A stretch of DNA of 64,000 nt. It comes from Paludibacteraceae bacterium (GTDB taxonomy: Bacteria > Bacteroidota > Bacteroidia > Bacteroidales > Paludibacteraceae). Under the pieces are notes generated by a model, which was not told the origin of the DNA, made no database searches, and worked only from the letters and a program-made list of their open reading frames with translations. Position 1 is the stretch's first letter. Each line of letters begins with the position of its first letter. Of the stretch, positions 1 through 64,000 are shown one piece after another. The stretch covers positions 124,001 to 188,000 of the forward strand of contig JAGCWA010000017.1 in assembly GCA_017962085.1 (NCBI GenBank), in the 5' to 3' direction. Both the position numbers and the translations under genes were made by a program.

Positions 1-1764
1 GGCTGTCTTCACTGCATTCACGGAGCACCAGTCGAACTCTACGGAAGAACCGATGCGGTAAGCTCCAGAACCCAAGACAACGATGCTCTTATCGTTTCTG
101 TATGAATAATCGATGCTATGCTCGGTCTCGCCATAGGTCATGTACAAGTAGTTGGTCAACTCAGGATGCTCTGAAGCGACCGTGTTGATGCGACGTACGG
201 CTGGTACGATATTCTGTTTCTTACGAAGGGCGCGTACACGAAGAATCTCCTTCTCCATGTTGTTCGTAGGGTTCTCGGAGAAACGGGCGATCTGGAAGTC
301 GGAGAAGCCAAGGCGTTTTGCCTCCTTCATCACGTCTGCCGGGATATCCTCGATCTTCTTGTATTGACCCAACACCTTCGTGTAGTCCACGATGTTTTTC
401 AACTTACCGATGAACCATTTGTCGATCTTCGTCAAATCGACGATCTTCTCGATGGAATAGCCCTTCTCCAAAGCTGCTGCGATGGCGAAGATACGCAAGT
501 CGGTAGGGTGTGACAATTCCGTATCCAAGTCGCCGAACTCGATGTCATGGTTGCCCACGAAACCGTGCATACCCTGACCGATCATACGAAGACCCTTCTG
601 CATGATCTCCTCGAAAGACTTACCGATGGACATGATCTCGCCGACTGACTTCATGGAAGAGTTGATCTCACGGTCAACGCCCACGAACTTGGACAAGTCC
701 CAACGAGGGATCTTCACGATGATATAATCAACCGATGGAGCGACGTAAGCCGAGTTAGGCGTACCCATCTCACCGATTTGGTCGAGGGAATAACCCAAAG
801 CCAACTTAGCGGCCACGAAAGCCAACGGATAACCGGAAGCCTTGGAAGCCAAAGCGGATGAACGGCTCAGACGAGCGTTGATCTCGATAATACGATAGTC
901 GTTTGTCTCAGCGTTGAACGCATATTGGATGTTACACTCACCGACGATACCGATGTGGCGTACCACCTTCTTGGAGATCTCCTGCAGCATGTTGATCTGC
1001 TCCTGGGAAAGGGAGATGATCGGAGCTACCACGATACTCTCACCCGTGTGGATGCCAAGCGGGTCGAAGTTCTCCATCGGAACTACCGTGAAGCAGTGGT
1101 CGTTCTTGTCACGGATCACCTCGAACTCAATCTCTTTCCAACCCTTCAAAGACTCCTCGACGAGGATTTGCTTGGAGTGGGCCAAGGCGCTGTCGCAAAG
1201 CTCGACGAACTCTTGCTCGTTGGCGCAGATACCTGAGCCCAAACCACCCAACGCATAAGCGGAACGCACCATCACCGGATAACCGATGCGGCGAGCCACC
1301 GTCAAAGCGTCCTCCATGTTCTCAACCGCCTGTGAAACAGGGGTCTTCGCCTCGATCTCCTTCAACTTCTTCACGAAGAGGTCGCGGTCTTCCGTAATCA
1401 TGATAGCATCCACGGATGTGCCGAGCACTTGGACGCCATACTTCTTCAAAGTACCAGAAGTGTACAGTGCGGTACCGCAGTTCAAAGCGGTCTGTCCACC
1501 GAAGGCCAACAAGATGCCGTCAGGCTGCTCTTTTTTGATAACCTCCTCAACGAAGTAAGGAGTGATAGGCAAGAAATAGACCTTATCCGCCACACCCTCT
1601 GACGTCTGGATTGTCGCGATGTTTGGATTGATCAAAACTGTGGAGATACCCTCCTCGCGCATTGCCTTCAATGCCTGCGAACCGGAATAGTCGAACTCTC
1701 CCGCTTGCCCGATCTTCAGGGCTCCGGAGCCAAGCAAAATGACCTTTTTTAACTTCTGACTCAT
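1..1764 (-). CDS. carB: Carbamoyl-phosphate synthase large subunit, 5' part (gene runs off the window)
   Basis: Makes carbamoyl phosphate from bicarbonate, ammonia (from the CarA subunit) and two ATP, for pyrimidine and arginine synthesis. The frame is open from ATG at 1764 to the window edge, about 588 of the usual ~1070 residues. The N-terminus MSQKLKKVILLGSGALKIGQ and the GEFDYSGSQA motif are typical. The first ATP-grasp domain is complete (ALGGLGSG, EINARLSRSSALASKASG), followed by the oligomerisation region and the start of the second half (VVLGSGAYRIGSSVEFDW). No carA is visible. The gene lies behind a leader with a short ORF, a T-rich tract and a terminator-like hairpin. Confidence 0.97.
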   Translation of the reverse strand, partial: MSQKLKKVILLGSGALKIGQAGEFDYSGSQALKAMREEGISTVLINPNIATIQTSEGVADKVYFLPITPYFVEEVIKKEQPDGILLAFGGQTALNCGTALYTSGTLKKYGVQVLGTSVDAIMITEDRDLFVKKLKEIEAKTPVSQAVENMEDALTVARRIGYPVMVRSAYALGGLGSGICANEQEFVELCDSALAHSKQILVEESLKGWKEIEFEVIRDKNDHCFTVVPMENFDPLGIHTGESIVVAPIISLSQEQINMLQEISKKVVRHIGIVGECNIQYAFNAETNDYRIIEINARLSRSSALASKASGYPLAFVAAKLALGYSLDQIGEMGTPNSAYVAPSVDYIIVKIPRWDLSKFVGVDREINSSMKSVGEIMSIGKSFEEIMQKGLRMIGQGMHGFVGNHDIEFGDLDTELSHPTDLRIFAIAAALEKGYSIEKIVDLTKIDKWFIGKLKNIVDYTKVLGQYKKIEDIPADVMKEAKRLGFSDFQIARFSENPTNNMEKEILRVRALRKKQNIVPAVRRINTVASEHPELTNYLYMTYGETEHSIDYSYRNDKSIVVLGSGAYRIGSSVEFDWCSVNAVKTA

Positions 1765-1797
1765 ATCATTCAAATTTTAAACATAACATTCGTAAAC

Positions 1798-1829
1798 AAA
1801 AAAAATGCGTTGAAGAAAGTCTCAACGCA
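1798..1829 (-). terminator. Terminator-like hairpin in the carB leader (possible attenuator)
   Basis: On the minus strand an 8-bp perfect stem (TGCGTTGA / TCAACGCA, arms 1822-1829 and 1806-1813) with an 8-nt loop is followed at once by eight T and then GTTT. It lies 34 nt before the carB ATG and downstream of a good promoter, so it would stop carB transcription early unless antiterminated. The hairpin and T run are seen; the regulatory role is inferred. Confidence 0.7.
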
Positions 1830-1832
1830 ACA

Positions 1833-1949
1833 TCAAAAAACAATATTAAAAAAACAGAATGAATCGACAACTTTCATTGTCTCTCCGAAATCTATATCCT
1901 TATGTATTCCTTTCAAGTTCACTCCGTTTTTTAAATTTTCTGCATCCAT
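1833..1949 (-). CDS. Possible 38-residue leader peptide upstream of carB
   Basis: Short ORF (MDAENLKNGVNLKGI... ending FCFFNIVF) that starts about 15 nt after the -7 element of the promoter at 1964-1994 and stops 4 nt before the first arm of the terminator hairpin. Its last codons are very T-rich (TGT TTT TTT AAT ATT GTT TTT). This is the order of parts in the enterobacterial pyrBI leader: leader peptide, U-rich pause region, attenuator. The same frame is also open further upstream to 2027, but that would start before the promoter. Translation is not proven. Confidence 0.4.
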   Translation of the reverse strand: MDAENLKNGVNLKGIHKDIDFGETMKVVDSFCFFNIVF

Positions 1950-1963
1950 TTCTAAAATTTCGG

Positions 1964-1994
1964 CAAAGGTAGTGCTTTTGTATGAAACTGAAAA
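1964..1994 (-). promoter_or_regulatory. Predicted promoter for carB leader
   Basis: Minus-strand -7 element TACCTTTG (1971-1964), an exact match to the Bacteroidetes TAnnTTTG consensus, with TTTT 19 nt upstream in the -33 position. The 5' leader before carB would be about 190 nt. Confidence 0.6.
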
Positions 1995-2183
1995 ATAATA
2001 ACAAATATTTTTTCCGAAGGCGAACACGGCGACATTGTTTGCCCTATCGGATGCTTACAATCATTTACAATTTAGCTATTTACGATTTACTATTCCTGGA
2101 ACGGAATGCTTAATCGCTTTCAGTCTTGTGCCAGTGGGGTTCGATTCGCTTCGACCGAAAATTTTCCAAATACCCGCGTATCG

Positions 2184-2215
2184 GTTGATACATTCAGGGA
2201 TTTTAATTATATTTG
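2184..2215 (+). promoter_or_regulatory. Predicted promoter of the PHP-domain gene
   Basis: GTTG at 2184-2187, 20-nt spacer, TATATTTG at 2208-2215, ending 18 nt before the ATG at 2234. It matches the Bacteroidetes primary sigma consensus. Confidence 0.65.
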
Positions 2216-2233
2216 TATAAACAGTGGTAGAAT

Positions 2234-2950
2234 ATGAAGGTAGCGTTAGACGTACATACACATACGATCGTGAGCGGACACGCTTACAGTACCATACAAG
2301 AGATGGCCAAGGCTGCGGCAGAGAAAGGGTTGCAGATCTTAGGCATGGCGGAACACGGACCCACCATCAAGGGGGCGTGCGACGCGGCATACTTCAACAA
2401 CTTGAGCGTTATTCCGGAAGAGATATATGGGGTGAAGATCCTTGTGGGTGCCGAGATCAACATCTTGGACACCTATGGCTCGCTGGACCTCAGCGAGAAG
2501 AGCATCCGCAAACTGAAGATCCGCATAGCGGGTATCCACCACTCTTGTTACCGCCCCGGCACAGTCGAAGAGAACACGGATGCGGTTATCGGGGTGATGA
2601 AGAACCCGCTGATCGACATCATCAGCCATCCCGCCGATGGTACGGCCGACCTCGATTATGAGCGGTTGGTGCAGACCGCCAAGGAGACAAGGGCGATGCT
2701 GGAGATCAACAACAGCTCCCTAAGCCCGAGCCGAGGCAAGGAAAAAGCATGGGAATGCCACAAGCAACTGCTCACCCTCTGCAAGAAATATGAACTGATG
2801 GTGATCATGGGAAGCGACGCACACATCTCCTTCGACGTGGCCCGCTACGACCACATCTACCGACTGCTACAAGAGGTAGAGTTCCCGGAGGCGCTCCTCA
2901 TCAACGACAAACCTGACCTGTTTTGGCAACGCCTGAAGCGGAACGAATGA
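2234..2950 (+). CDS. PHP-domain phosphatase, YcdX-like
   Basis: A 238-residue cytoplasmic metal-dependent phosphoesterase of the PHP superfamily. Metal-ligand motifs are in the expected order: DVHTHT (H8, H10), H16, AEHG (E40, H41), GAEINI (Glu near 73), HHSCY (near 101), SHPADG (near 131) and GSDAH (near 195). Length and order match the YcdX group of PHP phosphatases, which have a trinuclear metal site. The physiological substrate is unknown. The ATG at 2234 is favoured because the PHP fold begins at once and the promoter ends just before it. It converges with the arginase-like gene only 4 nt away. Confidence 0.85.
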   Translation: MKVALDVHTHTIVSGHAYSTIQEMAKAAAEKGLQILGMAEHGPTIKGACDAAYFNNLSVIPEEIYGVKILVGAEINILDTYGSLDLSEKSIRKLKIRIAGIHHSCYRPGTVEENTDAVIGVMKNPLIDIISHPADGTADLDYERLVQTAKETRAMLEINNSSLSPSRGKEKAWECHKQLLTLCKKYELMVIMGSDAHISFDVARYDHIYRLLQEVEFPEALLINDKPDLFWQRLKRNE

Positions 2951-2954
2951 CCGA

Positions 2955-4067
2955 TCAGTTCATGTAGTAACGCATCCATATATCGGGAACATCTCCCTCA
3001 CATGCGGTCTGATAGTCCGACGGAAGGCAGGCGAAAACCTTATCACCGGACTGTGTCGGTATCTTGATCCACCATCTTCCATTTACCCTATTGTGATAGA
3101 AATGGATGTTCTTCTCGTGTTCGGACGGGAAAAACGCCACACGCTCCTCATAGCTATTCAATTCTCTCTTTGGATAGTCGCCGTAACGGTTATCGAGTCC
3201 TTCGAGGAAGTGCCAGATGATCTGTGCCGCAAGGGATGCGGTCTGGTCGCTATCGTCAAAGGCGGGATTAGCTTCGAAGAGCCCGAAAAGGGAGATTCTG
3301 TCGCTCAGTCCGGCGTAGTGGGACAGCTGGCAAATCTCCTCGCCCGTCAGTCCGTTGGGGATGGCGGAGGCGAATCCAGGTGAGTCGGCGTGGCGGACGA
3401 CGGACATATCGATGCTGAGCAGGTCCGTATCCCGCAGCAACGGTTCGGCGGAAGCGATGTTCCTGAACATCTCCCCGACACGCACCAATTGGCACTTATG
3501 CTTCTGCAATTCACCTAGGAAAGGCTTCGGACAATAATATCCCTGATAACCCAATAGCCGTAACTCCTCGTTGTGGGGGTCTTCGATGATACGGTCCATG
3601 AAAGCGTTCGCGTCGAATATCTGTGATGGGTTGAACGGATAGTCCAGCTTGCGGTCCACTAACGTAGTCGTGATCTGAGGCAGCTTCTCCTTCATCGCCT
3701 CGAAGAGCGGAAGTGTGAGCTCGTGGCTACCGCCCATGACGACAGGGATCACCCCCATCGATAAAAGCTCCTCCGTGACGTTTCTCAAGGCCGCATAGGT
3801 ATCGGCCAATGTTTTGCCTCTCTTCAGGTTGCCTAAGTCCTTGATTTTTATATTACTGAATCCCCCCTGTAGGGCATAGAGCTGTTGACGGATAGCGTCC
3901 GGTGCGGTCGCGCTCCCCGGATTCGTGTCGTTCATCTCGCTCTTCACTCCAATCAGGGCGACGTTGAAATCCTCCTCCACCCAATCATTGGACAAGGAGA
4001 ATTGGCGGGGAAAACAGACATAGTTGGCGTGGATGTCCTCACACTTATCGAAATATAGGTCTAACAT
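2955..4067 (-). CDS. Arginase/formimidoylglutamase-family protein with altered metal motifs
   Basis: Ureohydrolase fold, 370 residues from the ATG at 4067 (MLDLYFDKCED). An in-frame extension to 4130 adds an unlikely 21 residues. The first metal motif is intact (VVMGGSHELTLP). The usual DAHxD motif reads DRKLD, so the metal-binding His is absent, and SxDxDxxDP reads SIDMSVVRH, so the second Asp is Ser. It resembles the arginase-like proteins of Bacteroidetes often annotated as formimidoylglutamase. The altered site makes a standard binuclear Mn hydrolase doubtful. No hut or agmatine genes are nearby. Confidence 0.75.
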   Translation of the reverse strand: MLDLYFDKCEDIHANYVCFPRQFSLSNDWVEEDFNVALIGVKSEMNDTNPGSATAPDAIRQQLYALQGGFSNIKIKDLGNLKRGKTLADTYAALRNVTEELLSMGVIPVVMGGSHELTLPLFEAMKEKLPQITTTLVDRKLDYPFNPSQIFDANAFMDRIIEDPHNEELRLLGYQGYYCPKPFLGELQKHKCQLVRVGEMFRNIASAEPLLRDTDLLSIDMSVVRHADSPGFASAIPNGLTGEEICQLSHYAGLSDRISLFGLFEANPAFDDSDQTASLAAQIIWHFLEGLDNRYGDYPKRELNSYEERVAFFPSEHEKNIHFYHNRVNGRWWIKIPTQSGDKVFACLPSDYQTACEGDVPDIWMRYYMN

Positions 4068-4213
4068 CAGCGATACGTTTTTACGATTGATGATACGCGA
4101 ATTTATGGAAACAAAAAGAGAACTAGGCATCGCGAAAGGGGAAAAAACGATTCATTTCGGAAATAATTGTTTATCTTCGTAGTAAAAAGAAACCCGGTGA
4201 TTGTTGAACTTAA

Positions 4214-4372
4214 TTGTATTTTATTGCCGCAATTGGTTGGGCAAAAGATCCCAAAGACAATTTTTCAATGATTGTTGAACTCAATGGGATGTGTGACCCA
4301 TGTTGGGAATATATGAAATTCGACCCCATAACAGGTATATTCGGCGAATCTATAGGACACGGAAGCTTTTGA
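4214..4372 (+). pseudogene. Orphan C-terminal coding remnant, probably a toxin or secreted-protein tail
   Basis: An open frame without a start encodes LYFIAAIGWAKDPKDN, then a stretch with CDPCWEY, and ends FGESIGHGSF-stop 14 nt before the next gene. The protein-like composition and the position directly ahead of a small acidic gene fit a truncated C-terminal module of a polymorphic toxin. A 12-nt direct repeat (gattgttgaact) near 4199 and near 4270 brackets its first part. The family is not recognised. Confidence 0.35.
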
Positions 4373-4386
4373 AAAACAAAAAAAAT

Positions 4387-4896
4387 ATGAATCGATTTAG
4401 AACTTCGCATTATCCTATTGCCAGAATTGGAGATAGAATGTACTGCTATGTGGAAGAAATGGGTGTTATTATTGGTAATTATCCCGATTTATCGTCCTTA
4501 GGATTTGAAGATATGGGGAATTACTTCAAACGTTCAGTAGATGAACAAGAAATAGAATCCGCATATCGAGTGTATGAAAATTATACTATTTATAAAGGGA
4601 CACAGGTGAGAGTTGGAGAATATAAAAAGGATACAGGTGAGATTTTCATTATGTTCGATGATGAAGTAGCGGGTAAAGAGGCTGGAATAGAACCAAGAAT
4701 AGACTATAATGACAAGTGTTATCACTACTATGAGGCGTATGTTCCAGAATCTGAATTAATGGATATTTATGAGGTACGTAAACCAGTGAAAGGGTTCACT
4801 TTCGTGAGCCCTGAGATTGTCTATCACAAGAAAGACGGTGTCTGGCTTCCTTGGCATGATCTCGGCACACCTCTGAAGGAGGGAGAGTGGATATAG
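4387..4896 (+). CDS. Hypothetical acidic protein, immunity-like; probably the 5' part of a broken gene
   Basis: From ATG 4387 (MNRFRTSHYPIARIGDRMYC) it encodes 169 residues, acidic and rich in Tyr, with no signal peptide. The in-frame start at 4300 lies inside the upstream remnant and is unlikely. After the stop at 4894 the +1 frame continues as protein-like sequence (EFNTNAPAEYYLHSYGAEVG) to 5030, and a second +1 shift near 5005 would join it to the ORF at 5010. One ancestral gene 4387-5366 broken by two single-base insertions is therefore plausible. The family is not recognised; size, charge and place suggest an immunity protein. Confidence 0.55.
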   Translation: MNRFRTSHYPIARIGDRMYCYVEEMGVIIGNYPDLSSLGFEDMGNYFKRSVDEQEIESAYRVYENYTIYKGTQVRVGEYKKDTGEIFIMFDDEVAGKEAGIEPRIDYNDKCYHYYEAYVPESELMDIYEVRKPVKGFTFVSPEIVYHKKDGVWLPWHDLGTPLKEGEWI

Positions 4897-5009
4897 AGAA
4901 TTCAACACAAATGCTCCTGCCGAATATTATTTGCATTCGTATGGCGCTGAAGTGGGACCAATCATAAAGTTTGACGGACAACAAACACATCAACTAGAAA
5001 TGAAAAAGT

Positions 5010-5366
5010 GTGGACTGCAAGATGTATGATGGTCAATATCATGCGGATGTCGATGGAGAGTTATGCTTTTTTTATCTTGAGAACGAAAAATTTATCATCC
5101 AATATAAGGATATCAAAGTCAGTTTAGATGACCCGAATTTGTCTTTAAAACACGAATTAATCCTGCCAGAAAGAAATATTGGCAAATTGACTATTGGCAT
5201 AGGGAATGATACCCGATCCATGTCTTATGAATGTTTGGCTCCCGACTTTTGGGGAGAAGACGAAGAATGGGACCTCAACTGGGGCTGTTATTTGTCTAAA
5301 ATGATAAACGATGAGGAATTCAGGGAAAGGTCATTCGATAGGATAATGTATTTGAGAAAAAGATGA
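5010..5366 (+). CDS. Hypothetical protein, possibly the 3' part of the broken gene starting at 4387
   Basis: 118 residues from GTG 5010, or 114 from ATG 5022 (MYDGQYHADVDGELCFFYLE). Acidic, with a Trp-rich segment (DFWGEDEEWDLNWGCYL) near the end. A run of five A just upstream (5003-5007) would, with one A fewer, put this ORF in frame with the coding-like sequence before it, so it may be the tail of a frameshifted gene. No domain recognised. Confidence 0.45.
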   Translation: MDCKMYDGQYHADVDGELCFFYLENEKFIIQYKDIKVSLDDPNLSLKHELILPERNIGKLTIGIGNDTRSMSYECLAPDFWGEDEEWDLNWGCYLSKMINDEEFRERSFDRIMYLRKR

Positions 5367-5379
5367 CGTATGATAAATG

Positions 5380-5805
5380 TCACTTGTGCCTCAACAAATC
5401 GTTCAACGCTTTCTTGTACTTTTCGACCCGAGCCAAATCCTTTTCACCAACGGTTTTTAGCCGTGTCAAATCCATATTGTCTTTCAGGTCCTCTATCTTC
5501 ACGCGCCTTGAAAGCTCGTTCCCCGAGCATCTTGATATGAAATCATCATAAGACTCGTTCTCTCTCCTTGTGAGTCCATCCACGGCAAGAGCAATCTCTT
5601 TCCCGAATAGGGATTCAATCTGGACCAGTTGAATGTCAGTGTCTTCTACCACATCATGTAACAGCGATACGATGATAAGATTATCCTCCTTGAAATTGCT
5701 AGCGACCCTAACAGGGTGCATTATGTAGGCTTTACCCGCTTTGTCCACTTGCCCTTTATGAGCTTTTAGCGCCAATTCAAAGGCTGATTCCACACTGTTA
5801 TTCAT
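5380..5805 (-). CDS. Small single-domain HD hydrolase, SpoT/Mesh1-like (p)ppGpp hydrolase family
   Basis: 141 residues from ATG 5805, preceded by GGAGAG. The HD signature of the RelA/SpoT hydrolase domain is present: AHKGQVDKAGKAYIMHPVRV, SLLHDVVEDTD, a Thr-Arg-rich helix, and LKDNMDLTRL in place of the usual LADRLHNMRTL. There is no synthetase, TGS or ACT domain, so it resembles a small alarmone hydrolase. The start overlaps the stop of the upstream small gene by 8 nt (ATGAATAA), implying translational coupling. The role may be alarmone hydrolysis or antitoxin-like neutralisation; this is inferred from family and context. Confidence 0.75.
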   Translation of the reverse strand: MNNSVESAFELALKAHKGQVDKAGKAYIMHPVRVASNFKEDNLIIVSLLHDVVEDTDIQLVQIESLFGKEIALAVDGLTRRENESYDDFISRCSGNELSRRVKIEDLKDNMDLTRLKTVGEKDLARVEKYKKALNDLLRHK

Positions 5806-6025
5806 AATATCTCTCCTCACTAATCAAATCTCCTCCCATAATTACATTCATGGTTAGATTAGACTTCATATCTATTTCCCTTTCCTCCTTTTCTCCATAC
5901 CTGACAAAAGAACGAATTATGCTTCCATCCGTCACCAGTCTCAATCTTGCCTCGTAAAACGGATCCTCAAAATAGAGATCATGGCCTAGTTTGAGGTTTT
6001 CTCTTATATAGTCATAGTTGTCCAT
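5798..6025 (-). CDS. Small hypothetical protein coupled to the HD hydrolase
   Basis: 75 residues from ATG 6025 (MDNYDYIRENLKLGHDLYFE), acidic, no signal peptide, ending EERYYE. A GTG at 6046 is in frame, but the -7 element at 6049-6056 would place the transcript start at about 6043, which favours 6025. It is first in a two-gene unit with the HD gene. The family is not recognised. Confidence 0.55.
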   Translation of the reverse strand: MDNYDYIRENLKLGHDLYFEDPFYEARLRLVTDGSIIRSFVRYGEKEEREIDMKSNLTMNVIMGGDLISEERYYE

Positions 6026-6048
6026 CGCATCTAAATATTTGCTCACTC

Positions 6049-6056
6049 CAAATGTA
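6049..6056 (-). promoter_or_regulatory. Predicted -7 element for the HD unit
   Basis: Minus-strand TACATTTG matches TAnnTTTG and ends 23 nt before the ATG at 6025. No convincing -33 box. It is back to back with the plus-strand promoter at 6086-6116. Confidence 0.45.
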
Positions 6057-6085
6057 CAAAAAAGAAATCATAAACGACTGATGGA

Positions 6086-6116
6086 TTTGAAGTTTCGGAA
6101 TCTGTTCATATATTTG
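6086..6116 (+). promoter_or_regulatory. Predicted promoter of the SUKH immunity gene
   Basis: TTTG (6086-6089), 19-nt spacer, TATATTTG (6109-6116): an exact Bacteroidetes-type promoter. It would start transcripts at about 6122, so translation should begin at the ATG at 6151, not at the in-frame ATG at 6124. Confidence 0.75.
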
Positions 6117-6150
6117 TAAATAGATGATATTATTTTTAAAGATCAACAAA

Positions 6151-6609
6151 ATGGAGCGGAATATTATCGATGTGATTAATTATTTAGGCGAATCAGATAA
6201 ATTATATTCAGTGGGTGAAGTCGACCCCTCAAAAATTGCTCAAGCAGCAAAGAGGCTGGGCGTTGAATTCGCTAAGGACTTTGTGGAGTACACCCAAAAG
6301 TATGGCTCAATATCAGTGGGGGAAATTGAACTATGTGGAATCGATGACGATAGGGATACATCCATAGTAGAACAAACGAAGAAAATGCGTAGACTATATT
6401 CCAACTTTCCAAGGGATTGTTATGTGGTTGAAAGATTAGGCATAGAAGACGACTCCATCATACAGAATCCCGATGGAAAAATTTACCTCTTCACTGAATG
6501 GGAAAAGGAGCCACAGTTCGTCGCGAATTCCTTGAGTGAATATCTTCTTAAGAAAGTTGCAGCACGAGATACACGTAGCGAGCATTGGAAGGCACGGGCT
6601 AATGATTAA
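6151..6609 (+). CDS. SUKH-superfamily (SMI1/KNR4-like) immunity protein
   Basis: 152 residues. Early in the protein is the SUKH pattern of a helix ahead of a short acceptor segment (VDPSKIAQAAKRLGVEFAKD, then FVEYTQKYGSISVGEIELCG). The later part has the typical NPDGKIYLF strand and FVANSLSEYLL helix. SUKH proteins commonly neutralise toxins of polymorphic secretion systems. No intact toxin precedes it, so it looks like an orphan immunity gene kept after toxin loss. The start was chosen from the promoter. Confidence 0.75.
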   Translation: MERNIIDVINYLGESDKLYSVGEVDPSKIAQAAKRLGVEFAKDFVEYTQKYGSISVGEIELCGIDDDRDTSIVEQTKKMRRLYSNFPRDCYVVERLGIEDDSIIQNPDGKIYLFTEWEKEPQFVANSLSEYLLKKVAARDTRSEHWKARAND

Positions 6610-6661
6610 TTGTTGAGGCGATATCTATGGCATATTACCCCACATAAATAAAGAGAATAGA

Positions 6662-7813
6662 ATGCTTAAATTATTTTTCACTTGGAGCCTTTGCGCAAGC
6701 GCGCCATTTTATTCCACGGCGGACGTGGAATGGTTGTACGTCAAGTATGGTATAGACAGTGCGGCGGGTTGGGGTTTCGCAAATGAAAATATATTGAACG
6801 GAGGAATGACGAACTCGAGACCCGTCAACCACACCGTCAAACTCTTCTCACCCAAAGGTGTCGATGCCGTCTGGGCCTCATGGATGGAGCGCAAATGGTA
6901 CGTGGCTGAGATTGTCTTCAGCGATGAGGAGAGGAGGAAGATCAAGGATGCGCTCCGCTCCACCTATCCAAGCTGCAACACCGATGACATCGAGAACCTT
7001 GAACCCAAGAAGGGAATCTACGACATCTTCCATGTTTGTCTTTTCCCTGGCGGAACACTCCGTTATTTCCTGGAATCGAGTGATTACGACCGTATCATAT
7101 CGTTGGACATCGTTTCCCAGGGGAGGGAGACGCACGAATTGGACGAGGATTTCCTGTATGGGAGAAGAGGCATGATCCGTAGAGCCGACGAGAAGTATTG
7201 GGAGAATGTGGATGATTTCTTTGACGAGATGACCCATGATGGCAAATACAAGAAAGAGTTGGACGCCATAGAAAAGGAATACGGCGAGGAGACCCGTGAA
7301 CGCATTGAATATTATAGGGGGCATGGTGCCCTTGACCCCACCTTTTGGGACCCCTATTTCTTCCGCTATAATTACAACATATCCGTCATTCTGGAGGATC
7401 CCACAAGCCAGTTGAGGATGGAGTCCTGCTTCTTCACCAACGCCGAGATGTACGAGCGCTATCCCGCCGTGAATCCGGACAATGTCATCATCCGCCCCTC
7501 CGCACTGAGGAATTTGGTTTTCGAGTGGGAATCCGAGGGCTTTATCTATTCGTGCCACATATACTTCAACGAGGAGGAGACTTTCCGCATCTTCCGGGAG
7601 TTTTTGGGTGACGACATGGACAAGAGGGGAGAGCTGAAGGTATTCGTGAGTAGGTCCAACAATAACGTTGAGGTATCCCTTTCCGCTGGCGAGAATACCT
7701 GCGCTTTCGAAAAGATGCAAGTCGACATTGGACGTCGGGAAAGAAACTATGATAATGTGGCCCGCATTTACAAAAACTACGAAGGCGAACACCAGGATTT
7801 TGTGGGTAGATGA
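6662..7813 (+). CDS. DUF2931-family protein
   Basis: 383 residues with a weak N-terminal export signal (MLKLFFTWSLCASAPFYSTA). Features of the Bacteroidetes DUF2931 family: GWG near residue 36, SPKGVDAVWASWMERKWYVA near 63-82, a PGG strand (LFPGGTLRYFLESSDYD) near 130, and a late aromatic WDPYFFRYNYN segment near 235. The region after 240 adds ~140 residues that may form a second domain. The family often occurs in several copies beside toxin/immunity genes, but its function is not established. It follows the SUKH gene by 52 nt on the same strand. Confidence 0.7.
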   Translation: MLKLFFTWSLCASAPFYSTADVEWLYVKYGIDSAAGWGFANENILNGGMTNSRPVNHTVKLFSPKGVDAVWASWMERKWYVAEIVFSDEERRKIKDALRSTYPSCNTDDIENLEPKKGIYDIFHVCLFPGGTLRYFLESSDYDRIISLDIVSQGRETHELDEDFLYGRRGMIRRADEKYWENVDDFFDEMTHDGKYKKELDAIEKEYGEETRERIEYYRGHGALDPTFWDPYFFRYNYNISVILEDPTSQLRMESCFFTNAEMYERYPAVNPDNVIIRPSALRNLVFEWESEGFIYSCHIYFNEEETFRIFREFLGDDMDKRGELKVFVSRSNNNVEVSLSAGENTCAFEKMQVDIGRRERNYDNVARIYKNYEGEHQDFVGR

Positions 7814-8046
7814 TCGTTGAATTGTTTTCGAGAAATTAACGCAGGAAGAAAAGATGGTCCGGATCTAATACGGAACCGACCAGATACATGCATGAAGGAA
7901 TATGGTTTATTGTAACATAGTTTTATGTTGTCGAACGAATAATGACTAAAAGGTGAAAGAGACAGATTATAACATATACATGTCGCCACAAGATGATTGG
8001 CGGGTCGAACTGAGTAGTGGAGAGGTATATAAGCCTTATGGACTAG

Positions 8047-8211
8047 GCGGAAGCTACATCTGCAGTCCATGGCGCAGTTTACCATCATGGAGGAGTCGAT
8101 CTATTTAAGAAATTACATGAAGATGGCAAACTTGATAAGTTTGGATTCTCTGAGGATCCTAATGAAATGACACCTCCGAAGAAAGGAAATGATAAACGAA
8201 ATAAAAAATAA
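8047..8211 (+). pseudogene. Truncated C-terminal toxin-like remnant
   Basis: An open frame without a start begins after a stop at 8044 and reads AEATSAVHGAVYHHGGVDLF, then a KLHEDGKLDKFGFSEDP segment and a lysine-rich end. A His-His-Gly-Gly-Val-Asp segment followed by a basic tail resembles C-terminal ends of bacterial toxin modules in Rhs or T6SS/T9SS effectors. It ends inside the start region of the DUF6985 gene, the usual toxin-then-immunity order. Confidence 0.4.
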
Positions 8212-8215
8212 TAAT

Positions 8216-9151
8216 ATGGATAAACTAAACGATCCTGTATTCGGAGATTTGGAATACAACAAAGAGGAAAAATATTGGATAAAGAAGGATTCTATTAATA
8301 TTTGGGGAGTCGAAAGCTTTAAGATGGACCTCATGGTCAAATGTGGCGAGGATGAAGAGATTACAGATGTTCAACGTGAGGCTTACAAGTCTTTTTTGAA
8401 TAACTTGAAAAGTTATGAGAAGAAGCTCCCCTTCACTCTTTTGACCTATTATAAGGCTCATTATGAGGATATTGAAAGATCTTGGAATGTGAATGAAAAA
8501 CTAAAAATTGAAGTCGTAGATGAACGTGTGCTGTTGAGACGGTTTAGTTTAAAAGCATTATATATTGACCGAAACGGTAATTACGGATGGCTGGTTAATC
8601 TAATATGGACTGACAATCCAATCACAGTTGTTCTCTCTGGTGATAAGATCCGTATTTATAATGACTGGGAAATATTGGTGACAGATTATGACATAGTCAA
8701 TGATGAGGTTTTTGGAGAGATGGTATATGACTATGGTTGGAGAAAATCTGTCAAGATGGATATTAATGGATTAAAAGGATTTTGGGTTGAAATTGTGGCT
8801 GGCGCTTATCCTGGCAATAAAATCACACCAGAACAGAGAAAGAACTATCTGGAGTATAAGGAGAAAGAGAAGGATTTCTTTAAAGAGATTCCCAATGCGT
8901 TGATGACCTATTACCTCGAGAATTATAACGAGATAGGATCGTGGTATGACATACCAACCAAGTATAATAGAGAGAATATAACAGTGGATTCTCTGATGGA
9001 ACTTATTGAGTTTCATAGTGTCCATTTCAATCGTGATGGTAAAAGATATGGTTGGCTATGCGGTTGTGAATGGGATGATGTCCATGGCTTAGCAATTATC
9101 CTTTCCGGAGATGAGATAGAATTCGGATGGGACGAAGATTTGTTCAACTAA
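8216..9151 (+). CDS. Two-repeat DUF6985-like protein, immunity-like
   Basis: 311 residues from ATG 8216 (MDKLNDPVFGDLEYNKEEKY); the ATG at 8189 is inside the preceding remnant. The protein is an internal duplication. Each half starts with a DPVFGDLEY / DEVFGEMVYDYGW block, continues with ITDVQREAYKSFL / ITPEQRKNYLEYK and LLTYYKAHYE / LMTYYLENYN, and ends with RNGNYGWLVNLIW / RDGKRYGWLCGCEW and VVLSGD / IILSGD. This matches my recollection of DUF6985. Cytoplasmic, acidic. A third C-terminal half repeat lies just downstream as a fragment, so the array has been expanding and decaying. Confidence 0.65.
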   Translation: MDKLNDPVFGDLEYNKEEKYWIKKDSINIWGVESFKMDLMVKCGEDEEITDVQREAYKSFLNNLKSYEKKLPFTLLTYYKAHYEDIERSWNVNEKLKIEVVDERVLLRRFSLKALYIDRNGNYGWLVNLIWTDNPITVVLSGDKIRIYNDWEILVTDYDIVNDEVFGEMVYDYGWRKSVKMDINGLKGFWVEIVAGAYPGNKITPEQRKNYLEYKEKEKDFFKEIPNALMTYYLENYNEIGSWYDIPTKYNRENITVDSLMELIEFHSVHFNRDGKRYGWLCGCEWDDVHGLAIILSGDEIEFGWDEDLFN

Positions 9152-9160
9152 TACCAATGA

Positions 9161-9289
9161 AAACTCTATATCGACTATGAGGGTCGCATCGCATGGCTCT
9201 GCGAGAGCCCTACCGATAAAGAGACAGGCTTGGCATTTGAGTTCTCCGATGGAGAGACTAATTTGATTGGTCAGGATGATATCATCTAA
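9161..9289 (+). pseudogene. Fragment of a third DUF6985-like repeat
   Basis: Open frame without a start, directly after a stop at 9158: LYIDYEGRIAWLCESPTDKE, then GLAFEFSDGE and QDDII-stop. It aligns with the end of each repeat of the upstream gene (hydrophobic-D-x-xG-R-x-x-W-L-C, then a (I/F)-x-(L/F)-S-(G/D)-(D/E) strand). Confidence 0.6.
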
Positions 9290-9350
9290 CGACTTAGGGC
9301 GCATCCAACTATCGGACGCGACTCAAATCACATAAGAAGCAAACAAAACA

Positions 9351-9380
9351 AATAGGGGCGAAATTTCTTTCGCCCCTATT
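9351..9380 (-). terminator. Strong hairpin terminator of the CE6-CBM6 gene
   Basis: Perfect 13-bp stem, arms 9351-9363 and 9368-9380 with a 4-nt loop. On the minus strand it is followed by TTTGTTTTGTTT. It lies 10 nt after the stop of the esterase gene. Confidence 0.85.
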
Positions 9381-9390
9381 ATTCATCCCC

Positions 9391-11169
9391 TTACTTGATA
9401 AGCATTGGATAGGACTTACCCTCGGCATTCTTGAGGATATAGAATCCTTGCCCCAATTCACTGCTGTATGCGTTCTGAATGATGATGGTCTTAACCAGTT
9501 TGCCGGATGCGTCATACGCGAAGTATAACCCGTCAGGAAGGCTATTACCGGAAGAAGCATAATCGGTTATGTGGGAATCCTCCGACCCGACGAATTTGAA
9601 ATCCAAATAATCCAAGTCTACCCAGTCTCCTGTGATTTCGAGCTTCAGGACATGGACACCTTTGGAGAGTTTGTTGAGTTTCGTCTCCACAGTGGTGAAG
9701 GTTTCCCAATCGCCAGTATTAGGCACATTCACAAATCCACCCGGCGTGCCGTCGTCACCAGGGATGATGAATGTATTGTCCATATAGAGGGTGAAAGCAG
9801 CACCGTTGCTGCCGGAAGCGACTCTTGACTCCACAATGTAATCACCATCCTTCTCCACTTCGACGGTGTATTCGATCCACTCTCCGGTTTGGGTATAGCC
9901 GATAGCCGTATTGCTCATGTCCACACCCTCGTTACGCTCCCCTCCATTGCGGTTCTGCTCATCCGCATCGTGGTATGCGTTGCCTTCACCACCGTAATCG
10001 AACTCCTCGGCCTCGATTTTACCAGGGATCTTGGCTGGCGTGCCATTGAAAGGCGTCTGAGGTTTCATGATGTTTACTTTTACCTTCGAGGTGGTATATT
10101 CCTTGTTCTGATTGTCGTATCCGACAGCCCAAATGGTATGGTCGCCTTGCGCCACATCTTCCCATACGTAAGACATTTGGTCGCTGGCTATCTTCTCGCC
10201 ATCGGCATAGATGTCCACTCTGTTGATCGCGTCATTCTCCTTGTTTACGGAAATTTCCACTTTCCCTGGCTCTGACTCCACTGTGACAGCGGCTGAGACT
10301 GAGAGGTCAACTTGCTGGACCGGATTATCACCTAAGAGCTCTAACATCTTCTCAGCGTATCGTTTGCCTAACAGCTTATATCCATCGACGGAGAAATGAT
10401 ACTCATCGTTGGCCGCTTCGCAACCCTGTGCGGAGATGACATGCGCGGTCGATATTACATTAGGCACATTCTTTATGACGTTGTTATGGCCACTGCAAGG
10501 GCCCGTATAACGTACTTCACCCACCAGCAAAGGCACCTCGGAGGCCTTCAATCCAAGGTCACTCAGCATATTCTCATAGACGCCTTTCAAGCGGTTAGGC
10601 CAATTGGACTGGCCTGAGTTGGTCTCTCCCTGGTGGACGAGGATACCTTTGATGACACCCACTTCCTTCGCGATTTTAGCCATCTCGATGATTCGTCCAT
10701 AAGGATTGCCTCCGTATTCCTTGGCATAATTCTGCAACCAGTTTGCCGCGGAATTAAGATAGGATTGGTAGTTGTTCTTTTCGAACAATTGGATGTCAGC
10801 GCCACCGACACCCACTACAATCACACCCACTCTGATCGCCGGGTCTAAGTTCTCGACCATGGTACGTCCGAAATAATCAATGGGACCGAATCCCAAATTC
10901 TGATTGTGGAAACAACGGGCCAAAGGCGGAATGGCGGTGTACCATTGTCCCATTTTACGGTCTCCCCGGCTGCAATCATTTGCGGAATACAACAACTGGA
11001 ACCTTTCATCCACACCCACTGTTTCTGAACTCGGAACCGGAGCGTTACCTTCCATGTTCGATTGTCCCCAGCATATGTAGATGTGGAAATTAGGGTCTGG
11101 ATCCGCTTTTGATATCGTCGCTAACCCTAAGAGGCACAGTGACAGTAAAAAAGTATATATGTTCTTCAT
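9391..11169 (-). CDS. Secreted carbohydrate esterase (CE6, SGNH fold) with C-terminal CBM6
   Basis: 592 residues. Signal peptide 1-22. Catalytic domain ~28-280: block I WGQSNMEG (S37), GVGGAD near 121, HQGETN near 179, and block V D255-x-x-H258. These match CE6 sialate/xylan O-acetylesterases. An Ig-like segment (~285-365) is followed by CBM6 (PGKIEAEEFDYGGEGNAYHD near 380, then an aromatic-rich sugar site) to about 520, and a C-terminal strand module ending GFYILKNAEGKSYPMLIK that resembles a T9SS-type sorting domain. Likely deacetylates plant or host polysaccharide outside the cell. Single gene with its own terminator. Confidence 0.85.
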   Translation of the reverse strand: MKNIYTFLLSLCLLGLATISKADPDPNFHIYICWGQSNMEGNAPVPSSETVGVDERFQLLYSANDCSRGDRKMGQWYTAIPPLARCFHNQNLGFGPIDYFGRTMVENLDPAIRVGVIVVGVGGADIQLFEKNNYQSYLNSAANWLQNYAKEYGGNPYGRIIEMAKIAKEVGVIKGILVHQGETNSGQSNWPNRLKGVYENMLSDLGLKASEVPLLVGEVRYTGPCSGHNNVIKNVPNVISTAHVISAQGCEAANDEYHFSVDGYKLLGKRYAEKMLELLGDNPVQQVDLSVSAAVTVESEPGKVEISVNKENDAINRVDIYADGEKIASDQMSYVWEDVAQGDHTIWAVGYDNQNKEYTTSKVKVNIMKPQTPFNGTPAKIPGKIEAEEFDYGGEGNAYHDADEQNRNGGERNEGVDMSNTAIGYTQTGEWIEYTVEVEKDGDYIVESRVASGSNGAAFTLYMDNTFIIPGDDGTPGGFVNVPNTGDWETFTTVETKLNKLSKGVHVLKLEITGDWVDLDYLDFKFVGSEDSHITDYASSGNSLPDGLYFAYDASGKLVKTIIIQNAYSSELGQGFYILKNAEGKSYPMLIK

Positions 11170-11323
11170 GATGTAAAATTTTATATTGTTAACATCACAA
11201 ATATACGGATAAGCGTTGGTAGAGACTTGAAAATATGTGTCATTCGTATGTGATATTAAAGCAAAAAGAATAGATTTTCCGTTCAGGATATGATATATAT
11301 TTCTGTCAATTGGTAGAAATCGC

Positions 11324-12385
11324 CTATACGTTACGCAACATTTCCACTAACCTTTCCACACTGGCTTCCCATGTGAATTTTTCGATGAATTCGGATATTT
11401 TATTAGGATGGAGCGCTTCGGGCAACGTGTCGAACATCGCCGCCAAAGCATCGGAATCGTCCACCTTCACGTAATGCGCCAAGTCGCCATAGACCTCACG
11501 GAAGACGGGTATGTCGGAGAGGACAATATTGCGGCATCCGCAAGCGACCGCCTCCATGGGCGGCATACCGAATCCTTCGTACAAGGATGGGTAGACAAAC
11601 AAAGAGGCGTGGGCATAATAGCTACGCAACTCCTCGTCAGAAATCCGTCCTAAGAATTTGATATTATCGTTCCACGGAACTTCCAACTTCCCAAAGACCG
11701 GGTAACGTTCCCCCACCACATACAGGGGCAACCGTTGGGCGGATTTGCCATAGGCCTCGAAAACTAAGGAGAGGTTCTTCCTTGGGTCCAAGGAGGAGAC
11801 TGTCAGTATGAAATTATCGGTGGAATGGTCATTTTCGGAGGTGTTTTCACGTACGCCTTCCCTTTGGAGAAAGCATCCTGACGGTGCGTTGTGGATGACG
11901 CTCACCTTGTCGGGCGACACCTTCAGCAGCCGGACAATCTCTGCTTTCGAGAACTCGCTGACCGTAATAAGTCGCTGGGCATGGGAGGCCATCAGCGGTG
12001 TCATCAGGCGATAGAACAGCCTATAGGGCAAGGAGAACCATTTAGAATTCACCAGATAGGACATGTCGTGGATGGTCGCCACCTGCCGTTTCATGAAAAC
12101 GGGACCCAAACCCTTCAGGCTCAGCAGCAGCGAATCCTTTTTCTTCCGCATATGCCAAGGAAGCGTCACCTGCTCCCATAGGTGCGATTTGAACGGACCC
12201 ACCTTCTCGGTGTTCAACGATGAAAGGTCGTACATGTCCTCCCGCAACGGACCGTCCGGGACAAGCACCACACACGGATATCCATGTTTCGCCAAGCCTA
12301 CGCTCAGTTCGTACGCGAAGCGGTTGGTTCCCGTCATGGGCTGGGTAAGGAATCGTCCGTTGATGTAAAGGGTTCTATTGGGCAT
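11324..12385 (-). CDS. Glycosyltransferase family 4 (GT-B)
   Basis: 353 residues from ATG 12385 (MPNRTLYINGRFLTQPMTGT), which overlaps the end of the GT2 gene by 11 nt; a longer ORF to 12466 runs inside GT2. Rossmann half with MTGTNRFAYEL acceptor loop and HDMSYLV. C-terminal donor half with LTVSSLDPRKNL, the NIKFLGRISDEEL strand and the nucleotide-sugar motif YPSLYEGFGMPPMEAVACGC (E-x7-E type). A retaining glycosyltransferase that adds a sugar to the lipid-linked repeat unit on the cytoplasmic side. Last gene of the polysaccharide operon. Confidence 0.9.
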   Translation of the reverse strand: MPNRTLYINGRFLTQPMTGTNRFAYELSVGLAKHGYPCVVLVPDGPLREDMYDLSSLNTEKVGPFKSHLWEQVTLPWHMRKKKDSLLLSLKGLGPVFMKRQVATIHDMSYLVNSKWFSLPYRLFYRLMTPLMASHAQRLITVSEFSKAEIVRLLKVSPDKVSVIHNAPSGCFLQREGVRENTSENDHSTDNFILTVSSLDPRKNLSLVFEAYGKSAQRLPLYVVGERYPVFGKLEVPWNDNIKFLGRISDEELRSYYAHASLFVYPSLYEGFGMPPMEAVACGCRNIVLSDIPVFREVYGDLAHYVKVDDSDALAAMFDTLPEALHPNKISEFIEKFTWEASVERLVEMLRNV

Positions 12386-13274
12386 AGGATTTCTTGTACA
12401 GCTGTCGCCTAAAACGATATTTCTCTTTCTTCTCCTTCTTTCCCAACAAGGAACAGAGGAGCACACCGGCCGACAAAGCGATCTTGTTGATCAGATTGGA
12501 GACGTAATGGTAAAAAGCAGGATGGTGCTTGCGGAAATAGGCGTTTCTTCCGTTGAAAGCGTGCATTTCTCTCTCCTCGGAGAAACGGAAACTCTTTCCG
12601 TCCAGGTGGATGGCCCTTGCCTGTGGCACCGAGTGGACCTCATACCCATCTTGCTGCATCCGCTGCTGCAGATCGGTCTCCTCGTAGTAGAGGAAGAAAT
12701 CAGGGCTGAATCCCTCCTCTTTTTCAAAAATCTCCCTTTTCACCATCAAATCCGCCCCACAGATATAGGCGACTTGCATCGGATCTTCCGTCGGATTGAA
12801 CTGCGCATCCTTGGGGTGCGTCAGCTTGGATATGATTCTTCCACAGATAAAATCCACCTCCTGCGTGATGGAGGGCATAAAGAAGCTATAGGAGTGGGAT
12901 GGGCGCTGATCCTCCGTGAGAAGGTTACCGCCACAGGCCGCCACATTGGGATGGGTGTCCAGATAGTCCGACAATATCTTCACCACATTGTTTAACAGAA
13001 TGATGTCAGGGTTCATGAAGAAGAGATTCCTTCCTTTCGCATACTGCACTCCCTTGTTGTTCGCCATACCAAAACCGACGTTTTCATCGAGCAAAATAAG
13101 CCTTATCTCCTTCTCCTCGCAAAAGGATTTGAGCGCAGAGAGATCCTCGGTGGAGGAGCTATCCACCACGATAACTTCGTACGTTCCCTCATCGACACAA
13201 GCATAGAGGGAAGAGATGGCCTGAATGGTCAACTGCGAAGTGTTATAATTTACGATAATAACAGAAACATCCAT
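12375..13274 (-). CDS. Glycosyltransferase family 2, rhamnosyltransferase-like
   Basis: 299 residues. N-terminal GT-A domain: VSVIIVNYNTSQLTIQAI, VVDSSSTED, the LDENVGFGMANNKGV motif of WbbL-type rhamnosyltransferases, and FMNPDIIL in place of DxD. AYICGADLMVKREIFEK and YYEETDLQQRM give the acceptor region and the catalytic ED. The C-terminal amphipathic/hydrophobic segment (~260-285) may sit at the membrane. It starts 4 nt after the polymerase stop and overlaps the GT4 start, so it is translationally linked to both. Confidence 0.9.
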   Translation of the reverse strand: MDVSVIIVNYNTSQLTIQAISSLYACVDEGTYEVIVVDSSSTEDLSALKSFCEEKEIRLILLDENVGFGMANNKGVQYAKGRNLFFMNPDIILLNNVVKILSDYLDTHPNVAACGGNLLTEDQRPSHSYSFFMPSITQEVDFICGRIISKLTHPKDAQFNPTEDPMQVAYICGADLMVKREIFEKEEGFSPDFFLYYEETDLQQRMQQDGYEVHSVPQARAIHLDGKSFRFSEEREMHAFNGRNAYFRKHHPAFYHYVSNLINKIALSAGVLLCSLLGKKEKKEKYRFRRQLYKKSYAQ

Positions 13275-13278
13275 ATAC

Positions 13279-14481
13279 TTAGAATCTTATGATCGACTCC
13301 ACCTTCTCTTTGCAGACCAGCAGATTGTTCTTCGTGACGTAGAACGGAATGAGCAGTAGCAATATCATCTTAACATAAATGGCGGTGTTCGAGAAGAGCA
13401 TATCCGCCACATACTGGGTGAAGATGATTTGGGTGAAGATAGCATAGACTAAAATGTTGAAATTGCTCCCACACTGCGCCTTCCTGAATGTCCATCCGTA
13501 GATGCCACCCAAAACGAGGGCGAAGATGATGACGCCCGCAACACCGAAATCGACGTAGAAAGGATACATCCCCGTGTAGGTGTTGGTCACAAGAGGCTTC
13601 ACGATCCATGGAAGGATCACATCCACGGGTTCGGTCGATGACAACCCTGTCTTGTAAAGGATCGCATAGAATAGGCGGAAGGTATTTTCTCCGAAATGCT
13701 CGGCTGTGCATGGGCCCAACGTGTCGAACGCAGACATGTTGCCCACGATGTATGTCCGCACGAAATCCGCCGTGACGGAAGAAAATTGTGAGGAATGACG
13801 AACCATCTGAAGTACGACAAACACCGTAATCAATGGCACGAAAGCTATCACAAAATGTTTTAACTTGATGATCCTCTTGAAAAAGAGGATGGAGCCCGTG
13901 TAGAGGAAGATGGAGAGAAAGACCATCTTCGACATCGTGATCGCACCAAACATGACATAGATCGTCAGAGGGATAGCGAGTCGCCACCATGTCTTCTTCT
14001 TGAAGCAGAGCAGTTCCAACATATAGGATACGGGCCAGATGACGAGTTGCCATCCGCCATACGGTTCCTTGAAACCGCTTCCCTTCCCCAACGCCGCGAG
14101 ACGTAAATCCAACGCCCAATTACCCGACGAACCATTCACGATAGCGATTTGGGCAAACCGTATCAGGGACGGAAGGAAGGCGATGGCTAGGATAAGATAT
14201 ACATTGCGGACAAAAAAGCCCACATCGTTATATTGGTCTTGCTTATAGGTGACGGATTGAGTCAGCAGGGAAGAGACATTAACCGATAAAATCCAGCATA
14301 ACAGTGTGATGCACAATGAATTGCTCAATGGTGGCAAGCGATGGTCGATCGTCAGATAGAGCACCATGCAGCAGAGCCACAGCAGCGAAGTGATCACAGA
14401 GGGAGCGAATGGATTATTTTTGGAACAATATAATCCACCGAACACGAAGAATAAACATACTGCGATAATCACATAAACCAT
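13279..14481 (-). CDS. Oligosaccharide repeat-unit polymerase, Wzy-like membrane protein
   Basis: 400 residues with about ten or eleven hydrophobic segments spread from the N-terminus to ~380, and a long external loop near 120-150 (GSSGNWALDLRLAALGKGSG, then EPYGGWQLVIWP). This resembles the Bacteroidetes oligosaccharide repeat unit polymerase family. The predicted role is block polymerisation of lipid-linked repeat units on the outer face of the inner membrane. It sits between ligase and glycosyltransferases in a tight operon. Confidence 0.75.
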   Translation of the reverse strand: MVYVIIAVCLFFVFGGLYCSKNNPFAPSVITSLLWLCCMVLYLTIDHRLPPLSNSLCITLLCWILSVNVSSLLTQSVTYKQDQYNDVGFFVRNVYLILAIAFLPSLIRFAQIAIVNGSSGNWALDLRLAALGKGSGFKEPYGGWQLVIWPVSYMLELLCFKKKTWWRLAIPLTIYVMFGAITMSKMVFLSIFLYTGSILFFKRIIKLKHFVIAFVPLITVFVVLQMVRHSSQFSSVTADFVRTYIVGNMSAFDTLGPCTAEHFGENTFRLFYAILYKTGLSSTEPVDVILPWIVKPLVTNTYTGMYPFYVDFGVAGVIIFALVLGGIYGWTFRKAQCGSNFNILVYAIFTQIIFTQYVADMLFSNTAIYVKMILLLLIPFYVTKNNLLVCKEKVESIIRF

Positions 14482-14499
14482 GCTACAAATGTAATGAAT

Positions 14500-16281
14500 T
14501 TAATTATTGATGAAACATGGATTTTTGAAATATACGTTTCCCGAAAACTCTTCAAAACGGATTTTATCCTCTCCCAAGAAGTAAATGAGGATGGTTTGCC
14601 TTCCTGTCACATCGACGGAGAGCGTCTGCCATTCCCCCTTCCGTGTAAGGTCATAGGCACACTCTGTCGGGATGTGCGTGCCATTCGGCAAGTCCTTTTC
14701 TGCAATGAGTTTAATGACTTGTCCGTCAAAGTCCGGCGTACATCGGCAAGAGACGGAGAATCTTACGTTTTCCCCCTCCTTCAGATTGCAAAAAGCATAA
14801 GGAGCACGATTGACACAATTCCCTTGATGGATGAAGGAAGCGGCGTCCTGCTTGCAGACCCTATAAAGAAGGCCTTCACTTTTATCGATGCAATTGGATT
14901 CCTTCACCATCTCCCTCGGGGCGAAACAGGTCGCTCTAAGCGCTGAACCTAAACCGACGGATAGGGCGATAAGAAGGAAAAGCATCAAGCCTCCGAGATA
15001 TTTTTCCCCCACACCTGGACTTTCTTCCCTCTTGCGGATTCCATGCGTCAGGAAGAGGAAGAAGGCGAAGGAGAGACATCCCATGTACCTATCCAACAAC
15101 GATTCCGTAAGGAAGACCACGGAGAAGATCAGGACTGCCGGATAGATGAGGATACGCTCCTTTTTATTCGATGAAATCGCCCAAAAAACAAGGATGGCGA
15201 CCAAAAGGAGCACCCCGAGGATACCCATCTGCGCCCACTCGCTCAGATACTCATTATGCGGCGCATAGGCGCAGGCGACACCCTCCTTGAAACCATGTTC
15301 GAGGTAGAGTGACACGAGCGGCGACTCGATATTGTCCAGTCCATAGCCGATGAATGGTTTGTTTCGGATCAACTCCCAGACCGACGGCCATATCTCTGCC
15401 CTCGGATCGTTCGCCAACATTCCACCTAATCCTCCCTCCGTGAGCAACTGATTCAAACGTGTAGGCAAAATGAACAACGCTACAATGACGAGCAGGATGA
15501 CTCCTCCGCCGATCAGGCACTTACGGCGTGTGAGCCGTGCGCCGCATAACCATAGGGATATACCCAACAGCGGCAGGCAGAGGGTGATGATCCGCGAGTT
15601 GTTCAACAAAAGGAAGGCCAGCGAAACCGCCAAGTAAAGAATCCATACGAGGGCCTCACGCTTGGAAAGGCTACGCCCGTTCACCAAATAGGCTATCGCC
15701 ACATACGAAAGCAGGATATTCAGACCGGAATAGGTGCGGTGCGTAAAGTCGGTGCAGACCTCCGTGAAATTGGAAAAGAAATCACGGTAAAGTTCAAACG
15801 CCGCCCCCGACGACCAAAAATCAGTGTAAGGAGAGGTGCAGAACGCCATGGAAAGGGCGACAAATCCCACAGAAAGTGCGATGGAAAGGGCATTTCCTGC
15901 CACGAAGTATTTCAGCATGGCACGGGTGTCGACCGCTCTCCGCAGAAGCAATGCGAAGGCGGGAAGAATGATCAATGAGAAACGTGGACCGAAGGTCTTC
16001 CGGAACACTAAATCGGGATGTTCAGCCACCCCTGCGCTGATCAGTCCCAACAAGGAGAGAGCCAGCAAGAGCAAGCAGGGCAAATCCGCCTTGCCCCATC
16101 CTTTGAAAGCGTGTTTTTTTTCGATGAAATCGTAGATAATGATACCTAAGGTAAAAAGTCCCCAAATGGAGAAGACCCAAGTGGAAAGAGGTCTCGGAAG
16201 TGCGATGGAAAGGGCAAAAAGGCAACTCAGCCACTGATACAGCGCATCTAATTTCGATTCTATGTTCCTCACCTTTCCCAT
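14500..16281 (-). CDS. O-antigen ligase-family membrane protein with C-terminal extracytoplasmic domain
   Basis: 593 residues, about twelve membrane segments to ~450, with the Wzy_C/WaaL periplasmic-loop signature near 345 (GYGLDN, then YAPHNEYLSEWAQMGILG). After the last membrane helix a ~140-residue Cys-containing periplasmic domain ends VYFKNPCFINN, with beta-rich composition; WaaL proteins usually lack this. It would transfer the finished polymer to a lipid or protein acceptor. The ATG overlaps the flippase stop by 1 nt. Confidence 0.85.
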   Translation of the reverse strand: MGKVRNIESKLDALYQWLSCLFALSIALPRPLSTWVFSIWGLFTLGIIIYDFIEKKHAFKGWGKADLPCLLLLALSLLGLISAGVAEHPDLVFRKTFGPRFSLIILPAFALLLRRAVDTRAMLKYFVAGNALSIALSVGFVALSMAFCTSPYTDFWSSGAAFELYRDFFSNFTEVCTDFTHRTYSGLNILLSYVAIAYLVNGRSLSKREALVWILYLAVSLAFLLLNNSRIITLCLPLLGISLWLCGARLTRRKCLIGGGVILLVIVALFILPTRLNQLLTEGGLGGMLANDPRAEIWPSVWELIRNKPFIGYGLDNIESPLVSLYLEHGFKEGVACAYAPHNEYLSEWAQMGILGVLLLVAILVFWAISSNKKERILIYPAVLIFSVVFLTESLLDRYMGCLSFAFFLFLTHGIRKREESPGVGEKYLGGLMLFLLIALSVGLGSALRATCFAPREMVKESNCIDKSEGLLYRVCKQDAASFIHQGNCVNRAPYAFCNLKEGENVRFSVSCRCTPDFDGQVIKLIAEKDLPNGTHIPTECAYDLTRKGEWQTLSVDVTGRQTILIYFLGEDKIRFEEFSGNVYFKNPCFINN

Positions 16282-17561
16282 CAGCTTTTATTATTGGTTA
16301 ATCTCCTCACATTCCATATCACAATGGCTCCCGAAATGAGTATCTCAAGCACCTGCGCCACAATCCAAGCGTACGCCGCACCTGTACCTCCCAACTGCGG
16401 AATCCAGACAAGGTTCAGCGCAATGCAGGCAAGTCCGACGGCCAATCCCACACATGGGGCATATTTCGTGAAGCCCAAGCCATAAAGACCTTGCACAGTA
16501 AACATACTCGCGATGATGACCAAAGCTGGGATGACCGAGAGGAGGCGCAACAGAGGAATCCCCGCCAGAAACTCCTCTCCCAGAAGGATCTCCACCATCA
16601 GCGGAGCGGCCAAATAGGTGCATAGACTCACGGCCAGTCCGAACAGAAAAACATAGGCCATCATCCGCTTATAGTAAATCCAGCCCACACGGGACGACTC
16701 ATCCATCTTCCTTGCGATGGAGGGGAATATCGCCGTATGGAGCGGCATGCTTGTCACCATCATAATGGCGCAGATAATCTTGTAGGCACCGGAGTAGATC
16801 CCCACGTCATAATCGTCCTTGAACAATCCTAATATGGTCACGTTCGCTACCGTATAGAGGGCGGCGAACAAAGTGTTCAGGAAGATGGGGAAACCGTTTT
16901 TCAACTGTGCGTCGCGCTCTTCCCGAATCGCCTCGGCGGATGGTCGCTTGATGTCATAGTGCCGGATGGCGAAGAGGAAACCGACAATGCCCATCACGGA
17001 GCAAGCGACGGAAGGCATGGCCGCATAAATCATGTAATCGTCCGGCACAGTAACCAACAGAACGGGCAAACCCATACCGACCAACTTGATGATGAAATTC
17101 AGGACGGCGACATATCGCATATCCTCTATGCCTTGGAAAAACCAAGAGGGGAAAAAGACGTAGCCGATGTTGATGGCAAAGATGGCGACGTAAAGCAGGA
17201 GATCCTCCTCTATCCTGCCATATCCGATGGAAAGGAGGAAAAACAAGGCGGAGGAGATGACGAACAAGGAGAATTTCGCCGAGATAACGCCCCAGAACAC
17301 ATTGTCGACCTTGCGTCCATCGTTTACGGAGACCGCAACCGCCTTCGTGGCGGAGTAGTCGAAGCCATAGTTGATGATTATCGTAAAATACTGCACGACG
17401 CTTTGGGCGAATGTGACCTTCCCGAACATCTCCACACCCAGCGCACGAACAATGAAGGGGATGGCAAGGATGGGAATAATAGCGTTCGCCCCCTGTAATA
17501 ATCCCAGGGAGAGAAAGTTCTTGACGATAGAGTCCCGCTTATCCAACAGATGCTGCGCCAT
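16281..17561 (-). CDS. Wzx-type oligosaccharide flippase
   Basis: 426 residues of the MOP/polysaccharide transport family, about twelve membrane helices. N-terminal LGLLQGANAIIPILAIPFIV and RALGVEMFGKVTFAQSVVQY are characteristic of Wzx/RfbX; the mid-protein FPIFLNTLFAALYTVANVTI also fits. Predicted to flip undecaprenyl-linked repeat units. First gene of the five-gene minus-strand operon. Confidence 0.9.
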   Translation of the reverse strand: MAQHLLDKRDSIVKNFLSLGLLQGANAIIPILAIPFIVRALGVEMFGKVTFAQSVVQYFTIIINYGFDYSATKAVAVSVNDGRKVDNVFWGVISAKFSLFVISSALFFLLSIGYGRIEEDLLLYVAIFAINIGYVFFPSWFFQGIEDMRYVAVLNFIIKLVGMGLPVLLVTVPDDYMIYAAMPSVACSVMGIVGFLFAIRHYDIKRPSAEAIREERDAQLKNGFPIFLNTLFAALYTVANVTILGLFKDDYDVGIYSGAYKIICAIMMVTSMPLHTAIFPSIARKMDESSRVGWIYYKRMMAYVFLFGLAVSLCTYLAAPLMVEILLGEEFLAGIPLLRLLSVIPALVIIASMFTVQGLYGLGFTKYAPCVGLAVGLACIALNLVWIPQLGGTGAAYAWIVAQVLEILISGAIVIWNVRRLTNNKS

Positions 17562-17643
17562 GCCCGATATGTTTACCGACGCAAATGTACAAAATTAACG
17601 GAAGAAAGCGATAGGCCACATCCATGCGGCCTCATCCCGCGCA

Positions 17644-18198
17644 TCACACGTATCTCGCCCGCTCGCCCCCCACAAGCTTAGGTCGGCAATAGGCGGCGAC
17701 CACATGGGCGGCGCCGATTTGGTTAGGGGTAAGATGGACAGGGACAGCCACATCCTTGAGGTGCATGCCGATCAGGGTGTCACCGATGTCCAATCCGGCG
17801 GAGGCTTTGATATGCTCCACCACGACAGGGTGGCGGAAGCCGTGGTATGCCGCCGTGGCGAAAGAACCGCCGCCATGCAGCCATGGAACGACGCAAACAG
17901 GCTCGTAGCCGTACCTGTCGGCACACTCCTCCTCGATCACCAGCGAGCGGTTCAGATGCTCGCAGCATTGGCATGCGAGGTAGATGCCCCGTTCGGACAA
18001 TAGGTTGTGGGCCACCTCGAAGATGGCCTTGCCGATCGCCTCGCTCGAATTCTTGCCGATGGTACCACCCGCCACTTCACTCGACGAACAACCAATCACG
18101 AAAATAGACCCCGCCTTCATGGGGTGTTCATCCAGCAGACCCGCGATAATCCTTCGGGTCTGTTCCGTAATCTGCTCCAGATCACCAACCATTTCCAT
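17644..18198 (-). CDS. UPF0340 (DUF436, YwlG-like) protein
   Basis: 184 residues; MKAGSIFVIGCSSSEVAGGT near 27-46, LACQCCEHLNRSLV near 74-87, the VPWLHGGGSFATAAY block near 105-120, and VPVHLTPNQIGAAHV near the end are hallmarks of this conserved family of unknown function. Length is normal. It lies 82 nt upstream of the flippase on the same strand and may be cotranscribed, though no functional link is known. Confidence 0.9.
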   Translation of the reverse strand: MEMVGDLEQITEQTRRIIAGLLDEHPMKAGSIFVIGCSSSEVAGGTIGKNSSEAIGKAIFEVAHNLLSERGIYLACQCCEHLNRSLVIEEECADRYGYEPVCVVPWLHGGGSFATAAYHGFRHPVVVEHIKASAGLDIGDTLIGMHLKDVAVPVHLTPNQIGAAHVVAAYCRPKLVGGERARYV

Positions 18199-18351
18199 AA
18201 CAACAATCCTCCTTTTAAAAACGCGCTCAAAGGTAGCATATAATGGCTAAATGTGTTAGGGGTGAGGCTAATAAATTCATTATGCCGCAGAAAATCCGGA
18301 AGGGTGGGCGGTCTATGCGTGTCAGGCTGAAAAAATATTTTCCGCATTCTG

Positions 18352-18381
18352 TTTTTCGAATCAATATTTTATTTAACTTTG
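18352..18381 (+). promoter_or_regulatory. Predicted promoter of tRNA-Thr
   Basis: TAACTTTG at 18374-18381 (TAnnTTTG) with a TTTT -33-like element at 18352-18355, ending 10 nt before the tRNA. Confidence 0.6.
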
Positions 18382-18391
18382 CACCGCAATT

Positions 18392-18464
<73 letters not shown>

Positions 18465-18512
18465 CAGAGAGGTGGACGCAAGGTATGTGTTCACCTTTTT
18501 TGTGTTGCTTCT

Positions 18513-18544
18513 CTTGCTTAGCAACGATAGATTCATTAGTTTTG
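18513..18544 (+). promoter_or_regulatory. Predicted promoter of the metallopeptidase lipoprotein gene
   Basis: CTTG at 18513-18516, 20-nt spacer, TAGTTTTG at 18537-18544, ending 24 nt before the ATG at 18569. Confidence 0.55.
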
Positions 18545-18568
18545 TTGTGAAATCGGTATAAATCGACC

Positions 18569-19798
18569 ATGAAGAAAAGATTCATCCATTATATAATCCT
18601 ATTGCTTATTCTGGTCTTCAGTTCCTGTAAGGAGGATGTGAACAGATATGAAGTGGATCAGTTGTTGGATCCATACCTGCAGATGTTTTTGCAGGAAGGA
18701 AGCAAAAGGGGGGTGGAGATAGACGTGAAGGGGAATGGCTTGCTGATGGAGTTCACCGAACTGGAGGGCCTGACCATCGGGCTATGTACCTATCAGGACC
18801 CTTTGTTGGTGCAGATCGATAGGGATTATTGGATAGAGACCACCCAATACGAAGACCAGGAGAACCTTCGGCAGGATGTGGTGTTCCATGAGCTGGGACA
18901 CGGATTGCTCAATCGGTCCCATGACAACAGCTATCTCGAGAATTATGAGTGGAAGACGATCATGTGCGGTGGTGAGGAAGTGGACGGAAGAGACTGGGCG
19001 GTGAACTTCAACGGATACCGCAAGGAATACTATTTGGACGAGTTGTTCAATGTGCGGACCCCAGCGCCCGAGTGGAGCAAGAAGGCGACATTCGACGGGG
19101 AGAAGGGTTCGTTGATAGCGAATTTGAACATGAATGCCTCCTATAACGGACGCGATGAGGCGGGCAATATGTACCTCATGCGGAACAACATCTACACCAT
19201 CACGTCTGCCAATCAGGGAAGTAATAACATCATATCATTGCTGGCGGAAGAGGTGAAAGGAGATTTCTATTTCGAGGTGGTGATGAAAGCCTATATGTCC
19301 ATAAACGTCAGTACAACAGGTATTTGTGCTATCTATGATTATGACGGGAACCAAAAATACAGTCCGCAGGCGAGAGATGCGCAGCACCCCATCAACGACG
19401 GGTGTAATTATCTTGCGGTCAAGGAGGAAAGTGCAGGGGATCAGTTCTACCTGATCAACACGAATTGTTACCTCCCTATCACGGAGGTATTGCGCAATGA
19501 GGTCTATAAGCATGATGAATACAACAAATATGCCATCGCGCGTCATGACGGGGAGATTTTCTTCTACGTGAATGACCAGTTGATTTTCAGGAACGATTAT
19601 CAGGCGGATGTGCCGTATCTCTCCTTTGGCGTGATCTTGCCGGCTTTGGGGAAAATAGACATCACCTCCGCCGAATTGTATGATTTGGGGACAACGTTGC
19701 GGAGCGGTAAGGAGAGATGTGCGGTTGATCCGTGCCAAGAGAAGATGATTCCTCCGATAAAAATTTCATCAAAGAAATTGAAGGATTATCGTAAATAA
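18569..19798 (+). CDS. Lipoprotein with HExxH metallopeptidase motif and a concanavalin-like domain
   Basis: 409 residues. Lipobox FSSC near residue 20, followed by KED, a charge pattern that fits the Bacteroidetes surface-lipoprotein export signal. The zinc motif VVFHELGHGLLNRSHD (~106-121) gives HExxH with a third His seven residues later, as in a recognised group of Bacteroidetes putative metallopeptidase lipoproteins. From ~170 onward a beta-rich, LamG-like region (YEVVMKAY-like strands, FFYVNDQLIFRND) may bind carbohydrate. Proteolysis is predicted, not shown. Confidence 0.75.
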   Translation: MKKRFIHYIILLLILVFSSCKEDVNRYEVDQLLDPYLQMFLQEGSKRGVEIDVKGNGLLMEFTELEGLTIGLCTYQDPLLVQIDRDYWIETTQYEDQENLRQDVVFHELGHGLLNRSHDNSYLENYEWKTIMCGGEEVDGRDWAVNFNGYRKEYYLDELFNVRTPAPEWSKKATFDGEKGSLIANLNMNASYNGRDEAGNMYLMRNNIYTITSANQGSNNIISLLAEEVKGDFYFEVVMKAYMSINVSTTGICAIYDYDGNQKYSPQARDAQHPINDGCNYLAVKEESAGDQFYLINTNCYLPITEVLRNEVYKHDEYNKYAIARHDGEIFFYVNDQLIFRNDYQADVPYLSFGVILPALGKIDITSAELYDLGTTLRSGKERCAVDPCQEKMIPPIKISSKKLKDYRK

Positions 19799-19800
19799 TT

Positions 19801-19830
19801 TTTGTAGGTTCGTAACATAACTTATATTTG
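19801..19830 (+). promoter_or_regulatory. Predicted promoter of the Wzz-like gene
   Basis: TTTG at 19801-19804, 18-nt spacer, TATATTTG at 19823-19830; the ATG follows at 19858. It overlaps the 3' end region of the preceding gene. Confidence 0.6.
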
Positions 19831-19857
19831 TAAGTCATATATCAAAACAGTAGCAGA

Positions 19858-20844
19858 ATGGAAAACGAAAACAATCAGGAGATGAACATCTTCACCATGA
19901 CGTCGCGCTTGGGGCGCGCCATCTACGGAGTAATAAAATGGATCCTTTCCATTTTTGGTTATATCCTAAGAGCTGCCTATCAATACAAGTTAATGTTCCT
20001 TGTATTCGCCCTGTTGGCGGTGGGCTACAGCCTATATGAATCCAGGGAGGATAATCATACGTATGAGGGTTATTTGCATCTGAAGCTCAATGACGGGGAG
20101 TCTGTGCTTTATCAGGCTTTGGTAAGCGACTTGAACGAGTATGCAAAGGAATCGGATGTGGAAGGTCTCGCCAATGAATTGGACGTGTCGCAAGATTTGG
20201 CCGCAAGGATTGTCAAGTTGGATGCGCATCGTGTCATAGATAAGTATCATGACTCGATTGTCGACTATATCGACTACAAGAATAATGTGCCGTTGGGTGA
20301 TACGGTGGATTTCGCGGTCCCTGACCAACTCGTGATTTCAGCAAGGGTGAAGGGAATTGAGGAATTCGCCAAGTTGGAGGAGGCGTTGAAGAAATATTTC
20401 TCTAAGAACGACTACCTCGTTTCGTTGAACATCGCTAGGATAAAATTGCAGGAGGAGAAAGAGTGGATGTTCCACAATGCCCTCATGAACATAGATAGCT
20501 TGCAGAAGGTGGAGTACTTCAAGAGCAATGGCGGCAATTACCTAGAGTTCTCTTCCATCAATGAGAAAAAGGCTAGCGTGCCGTTCATCAAGGCGAAGAA
20601 GCAGATGTTCTATAACGATATGCAGAAGCTGTTCGAGATCACAGGAAAAATCGAGGAGGATATGTCCGCCAACTTGGATGTCGTGACTGTGCTTTCCGAT
20701 TTCCATCCGGTGAAAGCTCCTGTCAATTCTTTCCCTAAATTGTTGTTACGCAATGGCTTGATCGTTTTGGCATTGTTTGTGATTGTGGCTATGATTTGGA
20801 GAAATAAGAAAAAGATCCGTCAATATCTCTCCAAGGGAATTTGA
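19858..20844 (+). CDS. Two-TM membrane protein, Wzz/chain-length-determinant-like architecture
   Basis: 328 residues: cytoplasmic N-terminus, hydrophobic stretch ~22-57 (IKWILSIFGYILRAAYQY, then LMFLVFALLAVGYSL), a long periplasmic alpha-helical domain (~60-290) and a second membrane helix ~293-312 followed by RNKKKIRQYLSKGI. The layout, with a Pro-containing segment before the second helix (VKAPVNSFPKLL), is that of polysaccharide co-polymerases. Sequence similarity is weak, so this is by architecture only. Its own promoter and terminator make it a single-gene unit. Confidence 0.55.
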   Translation: MENENNQEMNIFTMTSRLGRAIYGVIKWILSIFGYILRAAYQYKLMFLVFALLAVGYSLYESREDNHTYEGYLHLKLNDGESVLYQALVSDLNEYAKESDVEGLANELDVSQDLAARIVKLDAHRVIDKYHDSIVDYIDYKNNVPLGDTVDFAVPDQLVISARVKGIEEFAKLEEALKKYFSKNDYLVSLNIARIKLQEEKEWMFHNALMNIDSLQKVEYFKSNGGNYLEFSSINEKKASVPFIKAKKQMFYNDMQKLFEITGKIEEDMSANLDVVTVLSDFHPVKAPVNSFPKLLLRNGLIVLALFVIVAMIWRNKKKIRQYLSKGI

Positions 20845-20878
20845 TGTCCGTGTGGCATCGCGGATGCTTGAAAAGATA

Positions 20879-20909
20879 AGCGGGAAGAGTTGTCTCTTCC
20901 CGCTTTTTT
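20879..20909 (+). terminator. Intrinsic terminator after the Wzz-like gene
   Basis: Perfect 11-bp stem (AGCGGGAAGAG / CTCTTCCCGCT) with TTGT loop followed by six T. Confidence 0.92.
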
Positions 20910-20982
20910 ATGTTTTTCGGGGTAGGGGATTTGCCCGTTTCCGGTTGGGTCTGTTGTCTAGTTCCTCCCTTTGTTATGGCGC

Positions 20983-21011
20983 AAAAAAAAAGGGAATACA
21001 ATCGTATCCCC
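20983..21011 (-). terminator. Terminator of the vWA/coiled-coil gene
   Basis: On the minus strand GGGGATAC-GATT-GTATTCCC (one G-U pair) followed by nine T, 22 nt after the stop at 21034. Confidence 0.85.
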
Positions 21012-21033
21012 TTTTAATCAAGCAATGATTCTC

Positions 21034-22263
21034 TTATATCTTCAACATTTCATTGGCGATCTCCCGTACGCGGTCAATCTCCTTCTGCAGAGCCATCTTC
21101 TCTTGTTTCAGAGCCTCTATGTTAGCCTCCTGCTCTTTTGCGCGGTGCTTGAGTTGGAGGTTCTGTTCGGTGAGTTTCTTGTTCACCGTCCTCAGTTCCT
21201 CGATGGTCATCTCGTGGTCCTTGATGGCGGCTTTCAGTCTATCGAATGCGATTTCGGTTTCCTTTCCGCCTTCCAGGATTTGGTTCATCATGGCTTTGTT
21301 CTTGTCCAGCAACGCCACGATGTTGGAGTTGGACTCCTCGATCGCCTTCACGTTGGCGGATTTCTGTGCGGAGCGTGCCGCCTGAAGTTCCGCGATGGCG
21401 GCGATTTCAGCCTTGTATTCGTTCTCTTTTTCGATGTCGATGATTGGTTCGATCACCTCGGCGGCGATGGATGAGAGTGCTGGTTCCTCTTTCTTCTCCT
21501 GTTGAGCCGGAGCTTGTGCGGCTGGTTTAGGCGCTTGTGCGACCGGTTGGGAGACGAATGCCGCGCGGATTGGCTCCTCCTTTACTTTGACAGGTTCCGG
21601 CTCCGGGATCTTTGCCGTGATAGGCTCCGGCGCAGGTGCGGGTTGTGGTGCGGGTTGTGGTGCTGGAGCAGGCTCCGGCGCCTTTGCGGCGATGGCATTG
21701 TGCAATGCGTCGATGACTGGGGCGATGATGCCGCGGAGTGTCAACACGTCGCAGGTTTGCTCCACGTTGCAGAAGGCTCCGCCGGTCATGTCGGCCACCT
21801 TCTTCGCTGTCCTTTGGTTAGCCTCGGACATGCAGATACCAATGATATTCACTTGAATTGGGTAATCCTTTGTCGCTTTCTCCACTTCGTAGTCCAGCAC
21901 GCCGGCGTCGGTGTCCTCTCCGTTCGTCACAAAAACGATGCGGCGGGTCACTTCCCCGTTCGTCTTCTCGAATTTCTTGAAACCGGCGCAAGACTCTTTG
22001 AAGGCCTCCGCGATAGGGGCGCCACCGTTAGGGAACGGAAGTCCCTGGATCTTCTTGACGAAGTCCTCACGCATGTTGGAGCCCAAGTCCAACGAATTGA
22101 TGATAATAGGAGATTTAACGATCGAAAGGAAGGTACGCATACCGAACGGCTCCGAAAAATCTATGTTCGGAACGATGCCATCTATAACCACATTTTGGAC
22201 AATAGGCACTTTCTTGTCCATCTTATCGGAGATGTCGATAAGAAAATCAATTGCATTTTTCAT
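21034..22263 (-). CDS. von Willebrand factor A (TerY-like) protein with Pro/Ala-Glu linker and C-terminal coiled coil
   Basis: 409 residues, no signal peptide. The vWA fold spans ~1-190 (FLIDISDKM at 7-15, LPFPNGGAPIAEAFKES near 75, RRIVFVTNGEDTD near 107). MIDAS residues are degraded: DxSxS reads D10-I-S12-D-K14, the Thr is Ala in GGAP, and the last Asp is Asn in TNGED, so metal binding is doubtful. A PAPEP/QPAP-rich linker (~195-270) leads to a long coiled coil (~275-409). It looks like a cytoplasmic scaffold. TerY-type vWA proteins accompany TerB proteins in other bacteria, but here the genes are 10-28 kb apart. Confidence 0.7.
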   Translation of the reverse strand: MKNAIDFLIDISDKMDKKVPIVQNVVIDGIVPNIDFSEPFGMRTFLSIVKSPIIINSLDLGSNMREDFVKKIQGLPFPNGGAPIAEAFKESCAGFKKFEKTNGEVTRRIVFVTNGEDTDAGVLDYEVEKATKDYPIQVNIIGICMSEANQRTAKKVADMTGGAFCNVEQTCDVLTLRGIIAPVIDALHNAIAAKAPEPAPAPQPAPQPAPAPEPITAKIPEPEPVKVKEEPIRAAFVSQPVAQAPKPAAQAPAQQEKKEEPALSSIAAEVIEPIIDIEKENEYKAEIAAIAELQAARSAQKSANVKAIEESNSNIVALLDKNKAMMNQILEGGKETEIAFDRLKAAIKDHEMTIEELRTVNKKLTEQNLQLKHRAKEQEANIEALKQEKMALQKEIDRVREIANEMLKI

Positions 22264-22659
22264 GATATCATTAATATGTTTTTTAATATGTTTTGCTCGC
22301 TAAAATACAAATTGTATCAATATATAGCAAAAATAACACAATAAAAATGATTGGGCGTGTTCAATGCAGGTTCCATAACTTGCATTTTGTCTCATTATAT
22401 TTGCCTTATTGGCGCCAGAGATTAGAATCGCTCCCAAGACGCAGACCTCCGATGTCCAAGAGAATATCGAACCTCTTAGCGGAGGAGAGCCCAAATTAGG
22501 CACAGGGACGACCAAACAGAAGAATGACGACGAATCTTTGTCGGAATTTGTTTGGCGGTACCGCATATTTTTGTTACGTTTGTTAAGAAGGGTTCTGAAA
22601 AATCATTTTCCACTAATTCGGTGGGTTTCAGGAGCCGTCACAAAATAACAAAAGAGGAT
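22264..22659 (+). other. Gene-poor interval, 396 nt
   Basis: Holds the divergent upstream region of the vWA gene and an unconvincing 79-codon frame (TTG start at 22409, basic, no family features). The frame of the next gene is open back to 22552 but lacks a credible start before 22660. No clear promoter was found. Confidence 0.4.
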
Positions 22660-23472
22660 ATGTGCGCGGAGATTAGTCATAACCAAGAGAAGAAAGACAA
22701 GCGTGAATGGGCGATCATCCAGATGTTCCGCTCTTCTTGTCCGACCTTCCCGATAGGCGAACTGGAGAAATCGGAGTCGCCCGACTTCCTTTTGCAGACG
22801 GACAAGCGGCTGTATGGGATCGAGCTCACCGAGCTGAAGTACGAGCGGGAGGACCGGGAGTTCAATCTGCGGGCGCATGAGGATTTCCTCTCCGTGCTCA
22901 TGCAGGACGCGCAGGCCATCTTCGAACGCAAGCACAACTTCAAGCTGATCGTCGACGTCCATTTCTCCAATGAGCTCAATGAGACGGTCTCGTCGATGGA
23001 CGATGACTTGCGCTCCATCATCCGCCAGGATTTCGCGGAGACCATCGTCAAGCTGGTGGAGGATAACCTGCCGGAGGCGACGGGCATCCAGTACAAGATA
23101 GACCGCACCTCCAAGTACGGGTTCCAGAACCTGCCAAAGAAAATCGAGTGCATCAATATCAAGAACGTGACCGGCCGGTGGTACGACGGATTGTGGTACG
23201 CCGCCATCTCGGCGAAGGTCAAACCGCTTTCCATCGCCAGCGTTTCCCAACGGTTGATCGCGAAGGAGTGGAAGCTGAAGAAATACAATCCGATCTGCGA
23301 CGAGCAGTGGTTGATCATCATACAAAACAGCTTCCTGATGTCCAGCTCCTATAACCCGCTCACGGCGAGCGAGGCATTGGCCCATAAATACAAGAGCACC
23401 TTCGACAAGGTCTATGTGTTCGAGCGCAGTGCGGGCAGCGTTTCTCTTTTAAAAACAGAAAAATATGATTAG
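22660..23472 (+). CDS. Hypothetical protein, possibly restriction-endonuclease-like
   Basis: 270 residues from ATG 22660 (MCAEISHNQEKKDKREWAII), preceded by AGAGG; the open frame extends to 22552 without typical coding content. Near residue 45 the pattern ESPDFLLQTDKRLYGIELTE (PD, ~12 residues, E-x-T) recalls a PD-(D/E)xK core with the Lys replaced, then an Arg/Glu-rich helix. Cytoplasmic. Unusually high GC third positions compared with the preceding interval. The nuclease idea is weak. Confidence 0.5.
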   Translation: MCAEISHNQEKKDKREWAIIQMFRSSCPTFPIGELEKSESPDFLLQTDKRLYGIELTELKYEREDREFNLRAHEDFLSVLMQDAQAIFERKHNFKLIVDVHFSNELNETVSSMDDDLRSIIRQDFAETIVKLVEDNLPEATGIQYKIDRTSKYGFQNLPKKIECINIKNVTGRWYDGLWYAAISAKVKPLSIASVSQRLIAKEWKLKKYNPICDEQWLIIIQNSFLMSSSYNPLTASEALAHKYKSTFDKVYVFERSAGSVSLLKTEKYD

Positions 23473-23500
23473 ATTCGCGGTGCATTGATTACGATACGGA

Positions 23501-24631
23501 ATGACTACAATGACGAAACGAATAGCGACGATTTTACCTGTCGCATGCCTGCTCACCGCATGTATCCAGGAGGAACCCTTGAATGCGGAGGCGGACATCC
23601 TATCGTGTGACCTATCCTCGGACAAAGATATCCTGATGGTACTGGCGGATACGGCGATGCCCATCACCAGCACCACCGAAAACATAGACATACCCGTCCG
23701 CGCAGGGGAGGATCTTCATGCTAGGACTCCCCGATTCATCATCACGGAAGGTGCCACCATCTCTCCGGCCAGTGGTTCATGCCAGGATTTCTCGGAGGGA
23801 AAGGCCGTGCGATATGTGGTGACTTCGCAGGATGGGAAGTGGCACCGTACGTACCATGTCTCTTATGTCTCCTTCGAACTGACTACCCAATATGCGTTCG
23901 AGGATTACGAACTCAATTCCACAGAAAAATACCAAATAATCAGCGAGGTGGTGGATGGCCGCACCATGCTCAATTGGTGGGGTACCGGGAACCCGGGGTA
24001 TTGCCTCGCCAACTCGTTGGCCACGCCAACCGAGTATCCGACCGCCATTGTGCCGGGAGGAAGGTCGGGTAATTGCCTTCAGCTTGTCACCCGCTCCGCC
24101 GGATCGTTCGGCAAGATGGCAGGGATGCCTATCGCGCCGGGTAACCTTTTCTTGGGCACGTTCGATGTGGCCAGCGCCCTGAAAGCGCCGTTGGAGGCCA
24201 CCCATTTCGGAATTCCTTTCCGTCAAATACCAAAGGCCATCAAAGGGTACTATAAGTTCAAGTCCGGCGAGCAGATGACGAACGGGGAGGGCGAAGAGAT
24301 ATCAGGGAAGGATAACTTCAACATCTATGCGATGCTCTATGAGAATACGGACGAAAATGGTAAACAGGTGGTCCTCGACGGCACCAACTCCAACGATAGT
24401 CCGTACCTCGTCCTCTATGGTAAGATAGAGGGACAAGGAGAGGCTGACGAATGGACACCGTTCTCCTTCGACATGAAGGCGGTGAACGGAAAGGAATTAG
24501 ACCCCGAGAAGCTCGCTCAGTTCGGATACAGTTTCTCCATTGTATTCTCCTCCAGTTTGAAAGGAGATATCTTTACGGGTGCCGTGGGTAGCGCCCTGAT
24601 GATTGATGATGTGGAGGTCGAATGCAGGTAA
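23501..24631 (+). CDS. PCMD-domain surface lipoprotein
   Basis: 376 residues. Lipobox LLTAC (Cys near 21). N-terminal Ig-like/DUF5018-type segment ~30-130 (VPVRAGEDL-like strands, ITEGATISPASG, VVTSQDGKWHRTYHVSY). The PCMD (putative carbohydrate metabolism) domain ~135-376 is marked by WWGTGNPGYCLANSLATPTE, YPTAIVPGGRSGNCLQLVTR and a closing DDVEVEC strand. PCMD proteins are typical Bacteroidetes surface lipoproteins. The ATG at 23501 or 23510 may be used. Its end lies just before the barrel gene, so the two are probably one operon. Confidence 0.85.
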   Translation: MTTMTKRIATILPVACLLTACIQEEPLNAEADILSCDLSSDKDILMVLADTAMPITSTTENIDIPVRAGEDLHARTPRFIITEGATISPASGSCQDFSEGKAVRYVVTSQDGKWHRTYHVSYVSFELTTQYAFEDYELNSTEKYQIISEVVDGRTMLNWWGTGNPGYCLANSLATPTEYPTAIVPGGRSGNCLQLVTRSAGSFGKMAGMPIAPGNLFLGTFDVASALKAPLEATHFGIPFRQIPKAIKGYYKFKSGEQMTNGEGEEISGKDNFNIYAMLYENTDENGKQVVLDGTNSNDSPYLVLYGKIEGQGEADEWTPFSFDMKAVNGKELDPEKLAQFGYSFSIVFSSSLKGDIFTGAVGSALMIDDVEVECR

Positions 24632-24645
24632 TGAAAGGGATTGTG

Positions 24646-25413
24646 ATGAAAAAGAGATGCTTAATAACCATAGGATTCTTTCTGATGACAAGCCTTTGGG
24701 GCTCGGTGTCGGCGGACGAGCAGGAGAAGCAGACTCCCTGCGCATCGTATTTCAGCGCCAAACTAGGTTATAGCCTTGGAGGTACGACTCCGTTCCCTAT
24801 TCCTGCCGAGATTAGGGAAATCAAGGGGTTCAAACCTCTTTGCAATCTGTCGGTTCAGGCGCTCTATCGGATAGGGTTGACCGAACGTTGGGCCATTCAG
24901 CCTGGCTTGCGTGTTGAGCGGAAGGGGATGACTTCCGACGCCAACGTGAAGAACTACGGCATGACCATCGACGATGGGGAGGGCGGTACTGTATCGGGAA
25001 GGTGGACGGGCGATGTTCGCATGACTTCAGACATGCTGCAGATGACCTTGCCCTTCTCGGCGGTCTTCTGTTGCTCCAACCGATGGGACCTTCATGCGGG
25101 GCTGTATATGGGCTTCCTGTTGAGGCATAAGTTCTATGGGGAGGTCTCTAACGGTTACTTGCGGGAAGGAGACCCGACGGGGGCGAAGATAGAGATAGAC
25201 GACCAACCGCAGACTTTCGATTTCTCGGAGGAGATGCGCAACCTCCAATGGGGGGCGACGTTGGGCGGAGAGTACCATATTTGCCCGAAATTCGGTATAT
25301 TCGCGGATCTGAACTGGGGTTTCAACGATATCTTCGTGAAGGATTTCACGACCATCACGTTCGGACTTTATCCAGTCTATGCGACGTTAGGTGTTTCCTA
25401 CTCGCTGAAATAG
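24646..25413 (+). CDS. Outer-membrane beta-barrel protein
   Basis: 255 residues from ATG 24646 (MKKRCLITIGFFLMTSLWGS, signal peptide to ~25). Alternating strands with glycine/aromatic turns (YFSAKLGYSLGGTTPFPIP, WAIQPGLRVERKGM, LHAGLYMGFLLRHKF, LQWGATLGGEYHI) and a terminal strand VYATLGVSYSLK ending in an aliphatic-aromatic pattern. Fits an 8-stranded barrel of the OmpW/PorT-like type. The start is 14 nt after the PCMD stop. Cargo or function unknown. Confidence 0.75.
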   Translation: MKKRCLITIGFFLMTSLWGSVSADEQEKQTPCASYFSAKLGYSLGGTTPFPIPAEIREIKGFKPLCNLSVQALYRIGLTERWAIQPGLRVERKGMTSDANVKNYGMTIDDGEGGTVSGRWTGDVRMTSDMLQMTLPFSAVFCCSNRWDLHAGLYMGFLLRHKFYGEVSNGYLREGDPTGAKIEIDDQPQTFDFSEEMRNLQWGATLGGEYHICPKFGIFADLNWGFNDIFVKDFTTITFGLYPVYATLGVSYSLK

Positions 25414-25477
25414 ATGATATTATATAATAATTAAAGAGAAAATACGTTTTAAACCATACATAGGTTAGATTCATATC

Positions 25478-26242
25478 ATGATGAGAAAGATTATTTTTAG
25501 CATACTCTTCGTAGGAGCACTCCTGTCCGGTTATACGACGGCCAAGGCCGAATACGCACATGGCAGAACGCTAAATCTTATCAATGCCGATAATAGGTTG
25601 TATCACTTCGGCTTCATATTGGGACTTAACTCCATGGACTTTAACGTGACCAATTCCGGTGTGCCATGCACTCCGAGCGGTGAGATATGGACGGAGGAGA
25701 GTGAAGAGTTGCCAGAGATATGGTATGGTGAAGACACCAAGATGTCTCCGGGATTCTCTGTCGGAATCATTTCGGACCTTCGGATCTTCTCATGGTTGGA
25801 TCTACGTTTCACACCTACCCTTTTCTTCAACTCACGCCAATTATGTTTTAAGACTGCGCAAGGTGTTGAGCGTGAGGATGGTAAGGTGACTGTACAGTCC
25901 AATATGATGGAGTTCCCGCTCACGCTTAAGTTCCGTGGACAAAGGAAGAACAACTATCGTCCGTATCTATTGGCGGGTGGTGCGTTCACGATCGATATGG
26001 GCCGTTCGAGCGAAGACCCTATCATGCTGAAACAGATTGACTACGGTGTGGAAGTCGGCTTGGGCATCGATTTCTATTTGCCTTATTTCAAGCTTGCGCC
26101 TGAATTGAAATTCTACTTCGGATTGGGTGACGTGTTGAACCGTGATAGGCCTGAGATCGCAAACATGGAGGATCTGAAATTTACCCATGCCATGTCTCGA
26201 TTGACGTCAAGGTTGATTATCTTTAACATTAACTTCGAATAG
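25478..26242 (+). CDS. porT: PorT, outer-membrane component of the type IX secretion system
   Basis: 254 residues with signal peptide (~1-23, cut after TAKA). Typical PorT features: RLYHFGFILGLNSMDF near 41-56, PGFSVGIISDLRIFSWLDLR near 90, RPYLLAGGAFTIDMGRSS near 163, VEVGLGIDFYLPYFKLAPEL near 190, and the terminal SRLTSRLIIFNINFE strand. P. gingivalis PorT has about the same length. PorT is needed for export of cargo with a T9SS C-terminal domain; several candidate cargos lie at 38-43 kb. Confidence 0.85.
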   Translation: MMRKIIFSILFVGALLSGYTTAKAEYAHGRTLNLINADNRLYHFGFILGLNSMDFNVTNSGVPCTPSGEIWTEESEELPEIWYGEDTKMSPGFSVGIISDLRIFSWLDLRFTPTLFFNSRQLCFKTAQGVEREDGKVTVQSNMMEFPLTLKFRGQRKNNYRPYLLAGGAFTIDMGRSSEDPIMLKQIDYGVEVGLGIDFYLPYFKLAPELKFYFGLGDVLNRDRPEIANMEDLKFTHAMSRLTSRLIIFNINFE

Positions 26243-26337
26243 GATAGGGTATAGCCTATTATCGATTAAACCCAAATGGCTTAACTCCAGTCTCTGACAA
26301 CAGCGGATCTTTGCTGAGCCTAAAACATTTAACTGAA

Positions 26338-27288
26338 ATGAAAGCCAAAAAAGTATCGTTTAATGTGCTTTGCGCATTGGCACTTTGTGTCATATCTAGT
26401 TATTTAGGGTATTTCTTTCGCTCTATACAAAATAATTGTATGCTAGAAGATCCGGACTGCCCCGATCACACTCAAACTTGTATTTATGACGGAAACCCTC
26501 CATCTTGTATTTATGGCGAAAACAATGAATATACTGTCCTCAACAGATTCCTAGGACCAATAAATCCCGAAAATTTCATAGATAGTAAATGCGTTTCGTG
26601 CAAGACAGGAAGAACTGATAATACTATTTTGGCAAATTGGTTTGAAAAAGCCATCATGCGTTTGAATGTCCGCGAAATAAACATATGGGAACATACATGG
26701 AGTATACGGGGAGATGATACTGCGAAACTTTATCGCATTGAAAATCTGCGTGATAGTTTATGGCTATCATCGGATAAAGATACTATTTGCATTCCCTCTT
26801 CTTGGTGGACTTCCTTGGCGAATGAGGTGAAACACACCCCGACAGACTCAATCTCATTAGACCGTATGAACATTCAGGAGGAAGATATACAACGATTCGA
26901 TTCATTGTTAAATTCAAATAGACTACCTTGGCCCTTTCTCCTAAATAAACCCTTATCTGCCACAGATGTGATAGAAAAAATGAGAAAGTCACTTCCGGCA
27001 CTGAATCTGGGGCTGAATATTGCCATTGAAATCCAATTCGTAGACGCTCGGGGAGGAATTTTTACAGCGGTTAATAGTTCCAACATTATCCTCCCGGATG
27101 GCTATATTTGGACATTTTCTTATAATGGGTGCTATTTCAGATATCATGGATTAGCTTTCCAAGAGCTGATACGGAATTGCATCTCGCCCGATTCTCCGCT
27201 TTATCATAAGCTTGAGAAAGAAATAATGTTGTTAAATCTGAACGCGACATGCTGGGGGGAAGACGTGTGTATGTACGTGGTGGAATAG
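26338..27288 (+). CDS. Hypothetical protein with N-terminal membrane anchor
   Basis: 316 residues from ATG 26338 (MKAKKVSFNVLCALALCVIS); the earlier in-frame start at 26311 is less likely. One hydrophobic helix (~8-27) then a Cys-rich segment (DPDC..C..SCIYGE, VSCKTGRTD) and a soluble mixed domain ending ATCWGEDVCMYVVE. No known domain. AT-rich compared with the PorT gene before it. Single gene; a copy of the intergenic repeat follows at 27328. Confidence 0.5.
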   Translation: MKAKKVSFNVLCALALCVISSYLGYFFRSIQNNCMLEDPDCPDHTQTCIYDGNPPSCIYGENNEYTVLNRFLGPINPENFIDSKCVSCKTGRTDNTILANWFEKAIMRLNVREINIWEHTWSIRGDDTAKLYRIENLRDSLWLSSDKDTICIPSSWWTSLANEVKHTPTDSISLDRMNIQEEDIQRFDSLLNSNRLPWPFLLNKPLSATDVIEKMRKSLPALNLGLNIAIEIQFVDARGGIFTAVNSSNIILPDGYIWTFSYNGCYFRYHGLAFQELIRNCISPDSPLYHKLEKEIMLLNLNATCWGEDVCMYVVE

Positions 27289-27327
27289 TGAATAGCGGGA
27301 ATAGATTCCGAGGGAGTTAAGAGTATA

Positions 27328-27353
27328 GAAACGTCAGTCCGACGAAGTCAATT
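27328..27353 (+). repeat. Copy of a 26-nt intergenic repeat shared with the TerB-J array
   Basis: gaaacgtcagtccgacgaag followed by tcaatt; compare copies at 54962, 56301 and 60567 (gaaacgctagttcgacgtag followed by tcaatt). Five or six differences in 26 nt. Confidence 0.6.
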
Positions 27354-27391
27354 AAGCGTTTAGGGTAAAATATTGTCGAAATTTAGAACCA

Positions 27392-27422
27392 TTTGCCAAA
27401 TTAAGAAAAAAACCTTACTTTG
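27392..27422 (+). promoter_or_regulatory. Predicted promoter of the immunity-like gene
   Basis: TTTG 27392-27395, 19-nt spacer, TTACTTTG 27415-27422 (one mismatch to TAnnTTTG). It ends 6 nt before a 22-codon Rhs-like remnant and 92 nt before the gene at 27515. Confidence 0.55.
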
Positions 27423-27428
27423 GCATCC

Positions 27429-27497
27429 ATGAAGAAAAACATACCCCGCGACGCCATGGGCCAGCGCATCGCCAAGACGGTGATCAACAAGAATTAA
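27429..27497 (+). pseudogene. 22-codon Rhs-like remnant
   Basis: ATG to TAA, encoding MKKNIPRDAMGQRIAKTV then INKN. The segment DAMGQRIAKTV resembles the YDALGRRIAKT core repeat of Rhs/YD proteins. It is GC-richer than its surroundings and stands 17 nt before an immunity-like gene, so it looks like a relic of a lost Rhs-type toxin gene. Could be chance. Confidence 0.35.
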
Positions 27498-27514
27498 CAA
27501 AATAAAGGAAAGCA

Positions 27515-28189
27515 ATGGAAGAGAGTAAGATTGATTATGTAAGTGTTCGATTCTATTGGAATAATCCGATGACGATTGACCAGATGTCGAATTTTGTTTA
27601 CGATTTCTTGGTAGATTTTGAAACAATTTCTCCAGTCTTGAAGGGTTGGTGTAATTTAGGGAAAAGTAGAAAGGATGCACTAAGTAGGAAATTCGAAAAT
27701 TCCCCAACGTACATAAAAAAGAAATTGTTACGTTCTTATAAAAAAGACATGGATGAAAGAGGGTATAGTAACATAGGGTATACTATTGATCTTTATAATG
27801 AAGACAGAGAGGAAAAGCCGATGCGTATAAAAATCTCTTCTAATGATTTAGAAGGATATTTAACTGCTCTATGTATATTTGAATATGTTGCCACAGATTT
27901 ATTTGCCAAAGACACTTTATTGTCTATTTTGAGGTGTATGTTAAAACATTTTGAGCCAGACTATGGGTGTGTTCAAACAGATAACTTATGGAAAATGAAG
28001 GATGAAATAGGTAACTATTTCGGATGGATATCCTACACACATAGAAAAGATTTGAAGTTAGGTGATGAATTTATTGTGGAGAAAGATGAGACAGGCGGCA
28101 GTTTGATATATTTGAATCATACAGAGAAGTTTTATGATTACGATAAAGTGAATCAAATATTTGCACTTGGTAAGATTTTAACAAAATAA
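27515..28189 (+). CDS. Hypothetical cytoplasmic protein, immunity-like
   Basis: 224 residues, AT-rich, with no signal or membrane segment. YVSVRFYWNNPMTIDQMSNF at the N-terminus and a late aromatic YFGWISYTHRKDLKL segment near 165-180 recall the Imm52 type of immunity protein, at low confidence. Low GC next to the GC-rich aat gene and the Rhs-like remnant just upstream suggest horizontal origin. Confidence 0.5.
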   Translation: MEESKIDYVSVRFYWNNPMTIDQMSNFVYDFLVDFETISPVLKGWCNLGKSRKDALSRKFENSPTYIKKKLLRSYKKDMDERGYSNIGYTIDLYNEDREEKPMRIKISSNDLEGYLTALCIFEYVATDLFAKDTLLSILRCMLKHFEPDYGCVQTDNLWKMKDEIGNYFGWISYTHRKDLKLGDEFIVEKDETGGSLIYLNHTEKFYDYDKVNQIFALGKILTK

Positions 28190-28216
28190 TTATAATAGGA
28201 TCCTCCCCGCTTTTTT

Positions 28217-28857
28217 TCACTCCATCCTCACATACTCCATATACTCATCGTAAGGGATGTATCGTCCGCCCATGCTTTTGAGGTGGGGGGTCTCCAGTTG
28301 GCAATCGATCATCACGCCGCCGTTTTGCTCAAACACTTTAGCTAAGAAGATCAGCGCCAGTTTGGATGCGCTTGGCGCGAGGGAGAACATGCTCTCTCCG
28401 AAGAAACACCTTCCGATGGTCACACCGTAGAGTCCGCCGACCAGCTTCTCCTCCTGATCCCATACTTCGACGCTCGCCGCGAACCCCTGTTCGTGTAGCG
28501 CCGTGTATGCCTTTATCATGTCATCGCCTAGCCATGCCCCCTCCATCTCCTTGCGGAGGTCTCCGCAGTTCTTGATCACGGAGGCGAAGTCCTGATTGAT
28601 CGTGACGTGGTAGAGACCCTTGTTCATCAATGTCCGCATGGAGTGCGACACGTGGATTTCATTGGGGAAGATGACGAAGCGGTTCATCGGGCAGAACCAT
28701 AGGATGTCCGAGTCGCGGAACGAGTACCATGGGAAGATACCGTTCGAGTAGGCCAATAGGAGACGGTCGATGGAGAGGTCTCCGCCGATGGCGAAAAGTC
28801 CGTCCTCCTCCCCGTTCCGTGGGTCGGGGAACGCTATCTGGTCCGTCAGTTGGTAGA

Positions 28858-28861
<4 letters not shown>
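28217..28861 (-). CDS. aat: Leucyl/phenylalanyl-tRNA-protein transferase
   Basis: 214 residues. Transfers Leu or Phe from tRNA to proteins with N-terminal Arg or Lys, making primary N-degrons read by ClpS. Family blocks: FPDPRNGEEDGLFAIGGDLS, YSNGIFPWYS, ILWFCPMNRFVIFP, HVSHSMRT, AWLGDDMIKAYTALHEQGFA, SVEVWD, LVGGLYGVTIGRCFFGESMF and the late CQLETPHLKSMGGRYIPYDE. The ATG overlaps the clpA stop by 4 nt (ATGA), so it is coupled to clpA. Confidence 0.97.
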
Positions 28862-31122
<2,261 letters not shown>

Positions 31123-31128
31123 ACCATT

Positions 31129-31434
31129 CTAATCTAAAGGTTCACATGTAATTCTCAAGGGGTATCCCTCCGCCCTTGCCATCTTGGTGGCTTTTTCCGT
31201 CTTCGACACCGCCACGTCGTGGGAGTAGATGCCGACAGTCGCAAGTTTTTTACGATCCACCTCGATTGTTAATCGTTCCGCCTCGCTTTTAGACTTGAAA
31301 AAGACAACCATTAAAACTTTCACGACGAATTCGTAGGTTGTGAAATCGTCGTTATGGAAAATCACCTTGAACTGCCGGGGCTCGTCCAAGTCCGTTCTCT
31401 GGCGTTCTTTGACGGAAGATTGCTGTTTTGCCAT
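31129..31434 (-). CDS. clpS: ClpS, N-degron adaptor for ClpAP
   Basis: 101 residues. FKVIFHNDDFTTYEFVVKVL holds the conserved HNDD motif of the substrate pocket, and the C-terminal GIYSHDVAVSKTEKATKMAR and AEGYPLRITCE close the fold. The usual VHxxG segment reads VDRKK, so the His that contacts the N-degron alpha-amino group in E. coli ClpS is Asp here. It delivers proteins with bulky hydrophobic N-termini to ClpA, the next gene. Confidence 0.95.
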   Translation of the reverse strand: MAKQQSSVKERQRTDLDEPRQFKVIFHNDDFTTYEFVVKVLMVVFFKSKSEAERLTIEVDRKKLATVGIYSHDVAVSKTEKATKMARAEGYPLRITCEPLD

Positions 31435-31510
31435 AAAAAGCCGTTAAAAATTAATTGTCATATACAATATCGTCGGACAGGAAATAGTCGCTTAGAAATC
31501 GTTTAACGGG

Positions 31511-32326
31511 TCATGCCGGTCGTTCCACCAACAGTTCATACGCTTCGCTGATCCGTTGGAACTTTTCCGTGGAGATTTTCAGTTCCTCGTCGGATGCATC
31601 GATTTGTCTGTCCGGGTGGTATTGCATGGATAGTTTGCGGAAAGCGTTTTTGATCTCTTTCTCGGAGGCGTCGGGGGAGACGCCCAAAACATCGTAGGCC
31701 CAATTCTTAGACGAGGAGTTTTCTTTGCCGGACGTGGATTTGTACGAATTATTGCGGGATGAGTTCGTCTGCTGTTTGCCTGTGTTCTCCCAAGTGAAAC
31801 CGTATGCGAAATAGCCGCGCTGGCGGTCGAAGTCCACCTGTTTGATGCAGGCGAAGCGGGCGTACATCTCAATGACCTTCGCCTCCGCTTTTTCGATACG
31901 GGAGTCGACGACCGCGATTTCGAATAGGGTGGTGAGCAGGGCGAGCCGTTGCTTGTATGTCAGGTGTTGGTTCAATTGCAGGCAGAAGGGCCTCAAATCC
32001 TTTGGGACAGGCTCTTTTACCCATTGGGACATCATAGACAATATTGAACGGGCATCCTCCTCCTCGAAATATTGGGACAGGTATTTCTTGGCCACGTTCA
32101 GTTCGCTTTTCGTCGCCTTCCCGTCCGCGACCATCACAGCGCTTAGCAATCGTGCCACGCTGTCGAAGAGGAGGGTGTATTCCGTGAAAGCTCCTCTATC
32201 CAAGTTGGATTTCTTTGAGCTCTTGCCGTTCCCTGCAGTCTTCGCAGTTTTTTCGTCGTTGTCGGACGTTAGCCATCCCAACGAATAAAAAACCATGATG
32301 AGGATTATGATTGCTATGATGGGCAT
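31511..32326 (-). CDS. DjlA-like membrane-anchored TerB-J co-chaperone (solo relative of the 50-62 kb array)
   Basis: 271 residues. Membrane helix ~3-18 ([17 protein letters not shown]), basic linker, TerB domain ~48-165 ([20 protein letters not shown] and [20 protein letters not shown] carry the acidic repeat residues), Ser/Asn/Lys linker, and a C-terminal J domain ~205-271 with [20 protein letters not shown] and HPDR. This is the normal DjlA layout and length; J-domain proteins of this kind stimulate DnaK at the membrane. It follows the barrel gene by 6 nt and precedes clpS by 76 nt, linking a chaperone cofactor to proteolysis genes. Confidence 0.85.
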
Positions 32327-32332
32327 CGCTTA

Positions 32333-34090
32333 TTAGAAATAAAATGATAAACCAGCCAAGAAATTGAATCCATGGACATCGTATCCGTACCAGTTTTGGT
32401 AGGATTGGTTGAGGATGTTGTCGAGTTTCACGAAGAAATCCAACCAATTCATGAACTTATAGTCCGCACCGAGGTTGATGTTGTGGGCATTCTTCATATC
32501 CACCGCCTTTCCATTCACGTAGGCATGTCTTCCTCCCTCGAATTGGTATCCCAGGTTGAAGCGGAGCGCTTTAGTGAAGCGGTAGCTGGCGTGGTAATTC
32601 AGTTTCCAATCAGGTCTTTGCCATGCGTATTCGATTTTGTCCAACGCCCATTTGTTGACGATTGCGTCGAAGCCCATATCCAGTTTCTCCTTGTGGTGGT
32701 AGCCTAGGGAGAGGCCTGCGTTGAATACGCCTGCGTTCTTCTCGTACACCACGTCGAATTGGCGGGTCATGACCATGGTCGTGTCACCGTTCACGACGGA
32801 TGGGCGCAACTTATTCACGAAGAAGTATGGGTTGTTGATGACCTTATAGCCACCATAGATGTCCATGTCGATCCGTTTGGCCACCTTCACGCGAACTCCT
32901 GCGTAAACGTCGATAGGCGTATAGGTGTCTTCCACGCGGACGTCCGGAGCGATGTATTTGTTCTCTTTCGTCACATTATGAAAATTATTCACGGTATAGT
33001 CGCCCGTGACGCAAGCGTAGAGATATGCGATATCTTTCTTCATTCTCACTGTTCCGAAGACATCCGGGCAGATGGTTCCCTTTATGCCCTGTCCGAGTCC
33101 GAATGCCGCCTTGATACCGATGTTGATCTTGCCTATTTCTCCGCTGAACACGGCGTGTGGTTTCAGTTTCAGCATGGTGTAGCTGTTCATGTTCTTGGCG
33201 TTCTCGAAGTCATAATAGTCATTCCCTTCCGGTAGGCTCATGAAGATGTTGTACATGTCGAGATTTAGTCCGATCGTGTAGTTCTCCATCCGGTAGCTTC
33301 CGTAAAGGTTCGTGAGGATGGTGTGCTCGGAGAGGTCGTCGTTGTTGCGGAAGAGTTGGTAGTTCGTCTGGAAGTCATAGCGCCATTTGCCGATGAACTC
33401 CTTTGTCTTGAAACGCACGTTGGCGTCCAGGTTGAGGAAATGTTGCTTAAACTCTATGTTGTCCGACTCCGAATACCCCCTGTTGTAGAGGGATTGCATC
33501 TCATCGTCGTATCCGTAGTAGCGGAAAAGATCGTAGTCTGCCGCGAAGAACGAACTCAGTTCCTTGGTGTGGCGGATGGTGGAGTTGAAGCGGAGCTTAG
33601 CCTTGGTGTCGCAGTCCAGCGCCTTAGACTTCATGTCACTAAGCAATGGCTCATAGTTGTCGGCGGAGAGTTTCACGTTCCCGAAGGCTGATCTGTGTTT
33701 GATGTCCAGATCCATCCCGTAGTTCTGTTGTTGGAAGATAGGCGTGTAGAACTCCCCAAGCAAGGAGGCGTAATTGCCTCCGCCTATGCGGGCGAAGTGT
33801 TGTTTGTCTTCCTTTTTCCTGATGGGCTGTGCAGTCGCATAATCCAAAGGATATAACTCGCTTGGCTTCACATCGTAGGGAGTGGTCCAAACTGAGTATG
33901 TCGACTCCCTCTTCTTCGTCTCGATCGGTTTCAGCTCCGGCATGGTGCTGATCTTTCCCGCATCTTTGATGATAGGGTTATATTCCTTCACCACATCGAC
34001 GTTGCGTTCAATGGTCGTGTCCTTGCTTTCTTGGGCGGAGGCTGCGGCGCAGAATGCGGTGAGTCCAGTTATTAAAAACAAACGTTTCAT
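32333..34090 (-). CDS. TonB-dependent-receptor-like outer-membrane barrel without plug
   Basis: 585 residues from ATG 34090 (MKRLFLITGLTAFCAAASAQ signal peptide). An in-frame ATG at 34105 forms a TAATG junction with the TPR stop and could also be used. After VKEYNPIIKDAGKISTMPEL the rest is an alternating-strand barrel with a terminal segment VHGFNFLAGLSFYF (C-terminal aromatic). No TonB box or plug domain is seen. Paired with a large TPR lipoprotein-like periplasmic protein, a pairing common in Bacteroidetes. Confidence 0.75.
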   Translation of the reverse strand: MKRLFLITGLTAFCAAASAQESKDTTIERNVDVVKEYNPIIKDAGKISTMPELKPIETKKRESTYSVWTTPYDVKPSELYPLDYATAQPIRKKEDKQHFARIGGGNYASLLGEFYTPIFQQQNYGMDLDIKHRSAFGNVKLSADNYEPLLSDMKSKALDCDTKAKLRFNSTIRHTKELSSFFAADYDLFRYYGYDDEMQSLYNRGYSESDNIEFKQHFLNLDANVRFKTKEFIGKWRYDFQTNYQLFRNNDDLSEHTILTNLYGSYRMENYTIGLNLDMYNIFMSLPEGNDYYDFENAKNMNSYTMLKLKPHAVFSGEIGKINIGIKAAFGLGQGIKGTICPDVFGTVRMKKDIAYLYACVTGDYTVNNFHNVTKENKYIAPDVRVEDTYTPIDVYAGVRVKVAKRIDMDIYGGYKVINNPYFFVNKLRPSVVNGDTTMVMTRQFDVVYEKNAGVFNAGLSLGYHHKEKLDMGFDAIVNKWALDKIEYAWQRPDWKLNYHASYRFTKALRFNLGYQFEGGRHAYVNGKAVDMKNAHNINLGADYKFMNWLDFFVKLDNILNQSYQNWYGYDVHGFNFLAGLSFYF

Positions 34091-34104
34091 ATCGTAGTTA
34101 CCCA

Positions 34105-37100
34105 TTAATTCTCATTAACAATCTTTTCGTTTTCACTCTGTTCGATGTGGCTCAATCTGAGTCTGATCTCGGAGGCGATGTCATCGTTTCCGTTATAGTT
34201 TTCGCGGACGCTGAGCAGGTATTGTTTCGCCTCGAACATCTTCCCTTGCTTCATGTAGATGTCGGAGAGGAGGATGAAACTCTTGGCCAACCAATACTGG
34301 TGAGGCGTGTTCTTGTCGATGAAGGCGAAGATCTCCTTCTCCGTGCCGTCCAAGTCGCCGGCCCGGAAGGAGTACTCCTGCTTGATGAACTGCGATTCCG
34401 CACCGTAAGCATCCATGCAGTTTTCCGAGAGCACCTTATAGTCCGCGAGCGCCAAGGCGGAGTCGCCCAACAACTCGTATGTGCGGGCCCGTGTGAAGAG
34501 CGCCTCGCGATAGATCGCCGGATCCAGCTTGTCGCTGTTGGTGAGCAGGGTGGCGGCGTCGACGGTGTGCTCGAGATCACCCAAGAGGTTGTGACACCTC
34601 ATGATGCCCAAACGGGCAGACATTTTGTTCTCAGGATTCTGGGCCACGCTGTCCAGTGTCTCCATGCTGCTGATGGCCTCCCTGTATTCCTTGTTGTCGT
34701 ATTGGATCTTGGAGAGGAGCACCAGGGCGTTCTCGCGGTCAGGACAGCCGACCAATGAGGCGACGATGGCGAATTGTTCCTTCGCGTTCTCCTTGTCGCC
34801 CGACTTGTAGTAGCTGTCGCCGAGATGGAACCGTGCCTTGTTGGTGAAGACGCTCTCTGGGAACTTCTCCAGGAAGTTGGTGAAGCTTTTTACAGCGCGC
34901 GCGTATTCCTCCTTCTCGTAGAGGTTCTCCGCAGCGAGGTAGGTGAGGGAGTCCTGTTCGGAGCGTTGGAACTTGACGAACCCGCCTAAGGTTCCCACAT
35001 AATCCGCATATCCTTGGATGTTATCCTGCTCGAAATAGATGCGCTTCAGGTTGTCCAAGGCGGTATGGGCCTCCTCGCTGGTCGGGAAGTAATCCACGAT
35101 CTCCTTGTAGGTGGCGATGGACTTATTCGTATTGTTCATCTCGTCATAGAGCATGGCGGTCTGCAATCGTCCTTTCCTGCTGAGCGGGCTGTGAGGATAA
35201 TCCTTGTTCAGCGCCTCGTAGGTCTTGATGGCCTTGTCGTTCTGCTTCATCATGATGTAGGCGCGACCGATCTCATACTTGGCGTCCGCCAGGTATTCGG
35301 ACTGCGGGAAGGTCTTCTGCAGTTTGTTCAATGTGGCTATCTTGCCGTTATAGTCTTTCTGCAGACCTTGGATGAAGGCCTGTTGGAAGCAGGCGTAGTC
35401 TGCGCCCGGTCCCTTCATTGAGAATACTTGGGAATAACTCTTCACCGCGTTGCTGAAGTCACGTTGGTAGAAGTAGCAGTCACCAATACGGTTCGTGGCG
35501 TCGGCGATCAATGTTTTGTTCTTCTCCTCCATGTTGACGTACTTCCTGAACCATGACAACGCATCCGAGTAACGTTTGTCCGTGAAGCGGCTGTAACCCA
35601 TGTTGTAGTGGGCGAGCGTGAACTCATCGCAGCTTCTGGCGCCAGGGGAGTTGACGAAGGTCTCGAAGTCGCTGGCGGAGTGGCTGAAATCCTTCAGTCT
35701 GTAGTAGGCCTCGCCCCTCCAGAAGATGGTGGAAGCCTCCAGCGTGCGGTTGTATTGTCCATCCTTCAGGGAGGTGTTGAAGTGTTCGATGGCCTTGGCG
35801 TAGTTGCCGTTCGTGAAGTTCTCGATACCCATGCTGTAGGCGATGCGTTGGCGTGCCTCGTAGATCTGGATGTTCTTCTCCTTGATCTTCTCGATGGACG
35901 CATAGGCCTCCGCATAGTTCTTCGTTGTGAGGTAGAGGTTGGTCATGTAGTTGTAGACCCTATCCCTATAGCGGGAGTTCGGGAAGGTCTCTAGAAAGCG
36001 CTCGAAGGCGGTGATGGATTCGTTGAAAGGGGAGTATGACTGCTCGTAGATGGTCAGTGCGTAGTTGTAGAATGCCTCCTCCTTCACGTTCGGGTCGAAG
36101 TCCATGCGGCTCGCCGATTCGAAGCAGAACCTCGCATTGGTGATGTTCTTTTGTTTGACGTAGCAGGATCCGAGGTAGAGGTAGGCGTTCTGTCCCATCG
36201 CATCCTCGACGGCGGTCACTGTCTGCAGGCATGTGATTGCGTTCTGGTAGTCGCCCGTTTGGTAATAGGAGTTACCCAACATATACATGTTCTCGCGGAC
36301 CACCTGCTCCGCCTCTTTCTGGTAGAGCGAGAGGTACTTGATCGTGTTGGCGTAGTCCTTCTTCGTGTAATAACATTCACCCAAGAGTCTATGGATCTCT
36401 TTGCTGTTCGGGTTGTTCGGGTCAGCCTTCAGTAGCGCCTCGCCCGTCTCCAACACTTCGTCGTAGCGTTTTTGCGCGTAATAGATTTGGAAGATGTAGT
36501 AAGGGACAATCCGTGCGTATTCCGGCAATTGTTGCAACTCCTCGAAGACTGACAGGGCGGATTCATAGTCCTTGGACAGATAATCCGTGTAGGCCTTGTA
36601 GTACTTGGCCGCCACGTTGTATTTGGATTGTTGGTTCAAAAGAATCGAGAAGACGTTTCTGGCCCTTTCGACCTCCTTGCATTGCAGCAACGAGTAACCT
36701 TGCTTGAAGAGGTAGTCGGCCGATTCCGCCTGAGAGAGGAACAATCTGTCGCATTGGCTGAACTCCTCGACGGCCTCCTTGTAGAGCTGTTTGTCGTATT
36801 TATGGGAGGCGGAAAGGAAATGGATCCTATTCGCCAAGGTGGATTGCGGGTTGTCGGACGTGAACTCGGACAATTTCCTGCCGGCATCCCTCCGTTGCAG
36901 TTCGTAGCTGCAGCAAGCGATGTAATACTCTGTCTCGATGTAGCGTGGCGAACGGTCTTTCATGTCCAACGTCAGGAAGTACTCGTTCAAACGTTCGTAC
37001 GCCGCCTTGAAATGGCCTTGGTCATACAAAGCCTTTCCTTCGTGGAATAGTTTGTCCGCCTGTGTGTAATCCTTTGATTGCTGCGCACATAACAACTGCG

Positions 37101-37140
37101 CCGAAACCAACATGGATGCTAAAATGAGTTTTTTTCTCAT
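34105..37140 (-). CDS. Large periplasmic TPR protein
   Basis: 1011 residues. Signal peptide 1-19 (cut after LLCA). The rest is a solenoid of about twenty tetratricopeptide repeats with clear consensus units (GECYYTKKDYANTIKYLSLY, GDSYYKSGDKENAKEQFAIV, GRAYIMMKQNDKAIKTYEAL). Probably a scaffold for an envelope complex with the downstream barrel protein; the stop overlaps the next ATG (TAATG). First gene of the minus-strand run that leads to djlA-like, clpS, clpA and aat. Confidence 0.85.
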   Translation of the reverse strand: MRKKLILASMLVSAQLLCAQQSKDYTQADKLFHEGKALYDQGHFKAAYERLNEYFLTLDMKDRSPRYIETEYYIACCSYELQRRDAGRKLSEFTSDNPQSTLANRIHFLSASHKYDKQLYKEAVEEFSQCDRLFLSQAESADYLFKQGYSLLQCKEVERARNVFSILLNQQSKYNVAAKYYKAYTDYLSKDYESALSVFEELQQLPEYARIVPYYIFQIYYAQKRYDEVLETGEALLKADPNNPNSKEIHRLLGECYYTKKDYANTIKYLSLYQKEAEQVVRENMYMLGNSYYQTGDYQNAITCLQTVTAVEDAMGQNAYLYLGSCYVKQKNITNARFCFESASRMDFDPNVKEEAFYNYALTIYEQSYSPFNESITAFERFLETFPNSRYRDRVYNYMTNLYLTTKNYAEAYASIEKIKEKNIQIYEARQRIAYSMGIENFTNGNYAKAIEHFNTSLKDGQYNRTLEASTIFWRGEAYYRLKDFSHSASDFETFVNSPGARSCDEFTLAHYNMGYSRFTDKRYSDALSWFRKYVNMEEKNKTLIADATNRIGDCYFYQRDFSNAVKSYSQVFSMKGPGADYACFQQAFIQGLQKDYNGKIATLNKLQKTFPQSEYLADAKYEIGRAYIMMKQNDKAIKTYEALNKDYPHSPLSRKGRLQTAMLYDEMNNTNKSIATYKEIVDYFPTSEEAHTALDNLKRIYFEQDNIQGYADYVGTLGGFVKFQRSEQDSLTYLAAENLYEKEEYARAVKSFTNFLEKFPESVFTNKARFHLGDSYYKSGDKENAKEQFAIVASLVGCPDRENALVLLSKIQYDNKEYREAISSMETLDSVAQNPENKMSARLGIMRCHNLLGDLEHTVDAATLLTNSDKLDPAIYREALFTRARTYELLGDSALALADYKVLSENCMDAYGAESQFIKQEYSFRAGDLDGTEKEIFAFIDKNTPHQYWLAKSFILLSDIYMKQGKMFEAKQYLLSVRENYNGNDDIASEIRLRLSHIEQSENEKIVNEN

Positions 37141-37165
37141 TGGTGTCTATAATTATACATTTTCG

Positions 37166-37173
37166 CAAAGATA
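37166..37173 (-). promoter_or_regulatory. Predicted -7 element of the TPR/clp run
   Basis: Minus-strand TATCTTTG, exact consensus, 26 nt before the TPR ATG. The -33 box is weak. Confidence 0.5.
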
Positions 37174-37256
37174 CAGAAACTAAGCGACAAAAAGCAGAAG
37201 TGAAAAGTAAAAAATTTAACAACTCACATGGCGGTTTCATTTACCGCATTAGACAC

Positions 37257-37302
37257 ATGTCATTTACTATTTAACTATTTACAATTTACGATTTAGAATT
37301 AG
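37257..37302. repeat. AT-rich interspersed short repeat
   Basis: Runs of the unit ATTTAC(T/A/G)ATTTA (atttactatttaactattta then caatttacgattta). The same family occurs at 2063-2092, and in the opposite orientation at about 55000, 56340, 57890 and 59215. Confidence 0.6.
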
Positions 37303-37483
37303 TGCTGATGCGGTCATTTCGCATCAAACTCCGTGAGGTTTTGTCTTGCATATTTCCTAAAAATTCCCGAATTTTACAATTATTGCTCACTCTTCTCTCA
37401 TGAAGTTTAAAATTTATAGCGAAGAATGCCCTCTTTCTAAGGAAACGGTCCTTCGTTGAACAAGAAACGATAAATTTATTTTT

Positions 37484-38272
37484 ATGAAGCATGTAATTTA
37501 TTCAGCCGTCGCACTCGCTGCTTTGTCTTTCGCGGCGTGTGACCAACCGAACGGAGGCGGTCAGCCCGTATCATCCAACAACATGAATGAAGTTACCACC
37601 ATCGCTGAAATTCCTTCCACGGGAGATGGTGTGAAATCGGAGGCGGTAGCGAACAACGCGTCAGCCATCACGGTGACGGTAAAGGGAGGCATTGATCCGC
37701 AAAACTGGAAGCCAGGCGAGACAGCGACCCTCACGTTCAACCGATTCCCTCGGAACGCGGCGCAATTGCAGGCTGTGCAGGAACAATATGGCGGCAAGCC
37801 AGAGGTGGCGGTGCTGCTCGAACTCATGGCCTTCGAGATTTACAACCATGACAAAGAGGAGGGAAGCAAATGCCTCGAGATGGTCAATGTGGCCAACAAC
37901 ATTCCCGACGTGACCAGAATCCTGAAGGACAGGTATAACCCGCAGTACGGAGACTATTATACGCCCCAGCTTGTGGCGACCTACATGGAGGGTGCCACGC
38001 CCGAGAACGCTTACAAGGCGAATCAGCCTTTCACGATTCAGGTGCGTTCCCACAAGGTGAATAAATACCAGGATTCCAATGCCCTCAAGGGGACAGTGCT
38101 CTACCTCGAGGTGTACAGTTCAGGCTATGATACCCCTTGGCGGGGAATCAGCGTGACCAAGCAGAAGGGTTGCCCATACTACAAGGCGGTGAACTGCCCT
38201 TCGCTCTATACCCAGTGCAAGCCCGTATCCTTTAAGATCGACGACGAGTATACGGATATCTGGGCGCAGTAG
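37484..38272 (+). CDS. Hypothetical lipoprotein
   Basis: 262 residues. Signal MKHVIYSAVALAALSFAAC with the lipidated Cys at 19, then a disordered Gly/Asn/Ser segment. The folded part (~65-262) has VKGGIDPQNWKPGETATLTF, then helices (LLELMAFEIYNHDKEEGSKC) and a beta-rich end with three Cys. No recognised domain. Single gene followed by a terminator. Confidence 0.6.
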   Translation: MKHVIYSAVALAALSFAACDQPNGGGQPVSSNNMNEVTTIAEIPSTGDGVKSEAVANNASAITVTVKGGIDPQNWKPGETATLTFNRFPRNAAQLQAVQEQYGGKPEVAVLLELMAFEIYNHDKEEGSKCLEMVNVANNIPDVTRILKDRYNPQYGDYYTPQLVATYMEGATPENAYKANQPFTIQVRSHKVNKYQDSNALKGTVLYLEVYSSGYDTPWRGISVTKQKGCPYYKAVNCPSLYTQCKPVSFKIDDEYTDIWAQ

Positions 38273-38332
38273 TTAAGGCGCGACGTATGACAGGGTGTGT
38301 CCGCTTAGGGACAATCCTATGACTCCATTGGG

Positions 38333-38365
38333 GGACTGTCCATTTGTGGATCAGTCCTCTTTTTC
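38333..38365 (+). terminator. Terminator of the lipoprotein gene
   Basis: GGACTGTCC-ATTTGT-GGATCAGTCC (one bulge) followed by TCTTTTTC. It overlaps the last codons of the converging 83-residue gene. Confidence 0.65.
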
Positions 38366-38602
38366 TACCTGCGTGATGATTATCTCCACGTTGTTATCCA
38401 GTCCGTTCATCATGCGCAACGCCCTGATGGCCTGCGCATCCGTGTACTCCCCTACGATAGGCACGCGCATGTAGTGCTCACCGTCCCAATCGCCGGACCC
38501 CTTCACGGTAAAGTTCACGAGATAGTTCTTCGAATTGCTTATGGTGGAACTTGCCTCACCGAAAGCCTTGAAGATTTTCATTAATTGATCTAATAGTCCC
38601 AT
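38351..38602 (-). CDS. Small hypothetical protein
   Basis: 83 residues from ATG 38602: N-terminal amphipathic helix (MGLLDQLMKIFKAFGEAS), then a compact strand-rich domain (YLVNFTVKGSGDWDGEHYMR, ALRMMNGLDNNVEIIITQV). Cytoplasmic. Codon use resembles neighbouring chromosomal genes, so it is probably real. Family not recognised. Confidence 0.55.
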   Translation of the reverse strand: MGLLDQLMKIFKAFGEASSTISNSKNYLVNFTVKGSGDWDGEHYMRVPIVGEYTDAQAIRALRMMNGLDNNVEIIITQVEKED

Positions 38603-38681
38603 AGTGTTTCATGTTATTGATAACGCAAAGATATACAATCAGATGGAATAACAAGCGATGATTTTCGGACCTGTTTTCCGT

Positions 38682-38724
38682 AAAAAAGGGACGTGGCCAT
38701 GGAAAGATCCTGCAGCCACGTCCC
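38682..38724 (-). terminator. Terminator of the C25 peptidase operon
   Basis: 10-bp perfect stem (GGGACGTGGC / GCCACGTCCC, arms 38688-38697 and 38715-38724) followed on the minus strand by six T, 20 nt after the stop at 38745. Confidence 0.85.
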
Positions 38725-38744
38725 AAGAATGAAATAATAGGGTT

Positions 38745-40382
38745 TTATTTCAAAATTATAGACTTGATGACAGACATTTGTGATGTTGTGATCCTTGCAG
38801 TATAGACGCCGCTTTGAAGGGCGGAGAGGTTAATGTCTACCCTCTTGTCTCCAAATCTATTTTGGTAAACGATTTTACCGTTCATGTCGGTGATGACAAT
38901 CGTTTTCTCTCCATCCGCATTTCCGAAGTCGGCCGTGATTAAGCCGTTGGACGGGATAGGGAAGATACGAGGTGCAGCCATTTCCTCCGAGGAGTTGTCG
39001 GCCAAATCGGTAAGCTCGCTTTGTGTCTCGTTAGAGAGCACTGAGCGCCATCCTCCGCCTATGCTTATCGTAGGCAAAGAGAGGTCGATGTCAGACGATA
39101 CAAGGAGGTGTTTCCCGCTGAATTTGAATCCGTCCGTCAACTTCACGCTGTTGGCGTGGTATTCCACGTCGGCGTTGTCGGAGATAGGGTTGGAGGCGTC
39201 GATTTTGTCGTAAGCGTAAAAATCATATTCGCCGCCTTTGATTCCTGTGGACATGGTCAATTCGGAAGGTGTAATCTGTCCGTTATAAGGATAGACGATT
39301 AAGGAAGGATCTCCGAATATGTTCCATGTGGTATGCGTATAGCCAGCTGACCCATCTACTTCGTACATGCTTCTAGCCGCATTTTCGCATAATTCCCCGA
39401 ATGTGACGTATTCCCCCTCTGTCCAGAACTTATTGAAAGACTCTTGGGCAACCATAGGGAAACCGAATGGCTGGTTTGCGCTTGAGGCATAGCAAGCGAC
39501 GGCGCCCGTCGGGTATCCGTCAGCGTCTCTGGCGCGTAGGAAGGCTTCTGACAAGCATGTGTCGATGTAATTTCCGCTCACACAAGCTGTGGAGAAAATG
39601 AACGGCCACTTGTTCGCATTTTTCAGGTTTAACGCATCCTCCGTGGTGAAATTTGATGTGACCCATCTGTCTGTTCCTCCGTGACCGGTATAGTTGACGC
39701 ACGAACATCCATTGTTAATGGCCTTTATCACGTTGGTGTTGTCCATCAGGTTGATGGTGTCTTTGTCCACCAATACGGTTGGGTCCAGGCCTACTTCCTT
39801 CAACATTTCGCCGATTCTTGCCGCGAATTCATAGTCGGGAATGTTCACCCCCGCCTTTTCGCCCATGTAGTCGGAGTAGATGTTATTGCTGCCGATCACT
39901 AAGGCATTTTTCCCCCAGGCTTGATCTTGTCTCATGTGATCGTACAAAATGGAACGTGTGACCATCGCTTTCGCTTCCGCCAGTGTCTCACATGAGAAAC
40001 GTCCTGGAATGAAGTCGCAACCTTGTACTCTGCTGTTATAGTAGTGGTCGGTCGCTCCCGTCACACCCTTTCCGATGAAATAGTGGTATGGCACATAATC
40101 AACGTCTCCCACCAAGAGAAGGAATTTCAGGTCGGCGTGTTTGTCAACATAGTCGTTGATATACGTCTGCAATGAATCCTCGTCCATGTATTGGATGACT
40201 ATCATGTCAGTCTTCAGCCCCAACTCGTTTTTGTGAAGCACGAAGGGCTCCATCGCTGTTTTGAATTTCTCATGACAAACCACCAACATCTTGCTGTCGG
40301 AGTAGACCTCGGATGGGGTCGCCGAAAAGATGTTCGGGCATGTTATGATTAGCATGAGAAGAAGAAATGTTACTTTTTTCAT
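38745..40382 (-). CDS. Secreted C25 (gingipain-type) cysteine peptidase with T9SS sorting domain
   Basis: 545 residues from ATG 40382; the longer ORF begins at a TTG. Signal peptide ~1-20. C25 domain ~30-370: FLLLVGDVDYVPYHYF, the catalytic His in CVNYTGHGG (H234) and Cys in FSTACVSG (C267), and a closing NIFGDPSLIVYP motif. A linker region is followed by a ~75-residue T9SS type A C-terminal domain (RIFPIPSNGLITADF, VITDMNGKIVYQ, LSALQSGVYTARI). It lacks the long N-terminal propeptide of gingipains. Likely secreted by T9SS. Second gene of a pair with the preceding trimer-like protein. Confidence 0.88.
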   Translation of the reverse strand: MKKVTFLLLMLIITCPNIFSATPSEVYSDSKMLVVCHEKFKTAMEPFVLHKNELGLKTDMIVIQYMDEDSLQTYINDYVDKHADLKFLLLVGDVDYVPYHYFIGKGVTGATDHYYNSRVQGCDFIPGRFSCETLAEAKAMVTRSILYDHMRQDQAWGKNALVIGSNNIYSDYMGEKAGVNIPDYEFAARIGEMLKEVGLDPTVLVDKDTINLMDNTNVIKAINNGCSCVNYTGHGGTDRWVTSNFTTEDALNLKNANKWPFIFSTACVSGNYIDTCLSEAFLRARDADGYPTGAVACYASSANQPFGFPMVAQESFNKFWTEGEYVTFGELCENAARSMYEVDGSAGYTHTTWNIFGDPSLIVYPYNGQITPSELTMSTGIKGGEYDFYAYDKIDASNPISDNADVEYHANSVKLTDGFKFSGKHLLVSSDIDLSLPTISIGGGWRSVLSNETQSELTDLADNSSEEMAAPRIFPIPSNGLITADFGNADGEKTIVITDMNGKIVYQNRFGDKRVDINLSALQSGVYTARITTSQMSVIKSIILK

Positions 40383-40388
40383 GCTCAA

Positions 40389-41288
40389 TTACTTTTCTAA
40401 TGATTCAACCTTCGCTTTCAACGCTTCGTTCTCCTTCTCCAATTGGATCAGGTGCAGGGTGAGTTCCTCCACCTTCTCGAGCAAGAGGTTGCTCATCTCC
40501 GATACGCTCATGCCGTTTTGGGAGATCTCTGCGGCGGACGGGATGCCTGGGAGGTGCTTGTTTTCCTTCACGTAGCTCTCCACCTCCTTCAATGACTTGA
40601 GGTTGTAGTTCTCCTCGAACACATAGTCGGCGGCGTTGTTGAGATCCACACGGATATCCTTGGCTTTGAGTTGGTTAACGTTCATGTTGTCTGACGTGAG
40701 TTTGGAAACCTCAATCTCGTCGTGGCAGGTGATCTTGCCGTTCACCGTGAGGTCCTGATCCGCAAAGATAGATCCGTTGATGAAACGGAAGCTGTTGGCG
40801 CGCAAGTTGAGCGGAGAATAGCCTCCGATCTCATCGGATGTGATGGTGTTGGTTGGGAGTTCTCCTTCCTTGTATGTTGTTCTGCTGAAGTTGATGCCGG
40901 AACCCGCTGAGGTTAATATGACCATCATTTGGTCTGAAATGTCGAACACGGTTCTACCCTTCACGTGAAGCATGTTGTTCTCGTTGATTTGGGTGCCAAT
41001 CGCCACATTGCTGTTAAATTGTGTGGTGCCGTAACGGAACTCATATTTAGAGGCTTCGAAGCTCAATCCGAATTTCGAGTCGTTATAGCCTGTCGTGTGG
41101 AGCACGCTTCCTGTTCCGTCCGTTTCATCCTTGAAGTCGATCTGGTGATACGTGGCTGTTCTGAAGGAGAGTCCGCCATAGAGGATCGTTTTCCCGTTGA
41201 CACTTAATGTTTCGAACGATTCTGCGTTCGCCATAGACACTGATAGAGCGACACTCATTGCCGCAACCCCAAATTTTTTTAAATCCAT
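40389..41288 (-). CDS. Exported protein with endosialidase-chaperone-like C-terminal region
   Basis: 299 residues. Signal peptide ~1-22. Repetitive beta-rich middle (LTVNGKITCHDEIEVSKL), then the conserved Bacteroidetes C-terminal block (DYVFEENYNLKSLKEVESYV, NKHLPGIPSAAEI, GMSVSEMSNLLLEKVEELTL) and a final coiled coil (~270-299). This block is found in many Bacteroidetes tail-fibre-like surface proteins and probably drives trimerisation. The stop lies 7 nt before the C25 ATG, so the two are coexpressed. Confidence 0.75.
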   Translation of the reverse strand: MDLKKFGVAAMSVALSVSMANAESFETLSVNGKTILYGGLSFRTATYHQIDFKDETDGTGSVLHTTGYNDSKFGLSFEASKYEFRYGTTQFNSNVAIGTQINENNMLHVKGRTVFDISDQMMVILTSAGSGINFSRTTYKEGELPTNTITSDEIGGYSPLNLRANSFRFINGSIFADQDLTVNGKITCHDEIEVSKLTSDNMNVNQLKAKDIRVDLNNAADYVFEENYNLKSLKEVESYVKENKHLPGIPSAAEISQNGMSVSEMSNLLLEKVEELTLHLIQLEKENEALKAKVESLEK

Positions 41289-41876
41289 AATGCTTTTTGT
41301 TTTAATTATGATTATAAAGTATTAATAATGATTCAATTGCATACCGACTAAGCATGCTTGCCTATTGTGATGTCCTAATGCTGATGAATGTGTCCCTTTG
41401 TGTTTTTATGCTATGTTTTTATGTCGCGGTTTTGCTACACGATAACACTTTATGACATACACAATCATTCCACTTGACATGGCGTAACACTGATAAACTT
41501 ACATATGTCGGTTAATGGTTTTCTAATCCATTTTCAGCGAAGGTAGTATTTATACTTTTAATGAATTGAGGATAAAATACCCAAAATCCATATTATATCG
41601 ATTCCACACTGTTTTTCTTTCGCATGTTTTTATGTTTCAGGGCGATTGGTAAGGAATAATCCGTTTGACGAATGTTGTTTGTAGGTATAAATTTTTATTA
41701 AGTGTCTATTGTATACAAATGGGTGGATTGCCGGAAATGCCTTGTTTGAAAAAGCAAAAACTATGCCAAAACGCTATGGTTTGTTGGATGCCACGCTTTT
41801 TTTTGATGTTTTAGAATGAAATATTTTGGGCCTTGGTGCGATATCGTATGCCGATTACCAGCATAAAGGGAGAAAA
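41289..41876. other. Long intergenic region
   Basis: Nearly 590 nt without a credible gene, AT-rich. It would hold the promoter of the 40389-41288 operon. I see no tRNA-like fold or repeated unit. Confidence 0.4.
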
Positions 41877-41911
41877 AGAATCGGCCGACCATCCGATGGC
41901 CGACCGATTCG
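41877..41911 (-). terminator. Terminator of the alpha/beta hydrolase operon
   Basis: Long inverted repeat around 41892-41897: arms GAATCGGCCGACCAT and ATGGCCGACCGATTC pair with two G-U wobbles on the RNA of the minus strand, followed by TTTTTC. It lies 37 nt after the hydrolase stop. Confidence 0.7.
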
Positions 41912-41948
41912 AAAAAATAGACTAACAAATAACAAACTACATTTTATT

Positions 41949-42938
41949 TTATTTTTCTTCCCAGTTTTCCCAGTTCTTGTACTTGCCGGACCATTTTCCT
42001 TGTGCACCGGAGATGTATCCGCTTATGAACTCGCCGTTCGGAGTGGTGAAATCATCTTTTCTGAATGACTCATGTCCGATGTGCCAGCGCATCCATGCGC
42101 AAGTGGCCGCATGACCTGTCCAAGGACCTGAACCATGTCCGTATCCGCCCTCACCTTGGTCAGGACCACCCGTCAACATGATAAGGCAGGCAGGGCAAGA
42201 TACACCATTGTTGTAGTCGCCCTCCGCGTTCGGACGCTCCATTCCGGCCTCACCGTAAACGATGGCGATTGGTTTGCCGTCCTTCATCTTTCCCATGGCG
42301 GATCTGTTCAAGTCTCCACTGTTGTTCAGACATGCCGTGTAGACGCGGGAATCCCTCAGCCATGCTTGCTCAGACTCCAAACCTCCCATGGAGTGTCCGG
42401 CACAGCCTACGCGGTCCATGATGAGCTTGTTGTAGAATTTGCTGCTAGGATTACCGTTCTCTTTCTCCAACCAGTTGATTGCGGCGATTGCTGGATCTCC
42501 GCTACCTGGAGATTCTTTCAACTCCAATACGACAAATCCGTGGGAAACCAAACGGTTGATCATGTTCGGATAGTTGCCTGGCTTCTCTCCTCCACCAGGT
42601 CCCCAGATGATGACGCCATGCTTGACGTTCGGGTCATTAGAGAGTTGGGAAGGATAGTTCAGGAAGCATTGTCCGTCAGGACCCGTGTAGCGGTCTGTTT
42701 GCACTCTACACTGTCCGTCTTTGTTCGGGTTGTCTCCGGAAAGGAACACCTTGATGGTTGGCTCCTCCTGTTGCTGTTGTTCCTCTTCCTCTATGAAGTC
42801 GACTTGTTGCACGTCGGCTGTTTGGTAGAACACTTCGGTACCGTCCGTTTTGAGGACACGCATCTTGTAGGTCGTTGTTTGAGCGGATACTCCCATCGAG
42901 AATAATCCGGCTGCCAAAAGGATAAAAATCTTCTTCAT
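41949..42938 (-). CDS. Secreted alpha/beta hydrolase, cutinase/dienelactone-hydrolase-like
   Basis: 329 residues. Signal peptide 1-19 (cut at VSA-Q). A small N-terminal domain (MRVLKTDGTEVFYQTADVQQ) is followed by a Glu/Gln linker (~50-60). Hydrolase domain ~62-315: VIIWGPGGG oxyanion region, nucleophile elbow GCAGHSMGG, and LTGGPDQGEGGYGHG with candidate acid and His. Resembles the PET-hydrolase/cutinase-like branch. Overlaps the upstream gene by 4 nt (ATGA). Likely an extracellular esterase. Confidence 0.8.
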   Translation of the reverse strand: MKKIFILLAAGLFSMGVSAQTTTYKMRVLKTDGTEVFYQTADVQQVDFIEEEEQQQQEEPTIKVFLSGDNPNKDGQCRVQTDRYTGPDGQCFLNYPSQLSNDPNVKHGVIIWGPGGGEKPGNYPNMINRLVSHGFVVLELKESPGSGDPAIAAINWLEKENGNPSSKFYNKLIMDRVGCAGHSMGGLESEQAWLRDSRVYTACLNNSGDLNRSAMGKMKDGKPIAIVYGEAGMERPNAEGDYNNGVSCPACLIMLTGGPDQGEGGYGHGSGPWTGHAATCAWMRWHIGHESFRKDDFTTPNGEFISGYISGAQGKWSGKYKNWENWEEK

Positions 42939-43429
42939 TTCTTTATTACTTTAATGGTGGTGGTGTTTAATTGAATGAGATAGACGCCTTGTGGCTGTCC
43001 GTTGAGGCTGATTTCCAGGGATCCCTCCTCGGAGGTTCTGTATTCCTGGATGAACTGTCCGCTGACGGTGTAGAGCTTCACTTGGAGGGATGGCTCGAAT
43101 CCGAGCATCCGGACGCCCTCTTCCGTCACGAAAAGGTATCCCATTTTCCCCTGTGTCGTCACTACTCCTGTCGGATCCGACTCCGCAAAATAATACCTGG
43201 CGACCTTCCCTAACGGAAACTCTGCGCTGGCGGTGTTTGTTTTCACGATGAGATTGGTTCCGCTATATGTCAGGACGGGTTTGTCGCCCAGATCATAGGA
43301 AACCTTCTTCGTTTCTTGAGAGCCTTCTTGGTTTTGCTCGACAATCAACACTTCGGCGTTCGCCGTTATTGCCAATGCGAGTAATGTCAATGAAGAGAAG
43401 GCTCGTCTAAAAAAGAATTCTTTCTTCAT
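42935..43429 (-). CDS. Short exported protein with T9SS-type C-terminal domain
   Basis: 164 residues. Signal peptide ~1-25. The middle (VSYDLGDKPVLTYSGTNLIV, FPLGKVARYYFAE) is a small domain common in Bacteroidetes secreted proteins; the last ~70 residues fit a type A sorting domain (VKLYTVSGQFIQEYRTSEEG, LNGQPQGVYLIQLNTTTIKV). First gene of a coupled pair with the hydrolase. Confidence 0.7.
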   Translation of the reverse strand: MKKEFFFRRAFSSLTLLALAITANAEVLIVEQNQEGSQETKKVSYDLGDKPVLTYSGTNLIVKTNTASAEFPLGKVARYYFAESDPTGVVTTQGKMGYLFVTEEGVRMLGFEPSLQVKLYTVSGQFIQEYRTSEEGSLEISLNGQPQGVYLIQLNTTTIKVIKK

Positions 43430-43914
43430 GGTTTTTACTTATTAATGGTGTTTTTAATGTAAGGTCAATGCGTTGTTGCAATGGTTTTTAGCATCCTCTG
43501 ATGTCTAAATAGCGGAAATACATTTTCTCCCTTTCTCCCTCTTGTTGTTCCCCGAACGAAATGTGGATGTCCGCTTGGTTTCTGGTTTTTGCCGAAGAAA
43601 TGTTCTTCGGCGGTTTCTCAATGGTTCTCCCTAATTGAAGTGTAATAACAAAAATTTATTATTAATGTTATTAGATGTTTAGTTTATGGTGCCCACCCTC
43701 GAATTTCGCGGACGGACGTGGCAAAAGTAAAAAAGTTTTTCAACAATTAAAAAAAAATGTGGAAAAAATGGATGGAAACGAAATGTACATTCTGTAATAT
43801 ATTAATTCATAGTATGTTATATTTTGCCCTTATGAGGAGGTTACTTATCTGTTTTTTCTTCCTATTTCGAATAAATGCATTAATTTTGTTTCATAAAAAC
43901 CAATAAGTCTTTTT
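43430..43914. other. Intergenic region between divergent operons
   Basis: 485 nt, AT-rich. TAATTTTG at 43881-43888 may be the -7 element for the membrane-protein gene starting at 43915; no clear -33 box. Nothing else seen. Confidence 0.4.
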
Positions 43915-44421
43915 ATGATTAAATTGAGTACTCTGCAAAAAGTGCGTGCTATCATCGCCTTTTTCATGGTGGCGCTGGTTGCTGCGGGCGCCACGGCTTT
44001 CCCTGTCGAGTCTGAGCTGAAATTGCTCTGTTCCATTTTAAACATTAATGCGGAGACGGCGAAGGAATCCCCTGCCATCTTTGGGTTCGTGTACTCTATA
44101 AAAGAATCCCTCACGGAAGTGAACCAAAACTTTCCGCAGTTGGCTTATGGCTACGATTGGCTGGCTTTCGCCCATCTGGTAATCGCGCTTATGTTCATCG
44201 GCCCGTTCCGTGATCCGGTCCGTAATAAGTGGGTCATCCAATGGGGTATGATCGCTTGCGTGGCGATTCTTCCGTTGGCTTTCATCTGTGGACCGATCAG
44301 GCAGATACCGATTTATTGGACGCTTATCGATTGTTCGTTCGGTGTCTTCGGCATCATCCCGCTTCTCTTTTGCATGAAACTTATTAACCGCTTGGAGAAG
44401 GAACAGCAACGCACAGAATAA
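43915..44421 (+). CDS. Hypothetical four-TM membrane protein
   Basis: 168 residues with hydrophobic helices at ~8-28, 79-97 (LAFAHLVIALMFIGPF), 108-125 (WGMIACVAILPLAFICG) and 133-152, and basic cytoplasmic ends. No recognised family. It precedes the SpoIID-like gene by 13 nt, so the two are probably cotranscribed. Confidence 0.65.
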   Translation: MIKLSTLQKVRAIIAFFMVALVAAGATAFPVESELKLLCSILNINAETAKESPAIFGFVYSIKESLTEVNQNFPQLAYGYDWLAFAHLVIALMFIGPFRDPVRNKWVIQWGMIACVAILPLAFICGPIRQIPIYWTLIDCSFGVFGIIPLLFCMKLINRLEKEQQRTE

Positions 44422-44434
44422 AAAAGTACAAGAG

Positions 44435-45742
44435 ATGAAGAGACAGGAGACTCAACCCACCATCAGCGTCGGCATCCTACGAAGCAAAGTGATTCGTTTC
44501 ACCCTCCACGGGGATTTCCGCCCAAACAGCGACGGATCTGTGGTGACGGGCGACCAAACGGTTTCCGTCCAGGACGGTAAGATATTATACAACAACGATT
44601 TATATGATGAGGTAATCTTTTCACCATCCTCTACGACAGATAGTTTCGACCTGTTGGATGTGGTCATCGGCATTCACTTCCACTGGGAGAGGAAGGAGAC
44701 GCAGCGCTTCAATGGCTCGCTGAAGTTCATCGTGATTGAGGGTGAGGTGCAGGCGATTGATATCGTTCCGACGGAGGATTACCTCACGAGCGTCATCTCC
44801 TCCGAGATGAGCGCCACCTCCTCGCTGGAGTTGCTCAAGGCGCATGCCGTGATATCCCGCAGCTGGCTGCTGAACAAGTTGGAGAACAAGGAGACGGAGA
44901 GCCATGCCGACGCGATGGTGGTGACGGACGAACGGATCATACGCTGGTACGACCACCAGGACCATACGCTCTTCGATGTCTGCGCCGACGACCATTGCCA
45001 GCGCTACCAAGGCATCACCAAGGCGAGCACGCAGGCGGTGAGGGAGGCTATCAAGGCCACCTTCGGCGAGGTGCTGACTTACGACGGAAAGATCTGCGAC
45101 GCCCGTTTCTACAAGGCGTGCGGCGGAGCTACCGAGCTCTTCGAGAATTGTTGGGAGGAGGTGCATCATCCTTATCTGCTCCCTGTGGCGGATTCTGCGC
45201 AGGGTAAGCTGCCGGACCTTACCCAAGAGGCGGTGGCGAGGGAATGGATCCTCTCTTCGCCGGAAGCCTATTGCAACACGCACGACAAAACGGTCCTTTC
45301 ACAAGTGCTCAATAACTACGACCAGGAGACGCCCGACTTCTACCGCTGGAAGGTGGATTATTCCCAGGAGGAGCTCTCCTCTTTGGTGAAGGAGAAGATG
45401 GGCATCGATTTCGGCAAAATCATAGACCTGATACCGTTGAGGCGGGGTGCCTCCGCCCGAATCATCGAGCTGAAGATCGTGGGAGAGAAACGGACGATGG
45501 TGGTCGGGAAGGAGCTGGAGATCCGCAAGGCGCTATCCACCAGTCATTTATATAGTTCCGCCTTCGTGGTGGAGAAAGAAGAGCGGGAGGGAATCCTCCA
45601 CTTCATTTTGCGAGGTGCGGGGTGGGGACATGGTGTGGGACTTTGCCAGATTGGTGCGGCCGTGATGGCGAGCCAGGGTATCGGCTATCGTTCCATACTA
45701 TCGCACTATTATCCACATTCCAGTTTGACAAAGAGATATTAA
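44435..45742 (+). CDS. SpoIID/LytB-domain protein
   Basis: 435 residues, no clear signal peptide. SpoIID core ~100-420: VPTEDYLTSVISSEMSATSS (catalytic Glu of the SpoIID type), LKAHAVISRSWLL, FYKACGGATELFENCWEEV, and the end motif GAGWGHGVGLCQIGAAVMAS. SpoIID domains cleave denuded peptidoglycan glycans in sporulating bacteria; non-spore-forming Bacteroidetes carry homologues near cell-wall or lipoprotein genes. The 3' end overlaps an out-of-frame extension of the MATE ORF, not the MATE gene itself. Confidence 0.88.
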   Translation: MKRQETQPTISVGILRSKVIRFTLHGDFRPNSDGSVVTGDQTVSVQDGKILYNNDLYDEVIFSPSSTTDSFDLLDVVIGIHFHWERKETQRFNGSLKFIVIEGEVQAIDIVPTEDYLTSVISSEMSATSSLELLKAHAVISRSWLLNKLENKETESHADAMVVTDERIIRWYDHQDHTLFDVCADDHCQRYQGITKASTQAVREAIKATFGEVLTYDGKICDARFYKACGGATELFENCWEEVHHPYLLPVADSAQGKLPDLTQEAVAREWILSSPEAYCNTHDKTVLSQVLNNYDQETPDFYRWKVDYSQEELSSLVKEKMGIDFGKIIDLIPLRRGASARIIELKIVGEKRTMVVGKELEIRKALSTSHLYSSAFVVEKEEREGILHFILRGAGWGHGVGLCQIGAAVMASQGIGYRSILSHYYPHSSLTKRY

Positions 45743-45762
45743 TCCCTAATGAAGACCCTTGT

Positions 45763-47088
45763 ATGCAAAAGGACCTGACCCAAGGAGGAGTATTCAAGAC
45801 ATTGGCCTCCTTCTCCGCCCCCTTTCTGTTGGCCTATTTCCTCCAGACATTTTATGGTTTGGCGGATCTCTTTATCATAGGGCAATATGCGGGTGCGCCT
45901 GACATCACTGCTGTGGCGGTGGGTAGCCAGGTGATGCATATGCTGACGGTGATGGTGGTCGGCTTGGCCATGGGTACGACTGTGATGATTAGTCGTGCGG
46001 TGGGAGGGAAGGACTACAATACGGTGGGGCGCACCATCGGTAATTCCATCGTGCTCTTCGGGGGTGTCTCCGTGGTTGCGTGTTTGGCGTTATTAGTGGG
46101 GGTCGATGGCATTGTTTCGTTGATGTCCACGCCGGTGGAATCGGTGATGCAGACAAGGCAATACCTGACCATCTGCTTCTTGGGAGTCCCATTGATTGTC
46201 GTGTTTAACATTATCTCTTCCATATTCCGCGGGTTGGGGGATTCGAAATCCCCGATGTACTTTGTGGCGGTCGCCTGTGTCCTGAACGTGTTGTTGGACT
46301 TCCTCTTCATCGGTGTGATGGGGATGAAGGCGGAGGGAGCCGCCTATGCGACTGTCATTGCGCAGTTCTGCAGTGTGCTTTTCTCCTCCTATACGATCCG
46401 CAGGAACAAAAGTAGCTTCCATTTCACGAAACGGATGTTGCGTCCGGAGGGGGAATCCCTTAGGCATATCCTTCAGATTGGTTTGCCGATCTCCCTCCAG
46501 GATGGTTTTATACAAGTCTCCTTCATCGTCATCACGATCATCGCCAATCGGCGAGGCGTGGAGGTGGCCGCCGCCGTCGGTATTGTGGAGAAGATCATCT
46601 GCATCCTCTTCCTTGTGCCATCCAGCATGCTCTCCGCCATCTCCGCCATAGCGGCGCAGAACATAGGTGCGGGCAAGCCGGAAAGGGCGCGCGCCACGTT
46701 GCGTTTAGGCATATTCGTCTGCCTGGCATACGGGTTCCTCTTCTCCGTCGTGCTCCAACCGACATCCGATTCAGTCATCTCATGGTTCACGGACGATCCG
46801 AACGTGATTCTCTTCGGAGGCCAATACCTACGGCCCTATTCGACAGACTGCGCCTTGGCGGGCGTCCATTTCTGTTTCAGCGGCTATTTCTGCGCCTGCG
46901 GTCTCTCCATCGTCTCCTTCATCCACAACCTGCTCTCCATCGTCTTGATACGCATTCCGGGCTCCTACTACGCTTCCATCTGGTATCCTGACCACCTTAC
47001 GCCGATGGGCATGGCGGCTCCGTTAGGGTCGTTGCTCTCCATCCTGATCTGTCTGGGCGTATATTTCCTCTGGAAGAAGAAGCGTTGA
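45763..47088 (+). CDS. MATE-family efflux transporter
   Basis: 441 residues from ATG 45763 (MQKDLTQGGVFKTLASFSAP), 20 nt after the SpoIID stop; the ORF opens to 45622 inside SpoIID, which is unlikely. Twelve membrane helices; MATE features YGLADLFIIGQYAGAPDITA, MGTTVMISRAVGGKDYN, FRGLGDSKSPMYFVAVACVL and AAQNIGAGKPERARATL in the second half. Cation-coupled export of drugs or metabolites. Confidence 0.9.
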   Translation: MQKDLTQGGVFKTLASFSAPFLLAYFLQTFYGLADLFIIGQYAGAPDITAVAVGSQVMHMLTVMVVGLAMGTTVMISRAVGGKDYNTVGRTIGNSIVLFGGVSVVACLALLVGVDGIVSLMSTPVESVMQTRQYLTICFLGVPLIVVFNIISSIFRGLGDSKSPMYFVAVACVLNVLLDFLFIGVMGMKAEGAAYATVIAQFCSVLFSSYTIRRNKSSFHFTKRMLRPEGESLRHILQIGLPISLQDGFIQVSFIVITIIANRRGVEVAAAVGIVEKIICILFLVPSSMLSAISAIAAQNIGAGKPERARATLRLGIFVCLAYGFLFSVVLQPTSDSVISWFTDDPNVILFGGQYLRPYSTDCALAGVHFCFSGYFCACGLSIVSFIHNLLSIVLIRIPGSYYASIWYPDHLTPMGMAAPLGSLLSILICLGVYFLWKKKR

Positions 47089-47266
47089 TGCCTATTCTCC
47101 GCTATCCATGTGGGCGACGAACCGATAATGACGATATCTCCGTTCTTTTTTGCGTTTTATAACAATTTAATGCATTGATAATTTGGTGGAGATATAGTAT
47201 ATATTACTGAATATTTTATAATTTCGCGACGATTAAAAGTATTTGTGTTTTTTCATTTGAAATTTT

Positions 47267-47845
47267 ATGTCCAGTAGTAACACCATCGTTGGATCCAAAA
47301 TCAAAGGGATTAGGGAATCCAAAAACATCTCCATCGAGGAGATTTCCGAACGCAGTGGTCTTTCCACAGACCAAATCATCTCAATCGAGAACGATCAATA
47401 TTTGCCCTCTTTGGGTCCGTTGATTAAGATTGCGAGAGCGTTGGGTGTGCGATTGGGTACTTTCTTGGACGATAATGACGAATTAGGACCTGTTGTTTGC
47501 CGCGCTGAGGAGCGCAACAGCAGCATTAGCTTCTCCAACGGAGCGACCGACGCAAGAAAGCACATGGAGTACCACTCCCTCGCTAAGCAGAAGGCGGGAA
47601 GGCACATGGAGCCTTTCATCATCGACATCCAACCTGATGAGGAGAGGAACTTCAAATTGTCCGCACATGAGGGCGAGGAGTTCATCTATGTCATGGAGGG
47701 TGAAGTCGAAATCGAGTACGGCAAGGAGAAGTATAACCTGAAGGTGGGTGACAGCATTTTCTACGATTCCATCGTGGAACATCACGTTCATGGCGCGACC
47801 GGAAAGTCCGCTAGGATCCTCGCTGTCGTATATACTCCATTCTAA
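47267..47845 (+). CDS. XRE-family regulator with C-terminal cupin
   Basis: 192 residues: helix-turn-helix ~8-62 (IKGIRESKNISIEEISERSG, LSTDQIISIENDQYLPSLGP) and a cupin sensor ~105-190 (EGEEFIYVMEGEVEIEYGKE, VGDSIFYDSIVEHHVHGATG). It sits 12 nt before the acyl-CoA synthetase, which it probably regulates in response to a fatty acid or acyl-CoA; the effector is unknown. Confidence 0.92.
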   Translation: MSSSNTIVGSKIKGIRESKNISIEEISERSGLSTDQIISIENDQYLPSLGPLIKIARALGVRLGTFLDDNDELGPVVCRAEERNSSISFSNGATDARKHMEYHSLAKQKAGRHMEPFIIDIQPDEERNFKLSAHEGEEFIYVMEGEVEIEYGKEKYNLKVGDSIFYDSIVEHHVHGATGKSARILAVVYTPF

Positions 47846-47857
47846 TTCTTTACAGCT

Positions 47858-49510
47858 ATGCAACAGTTATCAGAAAGGACATTGGGGCAGTGGCTCGAGT
47901 ATTGGGCGGAGAAAACCCCAGATAAGGAATATATCGTCTATTCGGACCGTGACCTCCGTTTCACATGGAAGGTCTTCAACGAACGTGTGGACAACTTGGC
48001 GAAAGGTCTGATCTCCATCGGTGTGAAGAAGGGTAGTAACGTGGGTATCTGGGCGACGAACGTGCCGGATTGGCTCACCTTCCTCTACGCTACCGCTAAG
48101 ATCGGTGCGGTGCTCGTCACCGTAAACACCAACTACAAGCAAAACGAGTTGGAGTATCTCTGCGAGAACTCCGATATGCATACGCTCTGCATCACGAACG
48201 GAACATGGGAGTGCGACTACGTCGACATGACCTACAAGATGTTGCCGGAACTGAAGAACTGCGAGCGCGGTCATCTGAACAGCAAGCGTTTCCCTTACAT
48301 GAAGAACGTCGTGTACATCGGCCAAGAGAAGTATAGGGGAATGTACAACACGGCTGAGTTGCTGTTGCTCGGAAAGAACATCGACGACGAGCAGCTCAAC
48401 GAGATGAAGAAGAATGTCTCTTGCCACGATGTGGTGAACATGCAATATACATCCGGCACGACGGGCTTCCCGAAGGGTGTCATGCTGACGCACTATAACA
48501 TCTCCAACGATGGTTTCTTCACAGGAGAGAACATGCGCTTCACGCAGGATGACAAGCTTTGCGTCTGCGTGCCTTTGTTCCACTGCTTCGGCGTGGTGTT
48601 GGCCACGATGAACTGCCTCACGCATGGTTGTACCCAGGTGATGGTGGAGAAGTTCGATCCGTTGGTAGTGCTGGCATCCGTCCATAAAGAGCGTTGTACG
48701 GCTTTGTACGGTGTGCCGACGATGTTCATCGCTGAATTGAACCATGCGATGTTCAGCATGTTCGACATGAGTTCGTTGCGTACGGGTATCATGGCGGGCT
48801 CGCTCTGCCCTGTGGAGCTGATGAAGCAGGTGAGCGAGAAGATGTACATGACCATCACGAGCGTCTATGGTTTGACGGAGAGCTCTCCGGGTATGACACA
48901 AACCACTCTCGACGACAGCTTCGAGGTGCGTTGCACGACGGTGGGTCGCGACTATCCGTTCGTCGAGGTGAAGGTGATCGACCCAGAGACAGGCGAGGAA
49001 TGCCCTGTAGGTGTGCAAGGCGAGATGTGTTGCAAGGGATTCAACGTCATGAAAGGCTACTACAAGAATCCTCAGGCCACGGCCGAGGTGATCGATAAGA
49101 ACGGATTCCTCCACTCCGGAGATTTGGGCGTGAAGGACGAGAACGGCTACTACCGCATCACAGGTCGTATCAAGGATATGATCATCCGTGGAGGTGAGAA
49201 CGTTTATCCGCGTGAAATCGAGGAATTCCTCTACCACATGCCAGGTATCAAGGATGTGCAGGTGGCTGCCGTACCGTCGAAAAAGTACGGAGAGGAAGTG
49301 GGCGCCTTCATCATCCTCCAGGAGGGTACGAAAATGGATCCGGAGGATGTGCGCGACTTCTGCAAAGGGAAGATCGCCCGCTATAAGATTCCTAAATATG
49401 TCTTCTTCATCGACCAGTTCCCATTGACGGGATCAGGCAAGATACAGAAGTTCAAGCTGAAGGAAATGAGTTTACAGCTATGCGAGAAAATGGGCATAGA
49501 GGTAATTTGA
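47858..49510 (+). CDS. AMP-forming acyl-CoA synthetase
   Basis: 550 residues of the ANL superfamily: A3 loop [21 protein letters not shown]5 [14 protein letters not shown]7 [20 protein letters not shown]8 hinge [20 protein letters not shown] and the A10 Lys in [13 protein letters not shown]. Activates medium- or long-chain fatty acids. In an operon with the XRE-cupin regulator. The 3' end overlaps the queH start by 31 nt. Confidence 0.93.
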
Positions 49511-50127
49511 TCAACTACCAGAAGAAGTTAGACCAAATCATAGAGGCATGCGTCCGAGAAGGACGCGTGCCTTCGTTGTTGTTGCACAGTTGCTGCGCGC
49601 CTTGTAGCAGCTACACGATCGAATACCTCTCCCAATACTTCAAAATCACCGTTTTCTACTATAATCCGAACATCTACCCAGAAGAAGAATTCTCCAAGCG
49701 CGTGGAGGAACAGAAAAGGCTCATCAGCCAAATGCCTACCCGCCATCCCGTCTCCTTCATCGAAGGGACGTACGATCCGAAGGAATTCTACGCCGTGACC
49801 AAAGGATTGGAGCATGAACCCGAAGGAGGCTTGCGCTGTACGGAATGTTTTAGGCTCAGGCTGCAAAAAACCGCCATTCTATCGAAAGAAAAAGGGTTCG
49901 ACTACTTCACCACCACCTTGACGATCAGTCCACTCAAGGATGCGGCGAGATTGAACGAAATCGGCGATGAAATGGGCGAAAAATACGGGATCAGCTTCCT
50001 TCCTTCCGATTTCAAGAAGCGGGGAGGCTACCAACGATCCATCCAATTGTCCAAAGAGTATGATCTCTACCGCCAAAATTATTGCGGATGCATATTTTCC
50101 CAAAGAGGGACGGAGGAGGGAAAATAA
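49480..50127 (+). CDS. queH: Epoxyqueuosine reductase QueH (DUF208)
   Basis: 215 residues. Last step of queuosine tRNA modification, replacing QueG. Motifs: [20 protein letters not shown] near the N-terminus, [70 protein letters not shown] and YCGCIFSQ. The Cys set fits a 4Fe-4S plus adjacent metal site. The ATG at 49480 overlaps the synthetase gene; GTG or TTG starts a few codons later are possible. Confidence 0.92.
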
Positions 50128-50391
50128 TCAAAAATAGACCACCTATTATTCGGTGAAATGGTTGTTTTGTGCTCTTCCTCCTTGCGTTAACCCATTCATT
50201 CTCTTGTGAATTCTGGAAATATTATACAGCATTTTGATACGAATTTCATCGTTGTAAACAGTCGCATCACCTATCTTTGCGGTATCGGTTGTTAATTAAT
50301 GAGCAGATTTGTATCAGTGCTATGGTAAAAGCTACCTGATTTTGTCTTTGCTTAAATCCCCTATAAATCGTCCATACGTAACGGTCAAGTC
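50128..50391. other. Intergenic region before the array
   Basis: Gap between queH and the first array promoter. No gene or stable hairpin terminator recognised. Confidence 0.4.
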
Positions 50392-50422
50392 TATGATGTG
50401 AGATTCCAAATGATTATATTTG
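50392..50422 (+). promoter_or_regulatory. Predicted promoter of array gene 1
   Basis: TATATTTG at 50415-50422, with TATG (poor -33 match) 19 nt upstream; 46 nt before the ATG. Confidence 0.5.
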
Positions 50423-50468
50423 TAAAATCAAGGATAAAACATATTCACACATATAGATTCAGAGCCCT

Positions 50469-51500
50469 ATGAACATACTTGAAATAGTATTTCTTATCGC
50501 AGTCGTTATCGTACTTACGGTTATGATAATAAAGGCTAAGAGCGACCCAGAATCTGAATACCACTCAATAGGCGAAACCCCCAATATTAAAAAGAAGGCC
50601 ATACGGGAAAGACAAATCTTTTTCAATGATGATCCGAATGACAAGAAGCTATATCTGGCGGCGCTCTCCACGATTGCCCTATTCTCCTGGGTGATGCGAA
50701 GGGATGGATCCGTGGACAAACGGGAAATGGACGTGGCGAACCTCTATTTCCGCACTCATATTCGGTACAACATCATCCTCTCTCATTATTTGCGCCAAAA
50801 GGAAGATCCTATTCTCGGTCAGAACCACTACACCCGTCGTCGATGTGAGGAACTTCTGAATTACTACAATTCGGTTCCGCGAATGCTAAGCCACATCCAA
50901 TGCTGTGAAAATATAAATAGGGCCGATATCTATTACGAAGCGGCAGTAGATCTCCTGAAGGCACTCTTCCAAGTGGCGTATACCAGTGATGGTGTCATCG
51001 GTTCCGAAAAGGAGATCCTCTATGAGATCGCCCAAAAATTATGGATCAAGCAAGAGGATTGGGAGACATTGTCGCAGAAATATGGGTTCTATCATAAAGA
51101 ACAACAAGAGAATAATAAGAAAGATTACAGTAAGAACACGAACTGGACCAAATATAGTTATTACGACTACTCAAAAGAGGAGAAAACCTCTTCCGACACA
51201 TACAAGAATTTCGATGAATTCGCCCAAAATCGCAAAAATGAGGAGTCAAAACAGCAAGAGGAGCAAACGAAAAAATCCTCTACCTTCGGCTATAAACTGA
51301 CACAAGCCTACAACCAATTAGGAATCCTCAGCACCGCCTCCGAATCGGACGTCAAAAACGCCTACCGTTCCTTGGTGAAGAAATACCACCCAGACCGCTT
51401 ACCGTCCGAGGCGACCGACCTCGACCGGAAGATTTCGGCGGAACATTTCCAGCTGGTCAAAGAGGCTTATGACCTCATCTGCTTGGAGCGTGGATTATAA
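50469..51500 (+). CDS. TerB-J array protein 1: membrane-anchored TerB-like/J-domain co-chaperone
   Basis: 343 residues. Membrane helix ~4-22 then positive charge, so the rest is cytoplasmic. TerB-like region ~62-200: LAALSTIALFSWVMRRDGSV with acidic partners, an insert with RRRCEELLNYYN (C126) and HIQCCENI (C145-C146), then LFQVAYTSDGVIGSEKEIL. Linker ~210-268 rich in K, Q, N, S. J domain ~271-343 at the C-terminus with AYNQLGILSTASESDVKNAY and HPD at 307-309. It presumably stimulates DnaK at the inner membrane. Closest to array protein 2 (shared TRRRCEE, YYNS and KYGFY). Confidence 0.85.
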   Translation: MNILEIVFLIAVVIVLTVMIIKAKSDPESEYHSIGETPNIKKKAIRERQIFFNDDPNDKKLYLAALSTIALFSWVMRRDGSVDKREMDVANLYFRTHIRYNIILSHYLRQKEDPILGQNHYTRRRCEELLNYYNSVPRMLSHIQCCENINRADIYYEAAVDLLKALFQVAYTSDGVIGSEKEILYEIAQKLWIKQEDWETLSQKYGFYHKEQQENNKKDYSKNTNWTKYSYYDYSKEEKTSSDTYKNFDEFAQNRKNEESKQQEEQTKKSSTFGYKLTQAYNQLGILSTASESDVKNAYRSLVKKYHPDRLPSEATDLDRKISAEHFQLVKEAYDLICLERGL

Positions 51501-51523
51501 AAACCCACTGGGAGCATCCCCCG

Positions 51524-51555
51524 TTTGGCAATAATACCACATATGTTTATATTTG
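51524..51555 (+). promoter_or_regulatory. Predicted promoter of array gene 2
   Basis: TTTG 51524-51527, 20-nt spacer, TATATTTG 51548-51555; 34 nt before the ATG. Confidence 0.75.
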
Positions 51556-51589
51556 CGTTATATTCATCATTCCTAATCATATATTCTCC

Positions 51590-52660
51590 ATGCCGAGCGA
51601 TGTACTTGCACATTTGATATTTTTCACTCCCCCCATCATACTTCTTTCATTCGCAATATATAACATGGTTAACTGGAAGAAGAATCGCTTGGAATATGAA
51701 AAAAAGATGTTCTACACAGCACCAATCCCTCCATTAAAAAATCCAACCAAAGGCATAAACAGGAAAAGACAGATTTTTGATCATAAGTACCAGACTCACA
51801 GCATATTCTATTATGAGGCGGCACTTTCCGTTATCGCCCTATTTTCCTGGGTAATCAAAAGGGATGGCGTGGTGGACGAACGGGAAATGAAGGTGGCGAA
51901 GCTCTACTTTAATACATACAAGCGCTATAATATACTCTTTTCGTACCATAACAAGAGGACGGAGGATCCTATTGCGGGTAAGCCTCACAGAACACGTCGC
52001 CGTTGCGAGGAGATGCTGAAATACTACAACTCCTGCGCTAATCTGCTGCACTACAAGCAGTGCTGCGCTAACATCATAAAGGTTGGTATTTTTTATGAGG
52101 CGGCATTGGAGCTGCTGAATACGTTGTTCCAGGTGGCCTACTCCAGCGACGGCGTGATCAACGCCGAGAGGGAGATCCTCCGTGAAATCGCCCAAGAGCT
52201 GGGAATCAAAACAGCGGATTGGATGGAATTGTCGGAAAAGTATGGATTCTATCGTGCGGATTCCCAAAAGGAGAATCGGGAAGATCCAACAAAGAATACG
52301 AACCGGACAAGGTATAGCCAATACAATTCCTCTAGAGAGGGGAAATCCTCCTCTTATACGTATAAAAACACCGATGGATTCGGCCAAAATTACCAAAAGA
52401 AGGAGTCGAAACAACAGCGGGAAGAGACAAAGAGATCTTCCACTTTCGGCTACAAACTGACACAGGCCTACAACCAGCTGGGACTCCTCACCACCGCCTC
52501 CGAAGCGGAGGTCAAGAACGCTTACCGCAAGTTGGTGAAGAAGTACCACCCCGACCGCCTGCCGAGCGACGCGACCGACATGGACCGAAAAATTTCGGCG
52601 GACCAGTTCCGACAGGTGAAGGAGGCGTATGATTTGATTCGGTTGGAACGTGGAAAGTAA
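51590..52660 (+). CDS. TerB-J array protein 2
   Basis: 356 residues. Membrane helix ~8-27 (LIFFTPPIILLSFAIYNMV), basic stretch, TerB-like region ~75-215 (ALSVIALFSWVIKRDGVVDE, CC at 158-159, TLFQVAYSSDGVINAEREIL), a linker with RYSQYNSSREGKSSSYTYKN, and J domain with HPD at 320-322 (LGLLTTASEAEVKNAYRKLV). Sister of protein 1 in the TerB part and part of the linker, and of the other members in the J domain. Gene 3 follows after 29 nt without a promoter, so genes 2 and 3 form one transcript. Confidence 0.85.
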   Translation: MPSDVLAHLIFFTPPIILLSFAIYNMVNWKKNRLEYEKKMFYTAPIPPLKNPTKGINRKRQIFDHKYQTHSIFYYEAALSVIALFSWVIKRDGVVDEREMKVAKLYFNTYKRYNILFSYHNKRTEDPIAGKPHRTRRRCEEMLKYYNSCANLLHYKQCCANIIKVGIFYEAALELLNTLFQVAYSSDGVINAEREILREIAQELGIKTADWMELSEKYGFYRADSQKENREDPTKNTNRTRYSQYNSSREGKSSSYTYKNTDGFGQNYQKKESKQQREETKRSSTFGYKLTQAYNQLGLLTTASEAEVKNAYRKLVKKYHPDRLPSDATDMDRKISADQFRQVKEAYDLIRLERGK

Positions 52661-52689
52661 AGTATTGATAATGAAATTATTGTATCAAC

Positions 52690-53661
52690 ATGGAATCTTT
52701 TAGTATTACATTTTACGTAAAAATAATAATTGCAATCATTGGCCTATATCTATTAGTGAGTTTCTATTTGAAAGGCGATGAAAAAAAGAAGAAGTCAGAA
52801 CAATTATTGGATAGGGATTACTACTTGATGACATGTTCTATTGTGGCCCTCTTTTCATGGGTCATCAGAAGAGACGGGGTAGTGGATGAAAAGGAGGTGA
52901 GGGCGGCCAGACTGTTTTTCGTAAAACATACGGAACTTGATGCTTTTTTGAAACGCTATTCCGGATACTTTTATAGAAAAGAAAAAGAAGATCCCGTGTC
53001 GGGGATTGCCCGACCTCATGTGGAAACCTGCATAGATTTACTGAATTACTATAACCAATGTGACAATCTGTTACATTACGATTTGTGTTGTGAAGATATC
53101 TGTCGAGTCTGTTATCATAGCCATCTTCAATCGTCTTATGGTTACGACTTTGTGGTAAAATTGATGAAGGCGCTTTTCCAAGTGGCATTCTCTAGTGATG
53201 GAGTGATTGGTTCGGAGCTGAAGATCCTCCTTGAAATTTCCAAATCCCTACGGGTGCCTGAGAATAAATGGAATACCATGGAACAGGTATACGAGTCGTA
53301 TCGCACCTATAAAAATGAACAAAGGCAGCAGAAAAGAAAGAAGAAGAGAGCGCGGAACGATTCGAAGCGGCAAGAAGAGAATAGCTCGGAGCAACAAAAA
53401 CAAAGTGATTCAAAGCAACAAAAACAGGGCGAGAAGTCCTCTTCTTTTGGTTACAAACTGACACAGGCCTACAACCAGTTAGGTCTCCTCACCACTGCTT
53501 CCGAATCGGAGATCAAAGAGGCTTATCGTACCTTGGTGAAGAAATATCACCCCGACCGTCTTTCGCCTGATGCCACCGACCTTGACCGTAAGATCTCGGC
53601 GGACCAGTTCAGGCTGGTCAAGGAGGCGTATGATTTGATTCGGCTGGAACGAGGGAAATGA
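52690..53661 (+). CDS. TerB-J array protein 3 (shortest pre-TerB linker)
   Basis: 323 residues. Membrane helix ~7-26 (TFYVKIIIAIIGLYLLVSFY), then only ~20 residues before TerB (CSIVALFSWVIRRDGVVDEK), so it lacks the long variable spacer of the others. ETCIDLLNYYNQ and HYDLCCEDICRVCYHS give the Cys cluster (CC 133-134) with extra Cys. LFQVAFSSDGVIGSELKILL follows, then a strongly basic/Gln linker (QQKRKKKRARNDSKRQEENS) and J domain with HPD at 287-289. No own promoter seen. Confidence 0.85.
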   Translation: MESFSITFYVKIIIAIIGLYLLVSFYLKGDEKKKKSEQLLDRDYYLMTCSIVALFSWVIRRDGVVDEKEVRAARLFFVKHTELDAFLKRYSGYFYRKEKEDPVSGIARPHVETCIDLLNYYNQCDNLLHYDLCCEDICRVCYHSHLQSSYGYDFVVKLMKALFQVAFSSDGVIGSELKILLEISKSLRVPENKWNTMEQVYESYRTYKNEQRQQKRKKKRARNDSKRQEENSSEQQKQSDSKQQKQGEKSSSFGYKLTQAYNQLGLLTTASESEIKEAYRTLVKKYHPDRLSPDATDLDRKISADQFRLVKEAYDLIRLERGK

Positions 53662-53749
53662 TAATTAAGAATTAAGAAACATTAGTCAATTTTGGGGATG
53701 TTTCCCTGTGCGAATCCTTGTGCGGTGGGTAACAAAAACGAGTGTGCCG

Positions 53750-53780
53750 TTTGGGAAGCGCTGTTGTTTGCTTATTTTTG
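53750..53780 (+). promoter_or_regulatory. Predicted promoter of array gene 4
   Basis: TTTG 53750-53753, 19-nt spacer, TATTTTTG 53773-53780 followed by TG; 34 nt before the ATG. Confidence 0.75.
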
Positions 53781-53814
53781 TGTCAGCATTAATTCCATGA
53801 TAGTTTAGAATGAT

Positions 53815-54954
53815 ATGTTAGGTGATAAATTCCATATTATCTATTTTTTCGCATCTTTAGTTCTTCCTTTTGTGGTGGCTTTTGCTATTCGTATCTTTGC
53901 TGATAAATGGGAAAACGAAAACAATCAGGGAAAGAAAACGTCGGGGGCATCTAAGACTGATGGATCCTCTAATAATTTCAAGGATAATAAATATAGCAGG
54001 GGTGGGTCAAACGACTATGGATACTCTTCCCGATTCACTTATAAATCCTGGGAGGAGGAGAAAAAGATCATATTCAACAAAAAGGCTGGTTCGTATATCT
54101 CGGTGGATTCCACGCTTTACAAAGCCACGCTCTCTGTCATCGCCCTGTTTTCTTGGGTGATCCGAAAAGATGGATCCATAGGCAAGCTAGAGATGGAGGT
54201 GGCTCGTTCCTATTTCGTAAGTCATCCCATCTACAGTGATATCTTGACTTTTTCTCCAAAGGACAAGGGCAATGATCCCATATCGAATTCCCCGCGTCAG
54301 TACATGGAGAATTGTATGGATCTGCTAAATTATTACAATCGCTCCTCGAAGTTGTTACGGTATGAGAAGTGTTGCCAATATATCAAAGAGGCTGATATCT
54401 ACTACATAGCGGCTTTCGACCTGATCAAGGCTCTTTGCCAGGTGGCTTACTCCAGCGATGGCGTGATCGACTCCGAGGCAGAACTCCTTTGTGGCCTCGC
54501 GAACGAACTGCATATCCGTCGTGAGGATTGGCTCAACCTCATGCAGATATATGGAATCGGCACGGGTACAGGACGAAAGAAAAAGCACGGATCTTCCCGG
54601 CGATACTACAGGAGAGAGAATGATAATACCTATGAACAGAAGAGAGAGAAAGATGATCAGGGAGAGAACCAGGAGGAGAAATGGTCGGATGACCAGCAGG
54701 AAAATAGAAATCAGGAAAATCGGCAGAAATCCTCTACTTTCGGCTTCAAACTAACGCAGGCATACAATGAGTTGGGCCTTCTCACCACCGCCTCCGAAGC
54801 GGAGATCAAAGAGGCTTATCGTACCTTGGTCAAGAAGTACCACCCCGATCGCCTTCCGCCTGATGCCACCGACCAGGAGCGGAAGATCTCGGCTGACCAA
54901 TTCCGACAGGTGAAGGAGGCGTATGATTTGATTCGACTGGAACGAGGGAAATGA
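53815..54954 (+). CDS. TerB-J array protein 4
   Basis: 379 residues. Membrane helix ~8-27 (IIYFFASLVLPFVVAFAIRI), a ~70-residue polar spacer (SKTDGSSNNFKDNKYSRGGS), TerB-like ~100-240 (KATLSVIALFSWVIRKDGSI, MENCMDLLNYYN, RYEKCCQYI at CC 186-187, ALCQVAYSSDGVIDSEAELL), an acidic/Gln linker (REKDDQGENQEEKWSDDQQE) and J domain with HPD at 343-345. The J-domain DNA and the first bases after the stop are very like gene 3, while the spacer is unrelated. Confidence 0.85.
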   Translation: MLGDKFHIIYFFASLVLPFVVAFAIRIFADKWENENNQGKKTSGASKTDGSSNNFKDNKYSRGGSNDYGYSSRFTYKSWEEEKKIIFNKKAGSYISVDSTLYKATLSVIALFSWVIRKDGSIGKLEMEVARSYFVSHPIYSDILTFSPKDKGNDPISNSPRQYMENCMDLLNYYNRSSKLLRYEKCCQYIKEADIYYIAAFDLIKALCQVAYSSDGVIDSEAELLCGLANELHIRREDWLNLMQIYGIGTGTGRKKKHGSSRRYYRRENDNTYEQKREKDDQGENQEEKWSDDQQENRNQENRQKSSTFGFKLTQAYNELGLLTTASEAEIKEAYRTLVKKYHPDRLPPDATDQERKISADQFRQVKEAYDLIRLERGK

Positions 54955-54961
54955 TAATTAA

Positions 54962-55100
54962 GAAACGCTAGTTCGACGTAGTCAATTTTGAATGTAAAAT
55001 ATTAAATCGTAAATCCAGACATGATACCTACAAACGGAACCGGTCATATGCCACCCGTTTCATCGGTGAAAACGGTATTTTTTGTATGTTGTGGACTATA
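54962..55100 (+). repeat. Intergenic duplicated unit A, copy 1
   Basis: Begins gaaacgctagttcgacgtag, continues with an AT-rich ATTTAC-family block (about 54990-55017), then ccagacatg, cctacaaacgg, accggtcat and tttcatcggtgaaaacgg. The same order of parts recurs at 56301-56450; the first part recurs at 60567 and, diverged, at 27328. Confidence 0.75.
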
Positions 55101-55143
55101 TTCACGGTCCGTATCGGGCGTTACGGGCTTAAACCGATAACAA

Positions 55144-55175
55144 TTTGGGAATGCCTCTTCGTTTATATATCTTTG
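55144..55175 (+). promoter_or_regulatory. Predicted promoter of array gene 5
   Basis: TTTG 55144-55147, 20-nt spacer, TATCTTTG 55168-55175 followed by TG; 50 nt before the ATG. Confidence 0.75.
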
Positions 55176-55225
55176 TGCCAATTGTAGCATAATGATGTGC
55201 AATATAAAACAGAACAGGTACAAAT

Positions 55226-56296
55226 ATGTATATGTTTTTATTCTTTCTATCTTTGATAGTGCTGATTGTTATATTCTACACTTTCAGTAGAAACAAGCGC
55301 AATCGTCAAAAGGATCCTTCGGAAGAGACCTCCCCTCGTAATGACGGGAAACAGAATAGATACTATTTCGAAGAACATGAATCGACAGCATTCAGGCAGA
55401 ATGCGTCCCGTAACAATTACCGGTCTGTTTCGAATAAATTACAAAAGAAATACATCTTTGTCGCAAAGGATGCTGAAATGCAATACACGGCTGCGCTCTC
55501 TGTCGTGGCTCTTTTTTCTTGGGTGATTCGCAAAGATGGATATGTGGGCGACCAGGAAATGGATGTGGCGCGCATATATTTCGAGCGGCATAATAGATTC
55601 AATAATATCTTGTCAAATCCTCCCCAAGATTTACAGATAGATCCTATAACGAATGCTCAGTGTTCCTTTTTGAAGATCCCCATGCGACTATTGAACGACT
55701 ATAATACCCTCCCGAAACTGTTGCGGTATGGCTTGTGTTGCCAGAATCTATTGGCCGCTGGGATATATTATGCGGCGGCTTTGGATTTGTTGAAGGCGCT
55801 TTTCCAAGTGGCCTATTCCAGCGATGGTGTGATTGATTCCGAGGCGGAGATTCTTCGTGGCATCGCAAATGAGCTGCGGATACGTGCCGAGGATTGGAAC
55901 GCCCTGCGACAGCGCTATGGAATGAATTGGGGTGCCAAGCAAAAGGACAAGGGTGGGGAGAATCAATCCCGAAAGAAAACGCAGGAGGAGAGGTGGTCGG
56001 ATCGATCCACTGGTCGGAATAATGGGAAAAAGGAGTACCAAAATAGTCAACAGGAACAGCCCCAAAAGTCTTCCACCTTCGGTTATAAGCTGACGCAGGC
56101 CTATAATAAACTGGGTCTCCTCACCACCGCCTCCGAATCGGAGATCAAGGAGGCCTACCGCACCCTGGTGAAGAAATACCACCCCGACCGCCTCTCGCCT
56201 GATGCGACCGACATGGAGCGGAAAATTTCGGCGGACCAGTTCCAGCTGGTGAAGGAGGCGTATGACCTGATTCGACTGGAAAGAGGGAGGGGATAA
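55226..56296 (+). CDS. TerB-J array protein 5
   Basis: 356 residues. Membrane helix ~3-20 right at the N-terminus (MYMFLFFLSLIVLIVIFYTF), basic SRNKRNRQK, spacer to ~85, TerB-like ~88-225 (ALSVVALFSWVIRKDGYVGD, PMRLLNDYN with no Cys at the third-Cys position, RYGLCCQNLL at CC 171-172, LFQVAYSSDGVIDSEAEILR), a linker with KKTQEERWSDRSTGRNNGKK, and J domain with HPD at 319-321, ending RLERGRG. Confidence 0.85.
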   Translation: MYMFLFFLSLIVLIVIFYTFSRNKRNRQKDPSEETSPRNDGKQNRYYFEEHESTAFRQNASRNNYRSVSNKLQKKYIFVAKDAEMQYTAALSVVALFSWVIRKDGYVGDQEMDVARIYFERHNRFNNILSNPPQDLQIDPITNAQCSFLKIPMRLLNDYNTLPKLLRYGLCCQNLLAAGIYYAAALDLLKALFQVAYSSDGVIDSEAEILRGIANELRIRAEDWNALRQRYGMNWGAKQKDKGGENQSRKKTQEERWSDRSTGRNNGKKEYQNSQQEQPQKSSTFGYKLTQAYNKLGLLTTASESEIKEAYRTLVKKYHPDRLSPDATDMERKISADQFQLVKEAYDLIRLERGRG

Positions 56297-56300
56297 TTTT

Positions 56301-56450
56301 GAAACGCTAGTTCGACGTAGTCAATTAAGAATTTTGAATGTAAAATAGTAAATCGTTAAATAGTAAATCCAGACATGCTGCCTACAAACGGGACCCGTCA
56401 TAAAACGCCCATTTTTATCGGTGGAAACGTCTTTTTTTATCATGAATCCA
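56301..56450 (+). repeat. Intergenic duplicated unit A, copy 2
   Basis: Same order as copy 1: gaaacgctagttcgacgtag, AT-rich block (taaatcgttaaatagtaaat), ccagacatg, cctacaaacggg, acccgtcat, atcggtggaaacgtc. The two copies differ mainly by small insertions in the AT-rich part. Confidence 0.75.
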
Positions 56451-56503
56451 TTCTGTCTTTAGCGTTGACATAATAATGGGGTGTGGAATAAAATAAGTGT
56501 CCC

Positions 56504-56535
56504 ATTGGGAATGCCCTTCTATTTGAGTATCTTTG
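56504..56535 (+). promoter_or_regulatory. Predicted promoter of array gene 6
   Basis: ATTG 56504-56507, 20-nt spacer, TATCTTTG 56528-56535 followed by TG; 41 nt before the ATG. The GGGAATGCC next to the -33 box is shared with gene 5. Confidence 0.7.
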
Positions 56536-56576
56536 TGGTATAATTGAAGTTAGACTAGAAATTCTGTTCCATAAAA

Positions 56577-57806
56577 ATGCTACGTTTTACACTTTGCACG
56601 TTTGGTTTGGGCGCGATCCTCCTTTCTATAGGTTTATTTGAATCTAGTGTTTTTTGTGTGATTCTGGGCATTTCATTTATCATTGCCTCTTTTGCCTTTA
56701 TTATGTTTCGGGTATCTGGTGATTCCAGTGAATCGATTGAGAAGGAGAAATCATCTGCAGAATCAAAAAAGGAAGAGCAGAACTCCAACGATAAAGGTGG
56801 GAGTAGTGAAAACACCTATCAATCAAATGCTGGGGCAGACAGTAACAGTGAGTGGTGGGAATATTACTCCTCCACGTCTGATTATGCGCCTATTCCTCCG
56901 AATAAATACGAATCGCAGGAAAGAAGGAAAAATATCTTTAACAAGACGTTATATTCTTCAAGTGCGGAAAAGACGACTATATACACCTCCGCACTTTCGG
57001 TCGTCGCTTTGTTCTCTTGGGTGATGAGAAAGGACGGGTCTGTGGGCAAGAGCGAAATGGAGGTGGTGCGTATGTATTTCAAAAAACACCCGATATACGG
57101 TGACATCTTCTCCTCTCCTCCGGAGGATTTATTGAAAGATCCGGTGTTAAATACCGAACGTCCTGCTTTTTACGGATATCTGGATTTGCTCGAGTACTAC
57201 AATACTTGTCCGAAGCTCTTGCGCTATGGCCTATGTTGCCACTATATCCTCATGTCCGACATCTATTACGAGGCGGCTCTGGATTTGCTGAAGACGCTTT
57301 TCCAAGTAGCCTATTCCAGCGATGGCGTGATCGATTCTGAGATGGAAATCCTTCATGGTATCGCCAAGGAACTGAAAATACGTCGTGAGGACTGGAATAA
57401 TTTCAAATATTCGTACGGATCATGTAAGAAAAGCCAGAATCGGCAGCAAAAGAAGAAAAAGAATAAATTCTCTGACGAATATGACAATTCCCAATGGAAG
57501 AGATCTCAGCAGAATCGTTCGGAAGATGCTAATAATCAGAACTATAATCGGTCAAAACAACAGCAGAAAGAGCAAAAGAAATCCACTACCTTTGGCTACA
57601 AGTTGACGCAGGCCTACAACGAATTGGGTGTCCTCACCACCGCCACCGAATCGGAAATCAAAGAGGCCTACCGTAACCTGGTGAAGAAATACCACCCAGA
57701 CCGCCTGCCGCCTGAAGCGACTGATCAGGAACGGAAGATTTCGGCGGACCAGTTCCGATTGGTGAAGGAGGCGTATGATCTGATTCGGTTGGAAAGAGGG
57801 AGGTGA
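56577..57806 (+). CDS. TerB-J array protein 6 (two N-terminal hydrophobic helices)
   Basis: 409 residues, the longest member. Two hydrophobic stretches, ~5-21 and ~26-44, unlike the single helix of the others, so its N-terminus is probably on the opposite side. A ~90-residue polar spacer (SESIEKEKSSAESKKEEQNS) precedes TerB ~137-280 (SALSVVALFSWVMRKDGSVG, YLDLLEYYNTCPKLLRYGLC, CC at 220-221, LFQVAYSSDGVIDSEMEILH). Asn/Gln/Lys-rich linker, then J domain with HPD at 373-375 (YNELGVLTTATESEIKEAYR). Confidence 0.85.
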   Translation: MLRFTLCTFGLGAILLSIGLFESSVFCVILGISFIIASFAFIMFRVSGDSSESIEKEKSSAESKKEEQNSNDKGGSSENTYQSNAGADSNSEWWEYYSSTSDYAPIPPNKYESQERRKNIFNKTLYSSSAEKTTIYTSALSVVALFSWVMRKDGSVGKSEMEVVRMYFKKHPIYGDIFSSPPEDLLKDPVLNTERPAFYGYLDLLEYYNTCPKLLRYGLCCHYILMSDIYYEAALDLLKTLFQVAYSSDGVIDSEMEILHGIAKELKIRREDWNNFKYSYGSCKKSQNRQQKKKKNKFSDEYDNSQWKRSQQNRSEDANNQNYNRSKQQQKEQKKSTTFGYKLTQAYNELGVLTTATESEIKEAYRNLVKKYHPDRLPPEATDQERKISADQFRLVKEAYDLIRLERGR

Positions 57807-57925
57807 CAATTAAAAGTTAAGAATTAAGAATTAATTGGTGTTGGGCGGATCCTCACATGATGCGCATACATGAATGATTTCCGTGAAATCGTAAATCATT
57901 AAATCGTAAATCCATTCATGTGCCT
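57804..57925 (+). repeat. Intergenic duplicated unit B, copy 1
   Basis: After the stop: gacaattaaaagttaagaat, later tcctcacatgatgcgcatac, atgaatgattt and a run of aaatcgtaaatc units. Closely matches 59141-59240. Confidence 0.75.
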
Positions 57926-57956
57926 TTGGGGATGCGCTTTTGTTTGTTTACCTTTG
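57925..57956 (+). promoter_or_regulatory. Predicted promoter of array gene 7
   Basis: TTTG 57925-57928, 20-nt spacer, TACCTTTG 57949-57956 followed by TG; 62 nt before the ATG. Confidence 0.75.
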
Positions 57957-58018
57957 TGGTGGTATTGATACTATCCTAACCTTAGATTAGTTGTGTTTAT
58001 TAAAAGATCTCTCAATAC

Positions 58019-59143
58019 ATGTATGCAATTTTATTTGCCTTTGTACTTCCATTCCTGATTCTGATTCTTACGCTCATATTGAATCGTGATGGAGAACCCT
58101 CGGAAACGAGTGATAAAAGTGCTCCGCAGGGAAACAATTCGACAGATAACACGCAAAACAAGACGCAGAACAAGACGCAAAAACAAAAGGCCTCTTCCCA
58201 TTATAGGAAAACAAAAGATAAGAGGAGCTTCGTCTTCAATCGGGATGCCATAGATTTCAAATTCGAGAACGAGAAACTATATTCCGCTGTACTCTCTGTC
58301 GTGGCTCTCTTTTCCTGGGTGATGCGAAAGGATGGAAATGTGGGTACGCTGGAGATGGATGTGGCGCATGCCTATTTCGCGCATCACCTCACGTTCCATA
58401 GGATTTTATCGCATCCTCCCCATAACATGATAAATGATCCTGTGACGGGAACCCTTCGTCTTGACACGAAGGATTGTATGGAGATGCTCGAATATTACAA
58501 CACCCTCCCAAGGTTGCTGCGGCATGGTAAGTGTTGTGGTAAAATCCTGGAAGCCGATATCTACTATGAGGCGTCATTGGACCTGCTGAAGGCGCTCTTC
58601 CAAGTGGCCTATTCCAGCGACGGGGTGATCGATTCTGAGATGGATATCCTCCGGAGCATCGCACAGGAACTGAAAATCCGTCGTGAGGATTGGAACAACC
58701 TGCAACGGAAGTATGAAACATATCAAGGATCGTATAAAAACAGGACGGACTCTTCTGGCCAATCTTCCGATGAAATGGGCAAAAAATCAAACAGAAAGAA
58801 AAAGAATCGGAGGAATAGACAGAGATGGAATGAATCGGAAAAATCTTCCGGACAAAATGAAGAGCGTAAGGAACAACAACAAAAGCAGGAGGAGCAACAG
58901 GGAAAAGAGCAAAGGAAATCCTCCACCTTCGGCTATAAGCTAACCCAAGCCTACAACGAGCTGGGTCTCCTCACCACCGCCTCCGAAGCGGAGATTAAGG
59001 AGGCTTTCCGTGCCTTGGCGAAGAAATACCACCCCGACCGCCTGCCGCCTGAGGCGACCGACCAGGAACGAAAGATCTCGGCGGACCAGTTCCGGATGGT
59101 CAAGGAGGCGTATGATTTGATTCGGTTGGAAAGAGGGAGGTGA
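58019..59143 (+). CDS. TerB-J array protein 7
   Basis: 374 residues. Membrane helix ~3-21 (AILFAFVLPFLILILTLIL), spacer with TQNKTQNKTQKQ, TerB-like ~87-225 (AVLSVVALFSWVMRKDGNVG, KDCMEMLEYYNT, RHGKCCGKIL, LFQVAYSSDGVIDSEMDILR), a very basic then Gln/Glu-rich linker (KSNRKKKNRRNRQRW, KEQQQKQEEQQGKEQRK) and J domain with HPD at 338-340. In the J domain AFRALAKKYHPD replaces AYRTLVKKYHPD, shared only with protein 8. Confidence 0.85.
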   Translation: MYAILFAFVLPFLILILTLILNRDGEPSETSDKSAPQGNNSTDNTQNKTQNKTQKQKASSHYRKTKDKRSFVFNRDAIDFKFENEKLYSAVLSVVALFSWVMRKDGNVGTLEMDVAHAYFAHHLTFHRILSHPPHNMINDPVTGTLRLDTKDCMEMLEYYNTLPRLLRHGKCCGKILEADIYYEASLDLLKALFQVAYSSDGVIDSEMDILRSIAQELKIRREDWNNLQRKYETYQGSYKNRTDSSGQSSDEMGKKSNRKKKNRRNRQRWNESEKSSGQNEERKEQQQKQEEQQGKEQRKSSTFGYKLTQAYNELGLLTTASEAEIKEAFRALAKKYHPDRLPPEATDQERKISADQFRMVKEAYDLIRLERGR

Positions 59144-59250
59144 CAATTAAAAATTAAGAATTAATGGGATGTGCATATCCTCACATGATGCGCATACATG
59201 AATGATTTTCGTAAATCGTAAATCGTTAAATCACAAATCTATCGATGGAA
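59141..59250 (+). repeat. Intergenic duplicated unit B, copy 2
   Basis: gacaattaaaaattaagaat, tcctcacatgatgcgcatac, atgaatgattt and aaatcgtaaatcgttaaatc, then atcgatggaaacgg, which also occurs in unit A. It shows that the duplicated segment included the 3' flank of the gene. Confidence 0.75.
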
Positions 59251-59315
59251 ACGGTATTTTTTGAATGATCGGATTCTCTCATGTGATAGATATAATCGTC
59301 AAAAAAGCAAGCACT

Positions 59316-59347
59316 TTTGGGATAACTCTTTTGTTTGATTACCTTTG
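59316..59347 (+). promoter_or_regulatory. Predicted promoter of array gene 8
   Basis: TTTG 59316-59319, 20-nt spacer, TACCTTTG 59340-59347 followed by TG, nearly identical to the gene 7 promoter. It lies inside the longest open frame (from 59265), so that frame's first 39 codons are not coding. Confidence 0.78.
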
Positions 59348-59381
59348 TGACAATAATGGTGATCAAGACATCCTAAAACAT

Positions 59382-60545
59382 ATGGGCGTATTAAAATTTT
59401 TTGTCTTACTTTTTATTTCTGTTCTCTATATATGGGTTCTTGCCGCCATTGGAATAAATGTCCCAAGAATACGTGATTATATCCGTATCCTTGAAAAGAA
59501 GATAATCCAAAGATTCTATAGCGAATCCACTCATGGAACTGATAGGTCTGCTCATAACACGTATGAATCTACTCATAAAACCAGCGAATCTACTGGAACT
59601 GAAAATACTTCATCGTATCATACCTATAAAAGTACAAATCCTAAGTACCAGAGGAGAATCGTCTTTGATACGCGCGCGGATGTGGATGAATCGGGGGAAC
59701 AAACGCTGTATGCCGCTGTTCTCTCCGTTATCGCCCTATTTTCATGGGTGATGCGAAAGGACGGAAGCGCAGGCAAACAGGAGTTGGAAGTGGCGCGTAT
59801 CTATTTTAGGAAACATCCCTTATTTACAGGTGTCTTGTCGTCTCCTCCCCAAGATCAGGTCAATGACCCGGTGACAAATACCCCAATCATCTCTTCGAAT
59901 GATTGCATGAAGTTACTTAGGTCCTATAACAAGCTTCCGAGGTTGCTGAAGTATAGCAAGTGCTGTGATAATATCATGGCGGCCAATATCTATCCGAGTG
60001 CGGCGCTGGATTTGCTGAGAATCCTCTTCCAAGTGGCCTACTCCAGTGACGGTGTGATCGAGTCCGAAATGGAGATTCTCCATGGCATCGCACAGGAACT
60101 AAAGATCCGTCCTGAGGACTGGAACAATCTGGTGCGGATGTATGGAACATATCGGGAACCGAATAGAGGGAAGAAATCTACGAATCAATCTGCTAATGAA
60201 AAAAGCAAGAAATCCAACAAGAAAAAGAAACGGAAAAATAGACAAAATGAGGATGAATCGGGAGGTGCTTCCGACCAAAACGAAGAGCAATGGAGTGACG
60301 AACAGGAACAGCACCAGAAATCCTCCACTTTTGGCTATAAGCTAACCCAAGCCTACAACGAACTGGGTCTCCTCACTACCGCCACCGAAGCGGAGATTAA
60401 AGAGGCTTTCCGTGCCTTGGCGAAGAAATACCACCCCGACCGCCTGCCGCCTGAGGCGACCGATCAGGAACGAAAGATCTCGGCGGACCAGTTCCGATTG
60501 GTCAAGGAGGCGTATGACCTGATTCGGTTGGAACGGGGGAGTTAA
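59382..60545 (+). CDS. TerB-J array protein 8
   Basis: 387 residues from ATG 59382 (MGVLKFFVLLFISVLYIWVL). The frame opens at 59265, but the promoter at 59316-59347 lies in between, and 59382 puts the membrane helix (~4-22) at the N-terminus as in the paralogues. Thr/Ser-rich spacer with a repeated HGTDRSAHNTYESTHKTSES-like pattern, TerB (AVLSVIALFSWVMRKDGSAG, NDCMKLLRSYNK, KYSKCCDNIM, LFQVAYSSDGVIESEMEILH), a linker with KSNKKKKRKNRQNEDESGGA, and J domain with HPD at 351-353, near-identical to protein 7. Confidence 0.85.
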   Translation: MGVLKFFVLLFISVLYIWVLAAIGINVPRIRDYIRILEKKIIQRFYSESTHGTDRSAHNTYESTHKTSESTGTENTSSYHTYKSTNPKYQRRIVFDTRADVDESGEQTLYAAVLSVIALFSWVMRKDGSAGKQELEVARIYFRKHPLFTGVLSSPPQDQVNDPVTNTPIISSNDCMKLLRSYNKLPRLLKYSKCCDNIMAANIYPSAALDLLRILFQVAYSSDGVIESEMEILHGIAQELKIRPEDWNNLVRMYGTYREPNRGKKSTNQSANEKSKKSNKKKKRKNRQNEDESGGASDQNEEQWSDEQEQHQKSSTFGYKLTQAYNELGLLTTATEAEIKEAFRALAKKYHPDRLPPEATDQERKISADQFRLVKEAYDLIRLERGS

Positions 60546-60566
60546 GAGTTAAGAGTTGAGAATTTT

Positions 60567-60591
60567 GAAACGCTAGTTCGACGCAGTCATT
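60567..60591 (+). repeat. Partial copy of intergenic unit A
   Basis: gaaacgctagttcgacgcag followed by tcatt. Only the first part of the unit is present, after array gene 8. Confidence 0.7.
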
Positions 60592-60664
60592 TGTGAATTG
60601 GGGGAATGTGCTTCCTTACCCAATGGCACGACTCACGGCCTGCAAGGACATTTCATTATCTAGT

Positions 60665-60681
60665 CCAGGGCAACACCCTGG
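60665..60681. repeat. Small palindromic element
   Basis: CCAGGG-caaca-CCCTGG hairpin in the gap between array gene 8 and the MmcQ-like gene. No T run, so not an intrinsic terminator; it resembles the dispersed palindromes common in this group of bacteria. Confidence 0.4.
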
Positions 60682-60803
60682 GGATTTAAAATTTAATCGA
60701 ATGTGTTCCCTACATGATGCGTACGACCCAACGACTCGAACGGAAAGGCGACTACGAACAAACCGATGACGTACATGAGCTTAGAATTGTGCTGTAAAGG
60801 AGA

Positions 60804-61151
60804 TTACCTCAGCCCCTCCCTCTCCTTCTTCGTCAATTTCTTGACCACTTCGTCGTACGAATGGTCCACGAGTTCGAGAATCAACTTATCACCTGCGTCG
60901 CTACCGAAATGGATTTGGTTCCAATACTTCTTGTTCCAATGAAATGCACCTTCGATGGCAGAATATCGTTCGCGGAGAATGACAGCACGTTCGGGGTCGC
61001 ATTTCATAACGGCACGTTCGGGATTACTCATTGCGATGCACGCAAAAATCTTGTTGCATACCCGAAACGTTAGCAAATCCTCGTCAAAAGGGAAATCCTC
61101 TGTGACACAAGGCTTTGAAAGGCAATATTCACGAAATTTTTCGATGTCCAT
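60804..61151 (-). CDS. MmcQ/YjbR-family protein
   Basis: 115 residues from ATG 61151 (MDIEKFREYCLSKPCVTEDF). CyaY-like fold of the MmcQ/YjbR family: FDEDLLTFRVCNKIFACIAM, VMKCDPERAVILRERY, AFHWNKKYWNQIHFGSDAGD and LVDHSYDEVVKKL. Family members are thought to bind DNA, but the function is unclear. It is the only minus-strand gene inside the array, between members 8 and 9; the extension to 61214 is not needed. Confidence 0.88.
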   Translation of the reverse strand: MDIEKFREYCLSKPCVTEDFPFDEDLLTFRVCNKIFACIAMSNPERAVMKCDPERAVILRERYSAIEGAFHWNKKYWNQIHFGSDAGDKLILELVDHSYDEVVKKLTKKEREGLR

Positions 61152-61383
61152 TTTTGGGGAGGGTGTTTTTATAGTGCAAATATAAAAATGATTATCAACC
61201 ATATCAACTTTCAAATCTGATTTTAACCAAGGCTTTTGTCAAACCTCGATAATCAATCTCTCAGTCAATTCGGCATAAACTCTCTTTCAATGTATAGTGG
61301 CGTTTACAAGTAGATTGACTCCTGCCGTAACAGACGTGGGGGATGGAACGACATCGGTGTGTGGAATAAAATCAAGCGCATCA

Positions 61384-61414
61384 TTTGGAATGCCTTCCCC
61401 TTTATTTATCTTTG
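61384..61414 (+). promoter_or_regulatory. Predicted promoter of array gene 9
   Basis: TTTG 61384-61387, 19-nt spacer, TATCTTTG 61407-61414 followed by TG. GGAATGCC after the -33 box is shared with genes 5 and 6. It lies inside the longest open frame (from 61359). Confidence 0.78.
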
Positions 61415-61448
61415 TGATATAATGTTTTTACTCATCAGGATTAAAGCG

Positions 61449-62444
61449 ATGTTGAGTGACTATTTGATATTTTTTGGGATCATTTGTATTGTCGTTATAA
61501 TTGAGGCTCTTTTTGCGTGGATACGTCCTGCCCAAAAGGTGAAAGATGTGTTCCATGATGTTGTCCTTGATCAGAATCCGCCCAAATCCGACGTTCCGAA
61601 CTATGAGCCTATTCCGCCCTTGATGGGCACCGGCCGCACGAATTCCAGAAGGAAGAAGGTCTTTCAAGGGAATTATCCGAGTGGGATGGAGGATGAGAAT
61701 ATCTATACGTCTGCTCTTTCCGTCATCGCATTATTTTCATGGGTGATCCGTAGGGATAAGGTAGTGGACCATCGGGAGGTGTCCGTGGCTTGGTTCTATT
61801 TCAAGAACCATCCGATATACAGAAATCTGCTGTGGTGCCGTCCAAGAGGGTTGCAGAAAGACCCCATAACGGGAGACAAGTGTCTCTATTCCAGTGAGTG
61901 TATGGAGTTGCTCCGGCACTACAATGATTCCCGGGAACTTCTCCGGTACAATCTATGTTGCCAAAACATCCTGAAGTCTGGTATCTTCTATGAGGCTGTC
62001 CTGGATCTGTTGAATGCGCTTTTCCAGGTGGCTTTCTCCAGCGATGGGGTGATTGGCTCCGAGATGGAAATTCTCTATGGAATCTCTATGGAGCTGAAAA
62101 TCAAGCAAGAGGATTGGAAAATACTGAAGCAAAAGTATAAAACGGCTAAAACAAAAAAGTCGGAGGAAACTGCGGGAAAGAAAAATAACGGCTCCTCGAC
62201 TTCGTCAAAGGGAAAGAAGAGCTCCTCCTATGGCTACAAACTGACGCAAGCCTACAACCAATTGGGGCTCCTCACCACCGCCTCCGAGGCGGAAATTAAG
62301 AATGCCTACCGCGATCTGGTCAAGAAATACCACCCCGACCATCTATCACCTGACGCCACCGACCTCGACCGAAAGATCTCGGCGGACCAATTCCAGCGGG
62401 TCAAGGAGGCGTATGATCTGATTCGGCTGGAAAGGGGGAGATAG
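61449..62444 (+). CDS. TerB-J array protein 9
   Basis: 331 residues from ATG 61449 (MLSDYLIFFGIICIVVIIEA). The frame opens at 61359 and has an ATG at 61422, but the promoter ends at 61414, and 61449 gives a normal leader and an N-terminal membrane helix (~5-22). TerB (SALSVIALFSWVIRRDKVVD, where the usual Gly after Asp is Lys; SECMELLRHYND; RYNLCCQNIL; LFQVAFSSDGVIGSEMEILY), a short Lys/Ser linker and J domain with HPD at 295-297, followed by His instead of Arg (HPDH). It is the array's edge copy and the most divergent around HPD. Confidence 0.85.
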   Translation: MLSDYLIFFGIICIVVIIEALFAWIRPAQKVKDVFHDVVLDQNPPKSDVPNYEPIPPLMGTGRTNSRRKKVFQGNYPSGMEDENIYTSALSVIALFSWVIRRDKVVDHREVSVAWFYFKNHPIYRNLLWCRPRGLQKDPITGDKCLYSSECMELLRHYNDSRELLRYNLCCQNILKSGIFYEAVLDLLNALFQVAFSSDGVIGSEMEILYGISMELKIKQEDWKILKQKYKTAKTKKSEETAGKKNNGSSTSSKGKKSSSYGYKLTQAYNQLGLLTTASEAEIKNAYRDLVKKYHPDHLSPDATDLDRKISADQFQRVKEAYDLIRLERGR

Positions 62445-62519
62445 GGGGAGGAAGAGCAGTTGCACAGGAAATATGGGCTGACAGAGGAGGAGATGAAGTT
62501 TGTGGAGGGGATGGAGTGA
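62445..62519 (+). pseudogene. In-frame coding-like tail after the stop of array gene 9
   Basis: Directly after the TAG the same frame runs 24 codons to TGA: GEEEQLHRKYGLTEEEMKFV then EGME. The YGLTEEE-x-x-x-VEG pattern is common at the C-terminal ends of Eco57I/PglX-like DNA methyltransferases, so this may be a relic of such a gene. It may also be a lost extension of gene 9. Confidence 0.35.
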
Positions 62520-62520
62520 C

Positions 62521-62529
62521 GGGGGGGGG
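62521..62529. repeat. Nine-G homopolymer
   Basis: G9 tract 19 nt upstream of the -33 box of the next promoter, a position where length changes could alter transcription. Confidence 0.6.
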
Positions 62530-62547
62530 AATGTTCGGTTGTAATAA

Positions 62548-62578
62548 TTTGACATTAACGATAAAAGTACTACCTTAG
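62548..62578 (+). promoter_or_regulatory. Predicted promoter of the four-helix-bundle gene
   Basis: TTTG 62548-62551, 19-nt spacer, TACCTTAG 62571-62578 (one mismatch); 23 nt before the ATG at 62602. Confidence 0.6.
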
Positions 62579-62601
62579 CATCAAATTAAAATGAAAAAAC
62601 T

Positions 62602-63339
62602 ATGCTGATTAGAAATTTTGGCTTTTATTGGCTTGATACCTGGGTGATGGGCAATGTTATCCAACTTGCCACTCAAGATTTTTGCAGACGCTACCTGAAT
62701 CGCTCAAATGATCCTTGTGGCAGACAGTATGATCAGATGACGCAGGCCGCTCGTTCTGTGCCAGCTAACATCGCTGAGGGGAATTCCCGACATTCTACCT
62801 CCAAAGAAACAGAAATGAAACTCACTGACGTGGCTCGCGCAAGTCTTGCTGAACTGGCGAATGACTACTTGAACTGGTTGTTGCAACATGAGCAATTACC
62901 ATGGTCTATTAATTCAGGTGAGCATAAGCAGGTTAGTGCCGTTTTACTTGATAAACCAACTTACAAAGATGATGTGCAACATTCAAGCAGCATTCATATA
63001 TTACTTCAAAAACACAAATTTGACAAGTGGCTTACATCAAATGATTCGATGACAGAAGCTCGATGTTTGTTGATATTGTGCAATCGACTCATCTTAATGC
63101 TTAATAAACTGATAACGAACCTCCTCACCACCTTTCGTGAAGAAGGTGGCTTCTCCGAAGGACTGACCGCCGAAAGGCTCGCCTACCGCGCAGAACAAAG
63201 CATCCAATCCAATGCGCCAATCTGCCCTAAGTGTGGCAAGCCGATGATCAGGCGGATGGCCAAGAAGGGGGTGAATGCCGGCAAGGAGTTCTGGAGCTGC
63301 TCGGGGTATCCGGAATGTAACGGGTCGAGAAGAGGGTAA
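62602..63339 (+). CDS. Four-helix-bundle (S23-like) protein with suffix domain and C4 zinc finger
   Basis: 245 residues. N-terminal four-helix-bundle part ~15-115 with QMTQAARSVPANIAEGNSRH and LTDVARASLAELANDYLNWL, the signature of the 23S rRNA intervening-sequence (S23/TIGR02436) family. A middle suffix region ~120-205 follows, then a topoisomerase-type C4 zinc finger ~212-240 (CPKCGKPMIRRMAKKGVNAG, then FWSCSGYPECNG). The zinc finger suggests nucleic-acid binding. The role of this family is unknown. AT-rich at the start, GC-richer at the zinc finger, consistent with a fusion. Confidence 0.88.
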   Translation: MLIRNFGFYWLDTWVMGNVIQLATQDFCRRYLNRSNDPCGRQYDQMTQAARSVPANIAEGNSRHSTSKETEMKLTDVARASLAELANDYLNWLLQHEQLPWSINSGEHKQVSAVLLDKPTYKDDVQHSSSIHILLQKHKFDKWLTSNDSMTEARCLLILCNRLILMLNKLITNLLTTFREEGGFSEGLTAERLAYRAEQSIQSNAPICPKCGKPMIRRMAKKGVNAGKEFWSCSGYPECNGSRRG

Positions 63340-63393
63340 AAAAGGACGAGTTCAACATCATATTCCCCCCGTTTCCATCGATGAAATCGCCAA

Positions 63394-64000
63394 TTATTTG
63401 CAAACACCGCAGCTGTTGCAGTGGGATAGCTCGCCACGGAAACGTTGCTCCACGAGCATCCGTATCTTATCCTTCACGGCTTCGATCCGTATGTTATCCA
63501 ACACGTCGCTCACGAAGGCGAACATGAGAAGCATGCGGGCCTCCTCCTCCGGAATTCCTCTCGAACGAAGGTAAAAAAGTGCCGTTTCATCGATTCTTCC
63601 GGTCGATGCGCCGTGGCTACACTTCACGTCGTCCGCATAGATTTCCAAGTGAGGTTTCGTGTACATCCTAGCGTTCGGAGACATGCAGACGTTGCGGTCT
63701 GTTTGGTAGGCCTCCGTCTTGAATGCGCCCTCGGCCACCATGATTTTGCCGGAGAATGCGCCGGTCGCCTCATCATTCAAAACATATTTATAGAGCTCAC
63801 GGCTCTTGCAGTTCGGACGGTGATGGTTGATCAGCGTCGTATTGTCGATGTGCTGTTTCGCGTCTCCGATCGCCATGCCGCTTAGGGTGGTTTGGCAATG
63901 CTCCCCGTCGATGTCGATCTGGATCCTGTTCCTGGTCAGTCCGTTGTGCAACGTGAGGTCGTTCACGATGATCTCCGAGCCGCTCTGTTGGCGGATGTTC
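63394..64000 (-). CDS. sufD: SufD, Fe-S cluster assembly scaffold subunit (partial, 5' end outside window)
   Basis: C-terminal ~200 residues of the SufBCD complex subunit; the frame is open to the window edge. Motifs of the beta-helix core: KQHIDNTTLINHHRPNCKSR, EATGAFSGKIMVAEGAFKTE, QTDRNVCMSPNARMYTKPHL, EIYADDVKCSHGASTGRIDE and LFYLRSRGIPEEEARMLLMF. The C-terminus carries a CNSCGVCK motif. sufC and sufB would be expected upstream, beyond 64000. Confidence 0.95.
   Translation of the reverse strand, partial: NIRQQSGSEIIVNDLTLHNGLTRNRIQIDIDGEHCQTTLSGMAIGDAKQHIDNTTLINHHRPNCKSRELYKYVLNDEATGAFSGKIMVAEGAFKTEAYQTDRNVCMSPNARMYTKPHLEIYADDVKCSHGASTGRIDETALFYLRSRGIPEEEARMLLMFAFVSDVLDNIRIEAVKDKIRMLVEQRFRGELSHCNSCGVCK

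Follow-up and report, generated by a model that had tools for sequence, protein, structure and literature searches.

DjlA, a class C membrane J protein that serves as a co-chaperone of DnaK in Escherichia coli and Legionella, is the closest described relative of the proteins in this article. It is built from a membrane helix, a TerB-like domain and a J domain carrying the HPD motif. In the sections of the literature we draw on, the IgaA–RcsD membrane complex of E. coli is loosened by DjlA that has a functional J domain (PMC11709261, excerpt), and Caulobacter DjlA associates with AcrA in a manner that needs the HPD (PMC10754441, excerpt). Two questions are given as open: the role of the TerB domain and the means by which DjlA locates its clients (PMC11709261, excerpt). 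The locus we describe has not one gene of this layout but nine, side by side. Searches confined to CC-licensed papers, and not extending to the chief review on J proteins of bacteria (Barriot 2020), yielded no comparable system.

Nine genes with one layout

The original prediction for the window, by which we mean the whole 64,000-nucleotide stretch analysed, was of nine same-strand genes spanning 50469-62444, sharing one layout and interrupted once by a minus-strand MmcQ gene. All nine open reading frames lie where they were said to lie, on the plus strand, and the interruption is a YjbR/MmcQ-like gene (60804..61214, minus strand; Pfam PF04237, 1.2e-25). In order, the array genes are gene 1 (50469..51500, 343 aa), gene 2 (51590..52660, 356 aa), gene 3 (52690..53661, 323 aa, 29 bases behind gene 2), gene 4 (53815..54954, 379 aa), gene 5 (55226..56296, 356 aa), gene 6 (56577..57806, 409 aa), gene 7 (58019..59143, 374 aa), gene 8 (59265..60545, an open reading frame of 426 aa) and gene 9 (61359..62444, 361 aa). 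The common plan is an N-terminal membrane helix, a TerB-like domain, a polar linker and a C-terminal J domain with HPD, as had been claimed.

The profile models were unanimous about one end of these proteins. The Pfam DnaJ model (PF00226) scored 44.4-49.0 bits in all nine, over a curated cut-off of 27.8 bits. TerB (PF05099, cut-off 24.4 bits) was recovered in seven; gene 4 (22.2 bits) and gene 9 (15.1 bits) fell below the line, and both still align with the other array proteins. A profile search of solved structures matched the J domains alone and did not recover TerB. Identity to gene 1 runs from 44 to 59%, so the likeness is not a matter of chance. The HPD is present in every protein, and the acidic TerB positions D79, E86, D174-G175 and E180 (gene 1 numbering) are invariant across the array, together with a Cys-Cys pair. 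A simple Kyte-Doolittle scan found an N-terminal hydrophobic segment in each protein, with two segments in gene 6 and two in gene 9, where one lies at a doubtful 5' end.

These sequence models and the hydrophobicity scan uphold the predicted likeness to a DjlA-type membrane co-chaperone: one N-terminal helix, a TerB-like middle (sub-threshold in genes 4 and 9) and a J domain at the C terminus. DjlA (NF006948) was the top NCBIfam match in all ten proteins scanned, at scores short of the equivalog cut-off of 162 bits (52.9-77.5 over proteins of the window and of its own genome, 52.9-67.5 in six array genes). The same window holds a single DjlA-like gene outside the array (31511..32326, minus strand, 271 aa), which the original prediction did not list; it has the TM-TerB-J layout and scores 77.5 bits against NF006948.

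Seven of the nine genes each come with a promoter-like motif, which would allow them to be controlled independently. It lies about 66 bases upstream of gene 2, and at 53749..53782 for gene 4 (TTTGGGAAGC...TTTTTGTG), 55144..55177 for gene 5, 56505..56537 for gene 6 and 57925..57958 for gene 7, all on the plus strand. None was found for gene 3 in its 29-base gap. The open reading frames of genes 8 and 9 are probably over-long at the 5' end, because the motif common to genes 4-7 sits inside them in frame (at 59317-59336 in gene 8); likely starts would be near 59382 for gene 8 and at 61422 or 61449 for gene 9.

Many J proteins, one DnaK

The array turned out to be part of something larger. The source genome, at 3.37 Mb, has 27 J-domain matches over the cut-off, every one with HPD, most of them in tandem arrays of one layout. 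They comprise arrays of nine, 11 and three genes, two singletons, the DjlA-like gene at 31511-32326 and DnaJ. It has one full-length DnaK (HSP70). We looked for an expansion of Hsp70 in parallel with the J proteins and found none; each of 13 other genomes also has a single full-length HSP70. The type-B arrays carry an extra region between the membrane helices and TerB. By eye it seemed PH-like, an idea dropped after Pfam returned one weak PH match in one of 16 members.

The expansion of J proteins is restricted to few lineages. Counts of at least nine occur in three genera only among 200 genomes of the family, and the maximum among 394 other Bacteroidota genomes sampled was eight. The view that the expansion is lineage-specific therefore stands, and the expansion reaches beyond the nine genes: this genome has arrays of three classes, and two other genera have arrays of similar kind. 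Six of six other members of the genus that we examined lack an array at this site. The gene at its left border (49480..50127, plus strand), which we take from sequence recognition to be QueH-like (DUF208), is kept in species without the array.

Fronts and tails with different histories

The two ends of these proteins have not travelled together. Fronts track orthology between species, whereas among paralogues there has been some shuffling of J tails. The gene that matched best in J was also the best match in the front for 60 of 90 comparisons and for 52 of 64 (30 and 12 differed); a control segment within the front agreed in 88 of 90 and in 60 of 64 (two and four differed). Gene 1 illustrates the point: its front, to about 51315, shares 98-99% identity with a gene from another species, its J tail about 71-75%, and identity falls from 99% to 71% near the junction of linker and J domain. 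The J tail was lower by more than 0.08 in 12 of 53 close front pairs. Our count of array genes for this work was 41; another motif had given 34, missing seven members.

Silent changes tell a similar story. Among pairs picked by their fronts, dS was larger in J than in the front for 25 of 29 in type A and for 23 of 24 in type B. Choosing pairs by front identity biases front dS downward, so a further test was added with pairs chosen mainly by slot, and here J dS was higher in 16 of 16. Ten pairs came from the first slot, by synteny and front type, leaving out the two species that have the other front. The last slot gave six pairs, of which three include a gene assigned by similarity and not by contig end. 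In single-copy DjlA, near saturation and with five of seven sequences recovered, J dS was 0.884 against 0.699 for the front, and higher in six of ten pairs. Another single-copy control gave 0.285 for J against 0.352 for the front, with J higher in seven of 21 pairs. When pairs were instead selected for J identity of at least 0.93, front identity was at least 0.85 in 16 of 33 type-A and five of seven type-B pairs, so by that measure there is less shuffling in type B.

Concerted evolution of the J domains is only partial. The nearest relative of a whole J domain lay within its own genome in 10 of 41 and nine of 58 cases (label-shuffle means 5.4 and 7.5), and mean J identity is nearly equal within and between genomes (0.826 v 0.814; 0.774 v 0.777). 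The position of the front/J switch varies between 0 and 89 codons ahead of HPD, so there is no single boundary in use. The genomes are drafts of many contigs, in which repeats such as these may be prone to assembly chimeras.

The copies are retained, with the J domain conserved at the protein level: dN/dS is 0.33 and 0.39 for fronts and 0.10 and 0.20 for J, with 0.022 and 0.038 for two neighbouring genes, and there are no internal stops among the array matches listed.

What the array might do

Our preferred explanation, which we put at about even odds, is that the array is a repertoire of DjlA-like membrane adaptor co-chaperones through which a single DnaK is aimed at many clients in the membrane, and that gene conversion exchanges their J tails. 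The N-terminal helix would anchor each protein in the inner membrane, leaving the TerB-like domain and variable linker in the cytoplasm, where together with the helix they could engage one given membrane protein or state of the membrane. The J domain would then call in the sole DnaK and trigger its ATP cycle on the target. It is plausible, as originally predicted, that the copies differ in the membrane client or condition to which they bring DnaK. New copies would arise by tandem duplication and their fronts diverge fast, and paralogues would swap J tails through gene conversion or unequal crossing-over, so that the DnaK-binding end stays common to all.

A more prosaic possibility is that these are many copies of DjlA with one DjlA job, a redundant or near-neutral amplification at recombination-prone sites in which relaxed constraint let the fronts diverge. 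Front dN/dS of 0.3-0.4 would fit, as would an array copy number that ranges from four to nine among the relatives compared (three relatives' arrays are split over contigs, making their counts lower bounds), and three of 16 genomes of the genus manage with three or four J matches. We nevertheless consider it somewhat unlikely, given stop-free listed copies, HPD in 27 of 27 J matches, J dN/dS of 0.10-0.20, similar arrays in two other genera, and fronts with a partner of at least 95% in another species in 17 of 41 and 16 of 58 cases. Alternatively, each protein might tune a different sensor or efflux complex in a set devoted to envelope-stress signalling, acting as E. coli DjlA does on RcsD/IgaA and not as a folding helper. 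There are precedents among DjlA proteins (PMC10754441 and PMC11709261, excerpts), and the separate promoter-like motifs would suit such a set; next to the array, however, the window's list of open reading frames shows neither sensor kinase nor efflux genes, and we regard this role as improbable.

The least probable of the readings weighed is chaperone-based conflict or defence, with fronts recognising fast-changing foreign or phage membrane proteins and recruiting DnaK, and repertoires turning over between close species. In its favour, when six related species with 94-96% identity in housekeeping DNA were compared, one of the nine window fronts had a partner of at least 85%. There is also a hint of transfer between species, in front identities that exceed their background (98.9% vs 95.4% for one front; 97-99.8% vs 94.7-95.6% for type-B fronts). 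Yet support sought through PADLOC, phages and plasmids amounted to none. PADLOC models matched none of nine out of ten proteins and the tenth, from another genus, gave one weak Csm6 match (0.00097); the plasmid search had no match and the phage search one, to J only. The array is flanked by housekeeping genes and does not sit in a defence island, and front dN/dS is below 1. A bolder version of the repertoire idea is unlikely in our estimation: a recombination-fed modular set in which front cassettes that bind membrane targets pass between paralogues and between species and are joined to a shared tail that recruits DnaK. Each species would then have a repertoire of chaperone targeting that is its own and keeps changing, much like a combinatorial recognition set, and possibly directed against foreign membrane proteins.

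The arrays are a natural experiment: a single cell with one full-length DnaK combines J tails that are nearly alike with many fronts that have diverged, which opens to test whether it is the front that sets the target. They would show that a bacterial J-protein count near those of eukaryotes is reachable by tandem expansion, and that co-chaperone modules can evolve separately through recombination.

Comparison with known systems

Some members of the PHIST and RESA-like families carry a J domain. In malaria parasites, the PHIST-DnaJ/RESA-like proteins likewise feature an amplified helical domain (PMC4811531). They are exported proteins of a eukaryotic parasite, unlike those of the array, and we liken the two by description, not by sequence. 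Among bacteria with many J proteins a parallel is Myxococcus xanthus, whose genome is much larger than 3.37 Mb. It too has many J proteins per cell, 15 being predicted in strain DK1622, and two DnaKs have been studied there (PMC11019930, excerpt), compared with 27 J matches and one full DnaK in our 3.37 Mb genome. In layout, DjlA remains the closest relative. The array differs from it in having many diverged tandem copies, a longer spacer and linker, and fronts and J tails with mosaic histories.

The nine-gene array and its surroundings

All nine open reading frames of the original prediction are present, on one strand, at 50469–62444, and the layout ascribed to them holds: each has a hydrophobic segment near its N terminus and a TerB-like domain in the middle, and ends in a J domain bearing HPD. 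By domain HMM, DnaJ scores above the Pfam cut-off in nine of nine and TerB in seven. The interruption between genes 8 and 9 is indeed a minus-strand YjbR/MmcQ-like gene. The linker, described as charged and rich in Gln and Asn, fared less uniformly. Charged residues are abundant and Q/N abound in most, but gene 9 has just 8% Q/N (gene 4 lay outside the computation). Lys and Arg number 2–5 in the 15 residues past the first hydrophobic segment in eight of the nine, and 0 in gene 6, where the second hydrophobic segment is likely the actual membrane helix. We infer a cytoplasmic C terminus for the array proteins. The nearest named relative, at 55% identity, is a sheep-rumen Paludibacteraceae MAG (locus L058); a Cys-Cys pair (C145–C146 in gene 1) is invariant across the nine window proteins and seven relatives of L058.

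To the left lies XRE–AMP ligase–QueH, which is shared. Arrays of the same type, sought in relatives, follow QueH or precede suf genes in six related genomes (three split over contigs); in six other genus members read (nine searched, eight with a QueH match), no J protein follows QueH, and unrelated genes stand there instead. The protein adjoining the array (62602–63339), by eye four-helix-bundle-like at its N terminus and zinc-ribbon-like at its C terminus, has counterparts adjoining the arrays of L058 and another genome, G001 (L148). At 38745–40388 (minus) is what looks by eye like a C25 peptidase, gingipain-like and ending in a sorting tail at its C terminus.

Upstream of genes 4–7 stands TTTGGGAATGC...TTTGTG, a motif whose end is TAnnTTTG-like and which we take to be of the Bacteroidota promoter type. 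It recurs in frame within the 5′ ends of ORFs 8 (59317–59336) and 9 (about 61384), where it is read as protein, so the automatic starts there are probably wrong and the true starts probably lie downstream. Gene 2 has a related promoter-like motif upstream, a search upstream of gene 3 found none, and gene 1 has, by eye, just TATATTTG. Allowing at most three mismatches, the whole window holds six matches against 0.54 expected, five of them inside the array. Judged by these sequence matches, independent transcription is possible, and at least seven of the nine genes may be transcribed singly. In the genome's second array, on contig 57, TGCTAATTTTGAAAC stands immediately 5′ of the ATG in most genes.

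J proteins in the genome and the family

J-domain matches above cut-off number 27 in the genome to which the window belongs (59 contigs totalling 3.37 Mb, completeness 97%), and every one has HPD. They are the nine of the array, the DjlA-like gene elsewhere in the window (31511–32326, minus), 11 in the contig-57 array, a three-gene array on contig 25, two singletons and DnaJ. The contig-57 array (within 28001–48000) comprises 11 TerB–J genes with an extra region between membrane helices and TerB; we call its class type B and that of the window type A. Its flanks carry a long repeat-rich protein (BspA-like by eye) and a Sel1-like repeat protein. TerB is found genome-wide in 20 places at E ≤0.01, 13 above cut-off. 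HSP70 amounts to one full-length copy and one partial match within a 341-residue frame; 13 further genomes, expanded or not, have one full-length HSP70 each, plus other partial matches.

The counts support a lineage-specific expansion, as had been proposed. Among 200 genomes drawn from the family, at least nine J matches occur in 12 of 16 from the window's own genus, 4 of 6 and 9 of 9 from two other genera (g5 and g20), and nowhere else; the remainder have 0–8 each, mostly 1–5, and the highest count is at least 29. Across 395 Bacteroidota genomes, a sample without g5 and g20, this genome has at least 15 matches and the runner-up 8. TerB is paired with J in the g20 and g5 arrays read too. Two other species of the window's genus (G004, G003) have arrays (L155, L156, L157, L178) of membrane J proteins with nearly identical J tails, and Pfam detects no TerB in the five scanned: a different layout, same idea, same genus. 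In a J-domain tree of 92 rows the array classes fall into separate clusters, or very nearly (type A 99/84, g20 98/95, g5 100/97); because it rests on 66 columns, with J exchange within arrays, independent origins are unprovable from it.

Separate histories of front and J domain

We compared 41 type-A and 58 type-B genes from seven genomes, dividing each into a front (helix, TerB, linker) and a J domain. By front, the nearest relative lies within the same genome for 0/41 type-A and 1/58 type-B genes: the fronts predate the species. When J domains are compared instead, the counts are 10/41 and 9/58, against label-shuffle means of 5.4 and 7.5, so that whole type-B J domains do not exceed the shuffle; their last 40 codons give 16.9/58 (the mean of 7.5 being for the whole J, not that window). 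J identity between genomes is almost the same as within them, and adjacent genes are only marginally more alike (0.841 v 0.820; 0.784 v 0.771). Exchange of J domains among paralogues is thus real, yet partial.

Comparing front and J within the same genes is the firmer test. Where another genome holds a partner at least 0.85 identical to a front, that partner is also the best one for the J domain in 60/90 type-A and 52/64 type-B cases; for a control segment inside the front the figures are 88/90 and 60/64. Among 53 pairs with fronts at least 0.88 identical, the J tail is lower by >0.08 in 12. At synonymous sites the J domains have diverged by 0.363 and 0.341, the fronts by 0.154 and 0.121, and J is the higher in 25/29 type-A and 23/24 type-B pairs (non-overlapping pairs, 9/10, p 0.021, and 13/14, p 0.0018). 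Since these pairs had been picked on the front, we repeated the comparison with genes picked mainly by slot: J was higher in 16/16 (0.482 v 0.180). A single-copy gene control gave 0.285 in J v 0.352 in front (J higher in 7/21). A second control, the DjlA-like gene, taken from five of the seven genomes and near saturation, gave 0.884 v 0.699 (6/10), the same direction as the arrays with a far smaller lean.

Gene 1 is the clearest case of a switch. It is 98.9% identical to a gene of genome G010 across helix, TerB and linker, and 71–75% in the J domain; nearby housekeeping DNA is about 95% identical. The best switch point lies 24 codons ahead of HPD, near 51315. The gene 1 J tail is at most 0.79 identical to any other type-A J of its own genome, which makes a simple assembly join with a neighbour less likely. 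The G010 gene, for its part, has a J tail that by eye resembles the tails of first-slot genes in other species.

Values of dN/dS are 0.33 and 0.39 for fronts, 0.10 and 0.20 for J domains, and 0.022 and 0.038 for two neighbouring genes. The two modules are both retained, and the fronts evolve rapidly. J identity falls below the housekeeping background in 46/46 and 29/32 pairs and front identity mostly does (42/46; 24/32), exceeding it by >0.02 in 1/46 and 3/32. One of the nine window fronts has a partner of at least 0.85 elsewhere.

A proposed adaptor set and known J proteins

A membrane-fixed J protein works through bringing DnaK to a place. Twenty-seven J matches, mostly of one layout, beside one full DnaK fit a set of adaptors whose fronts differ and whose tail is common; such adaptors would act on membrane clients. 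The original prediction knew of no such system, and searches of a library of openly licensed papers turned up none on TerB–J arrays among the matches listed. In E. coli DjlA (PMC11709261), the J domain is required to loosen IgaA–RcsD, the helix is replaceable by another membrane anchor, the function of TerB is called undefined and the route to clients not known. Caulobacter DjlA associates with AcrA and requires HPD (PMC10754441). Of the six J proteins in E. coli, three are partnered with DnaK (PMC8215388); M. xanthus has 15 J proteins (PMC11019930), and the window's genome has 27 J matches.
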